A stretch of DNA of 64,000 bases, taken from contig OX387607.1 of the NCBI GenBank assembly GCA_947568835.1, forward strand, positions 16,295,701-16,359,700, written 5' to 3'. Under the pieces are notes generated by a model. It was not told the origin of the DNA and did not search any database. It saw only the letters and a list, made by a program, of their open reading frames with translations. Shown here in pieces: positions 1 through 64,000 of the stretch; positions within the stretch are counted from its first letter, which is position 1, and each line of letters begins with the position of its first letter. Source of the DNA: Protonemura montana (lineage: Eukaryota > Arthropoda > Insecta > Plecoptera > Nemouridae). A program made the position numbers and the translations under genes.

Positions 1-164
1 TCGCTGCATCCTTCGACGACCTTCATGACGACGTTCCAGTTGCCGTCCTCGTTGCTGCGGCCCTCCACGATGTTATCCTGAACCATGTTCGGCGCGGGCA
101 CAGCTAGCACACCGTTCACCACGACGACAGCGACCAAAAACTTCCACACACACGAGAATGCCAT
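1..164 (-). CDS. Gene 1: Osiris family protein, 5' end only
   Basis: The minus strand opens at an ATG at 164-162 and stays open to the window edge (54 codons). It begins MAFSCVWKFLVAVVVV and continues through NGVLAVPAP, a clear signal peptide of about 21 residues. A mature start with an E-D-G-N-W stretch follows, and the first cysteine of the expected two-cysteine segment lies in the context V-V-E-G-C. The layout parallels gene 2, which also starts with MAFS and has E-D-G-W ahead of its first cysteine, so the two look like neighbouring paralogues. The rest of the gene lies to the left of the window. Osiris proteins enter the secretory pathway; the biochemical activity of the family is not established. 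The family call rests on a short stretch plus cluster context. Confidence 0.75.
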   Translation of the reverse strand, partial: MAFSCVWKFLVAVVVVNGVLAVPAPNMVQDNIVEGRSNEDGNWNVVMKVVEGCS

Positions 165-296
165 CTCAAAAACTGAACGTAACTGTTTGAATAAAATTGA
201 AAACTCAATTCACCGACGTCTGATGCTGGTTTGTGTGATTACTTCTGTCTATGGAGGTGTACAGACAAGTGGTATATTGTTTTCAAGAGCGTCCCC

Positions 297-302
297 TATA
301 TA
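297..302 (-). promoter_or_regulatory. TATA box of gene 1
   Basis: On the minus strand the sequence reads ACATATATAGGGG, about 135 bases upstream of the gene 1 ATG. Transcription would start near 270. I see no perfect TCAGT initiator there, so the start site is inferred from spacing only. Confidence 0.5.
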
Positions 303-1163
303 TGTTGGCCCGGCCTAACCTCAATAACCTCAGACGCTCCTCCTCCTTATGGAGGCGCCGAAGATTATCCAATGGGCCGGGGCCCGCGCGCGGCGGCCTA
401 CGGGGATGACGCACCCATCCTACGCACTAACACATGAAGAAAGTCTAGCCGAGGAAATGGGAAGTGTGTGTGCGTCTTGGCTTGTTGAGAGTTGAGGACT
501 CTGGTGTCTGCCCGATGTCCGGTATTGACAGCTAGTCGATGGTATTGTGATTTTTGTGTATTTGTACACAGATTGAGTTTAAGACGATGTAATTGTAAAT
601 GGATTTCAATGCCAATACCGAACAATTGTTTCAAATATTCAACCGTAGGTCGCTATCCAAAGGATCTCAATATTAAAATTAGAATATTAGTTATTTCAAT
701 TAATATTTCCGATCCATTAGAACGTGGTCGATGATAGGTATTTCACGTTGCCGTGCAATGTTTTAACAAGGAATTTCTTCAGCTTCCAACGAGTAACGGA
801 ATCGCGCGAGTCGTAAATATAATTTATAATAACAAGGCTAAGCAAACAAATAATAACAATCTCTGAGTCTCTACGACGTGTCTATTCGAGACCGGATGAG
901 TAACAGTTCTCTGTGACGATGTCAGATCATTTATTCAAGATGGACACCGAAAAGGTCGGTTTGGTTCGTTTAAAGTGCATTTCAAAAATATCATATTTTC
1001 TGTTGTGAAAATTTGGACTTAATACCAAGGGAAATGCACAACTCGACAAACTTTTTCAGGAACAATTCATGTGGTTGTTTGAGTGTAAACAATTTCCTTC
1101 ACTTCTCTGATAGACTGTTGACACATTTCCAGCTTGAACCAACGGGAAGAAAATGTTGCCCAA
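303..1163. other. Intergenic, nothing recognised
   Basis: This stretch contains only short open frames without signal peptides, family motifs or splice-consistent neighbours. The 350-400 part is GC-rich. No RNA gene or repeat was recognised. Confidence 0.5.
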
Positions 1164-1885
1164 TACAGATAAATTCTAGCCCAAATACACCTCAATTCCA
1201 GCCCAAATATAGCTAAATTCCAGCCCAAATACATCTCAATTCTAGCCCAAATACAACTGAATTCTAGCCTGAATATAGCTCAATTCTAGCCCAAATACAC
1301 CTCGATTCCAGCCCAAATACAACTGAATTCTAGCCTGAATATAGCTCAATTCTAGCCCAAATACATCTCAATTCTAGCCCAAATACAACTGAATTCTAGC
1401 CTGAATATAGCTCAATTCTAGCCCAAATATATCTCAATTCCAGCCCAAATACATCTCAATTCTAGCCCAAATACAACTGAATTCTAGCCTGAATATAGCT
1501 CAATTCTAGCCCAAATATATCTCAATTCCAGCCCAAATACATCTCAATTCTAGCCCAAATACAACTGAATTCTAGCCCAAATACAACTGAATTCTAGCCT
1601 GAATATAGCTCAATTCTAGCCCAAATACATCTCAATTCTAGCCCAAATACAACTGAATTCTAGCCTGAATATAGCTCAATTCTAGCCCAAATATATCTCA
1701 ATTCCAGCCCAAATACATCTCAATTCTAGCCCAAATACAACTGAATTATAGCCTGAATATAGCTAAATTCTAGCCCTAATATAGCTAAATTCTAGCCCAA
1801 ATATAGCTTAATTCTAGCCCAAATACAACTGAATTCTAGCCTGAATATAGCTGAAATCTAGCCCAAATACAGCCCAATTCTAGCA
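1164..1885. repeat. Minisatellite, about 22-bp unit, with higher-order pattern
   Basis: Tandem units read like AATTCTAGCCCAAATACA plus CTC or ACTG. Variants (CCTGAATATAG, CCCAAATATAT, CCCAAATACAAC) recur in the same order several times, which shows that blocks of units were duplicated after the basic unit had diverged. There are about 33 units. The repeat lies downstream of gene 1's promoter and beyond gene 2's 3' end and shows no coding capacity. Confidence 0.9.
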
Positions 1886-2794
1886 CATAATAGAGGTGAA
1901 TTCCCGTCGAAACGGCTTGGGAGTGGGCAGCGAGTTTATAGCCACGCGTGTAACCGTGCTGTATGTGGAGTCGGATTCTGTTTGTAGGTTCCGAGTAGAG
2001 TTTGGAGGCTGCATCATCTGTGTCAGCATCCAAACAAAATCTCTAATGAATGAATCTTTTCGCAAAGACCGCACGTGAGACGAATCCACAAACCAGCCAC
2101 GACGAGCTTTCAAAGTGTTTGACTGAGTAAAGAATGAGACGTTTGTTGTGTGGTTTTATAATAATGATTTATTTAATTGTTAACATTAAATTACTTTACA
2201 GAAATAAATATGTGAAATAAATATTATAGTGAGTAGGTAACTGGTACAGAGTGCGGTGATGAGTAAGTGAAAAGGGTTTGCATTACGGAAGTCTATTAAA
2301 TATAACCGCCTTTGTTGGGCTTTAAGTCGACTTTGCTACTGAAGTTTCTTGCTAATTTAAATGAAACGTTCTGCAGAAAACCACGCGGGTGTGCTTTGAA
2401 ATGAATTTAGTTGGACACCGCAAAAATTTAAACCTAGGTATCGAGACCCACCATTCGCAACAAACATTTTTAACATTGCTATACCTGAGAACAATTCAGC
2501 TATTGGTACTGCAGAATTATGGTCATCTAGAATCTAAAACGCTCAGCTATTTTTCTTGGCCAAAATGGCAATTTCATCTTATCTTATTCAAAATGGGCTC
2601 AAATATTTTCGGGCTATTTTGTTTTTTTTTCCAGTTAGCTGTAGTTACCGGAGATATTTTGATAAGAACGCCCGAAATTAGTATGTGGACAAAAGATGAG
2701 CGCCCTTTCCCAATTCTGCAAATCCAGTTGAATCTGCACCTAGCGGTATTGCACATTTTGCCCAATGGACACACCTGACATTGAGTAGAATAAA
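1886..2794. other. Intergenic, 3' flank of gene 2
   Basis: No gene recognised. A minus-strand AATAAA (reverse complement of TTTATT near 2169) is a possible but distant polyadenylation signal for gene 2. The open frame at 2389-2778 (+) has no recognisable domain. Confidence 0.4.
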
Positions 2795-4528
2795 TCACTC
2801 AAACTTTAAGCGCTCAGGTTCTTGAGCTGCATACGCCAATTGATGAGCATCCTGAAAGCTCCTCTGGTAAGGACCTCCCCAACCAGAGGAAGACGAGGAG
2901 GATTGGTAAGCGGTCTCGGCGGGACCAGAGTAAGTGTGCGAGTGTCCATGTTCTGGACTCATCTTACTTCTGTACAGGAGGAACGCCCCGATTCCCAAAG
3001 CGATTTTCGCGAGAATCACGGCTTTGAGTGCGATTTTACCGACAAAAAGCAAGCCCAGCTTAGAGACCAGCGCGGTCAGGTATGCTTTGCCGGCCAACAA
3101 GAGCGGGATTATCCTTCTGAAGACTCTCCTCCGTAAGTTTCCTGAGTGACCAGGCCTGAGAACGGCCGGCACTCTCTGTCGGCCTGGAACAGGAAGTTGA
3201 TTTGCCGATTAGATTTGATATTTGAAGCTATTAAAAAAAAAAAAAAGTCTTGTTTACTTTTTTAAGTGTCATGAGCCTGCATCTTATTGCAAAACTTTAT
3301 AGAAATTATGCTGTATTTGCAAAATAATTTTACATGAGAAGGAAATTATCTTTAAAAGCGGTTATCTGCTTAAAAATGCAGTCCAGTGTTTCCATTTTTT
3401 TTGTGTAATTTTCCGAAGGTGTCTCGATTTTATAAAGATTTTCATGATTTTCACTCTAATTTTCTTTTAGGAAAATCGACGACATTAGACCAGTGCTACA
3501 GAGCCCTGTTATCAAAACAGTGCGTCGTTAAACGCTACATATAAATCCAAGAATAATCCGCAACATTTAGCCCGTCTTAGCGATATCCTTGGTACATCAA
3601 TATCAAAAGCGAGATGCTTGTGTTAGGCGCCGGAAATGCGTCTACCTTGAAAACAATTATGCAAATCATGTTAAATGAACCAAAGCGTGATGCACACTCA
3701 TTTTTTGCGCGGCTTTGTTTTCAGAACCCGGCTGGTGAACGCAATCTCAAGTTCTAGGTGAAAGTACCCGGCGTTGAAAGTAATCCTTTGCCTCGTTGGA
3801 TGACTCTACCTTTGCCATTGACCATGAGCTCGGGCGGATACGTTCTTTCAATTGATTCTCAATTAATCAACGAAATCGAAATCATCAATGAAACTTTTTA
3901 ATGTCATTGACTTTATTATTACCTAATAAACTACAGATTTTAACCAACAAAGACACTTATTTGCATTAGAGAAGGATTTTTACTGAGAAGCTACAAAATA
4001 CGTTTTTAGTAAAACTTGAAATGGTAAATCAATTCACTGACAAAGTTTTCATTGTATTTACACGTTTGGTTGTTTAAATAAAAGCTCCTTACCTTCTTCC
4101 AAAGATTCCTGCACTGACTCTGGCATCTTCAATTCCAAGTAATGCGTCTTGAAAAATCTCGACACTGACTCGGCGATCAGGTCCAGGATTCTGTAAGCTT
4201 TCCCATCTGGAGAAGTCTCAACATCGGACTCGATCTCGTTGTCAGTCATAGCTCTTCCCGACCGATCCACATTCCCAACCAACACAATACCGTCGTAGAT
4301 CTCAAAGTTCCCCATTCTTGAAGCTCTATCCAGATATCCAACCGCCTTGGCACCTAAACAAGCCACGACGTCCTGTTTATCACATTCACGGATCATTCTT
4401 GCAGCTGATGTCCAACCGTCTTCTTCTGGGACTTCCAAAACCTCATTACCCTCGACCAGAGGGGTGGGCGCTGCGAATACACAACCGATAAATAACACTG
4501 CGCTTAACACTGCTATAGAAAAAGCCAT
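2795..4528 (-). CDS. Gene 2: Osiris family protein (DUF1676), 2 exons, 274 aa
   Basis: Exon 1 is 4528-4093 and exon 2 is 3183-2795. The donor is GAAG/GTAAGG and the acceptor is CTGTTCCAG/GC, in phase 1, and the joined frame is 825 nt including the stop. Residues 1-19 form a signal peptide. The two-cysteine segment is C49-x7-C57 (ECDKQDVVACLG) and is followed by A-V-G-Y-L-D-R-A, the family's typical K-A-x-x-x-x-D-R-A pattern. A central domain ending in R-F-F-K-T-H-Y-L-E-L-K runs to about residue 140. Exon 2 opens GRQRVPAV, then has a basic patch and a long Leu/Ala/Lys hydrophobic stretch (about 170-212). The tail is Ser/Gly-rich and contains A-H-Q-L-A-Y-A-A-Q, the family's AQxLAY-like C-terminal motif. 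In insects such proteins are secretory or endosomal membrane proteins linked to cuticle and tracheal formation. The intron holds a fragment of the local SINE. Confidence 0.93.
3475..3550 (+). mobile_element. 3' fragment of the 5S-derived SINE in the gene 2 intron
   Basis: The stretch beginning GACATTAGACCAGTGCTACA and ending in GTGCGTCGTTAAACGCTAC matches the 3' ends of the full copies at about 58.0 and 61.6 kb. Only the tail is present, in antisense orientation to gene 2. Confidence 0.8.
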
Positions 4529-4617
4529 GATGATTGAAATATCTGCGAGATTTTATTTTGCTAATGTCTCTTTCGATGGTCACTGTCGAAGTGTGACTTA
4601 AAATTTGAAGGTACAGA

Positions 4618-4625
4618 GTATTTAT
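4618..4625 (-). promoter_or_regulatory. TATA-like box of gene 2
   Basis: The minus strand reads CGCATAAATACTC about 90 bases upstream of the ATG. About 30 bases downstream is AGTCACACT, a plausible initiator centred near 4594. Confidence 0.5.
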
Positions 4626-4788
4626 GCGATTATCAACCGCCCAGATTTGTGCACTGATTAGTTTAAATTTAGCTGGCGAATAATTGTGAAGCCAATAGGG
4701 TGTTAGGCGAAATTACTTGGTAAAACATGACATTGTGTTTGGTAAAGTGATAAGGAGTATATCAACATTTTTGTATTGGCTTCCTCAA

Positions 4789-4979
4789 TTAAGTGCATAT
4801 TACTTGAGTTCGGCCCACGTATTGCAATGGTTCCTTGATGGTACTTTTTGAAACGGGATCATTCTGAACGGGGAGAGATGATTCTAAGTCAGACATGCTA
4901 ATATCTGCAGACACGATTGTTGAAATGAAAAGTATGATGAAGACCAAGGTTAGTGTTGGTCTTAAGATGAATGAATCCT
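4789..4979 (-). other. Orphan exon-like open frame with Osiris-like stretch
   Basis: An open frame without its own ATG encodes a hydrophobic segment (TLTLVFIILFISTIVSAD) followed by M-S-D-L-E-S-S-L-P. That stretch resembles M-S-E-N-D-L-E-A-V-L-P in gene 4 and M-S-Q-E-D-L-E-N-S-L-P in gene 7. It ends near a possible donor (CAA/GTAATA). I could not connect it to any other exon in phase, so it may be a relic, an unlinked exon or chance. Confidence 0.2.
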
Positions 4980-4992
4980 CTTCAAGAGGCAA

Positions 4993-7900
4993 TCAAGCAC
5001 TTGTTTCGACTTTTCAGTTCCCTTTGTCTAGTTGAACCAGCCACAGATTATGTATTGATTTCATGCCGTTTAAAAAAACTAAAAGAAAGTTATAAAAGAA
5101 CGATTCTCGAACTAATCAACTTTTTGCGTCTGAAAGTAAATTCCAATATGAAAAATACCAGATGAAAATCACAAGCCTTATACATGTTAATCGCTTTTTT
5201 GTTCAGGTTCTAAAATCTGACAGGTATAATTTTGATCGGAATCACTTTCTTTTGATTGACAAGCAATCATCTCTGCAGAGAACCTAGCAGACGGGTTTGA
5301 ATTATTTCATTTGTGAACTAGATTCAGATAATGGCGAGAGAAGTACGCTAATGCCCGCAAGTAGGCGACATATGGGTCATTTGGATCGCTATGAAGATAA
5401 AGTCCTTCCACCCCAAGGGACAGACAATGCTCGGACATTCATTCTACTACTGACAGAAACACATTTCTTTTAAAACCTCTTGAATTCAAGAGAAGATTAA
5501 AGTTATTTGATCAAAATCGATGCATTGACTTGTACTAGGTTTGGGACAAATCGAAAAGTACCAAAACACAACTTGACCAAAGTTGCTAAAAGCAAAAGTG
5601 ACTTTTGGGACCATTTTTATTCCGGTGCTATACCGGTGCCATTTGAAAACCCTTGATAAACAAGCGACTCAAAAGGTTAAAACGCTTAACGTCTAGAATT
5701 CCTTGCTATGCATTGACATGCATTAGAAAGCAGACTTCGAATCTAATCTCCCATCCTCTGAGGTGACATAAAATTACAGATGTCTGCATAAACTTGCATG
5801 ACAATGGCATCGCTCGGTGTCGAACATGATTGGCATGTACCTAGCGAGACTCTCCCATCCCATCGCGTCGTAGTGTCTTACTTTTCAAGATCTATGCCAG
5901 GTCGAGTCGATACCTGGCTGCTGCCTGAGATTATTTCACTTTGCACACGAAATCAATAACGGCCATGTTTGGTGTCAATGGGTTCGACGTGTTTGCTCGG
6001 CTAATTAGTGAATTGTGATAATATTATTTCTCCTTTGTGCAATGTGTACCTAACCTGTTTACAAATGAGATATTGTAGTTTGTGCAGTCGATGCCCATGG
6101 ACGGATACGTGTGGCTATGTTTAGAGCGAAGGACCGCCGGGAAAATGGGATCAGAATTTTTTTTGAGGAAAAACCTATTCAGAAAAATCCAGAAAAGTAT
6201 TTCGATTTGGTCAGATTTCTTGCTATAGTGCATAATTGTGTTCTTTTTTAATTTTATTTTCAAATGAGAAATCTTCTTCGAAATTGCCTGTAACTCGTGG
6301 GAATCTAAAAAAGCTACATCTTTGATAGTTTTGGCTAGCCTGCTAAAATAGCACAGAAGTGAAAAAACGCCTAAGAATTTTTTTCAAAACATATCTCTGC
6401 GATTCCATATCTCACTTAAAAATCTACATGAAATGCATCATGCAAATTCCTCCTTTTCAGGTCACCGGAGGTTATTTCGGCTTAGCAAAGGGCAGGTGTC
6501 GTGGTCGATTATTGTTACACCTATGTGTAAAAACACAATAGACAAAATGCGTGTCCTAGATTCACCATCGGGGTGTAGTCGAGAATCTTATCCACGCTTG
6601 AGTGAGGTTAGGAAGTCACCAGACCCAATCACCATCATGCTATCGGAATGCGCCCGAAGACTTAACAATAATTACAAACATTTCTTACACATATCATCGT
6701 TTTTTATACACGCACGGGTTCCTGGTAACGTAACGGTATCGATTGAAAAAAAAAAGTCAACGAAAAAATATCGGTTTAATTGGTTTTACATAAAAGAATC
6801 TGGTCAAGTTTTTCTCTCAAGAGTTAAAAAAAAAAAAAAGTGTTTATATTTGGTGCAAGGTCGTCTGGCTGAGACCAACTCAAAATGGTAGGTCATAGAC
6901 GATTGTTAAGCCGGGTTATTACAAAGATGTATTACAAAGATGCATTAAATTCTTGTTAAAATTATAGCTACAATATTCAACACCTTCGAGCTTGTGAAGT
7001 TCATGTAGGTACACATTTACTATACTTTATACAATTTTACAGCACGTTCATCATTATAACACGTCATGCTGTGGTTTTTTTCAGGATAAGGTCATAGGTT
7101 AGGTTGCTAACCAAGGGTCTTGACTTTGAATCGTTCTTGACTGCCAAAAAGAACACCGTTTATTTTGCGATTTGCAACCACAATAAATAATACCTTCCTC
7201 TAACTCCGTAATTGTACTCAAGATTTGGTAGGACCACGTTAGTGTTTCGCCGTGCAGGTAACAGTTCTATTGGGAACCAGACAAAATCATTGAAAAACAC
7301 AACCCACATTTAACCTAAAAACACAAGCACCGAACAGAACTCCGAGAAAGCTTACAGATCTACATCCTTTTTGGTCGTCCCTGAAACTTCTAGCATATGA
7401 TTAAAGCAGAGATGATAAAATCTCATGTCCAAAGATTATTGTCTCTAATTCTAACGGTACAGCATCAGTTGATGATCACGGACAGGACCGTGATGATGAT
7501 GATGATGATGATGATGACCACAGATCGAACCCACCAGTTTACTAGAATGAATTTTTGTCTAATTGTAGCCGGGGTGCAGACTGGAAGTACGGCACACCTC
7601 GTAGTTCGGCACTGTAAACATAAACTAACATAACAACATCTGTAATGGCACATTTACAAAAGGTACAAATTTGTCAGCATGCCTCAAGAACTTAAAATAA
7701 CAATGTATCTTATTTATCATCATTTTGGGTCAACCATTTCCAAACCGCGTGCCATAAAGTTGGCCAAATTTTACAAATCACTTGCGTGGGTTTCGATTTC
7801 GATTACTAACGCAGATAGTTTGAACCAAAAAAAGGCATAGCGGCTATTTAAAAAACGCCGATCAATTATATTTAAGTGCTGGAACATAGGTAAGCACATA

Positions 7901-9018
7901 GAAAAGCAAGTGCTAGACCGCGAGCATGGACAGTTATAAATCTATGTACCTGGCTAATTGAATTATCGTCTTGGCAATATAGAAGCCAACGAAAGTTCGA
8001 CCAACTGACCAGTTTACGGTGTCTAATAAATCAGACACGATCTGTGCAGAGTTACCATGTGGCTCATACACGTGTGGTCAGACTATGATCACAAGTTCCT
8101 GTAGCCACTTAGAATGTGCCGTATACCCTCATATCCCAAAACCCGTGGGAATCAAAGGGGAGACTTGCGTTTCGTGCCAACAAATTGGGACATCGCAGTC
8201 CCAAAGGTACCATGTTTTCCCTTGGAAAGCTTGCCGGCAAGACAGAGAGACGAAAAAACAAAGAAAATATTCCGTTTTCCCTGTGTTAGGATATCTTCAA
8301 TCCCGGAAGATATTTTCTAGCATTCTAGCATTTGAAGTATAAAGATGAAAATATGTTTTATTTGATTTCAGTTTACTGGAGGCCACTAAACACCATTCGC
8401 TGTTGACTTAGGTAAGTCACGATAGAAAATCGGCCGTATTTCATGTTTAAAAAAAAAACCGTTACAAAAAAGACCATTGTAAATAAAGCCCACAAATGAA
8501 GCAAACAGTAAAACGATTCCAGTTTAATATCAGTGACTTTGATCGCCGGTAAAGAGATGTAGAAAATAATTCTGTTCCGGTTCTACCGATGTCATTGGTC
8601 TACGCATGACGCACTTGAAGTTCTCGAAGGTATCGCACGAACAGGATCTTGTTTGACATCCGACACTTCCTATAGGAGAGAGTGCAATGCATTACAAACG
8701 CCTCTGAATGAGAGTGAGAAGCGTTAGACTGTGCGTACGTCCGTTCGCTGCCTTGACCCAAAGAAGTGACAATCGAGTTCAAGCCTGAGCGAGGCGAGGC
8801 GAGAAGAGAGGACGATGACCACTAGAATAAGTACTCGGTGTTAGCGTTAGTAACTTCATGTACTTTCGCTTGATTGCCGGCTTGTACGGATTTAATGAGG
8901 TGTACACCGAACGTGCTTTAATGTTCTGAACAGGGTAAGGTTGGGTGCATATCGGGTGAACATTGGATGAACCTTGATAAGGACCAAAAGACATTGGTAC
9001 ACAACTTTGGTAATAATG
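4993..9018. other. Intergenic, no gene recognised
   Basis: AT-rich DNA between gene 2 and the first family A element. It contains a short ATG/GAT trinucleotide run at 7492-7517 and scattered A or T runs. The open frames (for example 6433-6891 and 8019-8342, +) show no signal peptide, domain or splice partner. Confidence 0.5.
7492..7517. repeat. Trinucleotide microsatellite (TGA/ATG)n
   Basis: Uninterrupted GATGATGATGATGATGATG run. Confidence 0.9.
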
Positions 9019-9172
9019 GTTTTTAGACTCATGTCTACTTGATTTATCCTTAGCACTAGTTTTAAGAAAAACTATTTCAACTGGGTTTTAAATGCTAAGT
9101 AAAGGGCTACTAAATTTCGAAATTTAGTAGCCCTTTACTTAGCATTCAAAACCCAGTTCAAATAGTTTTTCT
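9019..9172. mobile_element. Family A inverted-repeat element
   Basis: Starts GTTTTTAGACTCATGTCTAC. An inner arm (ACTATTTCAACTGGGTTTTA ... TAAGTAAAGGGC) is followed at once by its inverted copy (GCCCTTTACTTAGCATTCAA), so the copy folds into a near-perfect hairpin. No coding capacity. Confidence 0.8.
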
Positions 9173-10997
9173 TATAACTTTGGTAATATATTTATTATAT
9201 TTATTTTATTATATTGTGAAAGAAATCAAGAATTTCAATCTTTGTAGGCTGTAAATTTCCGAAAAGAAATTCCTAAAAAGAGATACCAAAAAGTATCATT
9301 ACTCATTTGATAAGAAAGCATTTTAAAATACAAAATTGTGTCAATTTGAAGCGTACCTACGAACGTCTGGACAAGGTTTATAAATACAATTATAATTTCC
9401 ATAAGTATGTTGATAAGTATTTTGATGAAGTGGTTTGAAATCGACTTGTGACGGTAGTTCGTTCATGAGATGCTATTAAACGTCAATTGGTGAACCTGTT
9501 TCTGATGACGGTGAAATGAGGCATCAAAGCAAAACTTGTTATTTATGTTCTGGTAAACGCTCTCAACGTTGCCCAAGTCACTTGAATTTACCTCGATTTT
9601 AAGTCAAAACATGTAGTTGCGTTCAGAGCAAAAACATATAAAACAAATCTTTCCAGTTCAGTGCACCTGGGCTCTTCAAACATTTCAATGTGAATTTCAT
9701 TTTTAAAATTATCTGATTTGAACACATCAATATTTTGAGATGTAGATCCAGAGATCGCCGTGGAACTTTCTCTCCTATTCAGGAATAGGGATCGTGGTTT
9801 CAAATATCGTGGGACCACAAATCACTTGGCATGGATCAACTTTTGCTTACTTATTTTCACATTCGAAGCCACATATGGTCAGAGGCTTTTGTGAACCAAT
9901 AAAAATCAAACAATTAAATTCACAATTAAGAAAATATGATGCTATCCTGAGCGGTGGAGACGCCGCGTTCGATCGATTATGCAATCGATAAGTCACCGAT
10001 GCACTCGGAAGTCTGCGATTATCGATATCGAAGAATCGATAGCCCAAGGATTGTATTCTTAAATCGCAACGCACCACTCAGAAGCTGTGGTCATCTCGGA
10101 GATCCATAGACTGGCGGTCAACTCTGTAATCTCAGAGACAACACGTTGTGCCAAGAAAAGTTAAAATATTAACTGAACGCCTTCTGGCCACAAGCTCAGT
10201 TAAAATGACCTTCAAAGTCCTTGGAAATATTCACAACTGAAGACGCCATCTCGTCCCCATGGCACTGGATTACACAAGCTGTGTATTCTTTTACTGCCCA
10301 AATCAACACGCATCTTCTAATTCTAACCCAAACAAATCAGCACGATAATGTAATTAAATAGCAATCTATATTTCAATCTTTATGAATAAAATATTTAAAA
10401 TATTGGCACGATCGGCAAATGGGTAAATAAATGGAACGCCTGGTTACAAGGCATTAAACATTAAAGCAACATTCTTTAAAAAGCTGTTGTCTTCTATTTG
10501 GGCTCTTGGAAGATATGTGACCGACGTTGAACAACGCAATAAACGGTACCTCCATCTAGGAAGAGGCGCGATGTAGCTTATGATACAACGCACTATGATT
10601 AGGAAATGCGTGAGCCTCGGAAATACCTTGACAGTGACTCCATGGGTTGGGGGTCACGTTTGGACCGCTGGGAGCAGTGTGTACTGTTCCTATACCAAGG
10701 ACCTGTAATCTTAACACAGATACTCTGGAGGTAGCTGAAGATTATTACTGTATTCTGACTTTAACAATATTATTACACCTGGACAGTGTTTTTATTTGTA
10801 CTTATTGATTTTAGCTTTTGATATAAATTATTGATGGACCAAACAAATGCGGCACTAAAAGAATTTCTAAGTAATTCACATATTAAATTAATTTATAAAT
10901 ACATTTTATTAATTTAAATTTCAACAGGTATTTACACAAAAATATATATGCAACTTTTTAGCATCAAAGCAAATGAAGATCGAAAAATAAACAGGCA
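9173..10997. other. Intergenic, no gene recognised
   Basis: AT-rich DNA. Near 9963-10050 there are several short ATCGAT-type palindromes. The open frames at 9588-9818 and 9847-10077 (-) lack any family signature. Confidence 0.45.
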
Positions 10998-11425
10998 GTT
11001 TTAACAAAAACTATTTCAACTGGGTTTTGAATGCTAAGTGAAGAACGAATCAATTTCCCAACGTTTTGTAACTTGTACCTGTTACTTTATCCATACACAT
11101 AATTGTTTAGTTGGTAAAAACGCCAATTTGTTCGGGAATTTTATTTCAGAAAATACAAAATACATTAGTTTTTAAGTTATTGACCCTGATTATTTTATTT
11201 AGATGCATTTAGGAAGCTTGAACTTGGTAATTGTTATAATTTTTTGTGGTTCTTTTGTTATTGGAAAATTGTCAGGACTGCTCTTACCCTTGATAAAGTA
11301 ACAGGTACAAGTTACGAAACGTTGGGAAATTTAGTTGTTCTTCACTTAGCATTCAAAACCCAGTTGAAATAGTTTTTGTTAAAACTAGTGCTAAGTTTAC
11401 ATCAAGTAGACATGAGTCTAAAAAC
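10998..11425. mobile_element. Family A inverted-repeat element, long form
   Basis: The left arm TTAACAAAAACTATTTCAAC and right arm GTTGAAATAGTTTTTGTTAA enclose an internal region. That region contains AACGTTTTGTAACTTGTACC and its inverted counterpart GGTACAAGTTACGAAACGTT. The right end is CATGAGTCTAAAAAC. The same internal segment recurs at 13.7, 26.4, 37.4 and 45.5 kb. Confidence 0.8.
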
Positions 11426-11765
11426 AATCATAAACAGACAGTTATAAAGTATTTCTAGTCAACATGAAATTCTCTGCGGGTTAACGTGAACATTACAACA
11501 ATACGTTCATGTAACATAATACAATAATTACTCTAATTACACAATCAACTGCATATAATTGCACGCGCGCAATACTGGCTTGACGAAGAGATCAACTGAA
11601 ACAAGTACCGTCCAATTACTCTCATTAACCCAACTAATTATCGCTAAAATCTCGGCATAACGGTAAACACTGCGATTCAAAAATAGTTAAAAAATGATTG
11701 ATGAAGTGATTAGACCTCACTGTAATGTGCCAGCCAGGTCGGGGTCACAGGGCAGGAACAGCCAG

Positions 11766-11816
11766 GTTAGGTTAGTTCTGGGCACCGCCAGGTTAGGTTA
11801 GTTCTGGGCACCGCCA
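11766..11816. repeat. 26-bp tandem duplication over the gene 3 stop codon
   Basis: The minus-strand unit GGCGGTGCCCAGAACTAACC plus TAACCT occurs twice. The inner copy encodes the last codons (G-G-A-Q-N-stop) of gene 3 and the outer copy lies in the 3' UTR. Confidence 0.8.
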
Positions 11817-13023
11817 ACTCTGAGACCCATTGCTGCAGTGAAAAGGGCAAAGAAAAACCCAGCTAATCCAGTAGAACCGACCACAAGAAGAAGTCCAGCG
11901 ACCATCAAAGGGATCAAAGTGAAGAACTTTAGTTTATATGCTATCAACAAAGTCGCCATGTGCTTCTGGAAGAATTCCATTCCTCCTTTCAGAAGGCTGT
12001 TCTTCCCGGATTTCCGTCCTGGAAAAGATAGACCTGTGTGAGATGGGGGACGTCAGGTCAGTATATTCAAGGGGCAGTAGGTTTTGAATCGGGGTGTACT
12101 CGTTATGTACTCGTTATGTACTCGTTATGTACTCGTTATGTACCGTGTAACCGATTTTCTGTGACTAAAAGCAAATTTTAAAAGATGGGAAAAACAAGTC
12201 CCACGGAGTGCGAGAAAATACGCTGGGAAATTTTATAATAGATTTTATTCAATGCACGTATTTCTTTAGTCTCTCGCCAGGTATTGTTAGAATTTCTTAC
12301 AAAATACTAACACATTTCAAAAATAACAAAGTGAAATCTAAGTGGCGGAGATCGATTTTTCTATTTTGTAATTGATAATCTTTTTGCCAAACTGACGTTC
12401 ATCTTGCTATGTTTTGTTTCCAATTCGCTGCAGTTTCTGCAAACTAATTAACGCAACTAGCTTTGAACGAGATGCACAACACTGCGTTGCTTAACTTTGC
12501 TCGTTTAAATTGAACACAAATTGAAATCCAATACAACTAGACCCAGTAGAAACCAGTACAACTAGACCCAGTACAAAACCCAGTACAAAACCAGTACAAC
12601 TAGACCCAGTACAAAACCCAGTACAAACCTAGTACAAACCCAGTATGCTTTTGGAGGACGTAAACTCGCCCTCTATTGAGTGAAATAAGGTATAAACCCA
12701 GAACTGCATTTTCCCTTAATCTTACCTGGATTGCCCAGCCATTCTGTTTGAAGATAAGGCTCATCGTAGCTTACTTCCGGTTTCCGGGAGTAGTACCTCC
12801 TGTCGTCATCGTCCACGATCTGATCCTCGCTGATCGGGATCGCCGTCGGTTGGAACTGATCTTCTCTCTGGTAGAACTCGTTGCCGGTGAAACGCCTCTC
12901 ATATTCGACCCGGTTCAACGTCTCTTCTGTGACTTGCCCGGCGTCTCCTTTGTCTCCCGATGAAGATGCAATGTTGATGACCGCGACTAAGATTGAGATG
13001 CAGAGGCAAGCTCGAAGCTCCAT
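11798..13023 (-). CDS. Gene 3: short atypical Osiris-like protein, 2 exons, 172 aa
   Basis: Exon 1 is 13023-12726 and exon 2 is 12018-11798. The donor is CCAG/GTAAGA and the acceptor is CTTTTCCAG/GA, in phase 1, as in the other genes here. Residues 1-20 form a signal peptide. The exon 1 product has no two-cysteine pair. It is acidic and Tyr-rich (for example I-V-D-D-D-D-R-R-Y-Y-S-R-K) with no recognised domain. Exon 2 opens G-R-K-S-G-K-N and carries the hydrophobic segment (about 121-165) with K-L-K-F-F-T-L-I-P-L-M, the same design as the second exons of true Osiris genes. It then ends abruptly without the His/Gly tail. I read it as a divergent Osiris member that lost its core domain, or as a separate secreted or membrane protein using the same second exon type. 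The ATG at 13023 is the first in frame. Confidence 0.7.
12096..12143. repeat. 11-bp tandem repeat in the gene 3 intron
   Basis: Four copies of GTACTCGTTAT. Confidence 0.9.
12525..12646. repeat. Degenerate tandem repeat in the gene 3 intron
   Basis: Irregular repetition of CCAGTACAA, ACTAGACCCAGTACAA and AACCCAGTAC close upstream (plus sense) of exon 1. Confidence 0.8.
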
Positions 13024-13679
13024 AATTAAAGATGAGGATGATTTGGAGTAAATATTGGAATTCTTCACTGATTTATGTTGTCTGAGTGTAGAAATCCCCG
13101 GTTAAAATGTTGAACCGTATGTTTTGAACGCACTGGCTAAAAGAGTGACAGGAAATCGACAATGAAAAGTGCAAAATAATTCAAATGTTCCTCCGATCGA
13201 CGTCGATAAGGAACTGAGCTCTACACGAAAAAGATCCAATAAACATACGATTAAAATAGATTTTTTTGTTTCACTTGCTTTTAATCCGAAATGGAAATGT
13301 GTTCGGTGCGGTCGAGTGTTTCTTTCTGCAGCGACCGACTAGAGAAACGTTACGGTGGTTAATCATTTGATCGGACGCGTTGTCGTAGACACGTTACACT
13401 TAGTTAACAGCGACAAAAGATGTTGCGAATTTGATTTCAATGCACCTGGATTCAGAGATGAACTTCTTAGGCAAGCGTTAATTAATGTGTGTTAATTCTT
13501 AATTATTACACGTAGTGGTCGAACTTATCCGTTTGATTTTAAGGCCTGTTACCCAACTAAACCCTTCTCTCTCTCTCTGCTATTTTCAACACATTTAGAT
13601 TCCCTTTAAAGGAATCCCTTATGCCGCTCTGCGTAACTGGGATCTGTTTCTCAATTGCTCAATTATTATTATTATATAC

Positions 13680-13840
13680 AAAATTGTCAGGACTGCTCTT
13701 ACCCTTGATAAAGTAACAGGTACAAGTTACAAAACGTTGGGAAATTTAGTTGTTCTTCACTCAGCATTCAAAACCCAGTTGAAATAGTTTTTGTTAAAAC
13801 AAGTGCTAAGTTTACATCAAGTAGACATGAGTCTAAAAAC
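13680..13840. mobile_element. Family A element, right half
   Basis: Starts AAATTGTCAGGACTGCTCTT and runs through CAACGTTG-like sequence and the right arm AGTTGAAATAGTTTTTGTTA to the end GAGTCTAAAAAC. The left half is missing. Confidence 0.75.
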
Positions 13841-13844
13841 AATC

Positions 13845-13914
13845 ATAGCTCAATTGGTAGATTACCATTGTGAGGTCCTAGGTTCGTAGCCCGGTTCGGT
13901 CGCACATTTTTTTT
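13845..13914 (+). other. tRNA-like degenerate sequence
   Basis: TAGCTCAATTGGTAGA matches a tRNA D-arm with pol III A box. About 35 bases later there is GGTTCG followed by a second GGTTCG and GGTCGCAC, then a run of T that would act as a pol III stop. The cloverleaf is not complete and the B box is imperfect, so this is a tRNA-derived pseudogene or retroposon head rather than a functional tRNA. It abuts the right end of a family A element. Confidence 0.45.
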
Positions 13915-14041
13915 CAGTCTAGCTTTCCTTCCATTCATCGTTTGCTGGTTTCAGCTTTCAAAAACTGAAACCCCTGCAATATCAAAAGTATCCAGAATTT
14001 GTATATTTGATTGATTGACTCATATGAGGTGTGAAATGAAA

Positions 14042-14747
14042 AACAGATTTTGATAGCGGATCTTGCATGGCGCTGATCTAATGGCGTAGTTCATGATGAT
14101 GAACCTGGAATAGCCTAGAAGGGAGGAGGGGAAACCCGGTGCCGGCACGTAGCCTACTCCTGTCGAAGACTAAGGGGACCACCGGCTTAACGTCCCTTCC
14201 GAAGGACGGTACAACGCGAACAACAGGATTCCTCCACAAATCCATGCTGTCGAAAGGTTGATAAGCAAGGCGAGTGAAGTTGCTGTACTAACTTTCATCC
14301 CTCCAACCTCTCTCCCAAACAGAACTGGTCATGTCTATGATGGTCACCCATCCAATACCTGACCCAGCGCAGTGTTGCTTAACTTTCATCCCTCCAACCT
14401 CTCTCCCGAACAGAACTGGTCATGTGTATGATGGTCACCCATCCAATACCTGACCCAGCGCAGTGTTGCTTAACTTTCATCCCTCCAACCTCTCTCCCGA
14501 ACAGAACTGGTCATGTGTATGATGGTCACCCATCCAATACCCGACCCAGCGCAGTGTTGCTTAACTTTCATCCCTCCAACCTCTCTCCCGAACAGAACTG
14601 GTCATGTGTATGATGGTCACCCATCCAATACCTGACCCAGCGCAGTGTTGCTTAACTTTCATCCATCCAACCTCTCTCCCGAACAGAACTGGTCATGTGT
14701 ATGATGGTCACCCATCCAATACCCGACCCAGCGCAGTGTTGCTTGAA
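14042..14747 (-). mobile_element. 5S-derived SINE with five-unit array
   Basis: In minus orientation. From left to right it has the SINE 3' body (GCCGGCACGTAGCCTACTCC, CCACCGGCTTAACGTCCC, GGTTGATAAGCAAGGCGAGT) and then about five tandem 91-bp units. Each unit carries GGTCACCCATCCAATACC and CAGCGCAGTGTTGCTTAAC, the reverse of the 5S-like segment. The 5' 5S head (TCTCGTGAGATCACCGAAG) is absent here. Confidence 0.9.
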
Positions 14748-15888
14748 CTGAGAAACGTTGTGCCCGACAACAGCTTAAAGTGGTATCCAATCGAGTTTGA
14801 TTAATTTGTACTCTAATTAAAACGGTTCCCTATAGGTATAAATTTATCACACACAAATCTATAGATCCATATAAGGACGCATACAATTTGATTGAAATCT
14901 GTATCTTACCTGCTATTCTAATACGTGCATGCCTGCTGCTTTGCTCCCATAAATCTTTTAATTTTAATTAAAAATATACATTTTTGCTACTTTATTTTTG
15001 CCCTACGTATATGACAATATTTCAGAGAATGGTCACGTATTGATGCACATTCCTACGTTATCCAGTGCGTTTAATTTTTTTACCAAATCTACGTACACTT
15101 TTCATCAGATATATTTGCAATTACATCAGAGAAATTCAATTTAACGCTCGAGTGACTCCTCTCATCCGCGTTGCATCGATTTAATCAGATTAAACCGATA
15201 TCAAAAGAAGCTACGAGTGAAGAAACCGAGAGATGGAAAGCAATTTAATTTGATTTATACCCAAGTTTTAAACTGAATCTTAGTCACGTTTAGCAAATCG
15301 TTTCGAAGTGGCAAATTTAATGCGAATCAACCAAAAGCTAACCAAAAGTGTACGTTTGTGGATAAATGTGTCCCTGATTTTGTTAAGAGTCGACGATTTA
15401 TTATTGAAAAAGGTGCACCCAAGACACGTCGCGCGCTCTGTGGTAGGATCGGTAAACTCGGTGCACCCACAGCTGAAGGTCACGGTCGTGTATTTATTTC
15501 AGTGTGGATACAAAACGGCGGTGACGTCACAGTTGGCCTGAATTCCTAGCGGCTCTTGTATTTCTGAATGAAGCTCTGTTGGTTCACGCGAACGGCGCTG
15601 TTTTGGCGTGGCGCTGGTGTGCGATTTGAATTTATCGCTACTGAAACTGGAAGGCGGTGATAGAATTAATTCGTTAACGGTTTTTCATTTGTTCGCTTTG
15701 TATTGCAATGATTCGGAAAGTTTAAAAAACTCTAAATACAAATAAAAATCCATTTAAAACTTATAAGTTCAAGTAGATTACTTGGTTAGACTAACAACCG
15801 CGTAAGGTGGAGATTGGAATTCAAGTTCCCGTTTGGATATCAGTTTTTGAGAGGTTAATTGTGTTCCTAAATTATCTTCAAACATCAA
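14748..15888. other. Intergenic, no gene recognised
   Basis: AT-rich, with a somewhat more GC-balanced patch at 15420-15620. Two overlapping plus-strand open frames there (15308-15549) have no recognisable features. Confidence 0.45.
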
Positions 15889-16091
15889 CAAAAACTGTTT
15901 TAAATGGGGTTTGAATGCTCAGTAAAGGACAACTAAATTTCCCTTCACTTATATTTCTTATATTACTGTATAGATATTATGTTATTTGAATAATATTGTC
16001 CTTTACTTAGCATTCAAAACCCATTTCAAATAGTTTTTGAAGTTCAAAACTAGTGCTAAGGGTAAATCAAGAAGACACGAGTCTAAAAACC
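15889..16091. mobile_element. Family A inverted-repeat element
   Basis: The left arm CAAAAACTGTTTTAAATGGG is inverted at 16000-16040 (ACCCATTTCAAATAGTTTTT) and followed by CAAAACTAGTGCTAAG and the end CGAGTCTAAAAACC. Confidence 0.75.
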
Positions 16092-16827
16092 ATTATATAT
16101 TCAAACATATTTTTGCTATATTGGCTCGTTTCACGCTACCAAAAGATGTTCCCTGCGTTTGAAATCTATGATATCAAGTCAAAATACGCTATGGTTCCTG
16201 ATTTCCCCATAAAATCCTTGCTTGATAGAGAAACAACCCGATGGAAACCATGACCGAGTCCATGAAAACTTGTAAACGAAACATCACTACACATAGTAGC
16301 AGGTGTTCAGAGTGAAACTATCACGGTTCAGGTACTACAAGGAAGTAATAACTTGTTTGATTTAAAACGACGCTCGTATGATATTTGCCATGTCAGAGCA
16401 ATCTAGTCTGTCGCTTGCTAGTGTTTGCTGTCGACACGGTGAGCGCTGTGATCGACAATGCATAGCGCTACAGAAGTTGTTACCTGGCGATAATGACTTA
16501 GTTCGTTGCTCTGGTTCGATTAAACAGCTGACGCTAGCGAGGTCTGGTCGACAGAAGGTGGGTTGCTATGTACCTCAATGTCATGGGATAACATGGCGAT
16601 TTGTTGCCATAGAAACGTCTGTCAATTGTGAAACAGATTGTCCTGGTATGCTAGTGATATCGATGCGATTTTGATAAAGCGTTGCTGTATATAGTTGATA
16701 AAATATACCTTTTACTTAACTAATATCTGAGACTAGTTTCTCATAGCCTTTGAAAAAATACAAAAATACAGGCATAGCAAAAATTAAATATATAAACATA
16801 TTTTTTTGGTGAGATCATAGAAATTTA

Positions 16828-17365
16828 GGAACACTGCGCTGGGTCAGGTATTGGATGGGTGACAATCTTACACATGACCAGTTCTGTTCGGGAGAGAGGT
16901 TGGAGGGATGAAAGTTGAGCAACACTGCGCTGGGTCAGTTATTGGATGGGTGACCATCATACACATGACCAGTTCTGTTCGGGAGAGAGGTTGGAGGGAT
17001 GAAAGCTAAGCAACACTGCGCTGGGTCAGGTATTGGATGGGTGACCATCATACACATGACCAGTTCTGTTCGGGAGAGAGGTTGGAGGGATGCAAGTTAA
17101 GCAACACTGTGCTGGGTCAGGTATTGGATGGGTGACCATCATACACATGACCAGTTCTGTTCGGGAGAGAGGTTGGAAGGATGAAAGTTAAGCAGTACTG
17201 CGCTGAGTCAGGTATTGGATGGGTGAGCACCGAACAGTTTGGTGTGTTGGAAACACCGGTCCTCGTGAGATCACCGAAGTTAAGCAACACTGCGCTGGGT
17301 TAGGTATTGGATGGGTGACCGTCATTCTCATGTCTAGTTCCGTTTGTAAGAGAGGTTGGAAGGAT
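16828..17365 (+). mobile_element. 5S-derived SINE, array followed by head
   Basis: About five 91-bp units (AACACTGCGCTGGGTCAGG, ATTGGATGGGTGACCATCAT, CAGTTCTGTTCGGGAGAGAG) precede a 5S-like head at 17226-17310 (GTTGGAAACACCGGTCCTCG, TGAGATCACCGAAGTTAAGC). The order differs from other copies, where the head comes first, and the 3' body is missing. This looks like a rearranged or tandemly inserted copy. Confidence 0.85.
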
Positions 17366-18574
17366 TTAAATTACAAAAATAGATTACGGATTTTTTTTTT
17401 ATGGCACTCGTCCTTCCCTGGGATGGGCTTTTGTAAAATTCACATCCCTGATAAGTTAGAGCCGAGATGAAGAGTTATCCAAGCAATTGATACCCGAGTT
17501 CCTGTCCTAGATGAAGACATTTACAACGGATTCAACACCTGTCCAACTATTGACTGGAAAGTGGAGAGAAGATCGGGCAAAGGAATCGTGAAATTGTGTC
17601 AGTAAAGATCAATTTTATTTATGATTCTTTCTTTAGAACAGGAATGAACAAACGTGGATATTATTCTGATCCAACATAAAACTACGTGCGCTACAAACTG
17701 TTTTTTTTTGACTAAATTGAAAATAAAATCTACAAGAAATTCTAGAATTAATTTTTGCTATTTTGGAATTGATGTAAGCGTGAAATTTGCAGACGCGTTT
17801 CCTTATGTACACAATTATTGGAAACATACGCCAGTAGAAAAGATGATTTACATACAGAAAATTTCTAGCAGAACACAACTATTTTATTTGCTAAATGTCG
17901 AATTATAATCTAAGTCTAATTTTAAGTTAGAATTTAAATTCTTCTAAAGTTGTGTGTAGCGTTTCATATATTACAAGAAGACAATTCCAATGTTTCGTCG
18001 TTTTGCTAAAAGTTTCGGTTTAGATTTGTAGTTTCTGAAATTTGGTGCCAAAATTTCTTAAACCGGAAAAGTTTGTGGTAGAATTAGCGGTGAATCGATA
18101 CAAAAAAATGTTCTCAACGTCTTTAACTTTCGAGGCATCACAGCCATGTGTTAATAAATTAATTGAGAGAGTTATAAATATTTAATAAATTACTAATCTA
18201 TTTTTGCTAAATCTGTAGAAGTTGAGTTGTGACATTGTGCACGGGTATTTTCCTTTCCTCTATTATCTCAATTTTGACTATCATTTTGTGTATCAAACAC
18301 AGAGAAAAATTCTGACTTTTGGCCTTTTTGTGTGTTTTTGATAAAAACTTACTTTTTTTTCATTAATATCTGATTTAAAAGTAAAAAAAAACGTTTTAAA
18401 TCGAACAATAAATGTGTCAAACGGTTTCCAGGTCCAGTAAATACTATAAAGTAACAAAATACCACAGTTGGTACACTTTATCAGTAGCTTGAGCATTGAA
18501 AATCACTTTTGGCAAAAAGTATTTCTACAGATTTGGCCGTCTTCCGGTTCCGGTCGCCAGCACCTCCAACCGGC
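17366..18574. other. Intergenic, 3' flank of gene 4
   Basis: AT-rich, no gene recognised. No convincing minus-strand AATAAA was found close to the gene 4 stop. Confidence 0.4.
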
Positions 18575-20320
18575 TTAGTTCTTAACATGGGCGCTGTAAG
18601 CCATATCATGTGCAGAATCCATGGCCCTCCTGTCCCATCCTCCATGTCCATGTCCATGTCCATGTTCGTGGTGCTCATGAACAACTTCATGGTGGTCATT
18701 CTTGGAGGCAAGGATCTTCTTCAGCGCCAGGATCAAAGCAAGGACGAGCGCAATCTTGCTCACTATCAAAGCTTTGCCGGCGAGCAGGAACAGCTTGCCG
18801 ATAGCCAATGGTAAAAGAGCAGCCATTTTCATGGCAAGACCCATCATCATCATGCCCATCATACCCTTGTTCTTCTTGCCACGACCTGCAATGTAAACAA
18901 ACAGACAAGTTTTACGGGTTTTTCTATCTCTGATCAATGTCACATCACCATTCTCAAACGAATGCATTCTATTTTTACAAAATAATATCCGCTTTTAACT
19001 AGATTTCCTCTTTTCAATACCCGAACCATCTCAAGGTTTATTTACAATTATGTCACCCCATTTAATATGCCATGACATGCAATGACATGAGTGTATTATT
19101 ATTATAAAGTGGGTATCCTTTCTATATAAATGCCTGGCATGTGCATTTGTGTTGTGGGAAAATCATATCCATGAGATTTTATACAGTTTTTCTCTTTCGT
19201 TAACGGTATTTTCTTGGCTCTGATGAGGCACTTGTCTTGGCTGAATGACTTAGTATTTTACTGCTGTATTATTCAATTGATGACCATCAGATACTCATAT
19301 TTTCTATTGTTTATTATGAGTTTCTAAAGGATCTGCAAGTTATACTAGGACTTTATAGACATTGCTTAACCCAATCGATTGATCTGGATTGTTGAGTGAT
19401 CCCACATGCTTTACCTAATGAAACTAATCTGCGTAACAACAGAAGCGTTCGAAGCGGGGCACGGTTTTTACGACTAGAAAAATCGTGCCCACCGATAAAA
19501 TCGAGCCTGAAGTGAAATACAAGATAAATATACTCACGAATTGTCTTTGCCATATAATTTTATGGTAATCATTGTAATTTAATAGCATTCTTGTCGTGAG
19601 AAGAAATCAATTTGCTACCGCAATAAACGCGACGTTAGCGGCAAGCTGCTAACGAGGTAATTAGGGTTCGAACCACGATAATTGAGATCTTAACACTCTA
19701 TTTCGGCAACAATTAAACGAGTCTAAAAACTCTAAAACCATGCGCATCGAATTTCTAATCAATTTCAACCTGGTTTTTAGCTACTTGTTTCGTTTTCAGT
19801 GGAATTTCAACCAAAAAACCTCGAAATCCGACTTGAAATTTTGCAAATTTAAACACTTAGGTTTAAGAAGGTACGCACCTTCTCCCAAAGACTTCTGAAT
19901 ATCCTCGCCGGTGACGACTGGAAGATTCAGCTGCACCTTCCTCGAGCTGAAGAACTTGGCCATACGGTCCATCAGCATCGTATCGAGTTGTCCCTCTCGT
20001 GCCTCGGCGTTGTCCTTCGGCAGGACAGCTTCCAGATCGTTTTCAGACATAGCACGTCCTTGAGGAACACTGGGGCTCCTGACCAGAGTGACCGCATCCA
20101 TGACGGGAATCTCTGGAGCACGTGCGGCTCGGTCAAAGAAGGTGATCGCCCTCATCTTCAGACAGGACGATAATCCAGAGTCTTTGGCGGCGCAATCGTC
20201 GTAAAGTCGTAACATGACTTTAAGACCGGAACCCAGGGAGTCGTCACTGTTCACGTTGATCTTGAGATCTTCTGCACAGACAACGCCGACAGCGAGACAA
20301 ACCAACAGGAAGCGAAACAT
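18575..20320 (-). CDS. Gene 4: Osiris family protein (DUF1676), 2 exons, 250 aa
   Basis: Exon 1 is 20320-19879 and exon 2 is 18885-18575. The donor is GAAG/GTGCGT and the acceptor is ACATTGCAG/GT, in phase 1. The signal peptide is residues 1-16 (MFRFLLVCLAVGVVCA). The two-cysteine segment is C43-x9-C53 followed by L-K-M-R-A-I-T-F-F-D-R-A-A. The core includes G-R-A-M-S-E-N-D-L-E-A-V-L-P and R-M-A-K-F-F-S-S-R-K-V-Q-L-N-L-P. Exon 2 opens GRGKKNKG, then Met-rich M-M-G-M-M-M-M, and a hydrophobic segment at about 160-200 with L-L-A-G-K-A-L-I-V-S-K-I-A-L-V. The tail is His-rich (H-E-H-H-E-H-G-H-G-H-G-H-G-G-W) and ends A-H-D-M-A-Y-S-A-H. This is the most canonical member in the window, with the best core promoter. 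The first in-frame ATG after the TATA and initiator sites is the one used. Confidence 0.95.
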
Positions 20321-20403
20321 TTTCGCGGCGTTTTCTTTGAAAAAACGATATCGAACTGAACTTAAAAACTGAAGCACCTTGAATGTGTGTGCTTAATGGT
20401 TGT

Positions 20404-20440
20404 ACTGATCCTTGCTAGTTCATGGTCATCCGTTTTTATA
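20404..20440 (-). promoter_or_regulatory. TATA box and TCAGT initiator of gene 4
   Basis: On the minus strand CACTATAAAAACGG (TATA at 20440-20433) is followed after about 30 bases by GGATCAGTAC. This places an arthropod-type initiator TCAGT at 20408-20404 and transcription start at about 20406, giving a 5' UTR of about 86 nt. Confidence 0.75.
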
Positions 20441-23400
20441 GTGGCCCCGTGCGAATGTGGATGATTTTGTGGGAGGGAGAGGAGGATGGGACGCGTTGAG
20501 ACTGTCTTGAGTATAAGTCCCCCACCTCCCCCCAGAGCTCGCCTAGCTTTACTTTGGTGCATCTTCTTGGCTTCTAAGATGGCCTTATTTTCAGCACCGT
20601 GTGACCTTATCTTGGTTCTTACTCAGTCTTGACCTCCAACAGTGACCTCTCCTACATTTTTTTCTTTGGGTAGAGCCGACATCTCATGGGTGGTTAGCTC
20701 TTAGCTTGCCTCGATGCTCGTTTTTGATGTTACGCACTTGGGTATGTGCTAAATTCCCGATTAATTTGCATGATCAGGCGTTACGCAGCGCACTTTCACG
20801 CGCTAAGCAATTAAATTTAGCGATCCTATTTATTGCTGACGAGGCGTTAAACACAGAAGTGCCGATTTAACGGGCTGTTAGCAAGGAAACCAGTTGAATT
20901 TAATAGCCAAATTCTGATACTTTAATAAAATACTCGATGCTTTTTTTGCCTGCCTTGTATTAGATTTTTTTTCGGTCAGCACAGGATACGATTTTTTTTT
21001 ATACGCGGAAATGTGCGTGCAGGATGCGTTTTTCCCTGTCACGCATTTTTCCAATACCGCGCGGTGCGTGTTTACGAATGTCAAAGAAAGACAATTTCTG
21101 TCGAAAACCAGCGAACTTTTTCATAAAAAACTGAGATTATTTGATCTAATTTGACGACAACAAAGTGATTTAATTATGAACTCGGAGTGCGATGAGATGC
21201 TATCGCTTTGACGGAAGACTAAATTGCTTTTACTTGTTTAAAATTTAGCTGTGTTCAGTCGTAAGTGCGAGTTAATTAGGAAATGAGATTATTTCCCATG
21301 ACATTTCGAGCTTAAAACAAAACAAAACAAAACAAATGATACAAATGAGCGCTTTGAAAGAACACAATTGTTTTGTTTGATTTCTGAGTTAACATTCCGT
21401 GGTTTCTCACTGGCCGTGTGTTGCTTAATCTTGCGTAAAAACGAGTTCAATTGAACATCGATTTAATTAAAACAAGTGACCACAAAAGCAACGTTCACAA
21501 AGTGTCCATGTTTTAATATGGAAGACATTATAACTTCATATGGAAGAAATTTCAGCCAGTAAATGCAAGTAGTTCTATAGGGTCTAGCTTTTGATAGAAA
21601 TATACAAAAAAATAACTACCAATTATTTGCAAAGTTGGTAAAATGCGGACGAAGTGGCCTACAAGAATTTCATGACCACTGACCCATTACAAATTAAGTT
21701 TTAAAATTGAATGCTTGTTGCGATTATGAATGAATAATCACGTGTAATTAGCATGAGTACTCCCACTACTTATACCTGTACACGAGAAGTAAGCCTCGTA
21801 ATTCTACCCTCCATGCCATTTCATGCCAGTCATACACTTACCTACTACCGTACCAATTATTATTCATGGGGTAAACGCTCTAAATCTCAATTTTAAATAT
21901 CTTGTCTCGTTTATCTTGTTTTGCTTGAAAAGTGGTTCAAATTTCGCGCCAAAACGTTTGGCAAATTTGTATCAATTGACACCGCAGGGAAGATTGCAAC
22001 AAAATAACCACATCGCTTAACGATCTGTTAAAAGTAACAAGAGATTAAATAAAAAACAATTTGATCACAAATAAGTGGTGACTGTGACTTGAGACAATGC
22101 TTGCTGGAAATCTCAACAATTCAATTCCCGGGATTTTCAAGGTGTTGTTTCCAGAGTTTTCTTTAGGTCACGCATAAAATGGATCTAAATGGACCTTACT
22201 CGATAGAACCAAAAATAATTTAACTGTAGTTTGAAAAGTTCTTCAGGAACACCAAGCTAGGCACGACCCTGCAAACACTACACTCTTATTTGCATTTCCT
22301 CTAAGAGCAATTGTTTACCATGATTCTGTCTCTGCCAAGAAATAAGAGCCACAGATTCGCCTTGCAACTCTAACTGCCACCGCTCTTCCTCCTGAGAACC
22401 TAAGATCACATAAGCGAGCTAATAACTCGATCATGAATCGCCCGCAGCTTCATAAATTCTAGTTGTTGTCTCACGAGGCTGTGTACTTAGTGTTAGAGTG
22501 GTTACACCCACGTAGACAAGAAAACATGACAAGTTACCAAAGAACCACTCGCTTGCGTTAGCCCCGGTTACTTCCCGAAGCTAGTATGGGAATTTAACTT
22601 CCAAGAAACTGATTTGCCAGAACAGGTATTTGCGAAATGCGAATTAAAATAACTACAGTTTTTGAGTGGCTTTAAGAAGCAACTAGAAACTGGTCCTAGG
22701 ACGTGCTAGGTTCTTACATGTTTTTGAAAATAATCTAGCTACTCTCAGGCTGAGCAACGGTGGCCTTTTTAAAAGCTCACAGATAAGTGCGTTTAATTCA
22801 GGCAATAAATCCAGGCAATCAAACAGACACAAATCACGCGGCAAAAACCATCGAAACAGAAACCTCTTTTCACCAATTTCCTTTTGACCCTGGCGATCCA
22901 TCAAAACAGCGAGTACACGGTCTAAGAAAGTGAACGTAAATGACATCTCCTTTGCCAAAAACACGATCTCTTTGAATCAATAAACGTCTTGGCCATCAAG
23001 ACTGAAGAGGCCATCAAGTGTTCGTGGTACGGGTCTGCGGTCTCTTCACGTCTTCGTGACCCAGTGAAGCTAAGAAGGGTCCGCATCAGGTCGTAACCTT
23101 TGACTGAAAGACGCTATGCGGTAATGGCCTCCGGTTCTTTCTTAAAGAACAAGTATTCCTATTTAATAAATCACCAAACATGCGTTGGATCGGTATTCCA
23201 CTAGCGCTCTAGGAAGTTCCTCTGTCTGTCTTTGTCGTACACATGCGGCACGTGTATCTAAAATCTTGGTGTCGTAAGTTGTACCGCTTAAGAGTTTCTT
23301 GAAAGTGTAGCCCAGCCCCTGATGGTAATCGAGGTGGGTTAAGATGGTAATCGGAAGAATGTTTCGAATGGTGACAATGTGGATCTTGTCGAGTCTGTTT

Positions 23401-26181
23401 TGCATCCTGTGTCGGTGGTATGTTATCCCAGCAAAGCGTGTCAATATGCACTTGAGTTCTTGATGTTGGATCTGTGTGGTACTCACCGTGATTACCAAGA
23501 TTCTTAGAGGAAGATGACTCACTTCTTAGAAGTGTATTAACTAATAATAGAAGAGTTAGATCGGGTATGAATACCGACAGCAAGAAGAGCGATTTTAAAT
23601 AAAATAAGATGTTTAATTGAAAAAAAGACATTTTTATAACGGTCTTTTTTTTTTAAATATTTGTTACTTTTTTAAATATTAGTAGTGGTAAGGGAGCAAA
23701 GCTGGAAAGATGCACAAACGAGCTGGGATACGGACATGAATTCTGCACAAAATGGTGTTATAATTTTGGTACATTGATACATTTACATATGCTTACAACG
23801 CGGGGTCGCACGTGGAGGTCAAAACTGTTACAACATCACTAAGCATGTTAATGGGTGTGGATTTGGTTTGCTTCGTTCATACGATTGTTAAACGGTGCAT
23901 CCAATAATTTGTAGTAATCTAATTATTCTAGATCATGGAAGTTACTGAAAATATTAATTGCATTTAGTGGACTGCACCCGTTAATTTGAATAGCTTTGCA
24001 AAGGTCGGTTAACTTTACTTTTGCAGCACTTATTCAGTTTTAATTGTTGTATGTGATATTTATAAAATCTGCATGCCACTTAAACTGTGAGTTATCATTC
24101 AATGATATGTCTTATTCTGGGTCGAGTTTTTGCTGGAAACAATCCTCAAGACAGATTGGTGTGAAACCGAAACGCTCACAACGTCGTATCTAAAGAGTTA
24201 CCCGGACAGAAAACTTAGCATTCACTCTTCTAGCACATTAGCCTGGTCTAGAATCTTAGAAAACCCTTCATGTATGAGATTTGGGCTCACGCACAATGGC
24301 CTCTTGCGTTGAAATGGAAATTACACAGATGGCCACGCAAATTTAATAGTGCGTATTTAATTTACCGCAATTAGATTTTGTAAAGGTCTTGAATTTAAGA
24401 ATGTACATCTCTTAGATTTTTCACACGACTCATTTTTTTTGCCATAAAAGAGGGAAATTAGTCCATTTCACGGTAAAATTCGCGCTATAATACATCTTGG
24501 TCTTCTATGAAAGCTCGGACAGTAGCACAATTTACACGCGATTCTTGGGTTTAAGTCGGAGTATAAGATGATCCAGCAGCATCCGTGTCTTCATGTTCAT
24601 TCTAAATGGATCTGAAAGCGAAAATCACGATTCTCGTTTCTCGTGAACGTTTCCTCGATGCATCCTCGAGTTCGAGTTGCATTTCGACCTATCTCAACAT
24701 CGACATTCCGAACCGCCAATAAGCCGAGAAGAAGGTCATGACATTACCTGCACTTTACGATATCACCAAAGAAACTACTAAATATTTACTATTTACTTCA
24801 ATAAAATCGAACTATTACCTGTGTTATGTCACCTGTTAATTACCCAACACTTATGTTGTTTGACATTTCCTCTGTTTGCAACAAGTTTAATGCATCTGTC
24901 GTCTTGAGATGAAGCTATCATCACGATAAACTGCAATGTTTGATGATAAGTAAGCCGTTCGTGAGTCGTGACATTTGTGACCCTATTTCTAGCTGCCTCT
25001 GGTCACGTGTAGATCTTCGGTTTAGATCACAGCGTGGTGACCGGACATGATCAGAACAGGGAGTCAACAATAAGCCACGAGCTCGATTCATTGTTCACAA
25101 GAGAAAAGTGATCTGAAATTCGGTCGTTTCAGTAGCACGTGATGATAGCAGACAGATGAGAGGAGAGTTTTTAGGTTATTTTGTTTCAGTTTTGAAATTG
25201 GTTTGCTTGGTGACGTGTCTTCTTCATTTGATGACCACGTGAACGACTGTCGTGTCCCAGTTTTTCACGGTGATATCGGTACGTTTTGATACTAATTTGA
25301 AGAAGTGGAATTTTTTTATTTTGACGTGAGATGATTTTTGAAATAGCTTTGGAAGTCTTGTCGAGTTGCGGTGACTTCCGGTACAAGCATCTGTTTTTTT
25401 TTTTTAATCCTAGGAAACGCCAGATCGTGGTTTTACTTGACAGCTAGTAATTGAACAGCGAATATGATTGACATGGTTAAAGTCTGGCGTCTAATCGACC
25501 GGAAGAAATCGGCCAGGATGAATTATTCTGCAGAAAACACAACGCATTTAATACAAAAAACGTATCACGTACTTATTTTAAGTTTAAGTCCAATTACGAG
25601 GCTCAATTACTAGAACAGTTGCTATTAGTAATTATAAGAAATTCTTCTTTACTTTTCTCTCGAGATTCTTTGATAAAAAAAATTATTATTTTTATTAACA
25701 AAGTTCAAACTAGCCACATAATTTCTTTGAAAAGACGCAACAAATTGACAATTAACCAACCTGATTTTCTCACAAACTGCTCTATTGTCAGACGGAGGTT
25801 ATTTTTATTATTGTTATCATAATCTACAAGATAAGATCATGCGTAGTAATAATATCATGAACATTGCTTCCATTTGTGTTCACTTTAACGGTGAATAAAA
25901 ATCTGTATTGTGGCGATGCCGCTGGCTATCATTGAACATTGTAGCATGCGAGTTGTTCTGGAGACTTGAATGCGCTGGTGCTGCTCCAGTGTCCGGCGCT
26001 CGAACTAGGGGGACAATCTCACGATTGGTCAATTCATGCTGCTGTCATGGGCGATCATTGCATGCGATGGACCACTACACATCTCAACGCATGCGTTTTG
26101 TTGCAAGCGTGTTATTGGTAAGATGGTGTAATTCACCAAGAATAAAACCGTGGACGATGAGAATAAGCAACGTATCATGAT
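20441..26181. other. Long intergenic region, no supported gene
   Basis: The strand change from the minus-strand block (genes 1-4) to genes 5 and 6 happens across this gap. Two minus-strand open frames overlap at 23163-23631; the one starting at an ATG at 23631 has a hydrophobic N-terminus (see findings), but neither has a known domain. There is low-complexity sequence, such as A/T runs near 23645 and 25395. No RNA gene was seen. Confidence 0.45.
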
Positions 26182-26645
26182 TGTTTTTAGACTCGTGTCT
26201 ATTTGATGTAAACTTAGCACTAGTTTTAACAAAAACTATTTCAACTGGGTTTTGAATGCTAAGTGAAGAACAATTAAATTAGGATGAAATCTTTTTTAAA
26301 TTGCAAACGCTTGCAATGCGCGGGGTATTTTATTGTTATCAACACTATAACCGTCTCAAAAATTGATGTCTTAAACGGGGCATCAATTTTTGAGACGGTT
26401 ATAGTGTTAATAATAATAAAACAATTAAATTTCCCAACGTTTCGTAACTTGTACCTGTTACTTTATTATCAAGGGTAAGAGCAGTCCTGACAATTTTCCG
26501 ATAACAAAAGAACCACACAAAATTATAACAATTACCAAGTTCAAGCTTCCTAAATGCATCTAAATAAAATAATCAGGGTCAATAACTTAAAAACTAACGT
26601 ATTTTGTATTTTCTGAAATAAAATCCCGAACACACTGGTGTTTTT
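26182..26645. mobile_element. Family A element with nested family B element
   Basis: Starts GTTTTTAGACTCGTGTCTAT, with the arm AACAAAAACTATTTCAACTG. The internal region CCAACGTTTCGTAACTTGTACC ... GTCCTGACAATTTTCC follows only after a 140-bp family B insertion, bordered on both sides by ACAATTAAATT. The remaining long-form internal sequence runs to about 26645. Confidence 0.8.
26281..26424. mobile_element. Family B element, short form, nested in family A
   Basis: Head AGGATGAAATC, then GCAAACGCTTGCAATGCGCG, then the arms ATCAACACTATAACCGTCTC and GAGACGGTTATAGTGTTAAT around a short loop (GATGTCTTAAACGGGGCATC). The ACAATTAAATT duplication at both ends looks like a target-site duplication. Confidence 0.8.
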
Positions 26646-27607
26646 ATTAACGAACTAATTATGTTATGGAAAAACTAATGGAACATATCATGTGTAATTC
26701 GTTTGGTAAGTAGCATGCTTATAAACGCCCAGGTATTAAAATGTGTTTGTTAAAATAGCTGGCGTCCATGTCGAAATGGTCAGTGATTTTAACTGGTCTT
26801 TCTGTTAGTTTAAATAAAAGATTTTCATGAAACAATTGTCAGCTCCTTGTTAACAAGTTGGTGTAGAATGTGTTTAACCAAACTTTGTTAGTGTGGTTAC
26901 CTTTTCAATGAAACATAAACCGTTTATCTCAGCCGAGATGACCATCGAAGAATTTAAATGAGCACAAGAACTTAACTCAAAACGGCACATAAAATAGCCA
27001 TTTACGATGCGAAAAGACTGTCAGTTCAGGAAAACCAACGTTTGAAATTAGCTAGGCAATAATTTAAATCTCAATAAAATACATTTTTAAATTCACAGTG
27101 TTTATAAAACTAACGAGTTTTTAAATGATAAATAATCACCATCTATTATCCATACATAAAATCACAATACATCTGTAAATATGTATTACGTTTAATTTGA
27201 CAAGCATATAATTTATTGATCTAAACCTGACTTTAATTCTCAATTTAATAAATCTATTGCAATACAATTAAACATTGCAAACCAACATCAGCTAACTAAT
27301 TACTAAACTGGCAACTTAAAGTCTGTTTTACGAACTTCACAAAATAATTGCTACGATTGTAGTATCCGACCAACTTGACTCGACAGAAACAAAATAATAG
27401 TCGTCTTGAATGTTGAACGTCCCGAATATAAAATCAATTTCAATTAGCAATTTCCTTGGACAGACCTCAAGAAGTTTGTGCACAGCCCTGTTCTCCCATT
27501 ATACCAAGCACCTAGGTCTTGCTCTGACCATCGCTTCTTGGGTAATGAGTACCACAGCTCGAGCGTCACTCTTTTATACTAGCGGCTCGGTCTCGGCTCA
27601 ACATCTT
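26646..27607. other. Intergenic, no gene recognised
   Basis: AT-rich. An open frame begins at 27410 and runs into the satellite, but it has no gene-like features. Confidence 0.45.
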
Positions 27608-28690
27608 TGTAAAGTATTGTGCCAAGGACATGGTGCCAAGAATATGGTGCCAAGGATATGGTGCCAAGGACATGGTGCCAAGGACATGGTGCCAAGGATA
27701 TGGTGCCAAGGATATGGTGCCAAGGATATGGTGCCAAGGATATTGTGCCAAGGATATGGTGCCAAGGATATGGTGCCAAGGATATGGTGCCAAGGATATG
27801 GTGCCAAGGATATTGTGCCAAGGATATGGTGCCAAGGACATGGTGCCAAGGATATGGTGCCAAGGACATGGTGCCAAGGATATGGTGCCAAGGATATGGT
27901 GCCAAGGATATGGTGCCAAGGATATGGTGCCAAGGACATGGTGCCAAGGATATGGTGCCAAGGACATGGTGCCAAGGATATGGTGCCAAGGATATGGTGC
28001 CAAGAATATGGTGCCAAGGATATGGTGCCAAGGATATAGTGCCAAGGATATGGTGCCAAGGATATGGTGCCAAGGATATGGTGCCAAGGATATGGTGCCA
28101 AGGATATTGTGCCAAGGATATGGTGCCAAGGACATGGTGCCAAGGATATGGTGCCAAGGACATGGTGCCAAGGATATGGTGCCAAGGATATGGTGCCAAG
28201 GATATGGTGCCAAGGATATGGTGCCAAGGACATGGTGCCAAGGATATGGTGCCAAGGACATGGTGCCAAGGATATGGTGCCAAGGATATGGTGCCAAGAA
28301 TATGGTGCCAAGGATATGGTGCCAAGGATATGGTGCCAAGGATATGGTGCCAAGGATATGGTGCCAAGGATATGGTGCCAACAACATGGTGCCAAGGATA
28401 TGGTGCCAAGGATATGATGCCAAGGATATGTTGCCAAGGATATGATGCCAACGATATGGTGCCAACGATATGGTGCCAAGGATATGGTGCCAAGGATATG
28501 GTGCCAAGGATATGGTGCCAAGGATATGGTGCCAAGGATATGGTGCCAAGGATATGGTGCCAAGGATATGGTGCCAAGGATATGGTGCCAAGGATATGGT
28601 GCCAAGGATATGGTGCCAAGGATATGGTGCCAAGGATATGGTGCCAAGGATATGGTGCCAAGGATATGGTGCCAAGTGTATGGTGTAAAA
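27608..28690. repeat. 14-bp satellite, about 76 units
   Basis: The unit is GATATGGTGCCAAG, with variants GACATGG, GATATTG, GAATATGG and CAACATGG. Because 14 is not a multiple of 3 and no frame of the unit holds a stop, all six frames stay open for hundreds of codons and give a 14-residue peptide repeat (plus strand W-C-Q-G-Y-G-A-K-D-M-V-P-R-I). Variant units repeat at a distance of 294 bp (21 units), for example GATATTG at about 27809 and 28103, so a block was duplicated. The long open frames are a by-product and not genes. Confidence 0.95.
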
Positions 28691-29846
28691 TGGTGCTTCA
28701 CCTCTGGAAACCAACTAAACATATGTTAGGTAACCTCTTCGATTTGTGGTAATCGCGACTGATTTCCACTCAAGTGTGAATATCATTTACGATAATAATG
28801 CGTAGCATAGACAGGATCTAACAATCTCACGGTATTATAAGTTTGACCTAATAATAGCTCTTGTTTTTTTTAATTTCTTGTTGGGTGTCCATGATAAGTG
28901 AAGATCTGAGAATATTGAACCAGATTAAGTCCTTTTTAGCTGAGGAAATTCTGGGAGTAACTTCAACTTCGACTTCAACTTCAACGTTTGCTGGTACCTT
29001 TGACCACGCGCGGGCACAAATTTCTTGTTTGGTAATCAGTTTCTAATATCACCGTCCACCGATAACAGCCAACAGTAATGTGTTTAAATTTAGGTCAGGT
29101 AAATATTTAATTGAATATTTTCACACAAAAAAAAAACACATAGGCTTTACTTGTAAAACGAAAAAAATAAAAATAAATAATGATTATGGTTTTTAGACTC
29201 ATGTCTACTTGATTTAGCCATAGCACTAGTTTTACTAGTCAAATAGTTTTTGTTATAAATAATGATTATGCTTCAAGCATCACTAACTTAGCACATTTTT
29301 AAACTTGCACTTAAGCTACAAAAAACTGAAAGTAACTGATCTGAAACCGTTCACTCGCTTCACCTGTCCCGCGAGAAAGAGTCATAAAATAAGTCAATCT
29401 TTACCAATACAATACCGACGCTTGCATTCAACAATCAAACGACGTCCTCTAATTGCCCGGTAATTTCGCCGCCGTCAAGCGATATAGATCACCATCCGGT
29501 CTAAATTGACCCACAAAAACATGAGCTCCAATTAGACTCTAATTTGTTCCTATCTCGTGCGATACCCGATCGAGAGGTGGCCCACCATGAGGTACACATC
29601 GAATGTCACGGACAGTGCACCAAACATATCAGGGCATGACGATAAAAACACACGCAAGACATCGAATTAATCACAAACCAAACAAAAAAACAAACACACA
29701 TATTTACTTTTCGCATGTCGCCAAATCTGAATTAAAACGCAACCGAAAAATGTTCTCTCTCCTAAAGAATCTAGAACGCATCGTAAAGTATGTATTCCGA
29801 ATCACCTGCACGCTCCAAAACACGCAGGTTATCTAAGCTTTTACGC
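28691..29846. other. Intergenic, upstream of gene 5
   Basis: No gene recognised. It contains a short CTTCAA/CTTCGA run near 28970 and a truncated family A element (29189-29252). Confidence 0.45.
29189..29252. mobile_element. Family A element, truncated
   Basis: GTTTTTAGACTCATGTCTAC and TAGCACTAGTTTTACTAG, followed directly by TCAAATAGTTTTTGTT. The centre of the element is deleted. Confidence 0.7.
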
Positions 29847-29849
29847 ACT

Positions 29850-29891
29850 TTATCAAATAAAACGCACTGGTTTGTTTTCGAAGGCATCAGT
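29850..29891 (+). promoter_or_regulatory. TATA-like box and TCAGT initiator of gene 5
   Basis: TTTATCAAATAAAACG is followed about 30 bases later by GGCATCAGTCGTG, with TCAGT at 29887-29891. This gives a 5' UTR of about 30 nt before the ATG at 29921. Confidence 0.65.
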
Positions 29892-29920
29892 CGTGAAGCG
29901 ACAGCGTACAGTGAAGTAAC

Positions 29921-32900
29921 ATGGCGCTAAAGTTTGCGGTTTTCGTGTGTTTTTTGGCGTTGATTTCTTTCTCAAGTTCGAATCACGTCCAGGATGAGAC
30001 TGTTCAGGATCAGGGAGCTGGATCAGGGCTTAATTTGATCCTGAAAGTGATTGAAAGCTGTGAGAAACATAAGGATACTGCAAAATGTCTTAAGTTAAAG
30101 GCGCTCAAGTTTGTGGATAGAGCGATTAGTACCGATGAGATCTCAGTGATGGCCGGGGTTTCGATGGTACAAAGTGGGCAAGTTGCTAATCGTTCACATG
30201 ATGAAGTTGCTTATGAAGGGAGAGACTTCGGCGAGGTGCTAGTGGAGAGGGTGGCGAAGTTCTTTGAATCACACGCCCTGCAAGTGAATGTCAGCAAATT
30301 GACCGATGGAAGCTTCTTGCAAGAAGGTAAGTCGCCAAGGATTTTCTAATAAAGTTGTAACTAACTTAGGAAAATACATTTCAAATAAGGAAATCTTAGT
30401 TGGAATTGCAAATGCTTGAAATGGGCAAAGTATTTTAATATACATAATATGATATTTATATAATTTGATGATAAAATAAATACAATTAGGATGAAATATG
30501 ATTTAAATTGCAAACGCTTACAATGCGCGGGGTATTTTCTTATTTTTCAACACTACAACCGTCCCAAAAATTGATGTCCCCGTTTGGTCATCAATTTTTG
30601 AGACGGTTATAGTGTTGATAATAATAAAATAAATACAATATTTGTGGATGATATTGTATGATAAAAAAATGGAAGTAATTGTTAAATTCGTTTCTAACAT
30701 TTTCACAAACTCACCACATCCTCATAATTAAAGGCGAAAATAAACAAAACACAGAATTAAAAATCACTGGATTCTCTTCCCACCAACTTCACTCGCCTTG
30801 CTTATCAACCTCTCGACACCAACTTCACTCGCCTTGCTTATCAACCTCTCGACAGCAACTCCACTCGCCTTGCTTATCAAACTCTCGACAGCAACTTCAC
30901 TCGCCTTGCTTATCAACCTCTAGACAGTAACTTCACTCGCCTTGCTTATCAACCTCTCGACAGCAACTTCACTCGCCTTGCTTATCAACCTCTCGACAGC
31001 AACTTCACTCGCCTTGCTTATCAAACTCTCGACAGCATGGATTTGTGGAGGAATCCTGTTGTTCGCGTTGTGCCGTCCTTCGGAAAGGACGTTAAGCCGG
31101 TGGTCACATTGGTCTTCGACAAGAGTAGGCTACGTACCGGTCTCGGGTTTCCCTTCCCTTTTAAGCTAGGTTAGGTTCATCATCAACCTCATCATTATCC
31201 ACTAATTTACCGACGTCATAAGACCAGTGCAGCATGACCAGATATCAAAACACCACGTATCCCTTCAATAACATGCACTTTTTTTTAGGGCGTGGCAAAA
31301 AGAAGAAGATGATGGCACCCATTATGTTAGGTGTCATGTGGAAGGCCGGTCTTATCGCCCTTTCACTCAAAGCCATCGCCCTTTTGGCGGGCAAAGCGTT
31401 GCTGGTGGCAAACGTTGCAATGGTGCTTGCCGTGGTGCTTGGTCTTAAAGCACTGGTCGGCGATCAGCACCACGAGAAGGTAATATCTTAGAGCAAGTAA
31501 CCTTAGTAACCTTAGCGATCTTAGCGACCTTAGCAACCTTAGCAACCTTAGCAACCTTAGCAACCTTAGCGATCTTAGCGACCTTAGCAACCTTAGCAAC
31601 CTTAGCAACCTTAGCAACCTTAGCAACCTTAGTAACCTTAGCAAAAGTGACACATTCCTAGGCCAAGAGGTGAACTACGATAAGTTATTGAAAGGTGATT
31701 ATTATTATATGTGTTGTTGAGGATGAATGTTTTGTTGGTTCAGTTACTGACCAGACCCATAACACTATAGATAGAATTAATTATTAACTGGAAAAATCAG
31801 CTTTTTTAAATTATAAAAGTGCTATGGAGCTCACACCTATGCTGGTTGTGAGATAGATAGGGCATTGCCGGCAAAGCTTCAAATTAAAAAGGACAAGAAA
31901 TTTAAAAGTTTGCTCAAGGAATTTCTAATAGAAAATGTTTTTTTTCCTGTAAAAGATTTTTTAATGTGTCGGGCAGAGACAATTGCCCAAAAAAAATGTA
32001 AATATAGTAGATTTATTGTTTAACTGTTGTTTTTATGTAAATACTTTGAACTTTCCAAATTGCTCGATGTGTTTAAACGGAATAAAACACTATTATTATT
32101 ATTAATATTGTAATTATTATTATTATTATTATTCTGTAAAAAGAAATGGTTATTATTTAAATGATTGTGAACGACACACATTTCTTGCTTCTTTGAAGTG
32201 TAGTTCAGCTTTAGATTATTTATCTGTTGCATCTGGCAATAAAATGCCTCGAAGTCACAAGAAAGAATTAAAATCTTGACTTGTCTTGATGCTATTTGCA
32301 TTGGTGTTACCCATGAAAAGCAGAAAAAAACACAATAAATTTACAAAATAATTGCAGAAAAACAAGAAAATATATATAAGTTTTTTTCCCATAACAAGGA
32401 ACTGTACTTTGTTTTTAGCAAACTGATAGTGAACTGGTTTGGCAAGCAATGTACCGATCAAAACAAAGAAACGACATTTCAAGTTTGTAAATAATTCATA
32501 TATTCTTTGAAATATATTCATAAAGTCTCCCCTCAAAACCAATGGTATGCTAATTTTGTACCAGTGACCTGCACTGCCCATGACTTCTTCATCTTCTATA
32601 GAAGGTTGTGTGGCCTAATTGAGATCGGTCATTCGTGTGGAAAATACATTTATTTCAAGGCATGGCTGGCAGAATTAATTTCTTACCAGTTTCAATTCGG
32701 TATTTCTTGGAATTCTGGAAGCCGAGCAATAATTTTCTATAAATTATTGTTTTTTCGTTGTTTGAGTTCAGAAGTTGCACTGGAATTATATGGAATTATC
32801 TGGAATTATCTGGAATTATCTGGAATTATCTGGAATAACTGAATATGAAAATCAGAGCGATGCTGTTTTACTGTTTTCTGTTTTCAATTGTTAAGTCTAC

Positions 32901-34457
32901 TCATGCGAGGAAATCTCGTTAGTACGTTTTGTTCGGCTCAAGATCTCGGGTCCAGGGTTTAGCTTGCGATGTCCAAACATTTGCAGAAATCTTCAATCTA
33001 TAATCGCATGAGCGTAGCGAGCGTTCTGACGGCTCAATTAGACTTCACTGAAAAGTCATCTACTGTTAGTTTTATTCGTGTTTACTTCTATTTACTTGTT
33101 GCGCTTTGGTTTGACCAAAAAGGAATGAAATAAGTCGCGTATTAAGTCGTTAAGCGAAGGTCTTCTACGTTTTTTATTCAAATTTTATTGAAAAATTGTT
33201 CATGAAATATATTTTAAAAATTTAAAAAAATGTTATATCCTTCTTAAAAATGTTTACGCATGAAATTAAAGTCTGCTTTTAGTAGAATACCAGTTTCGTT
33301 GACATTTTCGAAGTGTTTTTCGTGATTTGCGGACTATATTTCTTTAGATAATATTAATTTGTTAGATTTTCGAGTGTTTTTCTGCCTGCTTTGAGCTGCT
33401 GGTTTATTCCTCAAGCTCGACCAATGAAACGAGCGTGTTTTGTTTGGTGATACGCTCATCTTTCATCGCGACGTGGCTTGTAAAGCTCTTCACCAGAACA
33501 GTTGCCCGTCAACACAAGAATTAAACAAAATATTAATCTTCTCCCTTTTGTTGCTAAGAAATAAAACAAAATCAAGGCGTGCACTTAACTTGTATTGCAA
33601 ACACATCACAAGATTTTTCAATAGAATTTTATTTTCATCCATTTCTAACAACAACAGGTAGAAAATATTTAATTTCACGCGTTTAACTTGATTGTGACAA
33701 ATCAGTTTTCATCTTCTTCGTGCTCTTTTTCATTTTACTTTTCATTCACCAACTTCTTCCATATCTCCTCATCTCGCCAGCTTTCTTCCTCTTCTAATTC
33801 ATTCCATTTCCCATCTCTTTCCTCCACATCATCTTCTACTTTTTGTATCCATCTTTCTCTTGGTCTTCTTCCCCTTCTCTTATATTTCAAGCTTAAAATC
33901 TTTCTTTGCAATCTTTCATCCTCCATTCTCATAATTTTTCCAAACAATTTCAATCTTTCTTTCCCAATTTTAAAACCTAATCTCTCTTTATTTATTCGTT
34001 TTCTCAATATTTTGCTTTTAATTTTCTCCAACTCAAAAATCATCGAATTTTTTTATTTATTTTAAAGGAAAATAAATCATGCATAAATTTGAGTGTCACT
34101 AAAATCCGTCTATCTTGACAAAGACTGAACGGTTTAGTTTGCTCAAAACTTAAAACAAAGTCTGTTTCCACTTTTTAGGTAACCTACGAGGTGGTGAAAT
34201 CTCCCCACGTCTCCCACAGCTACGTTCACTCAGCAAGCAGCCCATCTTCAAGCACCCACGGATGGGAATCCTCGGGGGGCCACGAGGCCGGCAAGAACGG
34301 AAACGGAAACTACAGAAGTATTGACACAGTGGAACCAGAAAGCAGCAATCAAGCTTTTGTTTACCACGCCCAAATACCAACACATGTTCAGCATATTGTG
34401 GTGCCCAGACCATCGACTACCACACAAATACTGGTGGGGGCAAGAAGTGCAGAGTAG
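29921..34457 (+). CDS. Gene 5: Osiris family protein (DUF1676), 3 exons, 291 aa
   Basis: The exons are 29921-30326, 31289-31479 and 34179-34457. Junctions: GAAG/GTAAGT to TTTTTTAG/GG (phase 1), and GAGAAG/GTAATA to CTTTTTAG/GT (phase 0). The signal peptide is residues 1-20. The two-cysteine segment is C47-x8-C56 (SCEKHKDTAKCL), followed by K-L-K-A-L-K-F-V-D-R-A. The core ends in R-V-A-K-F-F-E-S-H-A-L-Q-V-N. Exon 2 opens GRGKKKKMM and carries the hydrophobic segment (about 145-190, L-L-A-G-K-A-L-L-V-A). Exon 3 begins V-T-Y-E-V-V-K-S-P-H-V-S-H, which aligns with V-S-Y-E-I-V-K-H-P-H-V-Q-H in gene 6 and confirms the third exon. Reading through intron 2 would stop after V-I-S. Intron 1 holds a family B element and a SINE; intron 2 holds a 9-bp satellite and a LINE fragment. 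A SINE follows about 30 bases past the stop. Confidence 0.92.
30487..30635. mobile_element. Family B element, short form, in gene 5 intron 1
   Basis: AGGATGAAATATG, then GCAAACGCTTACAATGCGCG, then inverted arms around GATGTCCCCGTTTGGTCATC. ATAAATACAAT flanks both ends as a target-site duplication. Confidence 0.8.
30783..31250 (+). mobile_element. SINE copy with 36-bp array in gene 5 intron 1
   Basis: About seven copies of CAACTTCACTCGCCTTGCTT plus ATCAACCTCTCGACAG (to about 31036) are followed by the normal SINE body (GGATTTGTGGAGGAATCCTG, GGACGTTAAGCCGGTGGTC) and 3' end (AAGACCAGTGCAGCATGACC). In other copies this 36-bp segment is single, so here a different part of the SINE was amplified. 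The 5S head and the 91-bp units are missing. The copy ends about 40 bases before exon 2. Confidence 0.85.
31496..31645. repeat. 9-bp satellite in gene 5 intron 2
   Basis: About 16 copies of TTAGCAACC, with variants TTAGTAACC, TTAGCGACC and TTAGCGATC. The minus strand has an open Leu/Arg-repeat frame, which is a by-product. Confidence 0.9.
31646..33734. other. Gene 5 intron 2, mostly unique sequence
   Basis: No second gene recognised inside the intron. It contains an ATT run (32090-32135) and an 11-bp TGGAATTATC-type repeat (32780-32840). The open frames have no support. Confidence 0.5.
32780..32840. repeat. 11-bp tandem repeat
   Basis: Five to six copies of TGGAATTATCT. Confidence 0.85.
33735..34043 (-). 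pseudogene. LINE reverse-transcriptase ORF, C-terminal fragment
   Basis: The minus-strand frame reads like the C-terminal end of non-LTR retrotransposon ORF2 proteins: L-F-G-K-I-M-R-M-E-D-E-R-L, then K-R-R-G-R-R-P-R-E-R-W-I-Q-K-V-E-D-D, the usual G-H-x-x-R-M ... G-R-P-R-x-R-W pattern. It is a short remnant without the catalytic domain, in antisense orientation in gene 5 intron 2. The clade cannot be fixed. Confidence 0.65.
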
Positions 34458-34489
34458 ATTATTATTATTATTATCTATAGTGTTTAACA

Positions 34490-35080
34490 TAGCACTGTTT
34501 TGATATCTGGCCTTGCGGCACTGGTCTAATGGCGTCCATGAATGAGTGGATGATGATGATGAACCTAACCTAGCCTAGAAGAGAGGAGGGGAAACCTGGT
34601 GCCGGCACGTAGCCTACTCCTGTCGAAGACCAAGGGGACCACCGGCTTAACGTTCCTTCCAAAGGACGGTACAACGCGAACAACAGGATTCCTCCACAAA
34701 TTCATGCTGTCGAGAGGTTGATAAGCAAGGCGAGTGAAGTTGCTGTACTAACTTTCATCCCTCCAACCTCTCTCCCGAACAGAACTGGTCATGTGTATGA
34801 TGGTCACCCATGCAATACTTGACCCAGCGCAGTGTTGCTTAACTTTCATCCCTCCAACCTCTCTCCCGAACAGAACTGGTCATATGTATGATGGTCACCC
34901 ATCCAATACCTGACCCAGCGCAGTGTTGCTTAACTTTCATCCCTCCAACCTCTCTCCCGAACAGAACTGGTCGTGTGTATAATGTCACCCATCCAATACC
35001 TGACTCAGCGCAGTGTTGCTTAACTTCGGTGATCTCACGAGAACCGGTGTTTCCAACACGTCAAACCATTCGGTTGCAGA
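34490..35080 (-). mobile_element. 5S-derived SINE, near complete
   Basis: Minus orientation. It contains the 3' end (GTTTTGATATCTGGCCTTGC), the body (CCACCGGCTTAACGTTCC), three 91-bp units and the 5S head at the right (TTCGGTGATCTCACGAGAAC, CGGTGTTTCCAACACG). It lies directly behind the stop codon of gene 5 and may supply its 3' UTR. Confidence 0.9.
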
Positions 35081-35611
35081 GTAGAGCTTTGCTGAGATGT
35101 GCTAGGTTTTCATTTTAGTTACATCTGGCCTTTTAAGTTGAAATGTGATTTAAATTGCAAACGCTTGCAATGCGCGGGGTATTTTATTATCAATCATTGA
35201 GACGCTTATAGTGTTCATAATAACATTTGGCGTTATTTATTGTAGATTGTAGTCGTGTCAAAATGTCAAGAATTGCATATTAGTATTTATTTTATTTTAT
35301 TTTTGTATATTTTTAGAATTTGGAAAATATTTACAAGATGAAATAGTTTTGAATTCAATTTACAGTTTGTCAAAATCATTTACTACGATGTTAAACTGAT
35401 TTGCAAATAAGAAATTAATTTGATGGTTATTTACCATCAACTGCGTGTGGTTCAAATGGCGATAATCAAAATATTGTATGGCTAATTTAATGAGATCTCA
35501 GGATTCAAATCTACAGACTTATTTTGAAATTAAAATACAGATTTGATGTTTTTACTCTAAACACAGTATTTTTAAAGTACAAATAAACCTTCAAGTACCT
35601 GGGAAGTTGAT
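35081..35611. other. Intergenic with a family B remnant
   Basis: 35137-35225 holds a degraded family B element (GCAAACGCTTGCAATGCGCG, then TTGAGACGCTTATAGTGTTC). The rest is AT-rich with nothing recognised. Confidence 0.6.
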
Positions 35612-35762
35612 TGTTTTTAGACTCATGTCTACTTGATTTATCCTTAGCACTAGTTTTAACAAAAACTATTTGAAATGGGTTTTGAATGCTAAGTAAAGGA
35701 CAATATCCTTTACTTGTCCTTTACTTAGCATTCAAAACCCATTTCAAATAGTTTTTGTTAAA
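35612..35762. mobile_element. Family A inverted-repeat element, short form
   Basis: GTTTTTAGACTCATGTCTAC ... AAACTATTTGAAATGGGTTT ... AAGTAAAGGACAA, then the inverted arm GTCCTTTACTTAGCATTCAA ... CAAATAGTTTTTGTTAAA. Near-perfect hairpin. Confidence 0.8.
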
Positions 35763-35919
35763 CTTGGGAAGTAAGTTATTGTAAATATACACCGAATAAC
35801 AAAACTTAATTTTGGGAAAACTAAGAAACTTGGCTTGGAAAAAGTACCTTTTTGAAATGTCTATTTAAATGTTTATTCTGATGAAGCGGCTTAGCGTAGC
35901 TTTCAAGAAGCGAGTTGAG

Positions 35920-36344
35920 TTAGGATGAAATCTAACGCTTGCAAACGCTTGCAATGCGCGGGATATTTTATTATTATCAACACTAGAACCGTCTCAAAAA
36001 TTGATGCTCAAACGGGGACTCAAACCCAGATCTCCACCTGTCGCGGGTGTTGCTCTGAAGCATTGAGCTACTTGAACCCCGATCTCCACCTGTCGCGGGT
36101 GTTGCTCTAACCAATTGAGTTACATGGACCCCGATCTCCACCTGTCGCGGGTGTTGGTCTAACCAATTGAGCTACTTGGACCCCGATCTCCACCTGTCGC
36201 GGGTGTTGCTCTAACTAATTGAGCTATCTAGACACTGGTTTTTAGATACGATTTTAGTCTATTTGATATTTGATGAGAATGACAGTTCTCCAAGGTGTAG
36301 AACCATCAATTTTTGAGACGGTTATAGTGTTGCTAATAATAAAA
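35920..36344. mobile_element. Family B element carrying tRNA-like multimer
   Basis: Flanked by the 12-bp direct repeat AAGCGAGTTGAG (35908-35919 and 36345-36356), a clear target-site duplication. The head TTAGGATGAAATC and the arm CAACACTAGAACCGTCTC are on the left; the arm CATCAATTTTTGAGACGG is on the right. Between them lies about 300 bp with four tRNA-like units. Confidence 0.85.
36007..36235 (-). other. Four tandem tRNA-like units inside family B
   Basis: On the minus strand each 52-bp unit reads TAGCTCAATTGGTTAGAGCA (D-arm and A box), CACCCGCGACAGGTGGAGAT (anticodon-like arm) and GGGGT. Only the last unit continues into a T-arm, here G-G-G-T-T-T-G-A-G-T-C-C-C-C. Position 33 is not T in the apparent anticodon loop, so I treat the units as tRNA-derived and not functional. 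Units differ by point changes. Confidence 0.65.
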
Positions 36345-36356
36345 AAGCGAGTTGAG

Positions 36357-37343
36357 ATTTGTACTCGAGAATAAGTGAATATATCACTTTATACCTATGT
36401 ACCTGTCCTGTTCTGGACATGAGGCAATGTGAATGTCCAGGTATTCTCCGAGCGCTTATATCATGCAGGTAAGTGGAACAACGGGGCTAGCGACGCTGAA
36501 CTACTTCCTGTCAGCCAATAGCAGCGAAGATGAGCACCTTGACCGTACCAACCCCCCCTCCCCTCCCTACCCCTCTCGACACCCACGCGTAATGCACCTG
36601 AAGACTTTAATTAGTTTCTGTTTTTGTATGAAAAGTAATTGTGTTTATTGATTGATTTGTTTGCTGTCATCGATAAGAATGTGTTGTTACAAGTTGTTTA
36701 TTTTTGTGTTAAATTTATTGATCTTCTTCCCGTTTTACAATCCTGTTCTGAAACGCCCCGTGAAGGACACCAGCAAAAAACTGTTTTTTTGCTGAAACAT
36801 TTTTACACGAGTATTTAAACAGAAAGTGTTTTTATTACAATTTTTAACAATTTTATGACTTGTTTCTGTGCTCCACTATAATCATGCAAATTCTGAAACG
36901 TGGTTTTTATTTTATTTTTTTTGTGCGGAACGCAACTTGTATTTTAAAATCATGGAATAAAAAAAAAAAAAAAAATTTTGTGATCAAATGTACTTTTTTA
37001 GAAATAGCATAATTTGCTTCCGACAAACAAGATTTAGAATGGAAATAAAATTGACATATTTTCCAACGCGTATTTCATTGTTTGGTGTCAACTGATTGAT
37101 TGAAAGTGTTTTCAACTTCAACCGCGTTCTGTAAGTCAATGAATTGGCCAAGAATTGTGGCTGTCTACTTCGATGTGTACTTACTTTGATATGATACTTC
37201 GATGTGTACTTCGATGTACAAAAGGTGGCAATAAACCGTTACAGAATCAATTAAATGATCGGCCAAGCGTGCGGTGGACAATTACATCGATTAAACGAGA
37301 TCAATAATTGTCTTTATTGAAAGCTACACAAAAATTATATCAT
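36357..37343. other. Intergenic, no gene recognised
   Basis: Contains a C-rich stretch (about 36550-36580) and an A run at 36960-36975. Nothing else recognised. Confidence 0.5.
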
Positions 37344-37353
37344 CATTGAGATC

Positions 37354-37734
37354 AAGAATAACTATTTCAACTGGGTTTTGAATGCTAAGTGAAGAACAAC
37401 TAAATTTCCCAACGTTTCGTAACTTGTACCTGTTACTTTATCAAGGGTAAGAGCAGTCCTGACAATTTTCCAATAACAAAAGAACCACATAAAATTATAA
37501 CAATTACCAAGTTCAAGCTTCCTAAATAAATCTAAATAAAATAATCAGGGTCAATAACTCGAAAACTAACGTATTATGTATTTTCTGAAATAAAATCTCG
37601 AACACATTGGCGTTTTTTAACTAACTAAAATTTAGTAGCCCTTTACTTAGCATTCAAAACCCAGTTGAAATAGTTTTTGTTAAAACAAGTGCTAAGTTTA
37701 CATCAAGTAGACACGAGTCTAAAAACAATCATAA
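37354..37734. mobile_element. Family A element, long form, with target-site duplication
   Basis: The direct repeat CATTGAGATC occurs at 37344-37353 and 37735-37744. The element has ACTATTTCAACTGGGTTTTG, the internal TTTCGTAACTTGTACCTGTT and GAGCAGTCCTGACAATTTTC, the inverted arm GTTGAAATAGTTTTTGTTAA and the end ACGAGTCTAAAAACAATCAT. Confidence 0.8.
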
Positions 37735-37786
37735 CATTGAGATCGTTGATCGTGGTTGATAGCATTTTATTCGGATGTATTAGCGT

Positions 37787-37976
37787 TAAACAGCACCAAA
37801 CAGCACTAAACAGCACTAAACATCACCAAACAGCACCAAACAGCACCAAACATCACCAAACAGCACCAAACAGCACCAAACAGCACTAAACATCACCAAA
37901 CAGCACCAAACAGCACTAAACAGCACCAAACAGCACCAAACAGCACCAAACAGCACTAAACAGCACTAAACAGCAC
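37787..37976. repeat. 10-bp satellite
   Basis: Nineteen copies of CAGCACCAAA or CAGCACTAAA, with CATCACCAAA variants at intervals. Confidence 0.95.
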
Positions 37977-38203
37977 ACATAATTAAAATAAACATGGTAC
38001 CACCACACAAGCATCTATCGGGTGTCGCATTATCCAAGGATAACACGAAATCTTCTGTGTTCTAATGTGTTTAATTGCTGTCTACTTTACAAAAATCATA
38101 AATATTGTCTCATTATCATACTTTGTTGTAATTGATTTTTCTGTTTCGTGGATAGCCAAGTACCAGACAATATTTCTGCTAATTTCTGAGAAATAAATGA
38201 ATA

Positions 38204-38335
38204 AACTAGCAGTACCCGCTGCCTGACAGCCGCTTAAGATTTTGAGAGAATGGGCATTTTGGTTTAAACGTTTCTCGAGTTTTGTCAGATGCCCTTTCCA
38301 AGGCCTCTTATGGGACCACAACCAAGAATAGGTAC
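38204..38335. repeat. Dispersed repeat, copy 1 of 2
   Basis: AACTAGCAGTACCCGCTGCC ... GGCATTTTGGTTTAAA ... ATGGGACCACAACCAA. It shares its sequence with 59378-59465, which lacks about 40 bases in the middle. Type of element unknown. Confidence 0.75.
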
Positions 38336-38427
38336 CAAGAAAAGACTTAGAAAATAAAGTGTGACGCCGTTAGGAATTGATGAAGTCTTTTGCCCCTATG
38401 CCCTGAGGGCATACCCGATGGCTTTAT

Positions 38428-39740
38428 TAGGTCATAGCAACGGTAGCTACGTGTTGCTTAGCAACGGTAGCTACGTGTAGCTTAGCAACGGTAGCTACGT
38501 TGAGCTTAGCAACGGTAGCTACGTGTTGCTTAGCAACGGTAGCTACGTGTAGCTTAGCAATGGTAGCTACGTGTAGCTTAGCAACGGTAGCTACGTGTAG
38601 CTTAGCAACGTTAGCTACGTGTAGCTTAGCAACGGTAGCTACGTTGAGCTTAGCAACGGTAGCTACGTAGCTTAGCAACGTTAGCTACGTGTAGCTTAGC
38701 AACGTTAGCTACGTGTAGCTTAGCAACGGTAGCTACGTTGAGCTTAGCAACGGTAGCTACGTGTAACTTAGCAACGGTAGCTAAGTGTAGCTTAGCAACG
38801 GTAGCTACGTGTAGCTTAGCAACAGTAGCTACGTGTAGCTTAGCAACGGTAGCTACGTGTAGCTTAGCAACGGTAGCTACGTGGAGCTTAGCAACGGTAG
38901 CTACGTGTAGCTTAGCAACGGTAGCTACGTAGCTTAGCAACGGTAGCTACGTAGCTTAGCAACGGTAGCTACGTAGCTTAGCAACGGTAGCTACGTAGCT
39001 TAGCAACGGTAGCTACGTGGAGCTTAGCAACGGTAGCTACGTGTAGCTTAGCAACGGTAGCTACGTGTAGCTTAGCAACGGTAGCTACGTAGCTTAGCAA
39101 CGGTAGCTACGTAGCTTAGCAACGGTAGCTACGTTGAGCTTAGCAACGGTAGCTACGTGTAGCTTAGCAACGGTAGCTACGTGTAGCTTAGCAACGGTAG
39201 CTACGTGTAGCTTAGCAACGGTAGCTACGTTGAGCTTAGCAACGGTAGCTACGTAGCTTAGCAACGGTAGCTACGTAGCTTAGCAACGGTAGCTACGTGT
39301 AGCTAAGCAACGGTAGCTACGTGTAGCTTAGCAACGGTAGCTACGTGTTGCTTAGCAACGGTAGCTACGTGTAGCTTAGCAACGGTAGCTACGTGTTGCT
39401 TAGCAACGGTAGCTACGTGTAGCTTAGCAACGGTAGCTACGTGTAGCTTAGCAACGGTAGCTACGTGTAGCTTAGCAACGGTAGCTACGTGTTGCTTAGC
39501 AACGGTAGCTACGTGTAGCTTAGCAACGGTAGCTACGTGTTGCTTAGCAACGGTAGCTACGTGTAGCTTAGCAACGGTAGCTACGTGTAGCTTAGCAACG
39601 GTAGCTACGTTGAGCTTAGCAACGGTAGCTACGTAGCTTAGCAACGGTAGCTACGTAGCCTAGCAACGGTAGCTACGTGTAGCTAAGCAACGGTAGCTAC
39701 GTTGAGCTTAGCAACGGTAGCTACGTTGAGCTTAGCAACT
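38428..39740. repeat. Palindrome-bearing satellite, 22-25 bp units
   Basis: The core unit CTTAGCAACGGTAGCTACGT is followed by a variable joint of 0-4 bases (GTAG, TGAG, GTTG or AG). GTAGCTAC is a perfect palindrome in nearly every unit. The joint types come in blocks, such as the long-joint blocks near 38.45-38.65 and 39.3-39.6 kb, so larger segments have been copied. Open frames over the 24-bp units (V-A-T-V-A-K-L-H) are by-products. Confidence 0.95.
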
Positions 39741-42700
39741 CTATAAAGGAATCGAGCCGGTTATTCAGAGAGAATTTCTGAGAAATTTTAAAAGTGAATT
39801 CAGTTTGAATCCAGGTTCATTTTCTAACCGTCATTTGCTTTATATATTTGAGTTGCCGCAAAAAAATATTCCCAAATTTTGACAGCCGTCTTATTTTTGT
39901 GTGACTTTGATATTAACATTTCTTCCTCTAATCTTAGCTTACGTATTACATTCAAGAAGGTCTAGTGTTCAGGAATTGACAGTTTCAACAATTTTATGAC
40001 TTGAAATTATATTTTGAATGAAGGAATACGTGAGTTGTACGATTTTTAAGAATATATTGTGATACATAAAGATTGAAATCCTGCAGGTTTTGACAGCTGA
40101 CAGATGTCAAAGCTGTACAAAGTGAAAGAGGGTAAGATTTTAGAGGAACTCCCAAGGAATTAGTCGGGAATACCACCGAGTTTACTAAAAAATCAAAAGT
40201 TTTTACATTTATTTTCTTCATTACAATTTTCAAATATATAATCTGCTTGTGATATTCTGTGAATATTTCAATGGGCTTCAAATCCCCCCCCCAAAAAAAT
40301 ACAACAATCTGTTTATTTTAGCTGAAAAAATGCTAAAAAACACAAATGTCTCAGGTACATAGCAAGCAAGTAGGTTTAATTAGAATAAAACGAAGACAAT
40401 ATCATCTGTATTTCAATTGAACATGTGGCTCTCGTGAGTTCCCTTTAGGAATCAGCACGAAGCTAAGTCATGATGATTCAGTCAATGACTTGGAAAGATT
40501 TCTTCATCAATATCATTATTGAAGCTGAGTTAAAAGAAGTGGCGATGCCATTTCATTTTGGGGAACTCAATTTCCATAACTCTAGTAAACCTGACCCTAC
40601 CACCGAACGTGCTCTTTTTTAAAAACCTGTTAACGCCTTGCTTAACCTACTCATTGTGCGATAAACAATGGTAAAAACATACAAAAAAAAACCAGTATTC
40701 ATTTGAACTCCTTTTTACCAATAGAAAAAAATATATAGAAATAAGCAGTTTAAAATTCAGATCAGTTATTTCCCTTTGAAGCCCCCGTATCTCAGTTATT
40801 TCTAAACGCTTTCCAAGATGCCAAGAGTAAAATAAAACACATAATTGCAAGAGATCTTCACACTTTGAAGCACATAAGTACCTGCAAGTTGCATACTTGG
40901 TTAATCACCTATGGTAGGTACATTTGAGTGCAACCAGGAAGTGTGCATCAATTTAAATGAGATCAAGGCTATAAGATGCAGAATTAGAGTTGTGTATGAG
41001 ATAGGTATGTGTGCCAATTTGGTGTGAGTGGTCGATGGCCACTGAATTGGCAAACAAATATTACTCTCTTATGACCCATGTCAAGTTATGTTCTACCAGT
41101 TAAGATTGCTAGGTGTTGTGCTTCTCGCCTGTCGTTGGTAATTCCATTCTGTGGCCTCTGGTATATGCAATACAATTTTATTGACATGATATTTTTTATT
41201 GGTGTTTACTGAGTGGTACAGAAAAAAAAAACTAGGCTACAGCATGATATTTAAAAATATGTTTTTTTTTTTGCTATTGTTGTCGGTGTTTCATTGATAA
41301 TGGTTTTATTTTAATTAACTTGTCGAGTGTTTTGTTAATTTGTGATTTAATTAACGATATCATTGTAAAGATTTATTAACTAGAGTATGTCCTTCTGGAT
41401 GTGAGATGATTAGTGCGTTTCCTTTGAGAGAATTTCTCCGCAAGATGTCAGTTTGTTGAAACATGATATTCTAATGGTTTCCCGAACACAAAAGCGTCAA
41501 ATTGGGAACGCATTATTTTTTTTTTATAAATTTTCGTATTGTTTATTCCGCACAACAGAAAGCACGGTGTTAAAATTGGTGGTAATTATTTTTTTTCAAC
41601 GCATCGCTGTACTCTAAGATAGCACTCTTTATTTTCAATGGCAAGTACGCGTACTTTCTCCACAAAGCAAGGTCGAAATTACTGTACTCTAGCAGTGAAC
41701 CACTCAGGCATTATGGTCAGACAATTTTCTCTTAAAATTTAGGCTTTTTAAAGTGATTTTTATATTAAACGAATCATTGATATTAAATGATAAGGGTCAT
41801 GCATTTTACTAGTGACTTTAGTACGTGGTTTTAATGGGACTCTTTTATCTGGGACAGCGCGTTCGCGGAAAACACTGGTACCTCCTTCGATTTGAACCAT
41901 TTTTCACCGTCGTGCTCGCCAGCCATTAATCAAATCGAGGATTGTCCGAGTTTCTTCTTTCGATTTAAATTATTGACCAATTGATTAAGAGAACCACGAA
42001 TGGCCAGCAAAAAAAAAAAACCTGCTTCTACATCTCAACTTTTTACCCACCTGTACACCGCTTGCATATTACAGAATAAATCTGGATCGAAGATGCACAT
42101 TACAAAAAAAGGCATAACAGCTTTTCGAAGCCAGGTGAACTCATTTAGTTTCATCAGTTTTTGCCAGCGAATATTTGTGTGTAAATTTTGAACGTCAAAC
42201 AAACCAGGATGTGACGAATACAACCAACAAACACCAAAATCACAATCACCGAATATTCCATTGTGTTCCGTGTTTTCCACAGAAACGGCATCGAGGTCAA
42301 TCTTTCAAAGATATCACGATTTTATCGCTATTTTTACCCCTGTCATAATCTTAATATAATTCAAGCATTATCAAGGTCAAGCATAAAGACTTGACGAGAT
42401 GGGATTTTGATGTGAGGTAGCAATTTTGGTGAAAACCACAAATGCACGGGACGGTCATTTCATCACATTGATATTGATCACGTAGATACTTGGCCAGATG
42501 ATCGCGATCAATCAACGAAATCGCCTCCCAGCTAAACGCATATCCAGGCAATAACGTCAATTTGGTTTGCAAATATAAAAGTAATAGAATTGGCTCATCA
42601 GTTTTTCTTATGTGATGACCACATGGCAATTTAAAAGCATGTCTACTTGCGTTTTAACATGCGATTCAAAAACTAAATAGATGCTTGCATCGTTAAAGTA

Positions 42701-43449
42701 CATTAGGTGATTAGTTGGCACAGTTTTGTGTTCAAAGCAAAATGTATTGCCGTTAAAAATTACAAAAAAAATATATTCTGACCTTGTCCTTGACTTGTTT
42801 TGCCAGTGTTTTCTAAAACAAAACCTCCACAAGGCGCTCAATAGAAGTAATCATCGATTTACTATGCAATGACTTACTAATCTATATTTCAATGTTTTGA
42901 TTTTTTGATTTTACAACCTGTCAATAACTAGTTACCACGGTCGAGTCCGTCACGTAATTTGCATGTAAAATTCACAGAAACAAAGCTTCGGTCTTAAAAC
43001 GGCGTAACCGAAAAAGCAAACGCACTGTAATTACCCCGAGTGCGCTCTCGGTGTTACTTTCGAGCCAGAGCAATCGTGTCCGAGTGTACCTGAAATCAGT
43101 ATTTATCGGCAGACAACTTTCCACGGACATGACCCGGTGCATTTCAAAAGCGACGATCTAGTTACTCGCAACGAAAAATAAGTACACCCAAAATAACAGG
43201 TGGTACTCCGAGGCGAAGTGACAAAAAAGTGCACGAAGATGCACGAGTCCGCAACGAATACATCAGTGAAAGGATAATACATACTTTATAATGTAACCCA
43301 CATGATATCAGCTCGTTCGAAAAATTGACGTACACATGCTTACTTAAATAACAATCACCCTGGTTATTTTTTAATCTGGAACGTACGCTCTCAATTTGTT
43401 TTTCATTTATTTTGCCATGCTCTGAAACCTATTTACCCCTTCACCACGG
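39741..43449. other. Intergenic, no gene recognised
   Basis: AT-rich. The minus-strand frames at 42351-42841 and others lack any signature. Near 42960-43440 base composition rises ahead of the gene 6 promoter. Confidence 0.45.
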
Positions 43450-43487
43450 CATAAAACGACGGATCCACGCACACCTACTCATCATTC
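43450..43487 (+). promoter_or_regulatory. TATA-like box and initiator of gene 6
   Basis: CGGCATAAAACGAC (43448-43460) is followed about 30 bases later by ACTCATCATTCGG, with TCATT at 43482-43486. The 5' UTR would be about 90 nt. Confidence 0.6.
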
Positions 43488-43575
43488 GGTGACTACAGCT
43501 CGACTAGTGCACTTCTCTTCAGAGTGCACCGACCAATCATAAACAACAACCAAGTCTTTTGACTTCATAATTGCG

Positions 43576-46138
43576 ATGGCGACCGGCAACTTCATTGTGC
43601 TCGCATTGTGTGTGCTTAGCGTTTCTTGTGCAACGACCCGACAAGACGTCGTCGAACATCGCTCCGTCGATTCGTCTGAAGAAACTGGACGATCTCAGCC
43701 TGGACCTGATTTTTCTTCTGGGATTAAAGTTTTGATTCGTGCCTACGAGCAGTGTGACGAGAATAAGGACACGTTCCAGTGTTTGAAGGGGAAGGCGTTG
43801 AAGTTCGTGGACCGCGCTTTGCTTGTGGAAAACATCCCGTTGATCGAGGGGTTGACTCTGGTGAAGACTGGACAAGAGGCACCTGCTGCTCGTGCCCTTA
43901 CTGATGCTGACATCGAGGATCCTAAGACTATTGATGGACTTCTTGTGGACAGGATGTCAAGGTTCATTAGCTCGCACTCGCTCCAGCTCAATATGCCGAA
44001 GATCACAGAAAACGCAAAGGAACTTTTCGATGAGCAAGGTGAGTTGAAACTTTATGATACAATTCAGGCATATGTTGTATTGTTTTTAATTAGTTAAAAT
44101 ACAAAAGCTATAAAGCTAGTTTGTGGAAATATATTACTGCTATAATCAAGTCGAAATGCACTGTGATAAATCGACGGAACTGAAAGGAGATATGATTAAA
44201 TTCAGACAAACAAAAGTTAATCTAGAATGACAATCAAAATAGAGTAACAAAATGTACAGTAATGTACGCAAAAGTACATGGAAGTGAGGGTATATTGTTA
44301 AAATCACCGAAAAAAAACTAATTACTTTGGCTTTGTATTCTTATTTTTGATTGGAAATCTGTCATAAGTTGAACCTGTTTTTCTCTTTATAAACCGTTAA
44401 AGTTAATTTGTACCTTTCATAGCTGGTTGCACCAAATCAACCACCAAGGTTTTTAATTCGACGCACAGTAGCTATTGGTATTTCTTGAGGCAGTTCAATA
44501 TTTGCAGTAATTAGAGTAATTGATGCACTAGAACTGTTACAGCTAACAGTACAATTAAATCATAGACACACAGCTTATCGGCTAATTACAAAACAAGATC
44601 GATCAGCTTAGTTTAACGACGCAGCTAATTTTAACATCAAAACCGCAAATAATAAAAGCTTATTCAAGATGATAATCAACAATAGCAATTAGTTCGATCA
44701 AATTGACCGAACAATAATGTGAACATGTAGGCTTTGACCCAGAAAAGATGATTTTTCCACTCAACGCGGTGCACGTGAAGTCCCTTTGGTCCTGTAGTTG
44801 ACCACGCGAGTTGGTCTACGCGCGTGTCGACGCACCAAGCCGCACGCATGCGTTTCAGAGCGTAAATAACGTGCTACCAACACGCGTTAAAGTGGTATAA
44901 ACCTGCGATGAATGATTGCTTTCATGGAACTCAATATCTAAGTTGGAGTTGGGCTGAAATTAATGTCATCGCAGCTTTTGGATAAAGTACTTTTATATTT
45001 TGATTCACGCAATGTCCGAGTCAGTTTTGCTAAGCTATATCGAAGATAATTAATATTTAATAATTGGTATCGCAATTATAACGAATCGCTATCACTTTTA
45101 CGCTTCTTTCCGTGATTTGGCTAATCATAGTTTCAAGCCAAGAATAATTAATCTTTTCACTTTTAAGAAAAATACTTTTTTTTTAATTTAAACCTCAAAC
45201 GCGACGCGAAAGTCAAACGTTCTTTTTCTTTTAAACAAGTCTAAGACTTGATTAACGTTCTGTGAGTAAATTTCATTTTCTTTAATTCTTATTTTCGCTC
45301 ATGACTGCCATTGTTTTACAAAAAAGATCACAATCTCCTCACGCGACTTGAAGAAACTACTTTGGTTAGTCAATGTACAAGTTAACTTTAACTCGGAGTT
45401 AACGTAGTTTCATTACAGTGAACACAAGATCGTTCTAACCAAATAGTTTGGCTGCTAAATAATTTTTTTTTGACAAAAACTATTTTTCAACTGAGTTGTG
45501 AATGCTAAGTAAAGAACAACTAAATTTCCCAACGTTTCGTAACTTGTACCTGTTACTTTATCAAGAATCAAAGCAGTCCTGACAATTTTTCAATAACAAA
45601 TAAACAATTGTATGTGACAGATATTGGTATTGAACTGGTTTTTCAACTGCTCTTCTCTTCTTTAGGTCGTGGTAACAAACTGAAGAAGCTCGCCGGTCCC
45701 CTGCTGATGGGACTCATGATGAAAGGCGGTCTGGTCGCGATCGCTTTCAAAGCAGTCGCTCTTTTAGCCGGCAAAGCGCTCCTTGTCGCTAAAATCGCCC
45801 TCGTCCTCGCCGCAGTGATCGGTCTTAGCAAACTAGCCGGAGGGAAAGAGAACAAAGTCTCCTACGAGATCGTCAAGCACCCACATGTCCAGCACGCACA
45901 TTCCCATTCCAGCAGCGTGGTCCATGAAGGACATGGAGGCGGCTGGGATTCTGGGTCCAGCTCTGGAGGGCACGGGGGTTGGGACTTGGGCGGCGGTGGT
46001 GGAGGCGGCGGCGGTGGTGGAAGCAGTGGACATTTCAGGAGTTTAGATGCTTCGCAATCTGAGTTTGTTCCCCATGTGATGGCTTACAGGGGACAGATCA
46101 GCCAGGAGCAGGCCAATAAAGTTGATGCCCAACAGTGA
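43576..46138 (+). CDS. Gene 6: Osiris family protein (DUF1676), 2 exons, 311 aa
   Basis: Exons are 43576-44038 and 45666-46138. The donor is GCAAG/GTGAGT and the acceptor is CTTCTTTAG/GT, in phase 1. The signal peptide is residues 1-18. The two-cysteine segment is C60-x8-C69 (QCDENKDTFQCL), followed by K-G-K-A-L-K-F-V-D-R-A. The core ends R-M-S-R-F-I-S-S-H-S-L-Q-L-N-M-P. Exon 2 opens GRGNKLKK, then the hydrophobic segment (about 163-208, L-L-A-G-K-A-L-L-V-A-K-I-A). It continues V-S-Y-E-I-V-K-H-P-H, a His/Ser stretch, a run of eleven Gly, and F-V-P-H-V-M-A-Y-R-G-Q near the end. It is the closest relative of gene 5, in the same orientation, but lacks gene 5's second intron. AATAAA at 46506-46511 is a likely polyadenylation signal. 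Confidence 0.95.
44039..45665. other. Gene 6 intron
   Basis: AT-rich. It carries a partial family A element at its 3' end (45473-45603), whose last base is about 60 bases before the acceptor. Nothing else recognised. Confidence 0.6.
45473..45603. mobile_element. Family A element, left half, in gene 6 intron
   Basis: CAAAAACTATTTTTCAACTG, AATGCTAAGTAAAGAACAAC, CCCAACGTTTCGTAACTTGT and CAGTCCTGACAATTTTTCAA. The right half is missing. Confidence 0.75.
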
Positions 46139-46505
46139 AGGAGTCAGGATGGTTTGGTTTCGGATTCAATGACGAGGTGGTTTTCTGGTTTTATTTAAAT
46201 TAGCCCGAGCGTTGTGATATTTGATTTTAGAATTAGCTGTTACACATAACCAGTAATTTATTGTTTTTTTCATCGAATTTAAATCCTAGTTTAGTCTCCA
46301 ATAGAATAGTTACCAAAATTTAGGTGTAATTTTCCCGGAGGGCATTTCACTGTTGAATCTGACACCAAAGCATTCCAAAGCACGTAGAATAGAGTTCCTC
46401 TCCACGAAGTTCTCGATTTATTTATTGTTTATTCTGTATTTATATTTTGGTCCCTGCAATTTGTATAATATGTGTGTATTTATTTTTTTGTATGCTTTTT
46501 TTATT

Positions 46506-46511
46506 GAATAA
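46506..46511 (+). terminator. Polyadenylation signal of gene 6
   Basis: AATAAA in TATTGAATAAACAAG, about 370 bases after the stop codon, in an AT-rich stretch followed by a T-rich segment. Confidence 0.5.
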
Positions 46512-46678
46512 ACAAGAATTTTTATTAATTTGACTGGATGGCTTATTAAATCGATCCATTATCTCTCATTTTCATGATATTATTCGATTTGGTCGCACAT
46601 TTTTTCAACCAATATTGGCTAGAACGCATTACAGCAATAAAATCCACGCCATATATTGGGCTGATTACCATTTCACTT

Positions 46679-46831
46679 AACAAAACCCATTTTAAATAGT
46701 TTTTTAATGCTAAGTAAAGGACAAGAAAATTTCCCTTTAGTTGTTCTTCACTTAGCATTCAAAACCCATTTCAAATAGTTTTTGTCAAAACTAGTGCTAA
46801 GTTTACATCAAGTAGACATGAGTCTAAAAAC
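46679..46831. mobile_element. Family A inverted-repeat element
   Basis: AACCCATTTTAAATAGTTTT, then AATGCTAAGTAAAGGACAAG and GTTCTTCACTTAGCATTCAA, then the right end TAAGTTTACATCAAGTAGAC to GAGTCTAAAAAC. Confidence 0.7.
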
Positions 46832-48249
46832 CACCGTTTCACTTAAATTAATTATATTTCATTGACTTAAACACCACAATCTCGAGCTAATCGTGGCACC
46901 TCCACTTTACTTAAAACTCTCTTGACCTTCGTGCAGTCCAAGGAAACTATAACCTCGCTCTTCTGTTTTGCCTACTTTGTGCTGTCCGATCATTTCCTTT
47001 CCATCATTAATACTGAACCGAGCAGAGACAGAAGATATAAACAAGACTTCATGATGTCATTACTCCAAATAAAGACACTAATAAGTATATTTGATAAATC
47101 CCATACAATACCAGTGAATTAAACGCAGGACTGCAGTACTTTCTGTGCATTCACTCCACGATCATTGACCAAGTAACTCAAATGACAGAGATCACGCACA
47201 CTCTAACAATGCAATCTAGAACTGCATTTTCATGCAACCATCAATTGCTAGGTAACAATAGGAAAGATCACCATGGGTTGCAACTGGACTCGACATGATT
47301 CTTCTTCTCCGGCAAAGAGACCGGACTTTCTTAGCCTGGTCCGGCCCAGATCTCGAGGCGTTAGTGCGTGCTTTGTGCGTGTTAATTGTGCGTCATATAC
47401 CTGCAGATAATAACACATATCATACGATTAATGCGTTTGTTCCTCGTTTGGTCGCTCTTTGATAATTGCAGTGGACGTTCCCAGGTAATTACAGGTATTA
47501 AGAGTTGCTAGGGACTAGACTTTTATTTCGTTTGTCTTGTTTTGATTGAAAATGTGAAGCGTACAGGAATGCAATCGTCGGTCGGTTGCAATCTACGGGC
47601 TACTTTTGATCGGGGATAAAGACAGTGGTTTGTGAGATTACTTGAAGTGGGAATGAGTAACGAGTTAAACACGTGTGCTTGTAATTAGTCTTTTGAGTTT
47701 TAAACAACCCGAGATAATGTATTTAAGTACAAAACATGCAAATACCGAAGTACTCGCTGTAAAGAATAAATTATTCTAGCTACAAATACAATCCTAGTAT
47801 TATCTATTTACATTTTATAAATACATTGCTATGACAAATATCAGATTGTAAGAAATTGTACTTGAACAAATTATTTGTCTGTAAAGATTACATAGAGCAA
47901 GCAGTCTTAGAACGTTTGTTTTTCTTACGCTAGAAATCAAATTGATTGGAACATTTGTCAAAAACCCTAACAATCATTTAAAAAAATGGTTTTTCACCCA
48001 TGGACCTTTTGCACCTGAACCCTCCCTTTGAAAACTTGACAAAAACATATCTGAGAACGGTTTTTTGTAAAATTTTCGAACACAATAGCAGCAGATGAAT
48101 TCGTGACCAATCTTAAATTGCAATGCTATTTACATTCACTCTTTAATATTACATTTTCACAATAAATAATAAATAAACTAACATAATTAGTAAGTCTAGC
48201 TTTGTTTAAGTTTTAGACGGAAAAGTCTTTAGATGTCAATCTTATATCG
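46832..48249. other. Intergenic between genes 6 and 7
   Basis: Genes 6 and 7 converge here. AT-rich, nothing recognised. Confidence 0.5.
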
Positions 48250-50548
48250 CTAATGCTTTGTCTTGTAACGCGTATCATTCTCTTCAACCGGCAAGTAAGA
48301 GTTGTACGCCATCCTGTGCCCATCCTTGGCGCTCCTGTGGGACCAGCCACCGCCCCCATGTTCCCCCTGGGAGTAGACGACCTCGCCCCCGCCTTCACCC
48401 TTGCTAAACAGCTTCTTAAGTCCCACAACAGCAGATAAGACGAGAGCCACCTTGGCAACGATGAGTGCTTTGCCTGCTACCAAAGCAATCTTCCCCATCA
48501 CAAGCTGGACCATCATGCCAGCAATACCCAATCCTGCCAGGAGCAGGGCACCGTACTTATACTTCTTGGACCGCCCTGGAACCGAACCAAGGACATTAGA
48601 AATACAAAGTGTGTACAGAGTTTATAAGAAATTATCTGAGATTCCTGCCGCAGTGCACTGTACCTAGATTGCTTGTTAACTGAATGATGCTTGTGATTGA
48701 AATGTTTTTATTTGCTATGTCTTCGGATAATCAAATAATATAATTATGAAAATGAATATTTAGAATAAGCGCTAGGGGTTGCAAAAATGTCTTTATCCTT
48801 TACTTTGAGGTATTTTTTTTTCTAATCACTGAAGCCCAAAGCGACAACTTTGATAATTATACCTCTAGAAGTGAAAGATACACAGGAATTCTTGGTGGAG
48901 TCTGGAAATTAAATATTTGTTGCCATTTAGTTTAACAATTGGCAGGTAAAGCGTTAATCAGAGCTACATGAGAACTAGAAGCTGGGTTACTGCTGTGAAG
49001 AAAGGATGGAAGTTGGATTGATTATTTCATTGATCTCTTCAGGTATCGTTGGACAGGGAATGCGGGTTAAGTGTCCCAGAAGTTAATTAGTGTTGCTAGT
49101 TGGTGCTAAAATTAGTAATGTTTTACAGGAAGAAAGTGTGAATATTTATCAAACTTTTCACCAGTTTGTGTTGTTTTTTTTCGGGGGTAAGTTATCAAGG
49201 GGTTTAAAAACCAGACCAATTTTTGGTAAGAAAATAGAAGATGAGTGTCCATTTGTTACAACGTTAAGCTAGATTTTTAACTAAAATTTGAGACATCACA
49301 ACAATGAATTGTGTTTTAATGGCAGGTACACCGGTATTGAATCTCCTGCTAATTAATCTCCAACAACACCTGCATATAAGTGCCGGGATTTATTTACATA
49401 ATTTCACTCAAGTTTTAAACCTTTCCATTTTTCCTTTGTATTCAATCACCGTTCAGTCATCACATTTTCTTCCCTTCTAACCGATTTTTAATAGAAATGG
49501 GTTTTTTGCTCATCTAAAATTAGGATTTTTTCAAGTACTAGCACATGAAAGTCAAAATAGCAAGTGCAGCATTTACAAAATGTGACCATAAGCCACATTA
49601 GCTTTATAAGCTCTCTCTAAATAAATAAATATTTACCTTCATCAGCCAAATTTAAGGGAAACGTCAACTGAAGTGTCCTCGAAGCAAAGAAAGTCGAGAG
49701 TTTATCCTCTAAAATCTTATCCAAACTGCCATCCTGTTCCTCCAAACTCCTGGGCAGCGAGTTCTCCAAATCTTCCTGGGACATGGTCACCACCGGCTCG
49801 TCTTGTAAGGTGGGGTCCTTGGCAAGACTGAGGTAGTTCATCAGGAATATCGCCTCCTTGTTGTTCAAAGCTCTGTCAAGATATTTAACAGCTTTCATCT
49901 TCAAACAAATCAGTATCGATGGCTTCTGACTGCAGTGCACCACGATTTTATAGGTTTGATGCCAGGTGGAGTCATTTGTGTCTTCGGTGACGTCAGTTTC
50001 TGTTGACGATGCGTCGTTAAACATGAAGATCAGCATGATGAGGGTCGGTAGGGCGAAACGCATGGCTGATTTTGGCTGGAAAAAAGTAGTATTGTTAGCA
50101 ATAACAACTTAAGCATGTCAATATTTTGATATTGAAGATACATTTTGAACTGGTGACCTTTGCAGGGGTACACTTTCAAAATAAACATGTACATATTATG
50201 ATAGTTTTCAGACTCATGTCAACATGATTTATCCGTTGCACTAATTTAAAAAAAAAAAAAACTATTTGAAATGGGTTTTGAATGCTAAGTAAAGGACAAC
50301 TAGTTTAATTGTTGAAATTTAATTAATTTAAATTTAGTTGTCCTTTACTAAGCATTTAAAACTCATTTCAAATAGTATTTGTTATAACATGTACATATTG
50401 TTTTAAAAAAAATCATTTTTTCAGGATTTTTTCGGAGGAATATGGTATTTCTTTCCAGTTAAAAGTTAACCTACAAATAAACCAATTTCATTGCAATACA
50501 CCACAAACAAATTTTAATTACAAGCGTCTTTTGCACACTTACTTTCAT
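48250..50548 (-). CDS. Gene 7: Osiris family protein (DUF1676), 2-3 exons, 250 or 256 aa
   Basis: Main exons are 50075-49637 and 48575-48250, with donor GAAG/GTAAAT and acceptor GGTTCCAG/GG in phase 1. The ATG at 50063 gives 250 residues. A strong acceptor (TTTTTTCCAG) lies 12 bases before it, and 467 bases upstream there is ATGAAA/GTAAGT (50548-50543). Joining the two keeps frame and gives M-K-P-K-S-A-M-R-F, so a two-codon first exon is likely. In the 250-aa numbering: signal peptide 1-20, cysteines C44-x8-C53 followed by L-K-M-K-A-V-K-Y-L-D-R-A, and a core with M-S-Q-E-D-L-E-N-S-L-P. Exon 2 opens GRSKKYKY, with a hydrophobic segment at about 150-185, a Gly/Glu tail and the motif D-G-H-R-M-A-Y-N-S-Y. 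The same length as gene 4 and a similar core suggest close kinship. Confidence 0.93.
50203..50386. mobile_element. Family A element with 14-bp target-site duplication, upstream of gene 7 exon 1
   Basis: AACATGTACATATT occurs on both sides (about 50185-50198 and 50387-50400). Inside are GTTTTCAGACTCATGTCAAC, CTATTTGAAATGGGTTTTGA and the inverted GTCCTTTACTAAGCATTTAA. It lies in the proposed first intron of gene 7. Confidence 0.8.
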
Positions 50549-50732
50549 TACGCTAAGAGGTTCAACAATAAGATATCCTCTTGAGCTGTCTACCGTCTGG
50601 TTTTAAATCCAAGAACACAAAGACTTCCTTAAGAGTTGAAGAGCAATATGTAATTCACCCACAAGACTTGATGTGTTAAGCCAGTTGAACGAAGACTCAC
50701 TAAATGATTTGCTCTGTCGTCGAACCAACATC

Positions 50733-50739
50733 TTATATA
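50733..50739 (-). promoter_or_regulatory. TATA box of gene 7
   Basis: The minus strand reads CTTGTATATAAGATG, with the TATA box about 185 bases upstream of the proposed first-exon ATG at 50548. This supports transcription starting near 50705, well upstream of the main exon. Confidence 0.65.
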
Positions 50740-52108
50740 CAAGAGGAACTAACATATAACGCCAAGAAACGGTTCGGCTGAGAATTTACAGAGCATAGCC
50801 GAGCCATAAGCCTCTGTAGCTACGTTATTTGAAAGATCAGCCATCAGCTCAATTATAATTCATGTTGGGCGAGGAATTATTTCACGCACTTTAGTAAAAA
50901 TCGTTGCATTTTGTCAGCACTTAGATGCGCTGGACATTGTTTGTGCTCGTGCGTTTTACACGCATGAAAGTCACGGGCTTTTTCTTTAGTTGTTTACACG
51001 CGTTGCGTATCGGTTCTGTTATTGAATGGTTTAGTTTTGATCAGTTTTCAAAATCACAAGGAAATAATCGTTATTTTCTGAGCCATAAGTTTAACAACTA
51101 AAGCGAAAAAAACTTAACTGATATCTTTTAAAATACCGTTATCATCATTAAAACCATATGTGGCTTACAAGCGATTTGAATTTTGAGAGTGGTCACTGCT
51201 TTAACTCGTCAATACAGTTCATTTCATAGTAATAATAATAATAATAATAATTGTTTTTACGATTGACCGCTTTTGGAGCCATGTCGCTATATACAATTCA
51301 CAATTCACAGTGTACAAGACACAAATTCGTCAGTTGATTTGAATGCATTTTAATCAAGAAAGTGTTTGTTCAATCAGATATAGTATCCAGTTTTTGGTTT
51401 GATATCGCAAATTGCTACAGCTTTATTGCAAAATATTACACCAATGACTCAGGGATTCTCTTGTCGTATTTGATAATTATGTTTCCTGCTTTTAATTAGT
51501 GACCACACCCCATATTATCTTTCACATTGGTATCAAATTCACCTGAAGACGCTTCTATATTGTCTAAAATCTGGCAAATTACTCTATAACTATATATTTA
51601 CATGTAGTATAAAGTCAGAGATCATTGCTATGTAAAAATTGAGTTGTGGTCATAAAAAGGACCTAAAAAGTCATATCACATGAAATGAAATCTAAAACCA
51701 GCAACTATTAAAGCTTTGTCTCGAATCTGCACTGACCTGCTTAGCAACCATCACACCGTTGTTTGGTATTTGTTACAATTGTTTTACTAATTAATCAAAA
51801 TCCCAGGTGACACAGGTAGAGTGACAAGAAGTGCTACTCCCTGCCCGTGACCATCTGATAGCGAAAACGTGAACTAAAACGGTACATTTCGTTTCAACCT
51901 GTTCGCAGTCTCGTTGAGCTTTTGTTCGATCGTTCCACTGGCAAACTTCTCGTGTGCATCTTAATGTGATATACCTGTGCTATTAGTCAATTAGCAGTCA
52001 TTAACCAAAGCCCATCATAAGGTGCTATCTGACCAAAATTAACAGATTAATTATCTTATGATGTCAAAGAATTTTTATTTAAATTAACGCTGTGCGAGTT
52101 TGATTAAA
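50740..52108. other. Intergenic, upstream of gene 7
   Basis: AT-rich with an AAT run at 51230-51250. No gene recognised. Confidence 0.5.
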
Positions 52109-52592
52109 GGCACCGAACGGCAACAATGCGCTGGGTCAGGTATTGGATGGGTGACCATCATACACATGACCAGTTCTGTTCGGGAGAGAGGTTGGACGGA
52201 TGAAAGTTAAGCAACACTGCGCTGGGCCAGGTATTGGATGGGTGACCATCATACACATGACCAGTTCTGTTCGGGAGAGAGGTTGGAGCGATGAAAGTTA
52301 GTACAGCAACTTCACTCGCCTTGCTTATCAACCTCTCGACAGCATGGATTTGAGGAGGAATCCTGCTGTTCGAGTTGTACCGTCCTTCGGAAGGGACGTT
52401 AAGCCGTTCGTCCCCTTGGTCTTCGACAGGAGTAGGCTACGTGCCGACACCGGGTTTTCCCTCCTCCCTTCTTGGCTAGGTTAGGTTCATCATCATCCTC
52501 ATCATCGTCCACTCATTCACCGACGCCATTAGACCAGTGCCGCATGACCAGATGTCAAAAAAATGCGTCGTTAAACACCACAAATAAATAAA
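52109..52592 (+). mobile_element. 5S-derived SINE with short array
   Basis: Begins GGCACCGAACGGCAACAATG, which joins the first bases of the head directly to the array, so most of the 5S head is deleted. Two 91-bp units, the 36-bp segment, the body (GGGACGTTAAGCCGTTCGTC) and the 3' end with ACCACAAATAAATAAATG follow. Confidence 0.9.
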
Positions 52593-53139
52593 TGCATAAA
52601 TCGCTATAACACCAGCCCGGTTTTTGGTAAATGAGTCTTGATTTTGTACTTAACATTAGGTCAAGTCGCTGGAATGGTGCACTTCGTTGAGTTTTGAATG
52701 AGCTTTGTGTGAATAATTAAAAAAATTTTAGATAATAAATTAGAATTTCAAACATCATTGGGACACAAAAAAAACAAAACAGGACACTTTTCAAGGAATC
52801 ATTTTATTTTGATCATTTTCACGGTGATTTCTAAACTAAAATATGTTTCGCTGTAACCTTTGCAAATTTGACGTCAAACAATCGCCAATTTAAACAAAAA
52901 TAAACCAGATATTTATCAGGTTCCTCATAGTGGGTCTACAAAGTCGATGCTAACGTCGGTGCTACCTGCATTCGTTTTAAAACGCCATTATTGATCAATT
53001 ACTATAATTGAATTGTTATAATTGCTATAATTCCTTGTACTCTAAATCTTTAAATATAAAAAATAAATAGATAATAAATAATAAATAATAAAGCTCACAG
53101 ATCACTTTTCTAACCAAGTCTGATTGCTTCTTCACAGCG
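52593..53139. other. 3' flank of gene 8
   Basis: AT-rich. A minus-strand AATAAA (TTTATT at about 52804) may be the gene 8 polyadenylation signal. AATAAATAATAAATAATAAA occurs at 53075-53095 on the plus strand. Confidence 0.45.
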
Positions 53140-55989
53140 TTACCTTCGCCCGAAAGGGTTTGGGAAAAACGAATGATCACTGTCTTGATTTTTCAAGGAA
53201 CTCGATTCATAGGGGTCGTGGTAATAGGAAGACTCGCTCACCGAGGACGTCCCATAAGGATCACTATAACCGGAACCTTTCAGAGAATTTGGCAAACCTG
53301 CGTACGCGTTTTCAACCTTAACATCCTGCCTCCGCTCCCACTTTTCTTCGTCGCTATACGGCTTGGCAAAGACGACACTAGTTTTCCCATGAGATCTGTG
53401 ACCACCTCCTTGCGATAGTTTGACGAGCACCCCAAGTAGTGCTACGATCAAAGAGATCTTACTCAACAATATCGCCTTGCTTGCCAAGCCGGCCAGCAAG
53501 AAGAACATTGCCATCATCTTAAACTTGCTAAGAACCATCAGGAGTGGGATCAGAAACTTGATCTTCTTCTTCTTTTTCAATGCGACAATCGCGGTGTGTC
53601 CGTGGATCTTGTGCTTGTGGAATTTCTTCTTGTGTTTGTGCAGCTTCTTGTGACCTGCAACAAAATCAGTTTAATACCAGAGTGACCTCGGGCGAAGAAA
53701 ATACCGTCCATATTATTATTATGAACACTATAACCGTTGAGTGTAGGTTCTAGGTAGAGAAACAACGTCAATGTTACAGTCTCTGCGTGAAAGATGGCCG
53801 CCAAATGACTGCCTTACCGACAAAAATGCAGAGTACCGGAACATCACGTTAAGTGGAGCCACTGTCGTATGAAATTTAATTTCGATATTTCTCGTAGGTT
53901 GACTCGCTTTTGAGACTTTTCATGCTCAAAAAATGTCATCAATGTTTACCTCAACGATTGATATACACTTAAAGATATTATCAAAATTAAATTTCATACG
54001 ACAGTGGCTCCACTTAACGTGATGTTCCGGTACTCTGCATTTTTGTCGGTAAGGTAGTCATTTGGCGGCTATCTTACAAGATGGGACTATAACATTGACA
54101 TTGTGCCTCTACCTATAGCCTACACTCAACGCCATAACCATTTCAAAAATTGATGCCCAAACGAGGACACAATTTTTGATATGGTTATAGTGTTGATAAT
54201 ATTAAAATACCCCGCGCATTGCAAGCGTTTGCAATTTTAAATACAGATTTCATCTAAAAACCGTCCATGTTTACCGCTTGCTTGTGGTGCTGCATCATAT
54301 TGTACATACTGCACTGGTGCAGCCTGTGCGGCCCCCGAGTGTCCTCCGCCCAACACTACGCTTTGCTGTTGTTGCTGTTGTTGGTTGTTATTGTTGTTGT
54401 TGTGGTGGTGGTGTCCCTTGCTATCTAGATTCGTCGTAGAAAGAAATCAGTCAATTTCGAGTCGTCAGTTCAGAACTGGTCACAGTCAGCTATAATGTCA
54501 TTCGTGTCGGTTGTGCATGGGGACAATGGATTGAAATACAAGTCGCAACAATCATTTGAAGGTAGTGCAATACCGATCAAACTCACTGTGAATGCTGATA
54601 GTTTAATTTCCTAGCTGCCCCAATCACATCTCACCATCGCTTTCAAAACCTTGATGTACAATTAATCATTTTGTTCTCACCAATGACATCAACTGTAACA
54701 GTTCCCCTATTTTCACCATCGGCTAATTCTTCTTCTTCTTCATCTTCTTCATCTTCTTCTTCATCATCATCATCGTCATCATCGTCATCATCGTCGTCAT
54801 CGTCTTCTTCCTGATCTCGAACTAAATCATCGTCATCATCTTCGTCATCAAAATCATCATCATCATCGATATCGTTGTCGTCTCCGTCTCCTGGATAGCC
54901 CAAGACGTCTTCGAGTCCGCCAACAGTCCTTCCCTTAGCAACAGCTTCCGTGACTTCTTCGGCAACATTCTTAGCCACAGCGTCCGCCAAAGTGGTGATG
55001 AAATTGTCTTTCAAAAAACGCGGGGCATAATCGTATGACTCTTTACCATCGTCCCGTCTTCTTTTAAATACCCAAGCAGCCCGCGATGAAACACATTTCA
55101 TCATTCCTTGCGACCAATGGTAACGCAAGCAATAATACATTTCATACAGAGCAGAAAAAAACTGTTCAGTAACTCCTCTTACAGTTTCCATGATAATTTG
55201 CTTGCTTGCCGTGTGATCCTCTTGGCTAAAGACAAATTCTTTCTCCGGAAGAGGTCTGAATTTGTTAGAATCTTCACCCGTCACCTTTTGCCCGCCGTCT
55301 TCGTCAACGTCAACAACAACTGAAGAATGATCGTTATCATCTTCAATTGGTTTTGCAGAATATTGAGACTTATTCGCAAGAATGCTATGAAACGCAGAAG
55401 CGTTATACCGATCGTCTGAATTTTTGCTAAGAAAGTCCGCATGAAACGATTGAACGTTTGGCGCGTCCATTTTGTGATTAGCAAACCGTGTTTCGTACCC
55501 TCGCGTTGTTGAACCGACGATTGAAGTCTGATCTGTGTCCACTCTTCGGCTGAGAAGTTTTGTGTTGACTTCGTTCACCTTGGCTGTCACTTCTTCAGTC
55601 ATTTTATCGACCGTCCTGTAGTTGTCCTTCGCCTTGAAACTCAACATCTTGTGGTTAGGAAACCGATAGTTGACAGCATTATTTCTTGGGGTCACTTCGG
55701 TGGTCGTTACCACTTTACTGAGCCGAACTTTGCGGCTGATTTCGTCGATAGTCAATCTATTTGCATTTTTATTAATCTGGCTTCTCGCTAGTTTCGGCCA
55801 GACAGGGTTTTGAATCGGTGTCCAATCGCTCCTGCTGTACTGAGAATTGAAAGCGGCTGGCTTATTGGCTAACACGAAATTAACTCTGTTCACAACGTCG
55901 CTAGACGTAATATTTTTTACAGCCAGAATAATATCACTTAAAAACAATACAAAAATAAATACCACCAAACTGTTAGCGATTCTCTCCAT
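53140..55989 (-). CDS. Gene 8: large Osiris family protein with acidic extension, 3 exons, 657 aa
   Basis: Exons are 55989-54681, 54424-54275 and 53654-53140. Junctions: ATTG/GTGAGA to AATCTAG/AT, and AGCG/GTAAAC to GTTGCAG/GT, all phase 1. The middle exon is exactly 150 nt. The signal peptide is residues 1-23. A long Asn/Lys/Ser-rich region without known domain (24-270) is followed by C287-x11-C299 in an aromatic stretch (M-Y-Y-C-L-R-Y-H-W), then T-L-A-D-A-V-A-K-N-V-A-E-E-V. An Asp/Glu tract covers about 368-422. The middle exon encodes S-K-G-H-H-H-H, six Asn, six Gln and a Gly/Ala/Gln tail. Exon 3 opens G-H-K-K-L-H-K-H-K-K-K (His/Lys-rich), then the hydrophobic segment at about 518-563 and a Ser/Tyr tail. 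It is more than twice the usual family length of about 250-300 residues. The Osiris call rests on the exon plan, signal peptide, cysteine pair and hydrophobic exon. Confidence 0.85.
53718..54255. mobile_element. Family B element interrupted by the foldback element
   Basis: In reverse orientation. The left part is ATTATTATGAACACTATAACCG. The right part is AACCATTTCAAAAATTGATG, its inverse, then CCCCGCGCATTGCAAGCG and the head AGATTTCATC. The foldback element splits the first arm. The element lies in gene 8 intron 2, close to the donor of the 150-nt exon. Confidence 0.75.
53735..54130. mobile_element. Foldback element in gene 8 intron 2
   Basis: The left arm begins TTGAGTGTAGGTTCTAGGTA and contains CAGAGTACCGGAACATCACG and AGTGGAGCCACTGTCGTATG. 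The right arm carries the inverse (CATACGACAGTGGCTCCACT, CGTGATGTTCCGGTACTCTG) and ends TATAGCCTACACTCAA. The arms are about 155 bp and the loop about 90 bp. It interrupts a family B element. No coding capacity. Confidence 0.9.
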
Positions 55990-56171
55990 AGTAGACGTTT
56001 GTGGTAACTGCAGTCTTAGTTTGATTATTTTAACACTTTACACCTCAATACCAATTGAAGGCGGATCACATTATGGTTTTTTAATTTCACTGTCACTTGC
56101 TAAAAGAACTCGTGTTGTCGCCAAACATTTTCCTATTCAAATGGATTGTAAAAATCGGCTCCTCGTCCTCT

Positions 56172-56178
56172 TATAGGT
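56172..56178 (-). promoter_or_regulatory. Candidate TATA box of gene 8
   Basis: The minus strand reads GTGAACCTATAAGAGGACG about 185 bases upstream of the ATG. Confidence 0.4.
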
Positions 56179-56699
56179 TCACTATTGGGGTAACGAGCAG
56201 CTATTTTGTGAACGGTACATGCGTGGAAAATGAGTGTACTTACATGCAGTTTGGCTTCGCATTGGTTGACATTTATTTCAGATTGGTATTCGCCGAGCGG
56301 AAATCAGGAGCGAGTTCTTGAAGCGTTGAAACCTCTAATCAATGCAGAGGCCGCATGGGCGGTCATGTTTTAGTTAGCAATGCCATAACGTTTATTGTAT
56401 TCAACTTGCAATGACAGTTCTGTTTAACAATAGTTTTAGGTCATATTTGGTATCAATCGACTGAGTTTTCGTAGACAAATTATAGGTCTTGTTATTTGGG
56501 GAAGGTACGTAGACAAACCGTTGCAAAAGCGTATCAAAATACAGCTAAACTTATTTATAAAACGTCTGTGCCACATATTTTAAACTAAATACGGTCAACA
56601 ATATTTCTAAAAGCACCAAAAACTAACGATAAGAGTCTTAAAAAATAAATACATTTGACTTGTTTCTTAATAAATATACACAGAGATGGCTGTCTTTGA
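56179..56699. other. Intergenic between genes 8 and 9
   Basis: No gene recognised. A minus-strand AATAAA (TTTATT at about 56391) is a candidate polyadenylation signal for gene 9. Confidence 0.45.
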
Positions 56700-59600
56700 C
56701 TACCGGGTCTTCTCCCGTTTCTCCCAAGCGAAATTCCTGTGGACATCCAGACTCTCGGTTTCGGCGTTGTCCCTCGGGGCGTTTACTCCCCTGAACATTT
56801 GGTGCCCGGATCGGAATCCAAAGTTGCTCAAAAAGCTGCCCTCGTTTTCAAATACTTCAGGTCCTTTATACGTTGAAATCGGCGGCTCGTGGATCGGGGA
56901 TCCGAACCCGGGACCTCCGACTCCGTGATGAGGCTGTAAAACCACACACCGGTCCTCGTGAGATCACCGAAGTTAAGCAACACTGCGCTGGGTCAGGTAT
57001 TGGATGGGTGACCGTCACACACATGACCAGTTCTGTTCGGGAGAGAGGTTGGAGGGATGAAAGTTAAGCAACACTGCGCTGGGTCAGGTATTGGTTGGGT
57101 GACCATCATAAACATGACCAGTTCTGTTCGGGAGAGAGGTTGGAGGTATGAAAGTTAAGTAACACTGCGCAGGGTCAGGTATCGGTTGGGTGACCATCAT
57201 ACACATGACCAGTTCTGTTCGGGAGAGAGGTTGGAGGGATGAAAGTTAAGCCACACTGCGCTGGGTCAGGTATTGGATGGGTGACCGTCACACACATGAC
57301 CAGTTCTGTTCGGGAGAGAGGTTGGAGGGATGAAAGTTAAGCCACACCGCGCTGGGTCAGGTATTGGATGGGTGACCATCATACACATGACCAGTTCTGT
57401 TCGGGAGAGAGGCTGGAGGGATGAAAGTTAAGCAACACTGCGCTGGGTCAGGTATTGGATGGCTGACCATCATACACATGACCAGTTCTGTTCGGGAGAG
57501 AGGTTGAAGTGATGAAAGTTAAGCAACACTGCGCTGGGTCAGGTATTGGATGGGTGACCATCATACACATGACCAGTTCTGTTCGGGAGAGAGGTTGGAG
57601 GGATGAAAGTTAAGCAACACTGCGCTGGGTCAGGTATTGGATGGGTGACCGTCACACACATGACCAGTTCTGTTCGGGAGAGAGGTTGGAGGGATGAAAG
57701 TTAAGCCACACTGCGCTGGGTCAGGTATTGAATGGGTGACAATCATACACATGACCAGTTCTGTTCAGGAGAGAGGTTGGAGGGATGAAAGTTAGTACAG
57801 CAACTTCACTCGCCTTGCTTATCAACCTCTCGACAGCATGGATTTGTGGAGGAATCGTGTTGTTCGCGTTGTACCGTCCTTCGGAAGGGACGTTAAGCCG
57901 GTGGTCCCCTTGATCTTCGACAGGAGTAGGCTACGTGCCAGCACCGGGTTTCCCCTCCTTTCTTCTAAGCTAGATTAGGTTCATCATATCATCCACTCAT
58001 TCATCGACGCCATTAGACCAGTGCCGCATGACCAGATATCAAAACAGTGCGTCGTTAAACAACACAAATCAATCAATTTAATATGTGACAAGTCACTAAA
58101 AAAGCTATAAAACACTGTTTCCTAAAAATATATAAAACAAAGTATATTTTGATAGTCATAATTTTTCAAAACAATTCTTTTTGCCCGGTCGGCAACGGAA
58201 TGTACTTTTGTAGAAAGATTGTTTATTAACTTACCCTGTTTGGAAAGCCATAATAGGAGCTGATGCCTAGCAACCCAGAAATCACCATGGCAACCTTGCT
58301 AATGATAAAAGCCTTCTTTGCAATCAGGATCAGCGCCCCTAGGATCAGTGGCACCAAGGTGACCAGGGGCAGTTTGAACCCCAACAGCAAGGGCAGCAGC
58401 ACTTGTCTGGCGATCAAACGACCTGCAAAAACAAAATGGCGACGTTTTTTTATGTGGAAATACAGGAACTTGCTAACGCAGATCACAATATTGCGTCAGT
58501 TGTAAAATATTTCTAGATGCCTGTGAGTTAGGCAACTTTAAATGCATTGGTGATACGCGGGTGGTATCATTTGAAATGGCAGGCGGAGTAGGATGCCCGT
58601 TAGGATCAGAATTTCCTGACCAATCTTGTAGCATTGCTGGTTTTCGTTGAAGCATTTTAAGAAGATGATTTTCATTAATTTACAATGATTTGGTTACATC
58701 AATATTAAATTATCTTTATGGTTAGGGTTTCAAATTTTACTTTAAATGAATGATTAAAAAAAAAATCATAATATTTATGATTGTTTTTAGACTCATGTCT
58801 ACTTGATTTATCCTTAGCACTAGTTTTAACAAAAACTATCTGAACTGGATTTTGAATGCTAAGTAAAGAGCTACTAAATCTCCCTACATAATTTCCCTGT
58901 ATAACATAATATTTCTGTTTAGAAGTAAACATTTCTGACCTGAGATCTAAAGGAGTTTGATTTTTTAGCAAATTCGCTATTAAAAAACATAGCTACTGCA
59001 GTTAAACCGATTCCCGCCTTCACGTGCAGCTAAAATGTACTTTTATCGAGTGTTTTTAAAAAGTCTTTCACCCATAAAGCACCATTATATGCCCGATAAA
59101 TCTAGATTAATGCGATTATCTTTGCTGAAATTAATTGCTATTGCAGTTAAAATTCACAGCTTTTTAATCAAAGATCCGCGAGTAATTTAAGTGAATTTTA
59201 GTCTTATGAACCGCGCGAAAAGTTGATTCTATTTTCCACATCTAAAATCAGATTAAACGCGCGATAAAAGCTGCCGAACACCGAACTGATTTCACCCAAT
59301 TTACCTGAACAAATTCAATTCTATTTTCTTTATTTTGTAAAACACATATACTCAGGAAGTGAAATAATATAAGGTTAACTAGCAGTACCCGCTGCCTAAC
59401 GGCCGCTTACGATTTTGAGGGAGTTGGCATTTTGGTTTAAATGGGACCACAACCAAAAGTACCATGCAATACCATACAGTAACCCCATTTATTTTATTTG
59501 AAATTTGCCGCTTATGTCACTCGGGGTCACTGCATTGTGGAAACTCTGTGAATTCCAAAGTGACCACGATGACAATTTCGAAAACAAACGACGTTGGCTG

Positions 59601-62029
59601 TCAAAAGATTTCCGTGCATGATAAAACCGTTGATAAAACCAATTGTCAATAAAATTTAAATAATAATACTAATAATATGATATATTATTAATGAAATAGA
59701 ATAAGCTAGAGCGACCGAATTATTTTCCTGTCAAAGCGACGTGTCGAACTGCTATTGAGATGTGTTGAAAATGTTTCTCTGGATTTGACCTGAACTAGTA
59801 GAGGCTCGAGACAATTTCCTCATTCCCCAGTCAAGCTAATCTGTTTTATGAAGCGGCCGGTGGCACTATACGAAGGTAGTTTTGTAGTCGACTCTGCAAT
59901 ATCGATTTTATAACAAACTCAAAGATGCTTTATTAGTTCGATGCCAATATAATTATCTAGAGCGCGCATTCCGCGGCCCATCAACGTCATAATTATTTTT
60001 TCTAGGCTGTTTTTTTTCTCTGCCAACAATTCTTAGAAGATAGAATTTAATCCTTCGTGTATTTCTCAGATCGTTCTTACCTCCAATAATTACAAAATCG
60101 AACCAGATGTAATGAGATGAAACAAGTAAAATCAAGTATCGTTATTTCAAATACCACTCTATAAAACTCGGAAGTATTTTATTATTATCAACACTATAAC
60201 CGTCTCAAAAATTGATGCTCAAACGGGGACTCGAACCCCGATCTCCACCTGTCGCGGGTGTTCCTCTAACCAATTGAGCTACTTGGACCCCGATCTCCAC
60301 CTGTCGTGGGTGTTGCTCTAACCAATTGAGCTACTTGGACCCCGATCTCCACCTGTCGCGGGTGTTGCTCTGAACCATTGAGCTTCTTGGACCCTGGCTT
60401 TTTGAGATGATTTTAGTGTATTTGATGAGAATGACAGTTCTCCAAAGAGTAGAAACAAGAGGCTGTGAATACTCACAGTCACTCTGATTCTAGTGACGCT
60501 ATAGCATTTCACAAGCTGTCAAACTCGAATAACTCCAATTTTACGTTGGATGCGTTTTATTTATATGAAATCTGATTTCAATTGCAAACGCTTGCAACTC
60601 CTACACTATTAGTGACGAGGACGCTTGATTCTGCTTGGGATGGAGATGCTCCCTCGGGATGACCAACCTGTTCCCGTGGCTCTGTCAGTGTAGGTCGGGT
60701 AGTGCCTGTCCATCACGAACTCGAGGACACCCGTCCCGTCCAGAGTTGGTCCAACCCTCATTACCAGCCCCGGGTGGAGCATAGACATATCGTATCTGTG
60801 AAAAACCAGACGATGAAGACCCACTGATCTCTAATAACCTGGATAGAGCATAGGATCCAGCCAGCTGATCTCAAATAACCTAAATAGAGCATAGGATCCA
60901 GCCAGCTGATCTCAAATAACCTGGATAGAGCATAGGATCCAGCCAGCTGATCTCAAATAACCTGGATAGAGCATAGGATCCAACCAGCTGATCTCAAATA
61001 ACCTGGATAGAGCATAGAATCCAGCCAGCTGATCTCAAATAACCAGGATAGAGCATAGGATCCAGCCAGCTGATCTCAAATAACCTGAATAGAGCATAGG
61101 ATCCAGCCAGCTGATCTCAAATAACCTGGATAGAGCATAGGATCCAGTCAGCTGATCTCAAATAACCTGGATAGAGCATAGGATCCAGCCAGCTAATCTC
61201 AAGTACCCTGGACCGAACGGTTTTGGCGTGTTGGAAACACCGGTTCTCGTGAGATCACCGAAGTTAAGCAACACTGCGCTGGGTCAGGTATTGGATGGGT
61301 GACCATCAAACACATGACCAGTTCTGTTCAGGAGAGAGGTTGGAGGGATGAAAGTTAGTACAGCAACTTCACTCGCCTTGCTTATCAACCTCTCGACAGC
61401 ATGGATTTGTGGAGGAATCCTGTTGTTCACGTTGTACCGTCCTTCGGAAGGGACGTTAAGCCGGTGGTCCCCTTGGTCTTCGACAGGACTAGGCTACGTG
61501 CCGGCACCGGGTTTCCCTTCCTCATTTTTAGGTTATGTTAGGTTCATCATCATCCACTCATTCACCGACGCCATTAGACCAGTGCCACATGGCCAGATAT
61601 CAAAACAGTGCGTCGTTAAACACTACAAATCAATTAGAATCAGAGCCCGGTATCTTACCTGAGCGATCTTTGCTTCATCAACATGGCTGCAGCATCCAAA
61701 ACACTTCTGAAGTCCATCGGGTTCATGTCCATGGGTATCACCATCCTCGGACTCTTGTCATTGGGGTCACGTTCTAAGACCACACCATCGCTGATGTCAA
61801 CTGCATCCAGATCAGATGCGTCAACAATTCCTGCCAAAGCACCCTTGTTAAAGCAAGGTAACAGAATGCTGGCTCCGGTATTCTCTCTAAGACAGCTCTG
61901 AAATGTCTCTGTGAAACCCATTATAGAATTGCTACCCTCTATGTAGGGCGTTGTAGGGTCCATTATAACTCCTACGCATGTCCCTAGGACGCCCACCACG
62001 CACAAAACACGCATTCTTGATAGAAACAT
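56700..62029 (-). CDS. Gene 9: Osiris family protein (DUF1676), 4 exons, 306 aa
   Basis: Exons are 62029-61659, 60795-60668, 58422-58235 and 56933-56700. Junctions: CTCAG/GTAAGA to TTCACAG/AT (phase 2), ACAG/GTTGGT to TTTTGCAG/GT (phase 1), AACAGG/GTAAGT to TTTTACAG/CC (phase 0). The phases agree at every joint and the total is 921 nt including the stop. The signal peptide is about residues 1-20. Cysteines are C46-x12-C59, and the core runs on through exon 2 (V-L-E-F-V-M-D-R-H-Y). Exon 3 opens G-R-L-I-A-R-Q and carries the hydrophobic segment (about 172-225). Exon 4 starts P-H-H-G-V-G-G-P-G-F-G, a basic/Gly tail without the AxxLAY motif. The donor GTTGGT is weak; without it, exon 2 would stop after I-K-R-P-R-H and the protein would lack the hydrophobic region. 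Introns hold a SINE, a 41-bp array, family A and family B elements. Confidence 0.78.
56944..58078 (+). mobile_element. 5S-derived SINE with nine-unit array in gene 9 intron 3
   Basis: Head ACACCGGTCCTCGTGAGATC and ACCGAAGTTAAGCAACACTG, about nine 91-bp units (to about 57790), the 36-bp segment, the body (GGAAGGGACGTTAAGCCGGT) and the 3' end CGTCGTTAAACAACACAAAT. The largest copy in the window. Its head begins about 10 bases from the exon 4 acceptor, in antisense orientation to the gene. Confidence 0.93.
58782..58882. mobile_element. Family A element, left part
   Basis: ATGATTGTTTTTAGACTCAT, TTATCCTTAGCACTAGTTTT, CTATCTGAACTGGATTTTGA and GTAAAGAGCTACTAAATC. The right arm is missing. It lies in gene 9 intron 2. 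Confidence 0.75.
58883..60174. other. Gene 9 intron 2, mostly unique sequence
   Basis: Contains copy 2 of the dispersed repeat (59378-59465). No nested gene recognised. Confidence 0.5.
59378..59465. repeat. Dispersed repeat, copy 2 of 2
   Basis: AACTAGCAGTACCCGCTGCC to GGCATTTTGGTTTAAATGGG and ACCACAACCAAAAGTACC. Matches 38204-38335 with an internal deletion. Confidence 0.75.
60175..60600. mobile_element. Family B element with tRNA-like multimer in gene 9 intron 2
   Basis: The left arm is TATCAACACTATAACCGTCT; then three tRNA-like units; then GATTTTAGTGTATTTGATGA and ATGACAGTTCTCCAAAG as in the copy at 36.2 kb. The right side is rearranged, and the head sequence (GAAATCTGATTTCAATTGCA, AACGCTTGCAAC) lies at about 60567-60600, next to the exon 2 end. 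Confidence 0.75.
60222..60400 (-). other. Three tandem tRNA-like units inside family B
   Basis: On the minus strand: GGTCCAAGTAGCTCAATTGG, TTAGAGCAACACCCGCGACA, GGTGGAGATCGG, repeated every 52 bp. The last unit has a perfect T-arm and pol III B box (CGGGGTTCGAGTCCCCG). D-arm and T-arm are intact in that unit, but the 3' acceptor strand and a normal T at position 33 are not seen. Confidence 0.7.
60822..61206. repeat. 41-bp satellite in gene 9 intron 1
   Basis: About nine copies of GATCTCAAATAACCTGGATA plus GAGCATAGGATCCAGCCAGCT. It begins about 25 bases from the exon 2 acceptor and ends where the neighbouring SINE starts. Confidence 0.92.
61208..61636 (+). mobile_element. 5S-derived SINE, most compact complete copy
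   Basis: Full head GACCGAACGGTTTTGGCGTG, TTGGAAACACCGGTTCTCG, AGATCACCGAAGTTAAGCAA, one 91-bp unit, one 36-bp segment, body and 3' end CGTCGTTAAACACTACAAAT. Length about 430 bp. This probably represents the basic element. It ends about 20 bases from the donor of gene 9 exon 1, in antisense orientation. Confidence 0.93.
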
Positions 62030-62107
62030 AGTCAAGTTAAACACACATAATATATTGAAAAAGTGGTATGGTTTTCAGACAAAAAGTGTTTGCAAGTTTG
62101 CTCGAGG

Positions 62108-62157
62108 TTTGCTCTATAAATGTGCCCTAAGAATGCAAAAACACTTGTATTTATAAT
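62108..62157 (-). promoter_or_regulatory. Candidate TATA boxes of gene 9
   Basis: Minus-strand TATTATAAATACAAG (about 62157-62146) and CATTTATAGAGC (about 62117-62107). Which one is used cannot be told. Confidence 0.35.
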
Positions 62158-63182
62158 ATTTTCCTTTGTTATATTTTTTTCTCTGTACGCTCTGCGCAGT
62201 AGTTAGTCTAGCGCGGGCGTAATTACATTCAATTACACGTTTATCCGCTGTACTCTCACTCGCGTATCCGGCGCCGGAGAAAGTAATTTCTATCCCATCT
62301 CGTCCTCTCGTTTTCATTCGAAACAAGCACACGCGATTTTGGTCGGAGATTATTTCGCGAACGGATTAAATTAATTGAATTTTTCGCTACGCTGCAGATG
62401 CGTCGCATAAATTATGCGATTTTTACCGAAATTAGCCCAGAAAAGTTGGCATGTTTTGGTGTGTGTTTGAGATGGCGAGACGATTTCGAGTTCAAGTTCA
62501 GTTCACGCAAAGAATGGCTGAAGATATTAACATTTAACTGCTTTATTTTCTTTGCTAATTTCTCGAGTTTCTTTGTTTGTTTGTTTGAAAATGATTCGCT
62601 GGAAGGTTCAGGTCATTGAAAGTCATTTTCTCCACTCATCTCAAGTTCAATGTTCTGTGGTTTTTAACCATAGGTTTGTCTCGAAGTCCAACGGACTTTA
62701 TTTACAGGCTATTATTTTGAAATGTTCTAATTTAGTTGGATTCGTTGCTTCAGACTTACATTTAAAAATAAAAAAAAATAAAAGTAATGTTCGTTGAAAA
62801 ATGCAAGTACAATTTAAAATAAATGTATTGATGACAATCGATTTATTTTCTTTTATTTACGTTTTTTAGTAATCATTGTTTAGGTACTGCATGACCATTC
62901 CATAAGTAATACTGAAAAACAATAATATTTATTATTATTATTTAATTGATTTGTAATCGTCTTAATTTCTTACAAACTTCTTATGAAAACTTATTTTTAT
63001 TATTTTATTTTCTTGGATCTATTGCAAGGTTTTACAGACAAGAATAAATTTAATATAATTATCAATGGTATTAATGGTAACTTAGATTCAATGATTATTG
63101 CGGTCTTTGAAGGAAAATCGGGCAGCAATTTCTAATCGGAAAAGAATATTTTCAATGATTAGAAACTAACCGTTCAGTTAAT
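62158..63182. other. Intergenic, upstream of gene 9
   Basis: AT-rich, nothing recognised. Confidence 0.5.
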
Positions 63183-64000
63183 GTGACCGAATGGTTTGTC
63201 ATGTTGGAAACACCGGTCTTCGTGAGATCACCGAAGTTAAGCAACACTGTGCTGGGTCAGGTATTGGATGGGTGACCATCATACACATGATCAGTTCTGT
63301 TCGGGAGAGAGGTTGGAGGTATGAAAAATAAGCAACACTGCGCTGAGTCAGGTATTGGATGGGTGACCGTCATACACATGACCAGTTCTGTTCGGGAGAG
63401 AGGTTGGAGGGATGAAAGTTAGGCAACACTGCGCTGGGTCAGGTATTGGATGGGTGACCATCATACACATGACCAGTTCTGTTCGGGAGAGAGGTTGGAG
63501 GGATGAAAGTTAAACAACACTGCGCTGGGTCAGGTATTGGATGGGTGACCATCATACACATGACCAGTTCTGTTTGGGAGAGAGGTTGGGGGTATGAAAG
63601 TTAAGCAACACTGCGCTGAGTCAGGTATTGGATGGGTGACCATCATACACATGACCAGTTCTGTTCGGGAGAGAGGTTGGAGGGATGAAAGTTAAACAAC
63701 ACTGCGCTGGGTCAGGTATTGGATGGGTGACCATCATACACATGACCAGTTCTGTTAGGGAGAGAGGTTGGAGAGATGAAAGTTAGTACAGCAACTTCAC
63801 TCGCCTTGCTTATCAACCTCTCGACTGCATGGATTTGTGGAGGAATCCTGTTGTTCGCGTTGTACCGTCCTTCGGAAGGGACGTTAAGCCGGTGGTCCCC
63901 TTGGTCTTCGACAGGAGTAGGCTACGTGCCGGCACCAGGTTTCCCCTCCTCCCTTCTAGACTAGGTTAGGTTCATCATCATCCACTCATTCACCGACGCC
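63183..64000 (+). mobile_element. 5S-derived SINE with six-unit array, cut by window edge
   Basis: Head GACCGAATGGTTTGTCATGT, TGGAAACACCGGTCTTCGTG and AGATCACCGAAGTTAAGCAA; about six 91-bp units; the 36-bp segment; the body GAAGGGACGTTAAGCCGGTG. The 3' end lies beyond the window. Confidence 0.93.

Follow-up and report, generated by a model that had tools for sequence, protein, structure and literature searches.

A 5S rRNA-headed SINE family of Protonemura montana in which a promoter-containing segment is repeated in tandem

The distance from the window, by which we mean the whole 64,000-nt stretch of Protonemura montana DNA analysed here, to the end of its contig (C5) is 4.6 Mb. A sequence-only reading had set it in an Osiris cluster, and at the level of the gene family this is borne out: 38 of the genome's 44 matches to PF07898, which we take to be the Osiris family, fall within C5:16.23-16.47 Mb, around the window. 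The same stretch holds eight copies of a short interspersed element (Table 1). Six of them are multi-unit, with two to nine tandem units each; the copy at 61212, on which the sequence-only reading had centred, has one unit. Many minisatellites unrelated to this element also occur in the window.

Table 1. Copies of the SINE family in the window, with the anatomy of the copy at 61212
Feature	Position	Strand	Basis
Copy named in the sequence-only reading: 5S head, one 91-nt unit, body, 3' tail	61212..~61636-61640	+	Rfam and anatomy
5S rRNA-like head, up to 5S nt 92	61212..61304	+	Rfam alignment; own 5S gene comparison
91-nt unit (repeated in other copies)	61261..61351	+	anatomy, unit consensus
SINE body with CTTCGGAAGGGACGTTAAGCCGGTGGTCCC	61359..61544	+	anatomy; genome-wide motif count
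3' tail region, ends GTGCGTCGTTAAACACTACAAAT then simple repeat	61545..61640	+	anatomy
Head, 6 units, body; runs beyond window end, continues in L076	63185..64000	+	
Truncated head, 9 units, body, tail	56946..58073	+	
2 units, body, tail, without head	52120..52589	+	
Head, 3 units, body, tail; 11-bp TSD TCTACTCTGCA	34464..35074	-	
5'-truncated copy; 36-nt body piece tandemly repeated ~7 times	30781..31252	+	
4 units, partial unit, then head and one unit; without body; rearranged, C box fused to element 5' end	16821..17365	+	
5 units, body, partial tail	14022..14749	-	
Isolated 3' tail, 86% to SINE tail, without body upstream	3477..3546	+	

The proposal that 61208-61636 is a 5S rRNA-derived SINE holds, given a full-length Rfam match to 5S, a match to the genome's own 5S rRNA, a body and tail shared with other copies, and TSDs in the family. 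In the window search, RF00001 matches 61213-61332 (+) over the whole model (1-120) at 69.1 bits (E=1.8e-12), with further matches at 17229-17344 (+, 53.4 bits), 34956-35073 (-, 52.7 bits) and 63186-63306 (+, 51.3 bits), all four above the gathering score of 38 bits. These are the 5S-like heads that had been claimed at 17.2, 35.0, 61.2 and 63.2 kb; the one claimed at 56.9 kb starts inside the head (56946), is absent from the Rfam matches, and is recognised by its 96.7% identity to the 61208 copy over 121 nt. The strings quoted in the sequence-only reading are likewise present in the window sequence, and the alignment it had proposed with 5S rRNA of the same species gives 85.5% identity between the 61213 head and a 5S gene of this genome over 76 nt (5S nt 17-92; E=1.6e-22), spanning the A box, IE and C box whose lack of alignment would have spoken against it. 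Nor is the head better explained by a tRNA, as the tRNA-like matches in the window lie elsewhere, at 36.0 kb (Rfam) and 60.2 kb (Rfam, ARAGORN), or by a DNA transposon, since the TSDs vary in sequence, copies are truncated at the 5' end and the tail finishes in a simple repeat. The 61212 copy itself has no clear TSD (best shared word 4 bp), and the predicted folding of its head is not significant (z -1.73; 12 of 200 shuffles equally good).

Genome-wide, the body motif CTTCGGAAGGGACGTTAAGC has 4,037 exact matches in 258 Mb (0 for the reversed pattern), alongside 5,457 heads and 9,268 unit-body junctions (each at up to 2 mismatches), and the copies are dispersed in both orientations. A single-unit element is about 430 nt long. 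Among 58 head-bearing and body-bearing copies from the window and the fetched loci, the alignment of 26 starts exactly at ACCGAACGG, a preferred 5' end that is position 61212 in the window; the tail closes with CACAAAT and a simple repeat, which may be (AAT)n, (AAAT)n or (AATC)n. TSDs of at least 9 bp flank 19 of 68 copies tested, a set that includes L014 and the duplicated L073/L074, against 12 of 4,556 mismatched flank pairs; among multi-unit copies the figure is 8 of 25. The element is thus a SINE3-type (5S rRNA-headed) retrotransposon family of an insect, with head, body, tail, TSDs and 5' truncation all in evidence, and this combination of 5S head, family body, simple-repeat tail, TSDs and 5' truncation implies that its copies were made by target-primed reverse transcription, the mechanism of established SINE biology. 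Literature searches with strings of the body-motif type returned no paper on SINEs by title, and two exact family patterns had 0 matches in viral contigs. As for a LINE with the same 3' end, a PF00078 profile search gave 150 scored matches in the genome, and neither of the two LINE groups whose 3' ends were examined (L077, L078) resembles the SINE tail. The last 45-70 nt of the tail are also found without a body at a few loci; upstream of three of these (L051, L070 and window position 3477), inspection revealed no plus-strand LINE-like frame adjoining the tail, frames having been listed for L070 and the window.

What the sequence-only reading did not mention is that many copies contain tandem repeats of a 91-nt stretch, the one in which the 5S internal promoter lies. 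The repeated segment starts at 5S nt 49 and is mostly in one phase, with its junction inside the short repeat AAGTTA; the first 44 nt of the unit consensus correspond to 5S nt 49-92 (36 of 44 identical to the own 5S gene) and, by the usual box limits, include the A box and IE in full and the C box for the most part. The genome contains 33,779 unit cores, as well as 25,995 unit-unit junctions that fit the AAGTTA pattern with no more than 2 mismatches. Fetched copies carry from 1 to at least 13 units, the short-period array L014 being set aside, and about 20 can be deduced from the distances between junctions at C1:62 kb. A further 1,807 junctions join a C box directly to a head, and in L024 they form a 92-nt array of the 5S part only. 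Separately, a second, unrelated tRNA-like element has 52-nt arrays of its own promoter part, with 13,585 unit cores.

Units diverge by 4.7% within copies (479 pairs) and by 5.3% between copies (13,216 pairs). In array units the promoter half and the linker are equally diverged, at 2.50% each (178/7,120 and 194/7,750 substituted sites), and selection on the promoter half is consequently unsupported; the corresponding values in single-unit copies are 6.0% and 7.5% (p=0.13). With at least three rare variants in common required, and the paralogues L073/L074 kept apart, a single consecutive pair of units is shared in order between unrelated copies (units 2-3 of L023 and of L031), which is weak support for shared source arrays.

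Whether arrays arise before or after insertion can be addressed at individual loci. In L017 a 14-bp TSD abuts position 53 of a unit, after which come seven full units, body and tail. A single-unit copy cut at position 53 would lack positions 1-52, so a copy that starts mid-unit and nonetheless has full units shows that, in this one case, the inserted RNA carried at least two units, although gene conversion from another copy may also have produced the structure. Three other copies (L014, L029 and L069) start mid-unit ahead of a full unit; in the two examined for a TSD, L014 and L069, none was found. Change after insertion is seen at a duplicated locus. L073 and L074 preserve, uninterrupted and about 80% identical, the target of a 4-unit copy that sits in L075 between TSDs of 14-15 bp, and thus represent its empty site. 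Their own plus-strand arrays have 10 and 9 units, respectively, and leaving out unit 3 makes the two identical at every unit, which shows that the array of this duplicated insertion later changed by a whole unit. A second insertion, common to L073, L074 and L075, has 13, 6 and 5 units.

Position matters as well. On C1, the one contig sampled, multi-unit copies concentrate at 0-2 Mb (17 of 21, against 2 of 39 at 3-20.7 Mb) and once more past 20.9 Mb. Bodies are less diverged in array copies than in single-unit copies (4.2%, n=19, against 8.4%, n=37; p=9e-5). When the comparison is confined to bodies at least 5% diverged, arrays are still present in 6 of 7 copies at 0-2 Mb and in 1 of 35 at 3-20.7 Mb, and within 0-2 Mb the number of units shows no correlation with how diverged the body is (rho -0.23, p=0.31, n=21), so that the contrast in age is largely a contrast between regions. 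The sample, which favours low divergence, comprises the first 60 exact body-motif places among the matches listed, up to 20.7 Mb, and their neighbours, with 60 rows in the final set. Set aside from these tests were the short-period array L014; four single-unit copies with body matches under 150 nt (L032, L033, L058 and L061, of which one lies at 1.76 Mb and the others in the interior); L029 minus, L053 plus and L066 minus (at 226), which are body fragments; and L073-L075, chosen for having pairs.

Taken together, we consider it probable that this is a 5S-headed SINE some of whose arrays were retrotransposed as such, while arrays also change length after insertion. In a single-unit copy an AAGTTA repeat stands on either side of the unit, and slippage or unequal exchange between these two would have produced the first duplication; certain multi-unit copies would then have acted as sources, presumably transcribed by pol III, with the predicted 5S-type sequence as internal promoter, and mobilised by a putative LINE sharing the tail; and arrays would lengthen or shorten once in place, far more so in certain chromosome regions. 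In favour of this reading, besides the TSDs, L017, the empty site and the less diverged bodies of array copies, the unit and body consensus sequences are free of TTTT, and 14 of the 31 multi-unit copies contain no unit that is nearest to another unit of its own copy. Against it stand the regional effect, the near lack of unit order shared between copies, the equal divergence of promoter half and linker, the failure to find a partner among the LINE 3' ends examined, the TTTT runs of the 61212 copy, the 49 of 68 copies in which no TSD of at least 9 bp was found, and the other 17 of 31 copies, in which up to about half of the units are closest to units of the same copy (3.48 of 7 in L017; 3.17 of 6 in the minus-strand copy of L028). 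An unlikely rival holds that the arrays are purely DNA-level minisatellites, in which a single-unit SINE inserted first and grew locally later through unequal exchange or replication slippage. Reptile SINE-derived satellites offer it a model, and it accommodates the strong regional effect on C1, seen also among more diverged copies, the almost complete lack of common unit order between unrelated copies, the whole-unit length change, a repeated 4-unit block, and the existence of other arrays (the 36-nt body piece, the 92-nt head array, the 52-nt arrays of the tRNA-like element and the unrelated window minisatellites). L017, however, is hard to produce in this way, and local growth sits poorly with units that differ nearly as much within a copy as between copies and with the 14 copies that contain no own-copy nearest unit.

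A further reading is that the element is a multi-promoter SINE, each 91-nt unit being a working TFIIIA-dependent pol III promoter; arrays would then boost transcription or allow starts at several units, and would have been favoured as multi-unit elements out-copied single-unit ones. We regard this as rather doubtful; were it true, the tRNA-like element with its 52-nt promoter-part arrays would be a parallel case. It is very improbable that a DNA transposon or composite element carries the arrays, with inverted pairs about 3 kb apart as its terminal inverted repeats. Inverted SINE pairs at C1:20.98, 22.42 and 26.09 Mb do flank related cores, and one SINE of each pair is common, with its flank, to all three loci; the other, however, is placed differently in L075 than in L073/L074, each being the other's empty site, and bodies on both strands occur in only 3 of 56 other C1 loci with a body. 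The differing positions of the second SINE and the scarcity of both-strand loci thus disfavour the transposon. Barely credible, finally, is the notion of tandem 5S pseudogenes or a 5S-derived satellite instead of a SINE: the units are 5S-similar and tandem, and the C-box-to-head junctions and the 92-nt array of L024 might be read in that way, but the genome's 5S genes (47 scored) reach 108.7-117.5 bits where the SINE heads seen have 44-69, copies with body and tail are dispersed on both strands, 9,268 junctions join a unit to a body, and the TSDs and the empty site already contradict it.

Few 5S-headed SINEs are known, and Alu-derived minisatellites are a familiar case of internally duplicated SINE sequence. 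Among insects, HaSE3 of Helicoverpa armigera (PMC3272025) and PxSE4 and PxSE5 of Plutella xylostella and relatives (4,415 and 1,952 copies; PMC8010984) are described with the same order of 5S-derived head (A box, IE, C box), body and tail; promoter arrays are not described there under the word "tandem", which has 0 occurrences in the main texts of the two papers. For HaSE3, a body in common with a tRNA-headed SINE is reported, as is a partner of the RTE type with TGA repeats at its end, whereas the Protonemura tail ends in (AAT)n, (AAAT)n or (AATC)n; upstream of the body, fetched copies show no tRNA head. The sSats of squamate reptiles are presented in PMC10702118 as satellites derived from tRNA-related SINEs, with up to 1000 units in long, homogeneous loci and a preference for chromosome ends. 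The Protonemura arrays resemble them, as there described, in their many loci and in consisting of tandem units from part of a SINE with the remaining SINE at an end. They differ in that the unit is a 5S promoter part, in that arrays often lie within head-body-tail elements, in that one array was inserted with several units, and in being short (at most 13 units in fetched copies, with the roughly 20 implied at C1:62 kb), long arrays with locus-homogenised units being lacking among sampled copies. Dimeric SINEs, outlined in the same paper, share the internal duplication but have two parts, as against 1 to at least 13 units in fetched Protonemura copies. Ajax and Cassandra, described as TRIM LTR elements with a 5S promoter (PMC10886601), are likewise mobile elements using a 5S promoter part, but no LTRs were seen in the Protonemura family, and its clear TSDs are 9-15 bp long where those of Ajax are given as 5 bp.

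Insect 5S SINEs and SINE-derived arrays have thus each been published already; a literature search for the combination of a 5S SINE with promoter-unit arrays did not find it. The significance of that combination is twofold. According to a view cited in PMC8010984, a retroposed type-1 promoter is silent or weak because it relies on upstream signals. A family of thousands of copies that has multiplied its internal promoter region opens this view to testing, since among fetched copies one and the same body naturally comes with anything from 1 to at least 13 units. Beyond this, the family links two classes of repeat: in L017 an array moved inside a retrotransposon, and arrays of the family show length change of the kind seen in minisatellites.

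A SINE derived from 5S rRNA had been proposed at 61208-61636 of the window from sequence alone, and the comparisons bear this out: the Rfam 5S model aligns over its whole length to 61213-61332 (69.1 bits, E=1.8e-12), and the head is 85.5% identical to the 5S of the same species over 5S nt 17-92 (E=1.6e-22). Three other heads in the window also pass the curated Rfam 5S cut-off; true 5S genes score 108.7-117.5 bits (47 scored in the genome, scoring being confined to the top of 52,711 candidates from a first look). Judged by these alignments, the head is of 5S and not of tRNA origin. The first 44 nt of the consensus of the 91-nt unit are identical to nt 49-92 of the species' own 5S gene at 36 positions; with the boxes delimited as in Xenopus 5S, this span includes the A box and the intermediate element, together with most of the C box. 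Of the 58 copies with both head and body, 26 align from the identical base, ACCGAACGG, onwards, as expected if the RNAs begin at a single site. The 5S genes themselves recur on both strands of C11:70-105743 (genome G000) with an initial period near 9.5 kb, in a stretch with many RVT_1 matches, possibly in linkage with a second repeat unit, e.g. rDNA or histone genes.

The copy at 61208 was divided into head, unit, body and tail, and these parts were mapped across the window and fetched stretches of its own genome (258.48 Mb, 34 numbered contigs); in the window this gives eight copies (table) and, besides these, a single isolated tail fragment. Minisatellites unrelated to the SINE crowd it as well, at 27615-28685, 38435-39739, 1158-1903 and 60824-61212, with periods of 14, 24, 22/88 and 41 nt and up to ~76 copies. 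Long hairpins at 9078-9159 and 53846-54022 match Rfam microRNA models at scores below gathering, and our guess is that they are inverted-repeat elements. The sequence-only reading also placed the SINE within an Osiris cluster, and indeed 38 of the genome's 44 matches to PF07898, the Osiris family, lie at C5:16.23-16.47 Mb. A frame at 61658-62032 (minus) begins with a signal-peptide-like stretch and, as we take it, resembles a first Osiris exon; for this frame Pfam returned no Osiris match and a holin match only at a score under the cut-off. If this is the first exon, the copy at 61208 would lie antisense in the first intron of that gene.

SINE copies and neighbouring features in the window (H, head; U, unit; B, body; T, tail; lower case, partial; numerals, number of units)
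Feature	Position	Strand	Structure or remark
SINE copy	14022-14749	minus	U5 B T
SINE copy	16821-17365	plus	U4 u H U, without body
SINE copy	30781-31252	plus	body containing 36-nt array
SINE copy	34464-35074	minus	H U3 B T
SINE copy	52120-52589	plus	U2 B T
SINE copy	56946-58073	plus	h U9 B T
SINE copy named by the sequence-only reading	61208-61640	plus	H U B T
SINE copy	63185-64000	plus	H U6 B, extends beyond window end
PF07898 match	58262-58426	minus	one of the 38
tRNA-like element	36023-36226	minus	own 52-nt tandem array of tRNA part
tRNA-like element	60235-60394	minus	own 52-nt tandem array of tRNA part

In the tRNA-like element, the array is followed by a short tail ending (AAT)n; ARAGORN reports a tRNA-Ser CGA at 60216-60288, and the unit core has 13,585 matches genome-wide. 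Upstream of the 36-kb copy there is a 41-nt inverted match to the tail of this element.

The SINE family is a retrotransposon. Tails end in CACAAAT followed by (AAT)n, (AAAT)n or (AATC)n, and when the flanks of 68 tail-bearing copies were searched for shared words abutting the element, target-site duplications (TSDs) of at least 9 bp were found in 19 copies versus 12 of 4,556 mismatched flank pairs, and of at least 11 bp in 14 versus 1. One four-unit copy, in the stretch L075, has a 14-15-bp TSD, and its uninterrupted target survives as an empty site in the paralogous stretches L073 and L074 (~80% identical there), whose own SINE copy, ~60 bp from that target, is missing from L075. All three stretches also have one more SINE in common, which has the same 5' end in each and flanks 89-91% identical; a segment was thus duplicated with one SINE inside, and other SINEs inserted into the duplicates afterwards. 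These stretches and part of L069 (C1 20.98, 22.42, 26.09 and 19.03 Mb) share a duplicated segment, its core ~2-2.7 kb long, that carries inverted SINE pairs, and tRNA-element units lie ~5 kb from two of the segments.

Genome-wide, allowing up to two mismatches, the unit core has 33,779 matches, the unit-to-unit junction 25,995, the unit-to-body junction 9,268 and the head 5,457, while the reversed control of each has 0; junctions plus ends give ~3.8 units per body-linked copy, a rough figure because the patterns differ in match frequency. Fetched copies reach 13 units, and junctions at C1:62182-63909 imply ~20. Since the unit of the single-unit copy at 61208 is bordered by GAAGTTAAGC and GAAAGTTAGT, the unit-unit junction matches the product of an exchange within AAGTTA. 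Elsewhere the C-box end runs straight into the element's exact 5' end (1,807 junctions), an arrangement that in L024 yields a 92-nt array made up solely of the 5S part, and the short-period array in L014 (C1:273700-277900), with dense unit pieces over ~1.4 kb upstream of the last unit, is another kind of amplification.

Insects with published 5S-derived SINEs include the source of HaSE3, with one from Tribolium also mentioned (PMC3272025), and those of PxSE4/PxSE5 and relatives (PMC8010984) and further lepidopteran elements (PMC10886601). In PMC10702118, reptile SINEs likewise form tandem arrays of SINE parts, preferring chromosome ends, but these are tRNA-related, whereas here the 5S promoter part is repeated. 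By structure the present family would be filed under SINE3; both ingredients are already published, and what appears new is their combination, no 5S-headed SINE with promoter-part arrays having been found in the open-access literature (most subscription journals and Repbase lie outside it).

Whether arrays are inserted as such or arise in place is addressed by individual copies. In L017, a 14-bp TSD abuts unit position 53, after which come seven complete units, the body and the tail; a single-unit copy cut there would be without positions 1-52, so that the template RNA would have had at least two units, unless the copy was later converted by another. Three more copies (L014, L029, L069) have a mid-unit start before a full unit, the flank test showing no TSD at those of L014 and L069. 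Units diverge by 4.7% on average within a copy versus 5.3% between copies; of 31 multi-unit copies, 14 have no unit whose closest match is another unit of the same copy, and the remaining 17 have some such units, at most about half. Position 22 is A in 25 of 32 single-unit copies and G, the base of the 5S gene, in 77 of 104 internal array units. A simple master array is counted against by the finding that, L073/L074 aside, a single consecutive unit pair (L023, L031) has at least three rare variants in common across copies. Length also changes after insertion, by whole units: the SINE present in L073, L074 and L075 alike has 13, 6 and 5 units respectively, and the L073+ and L074+ copies, the same insertion in duplicated DNA with 10 and 9 units, are identical unit for unit once unit 3 is skipped; in this array units 6-9 repeat units 2-5, two of the four with one difference. 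Substitution rates are equal in promoter half and linker, with no sign of selection on the internal promoters.

Array-bearing copies have less diverged bodies than single-unit copies (4.2%, 19 copies, versus 8.4%, 37 copies; p=9e-5), an age contrast that may largely follow from chromosome region. At least two units are present in 17 of 21 copies at C1:0-2 Mb versus 2 of 39 at C1:3-20.7 Mb (p=2e-9; 17/22 versus 2/42 with four dropped single-unit copies included). Because this split holds when the body has diverged by at least 5% (6/7 versus 1/35), region matters beyond age; below 5% the figures are 11/14 and 1/4 (p=0.08), and within C1:0-2 Mb unit number and body divergence show no correlation (rho -0.23, p=0.31). 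Hand counts on C1 (below 2.3, 2.3-20.9 and above 20.9 Mb) agree with the copy-based split, giving 51, 8 and 41 unit-unit and 15, 44 and 41 unit-body junctions among the first 100 exact matches listed for each. Our conclusion is that the two routes operate side by side: at least one array entered its site ready-made, and whether arrays lengthen, last or shorten depends on region.
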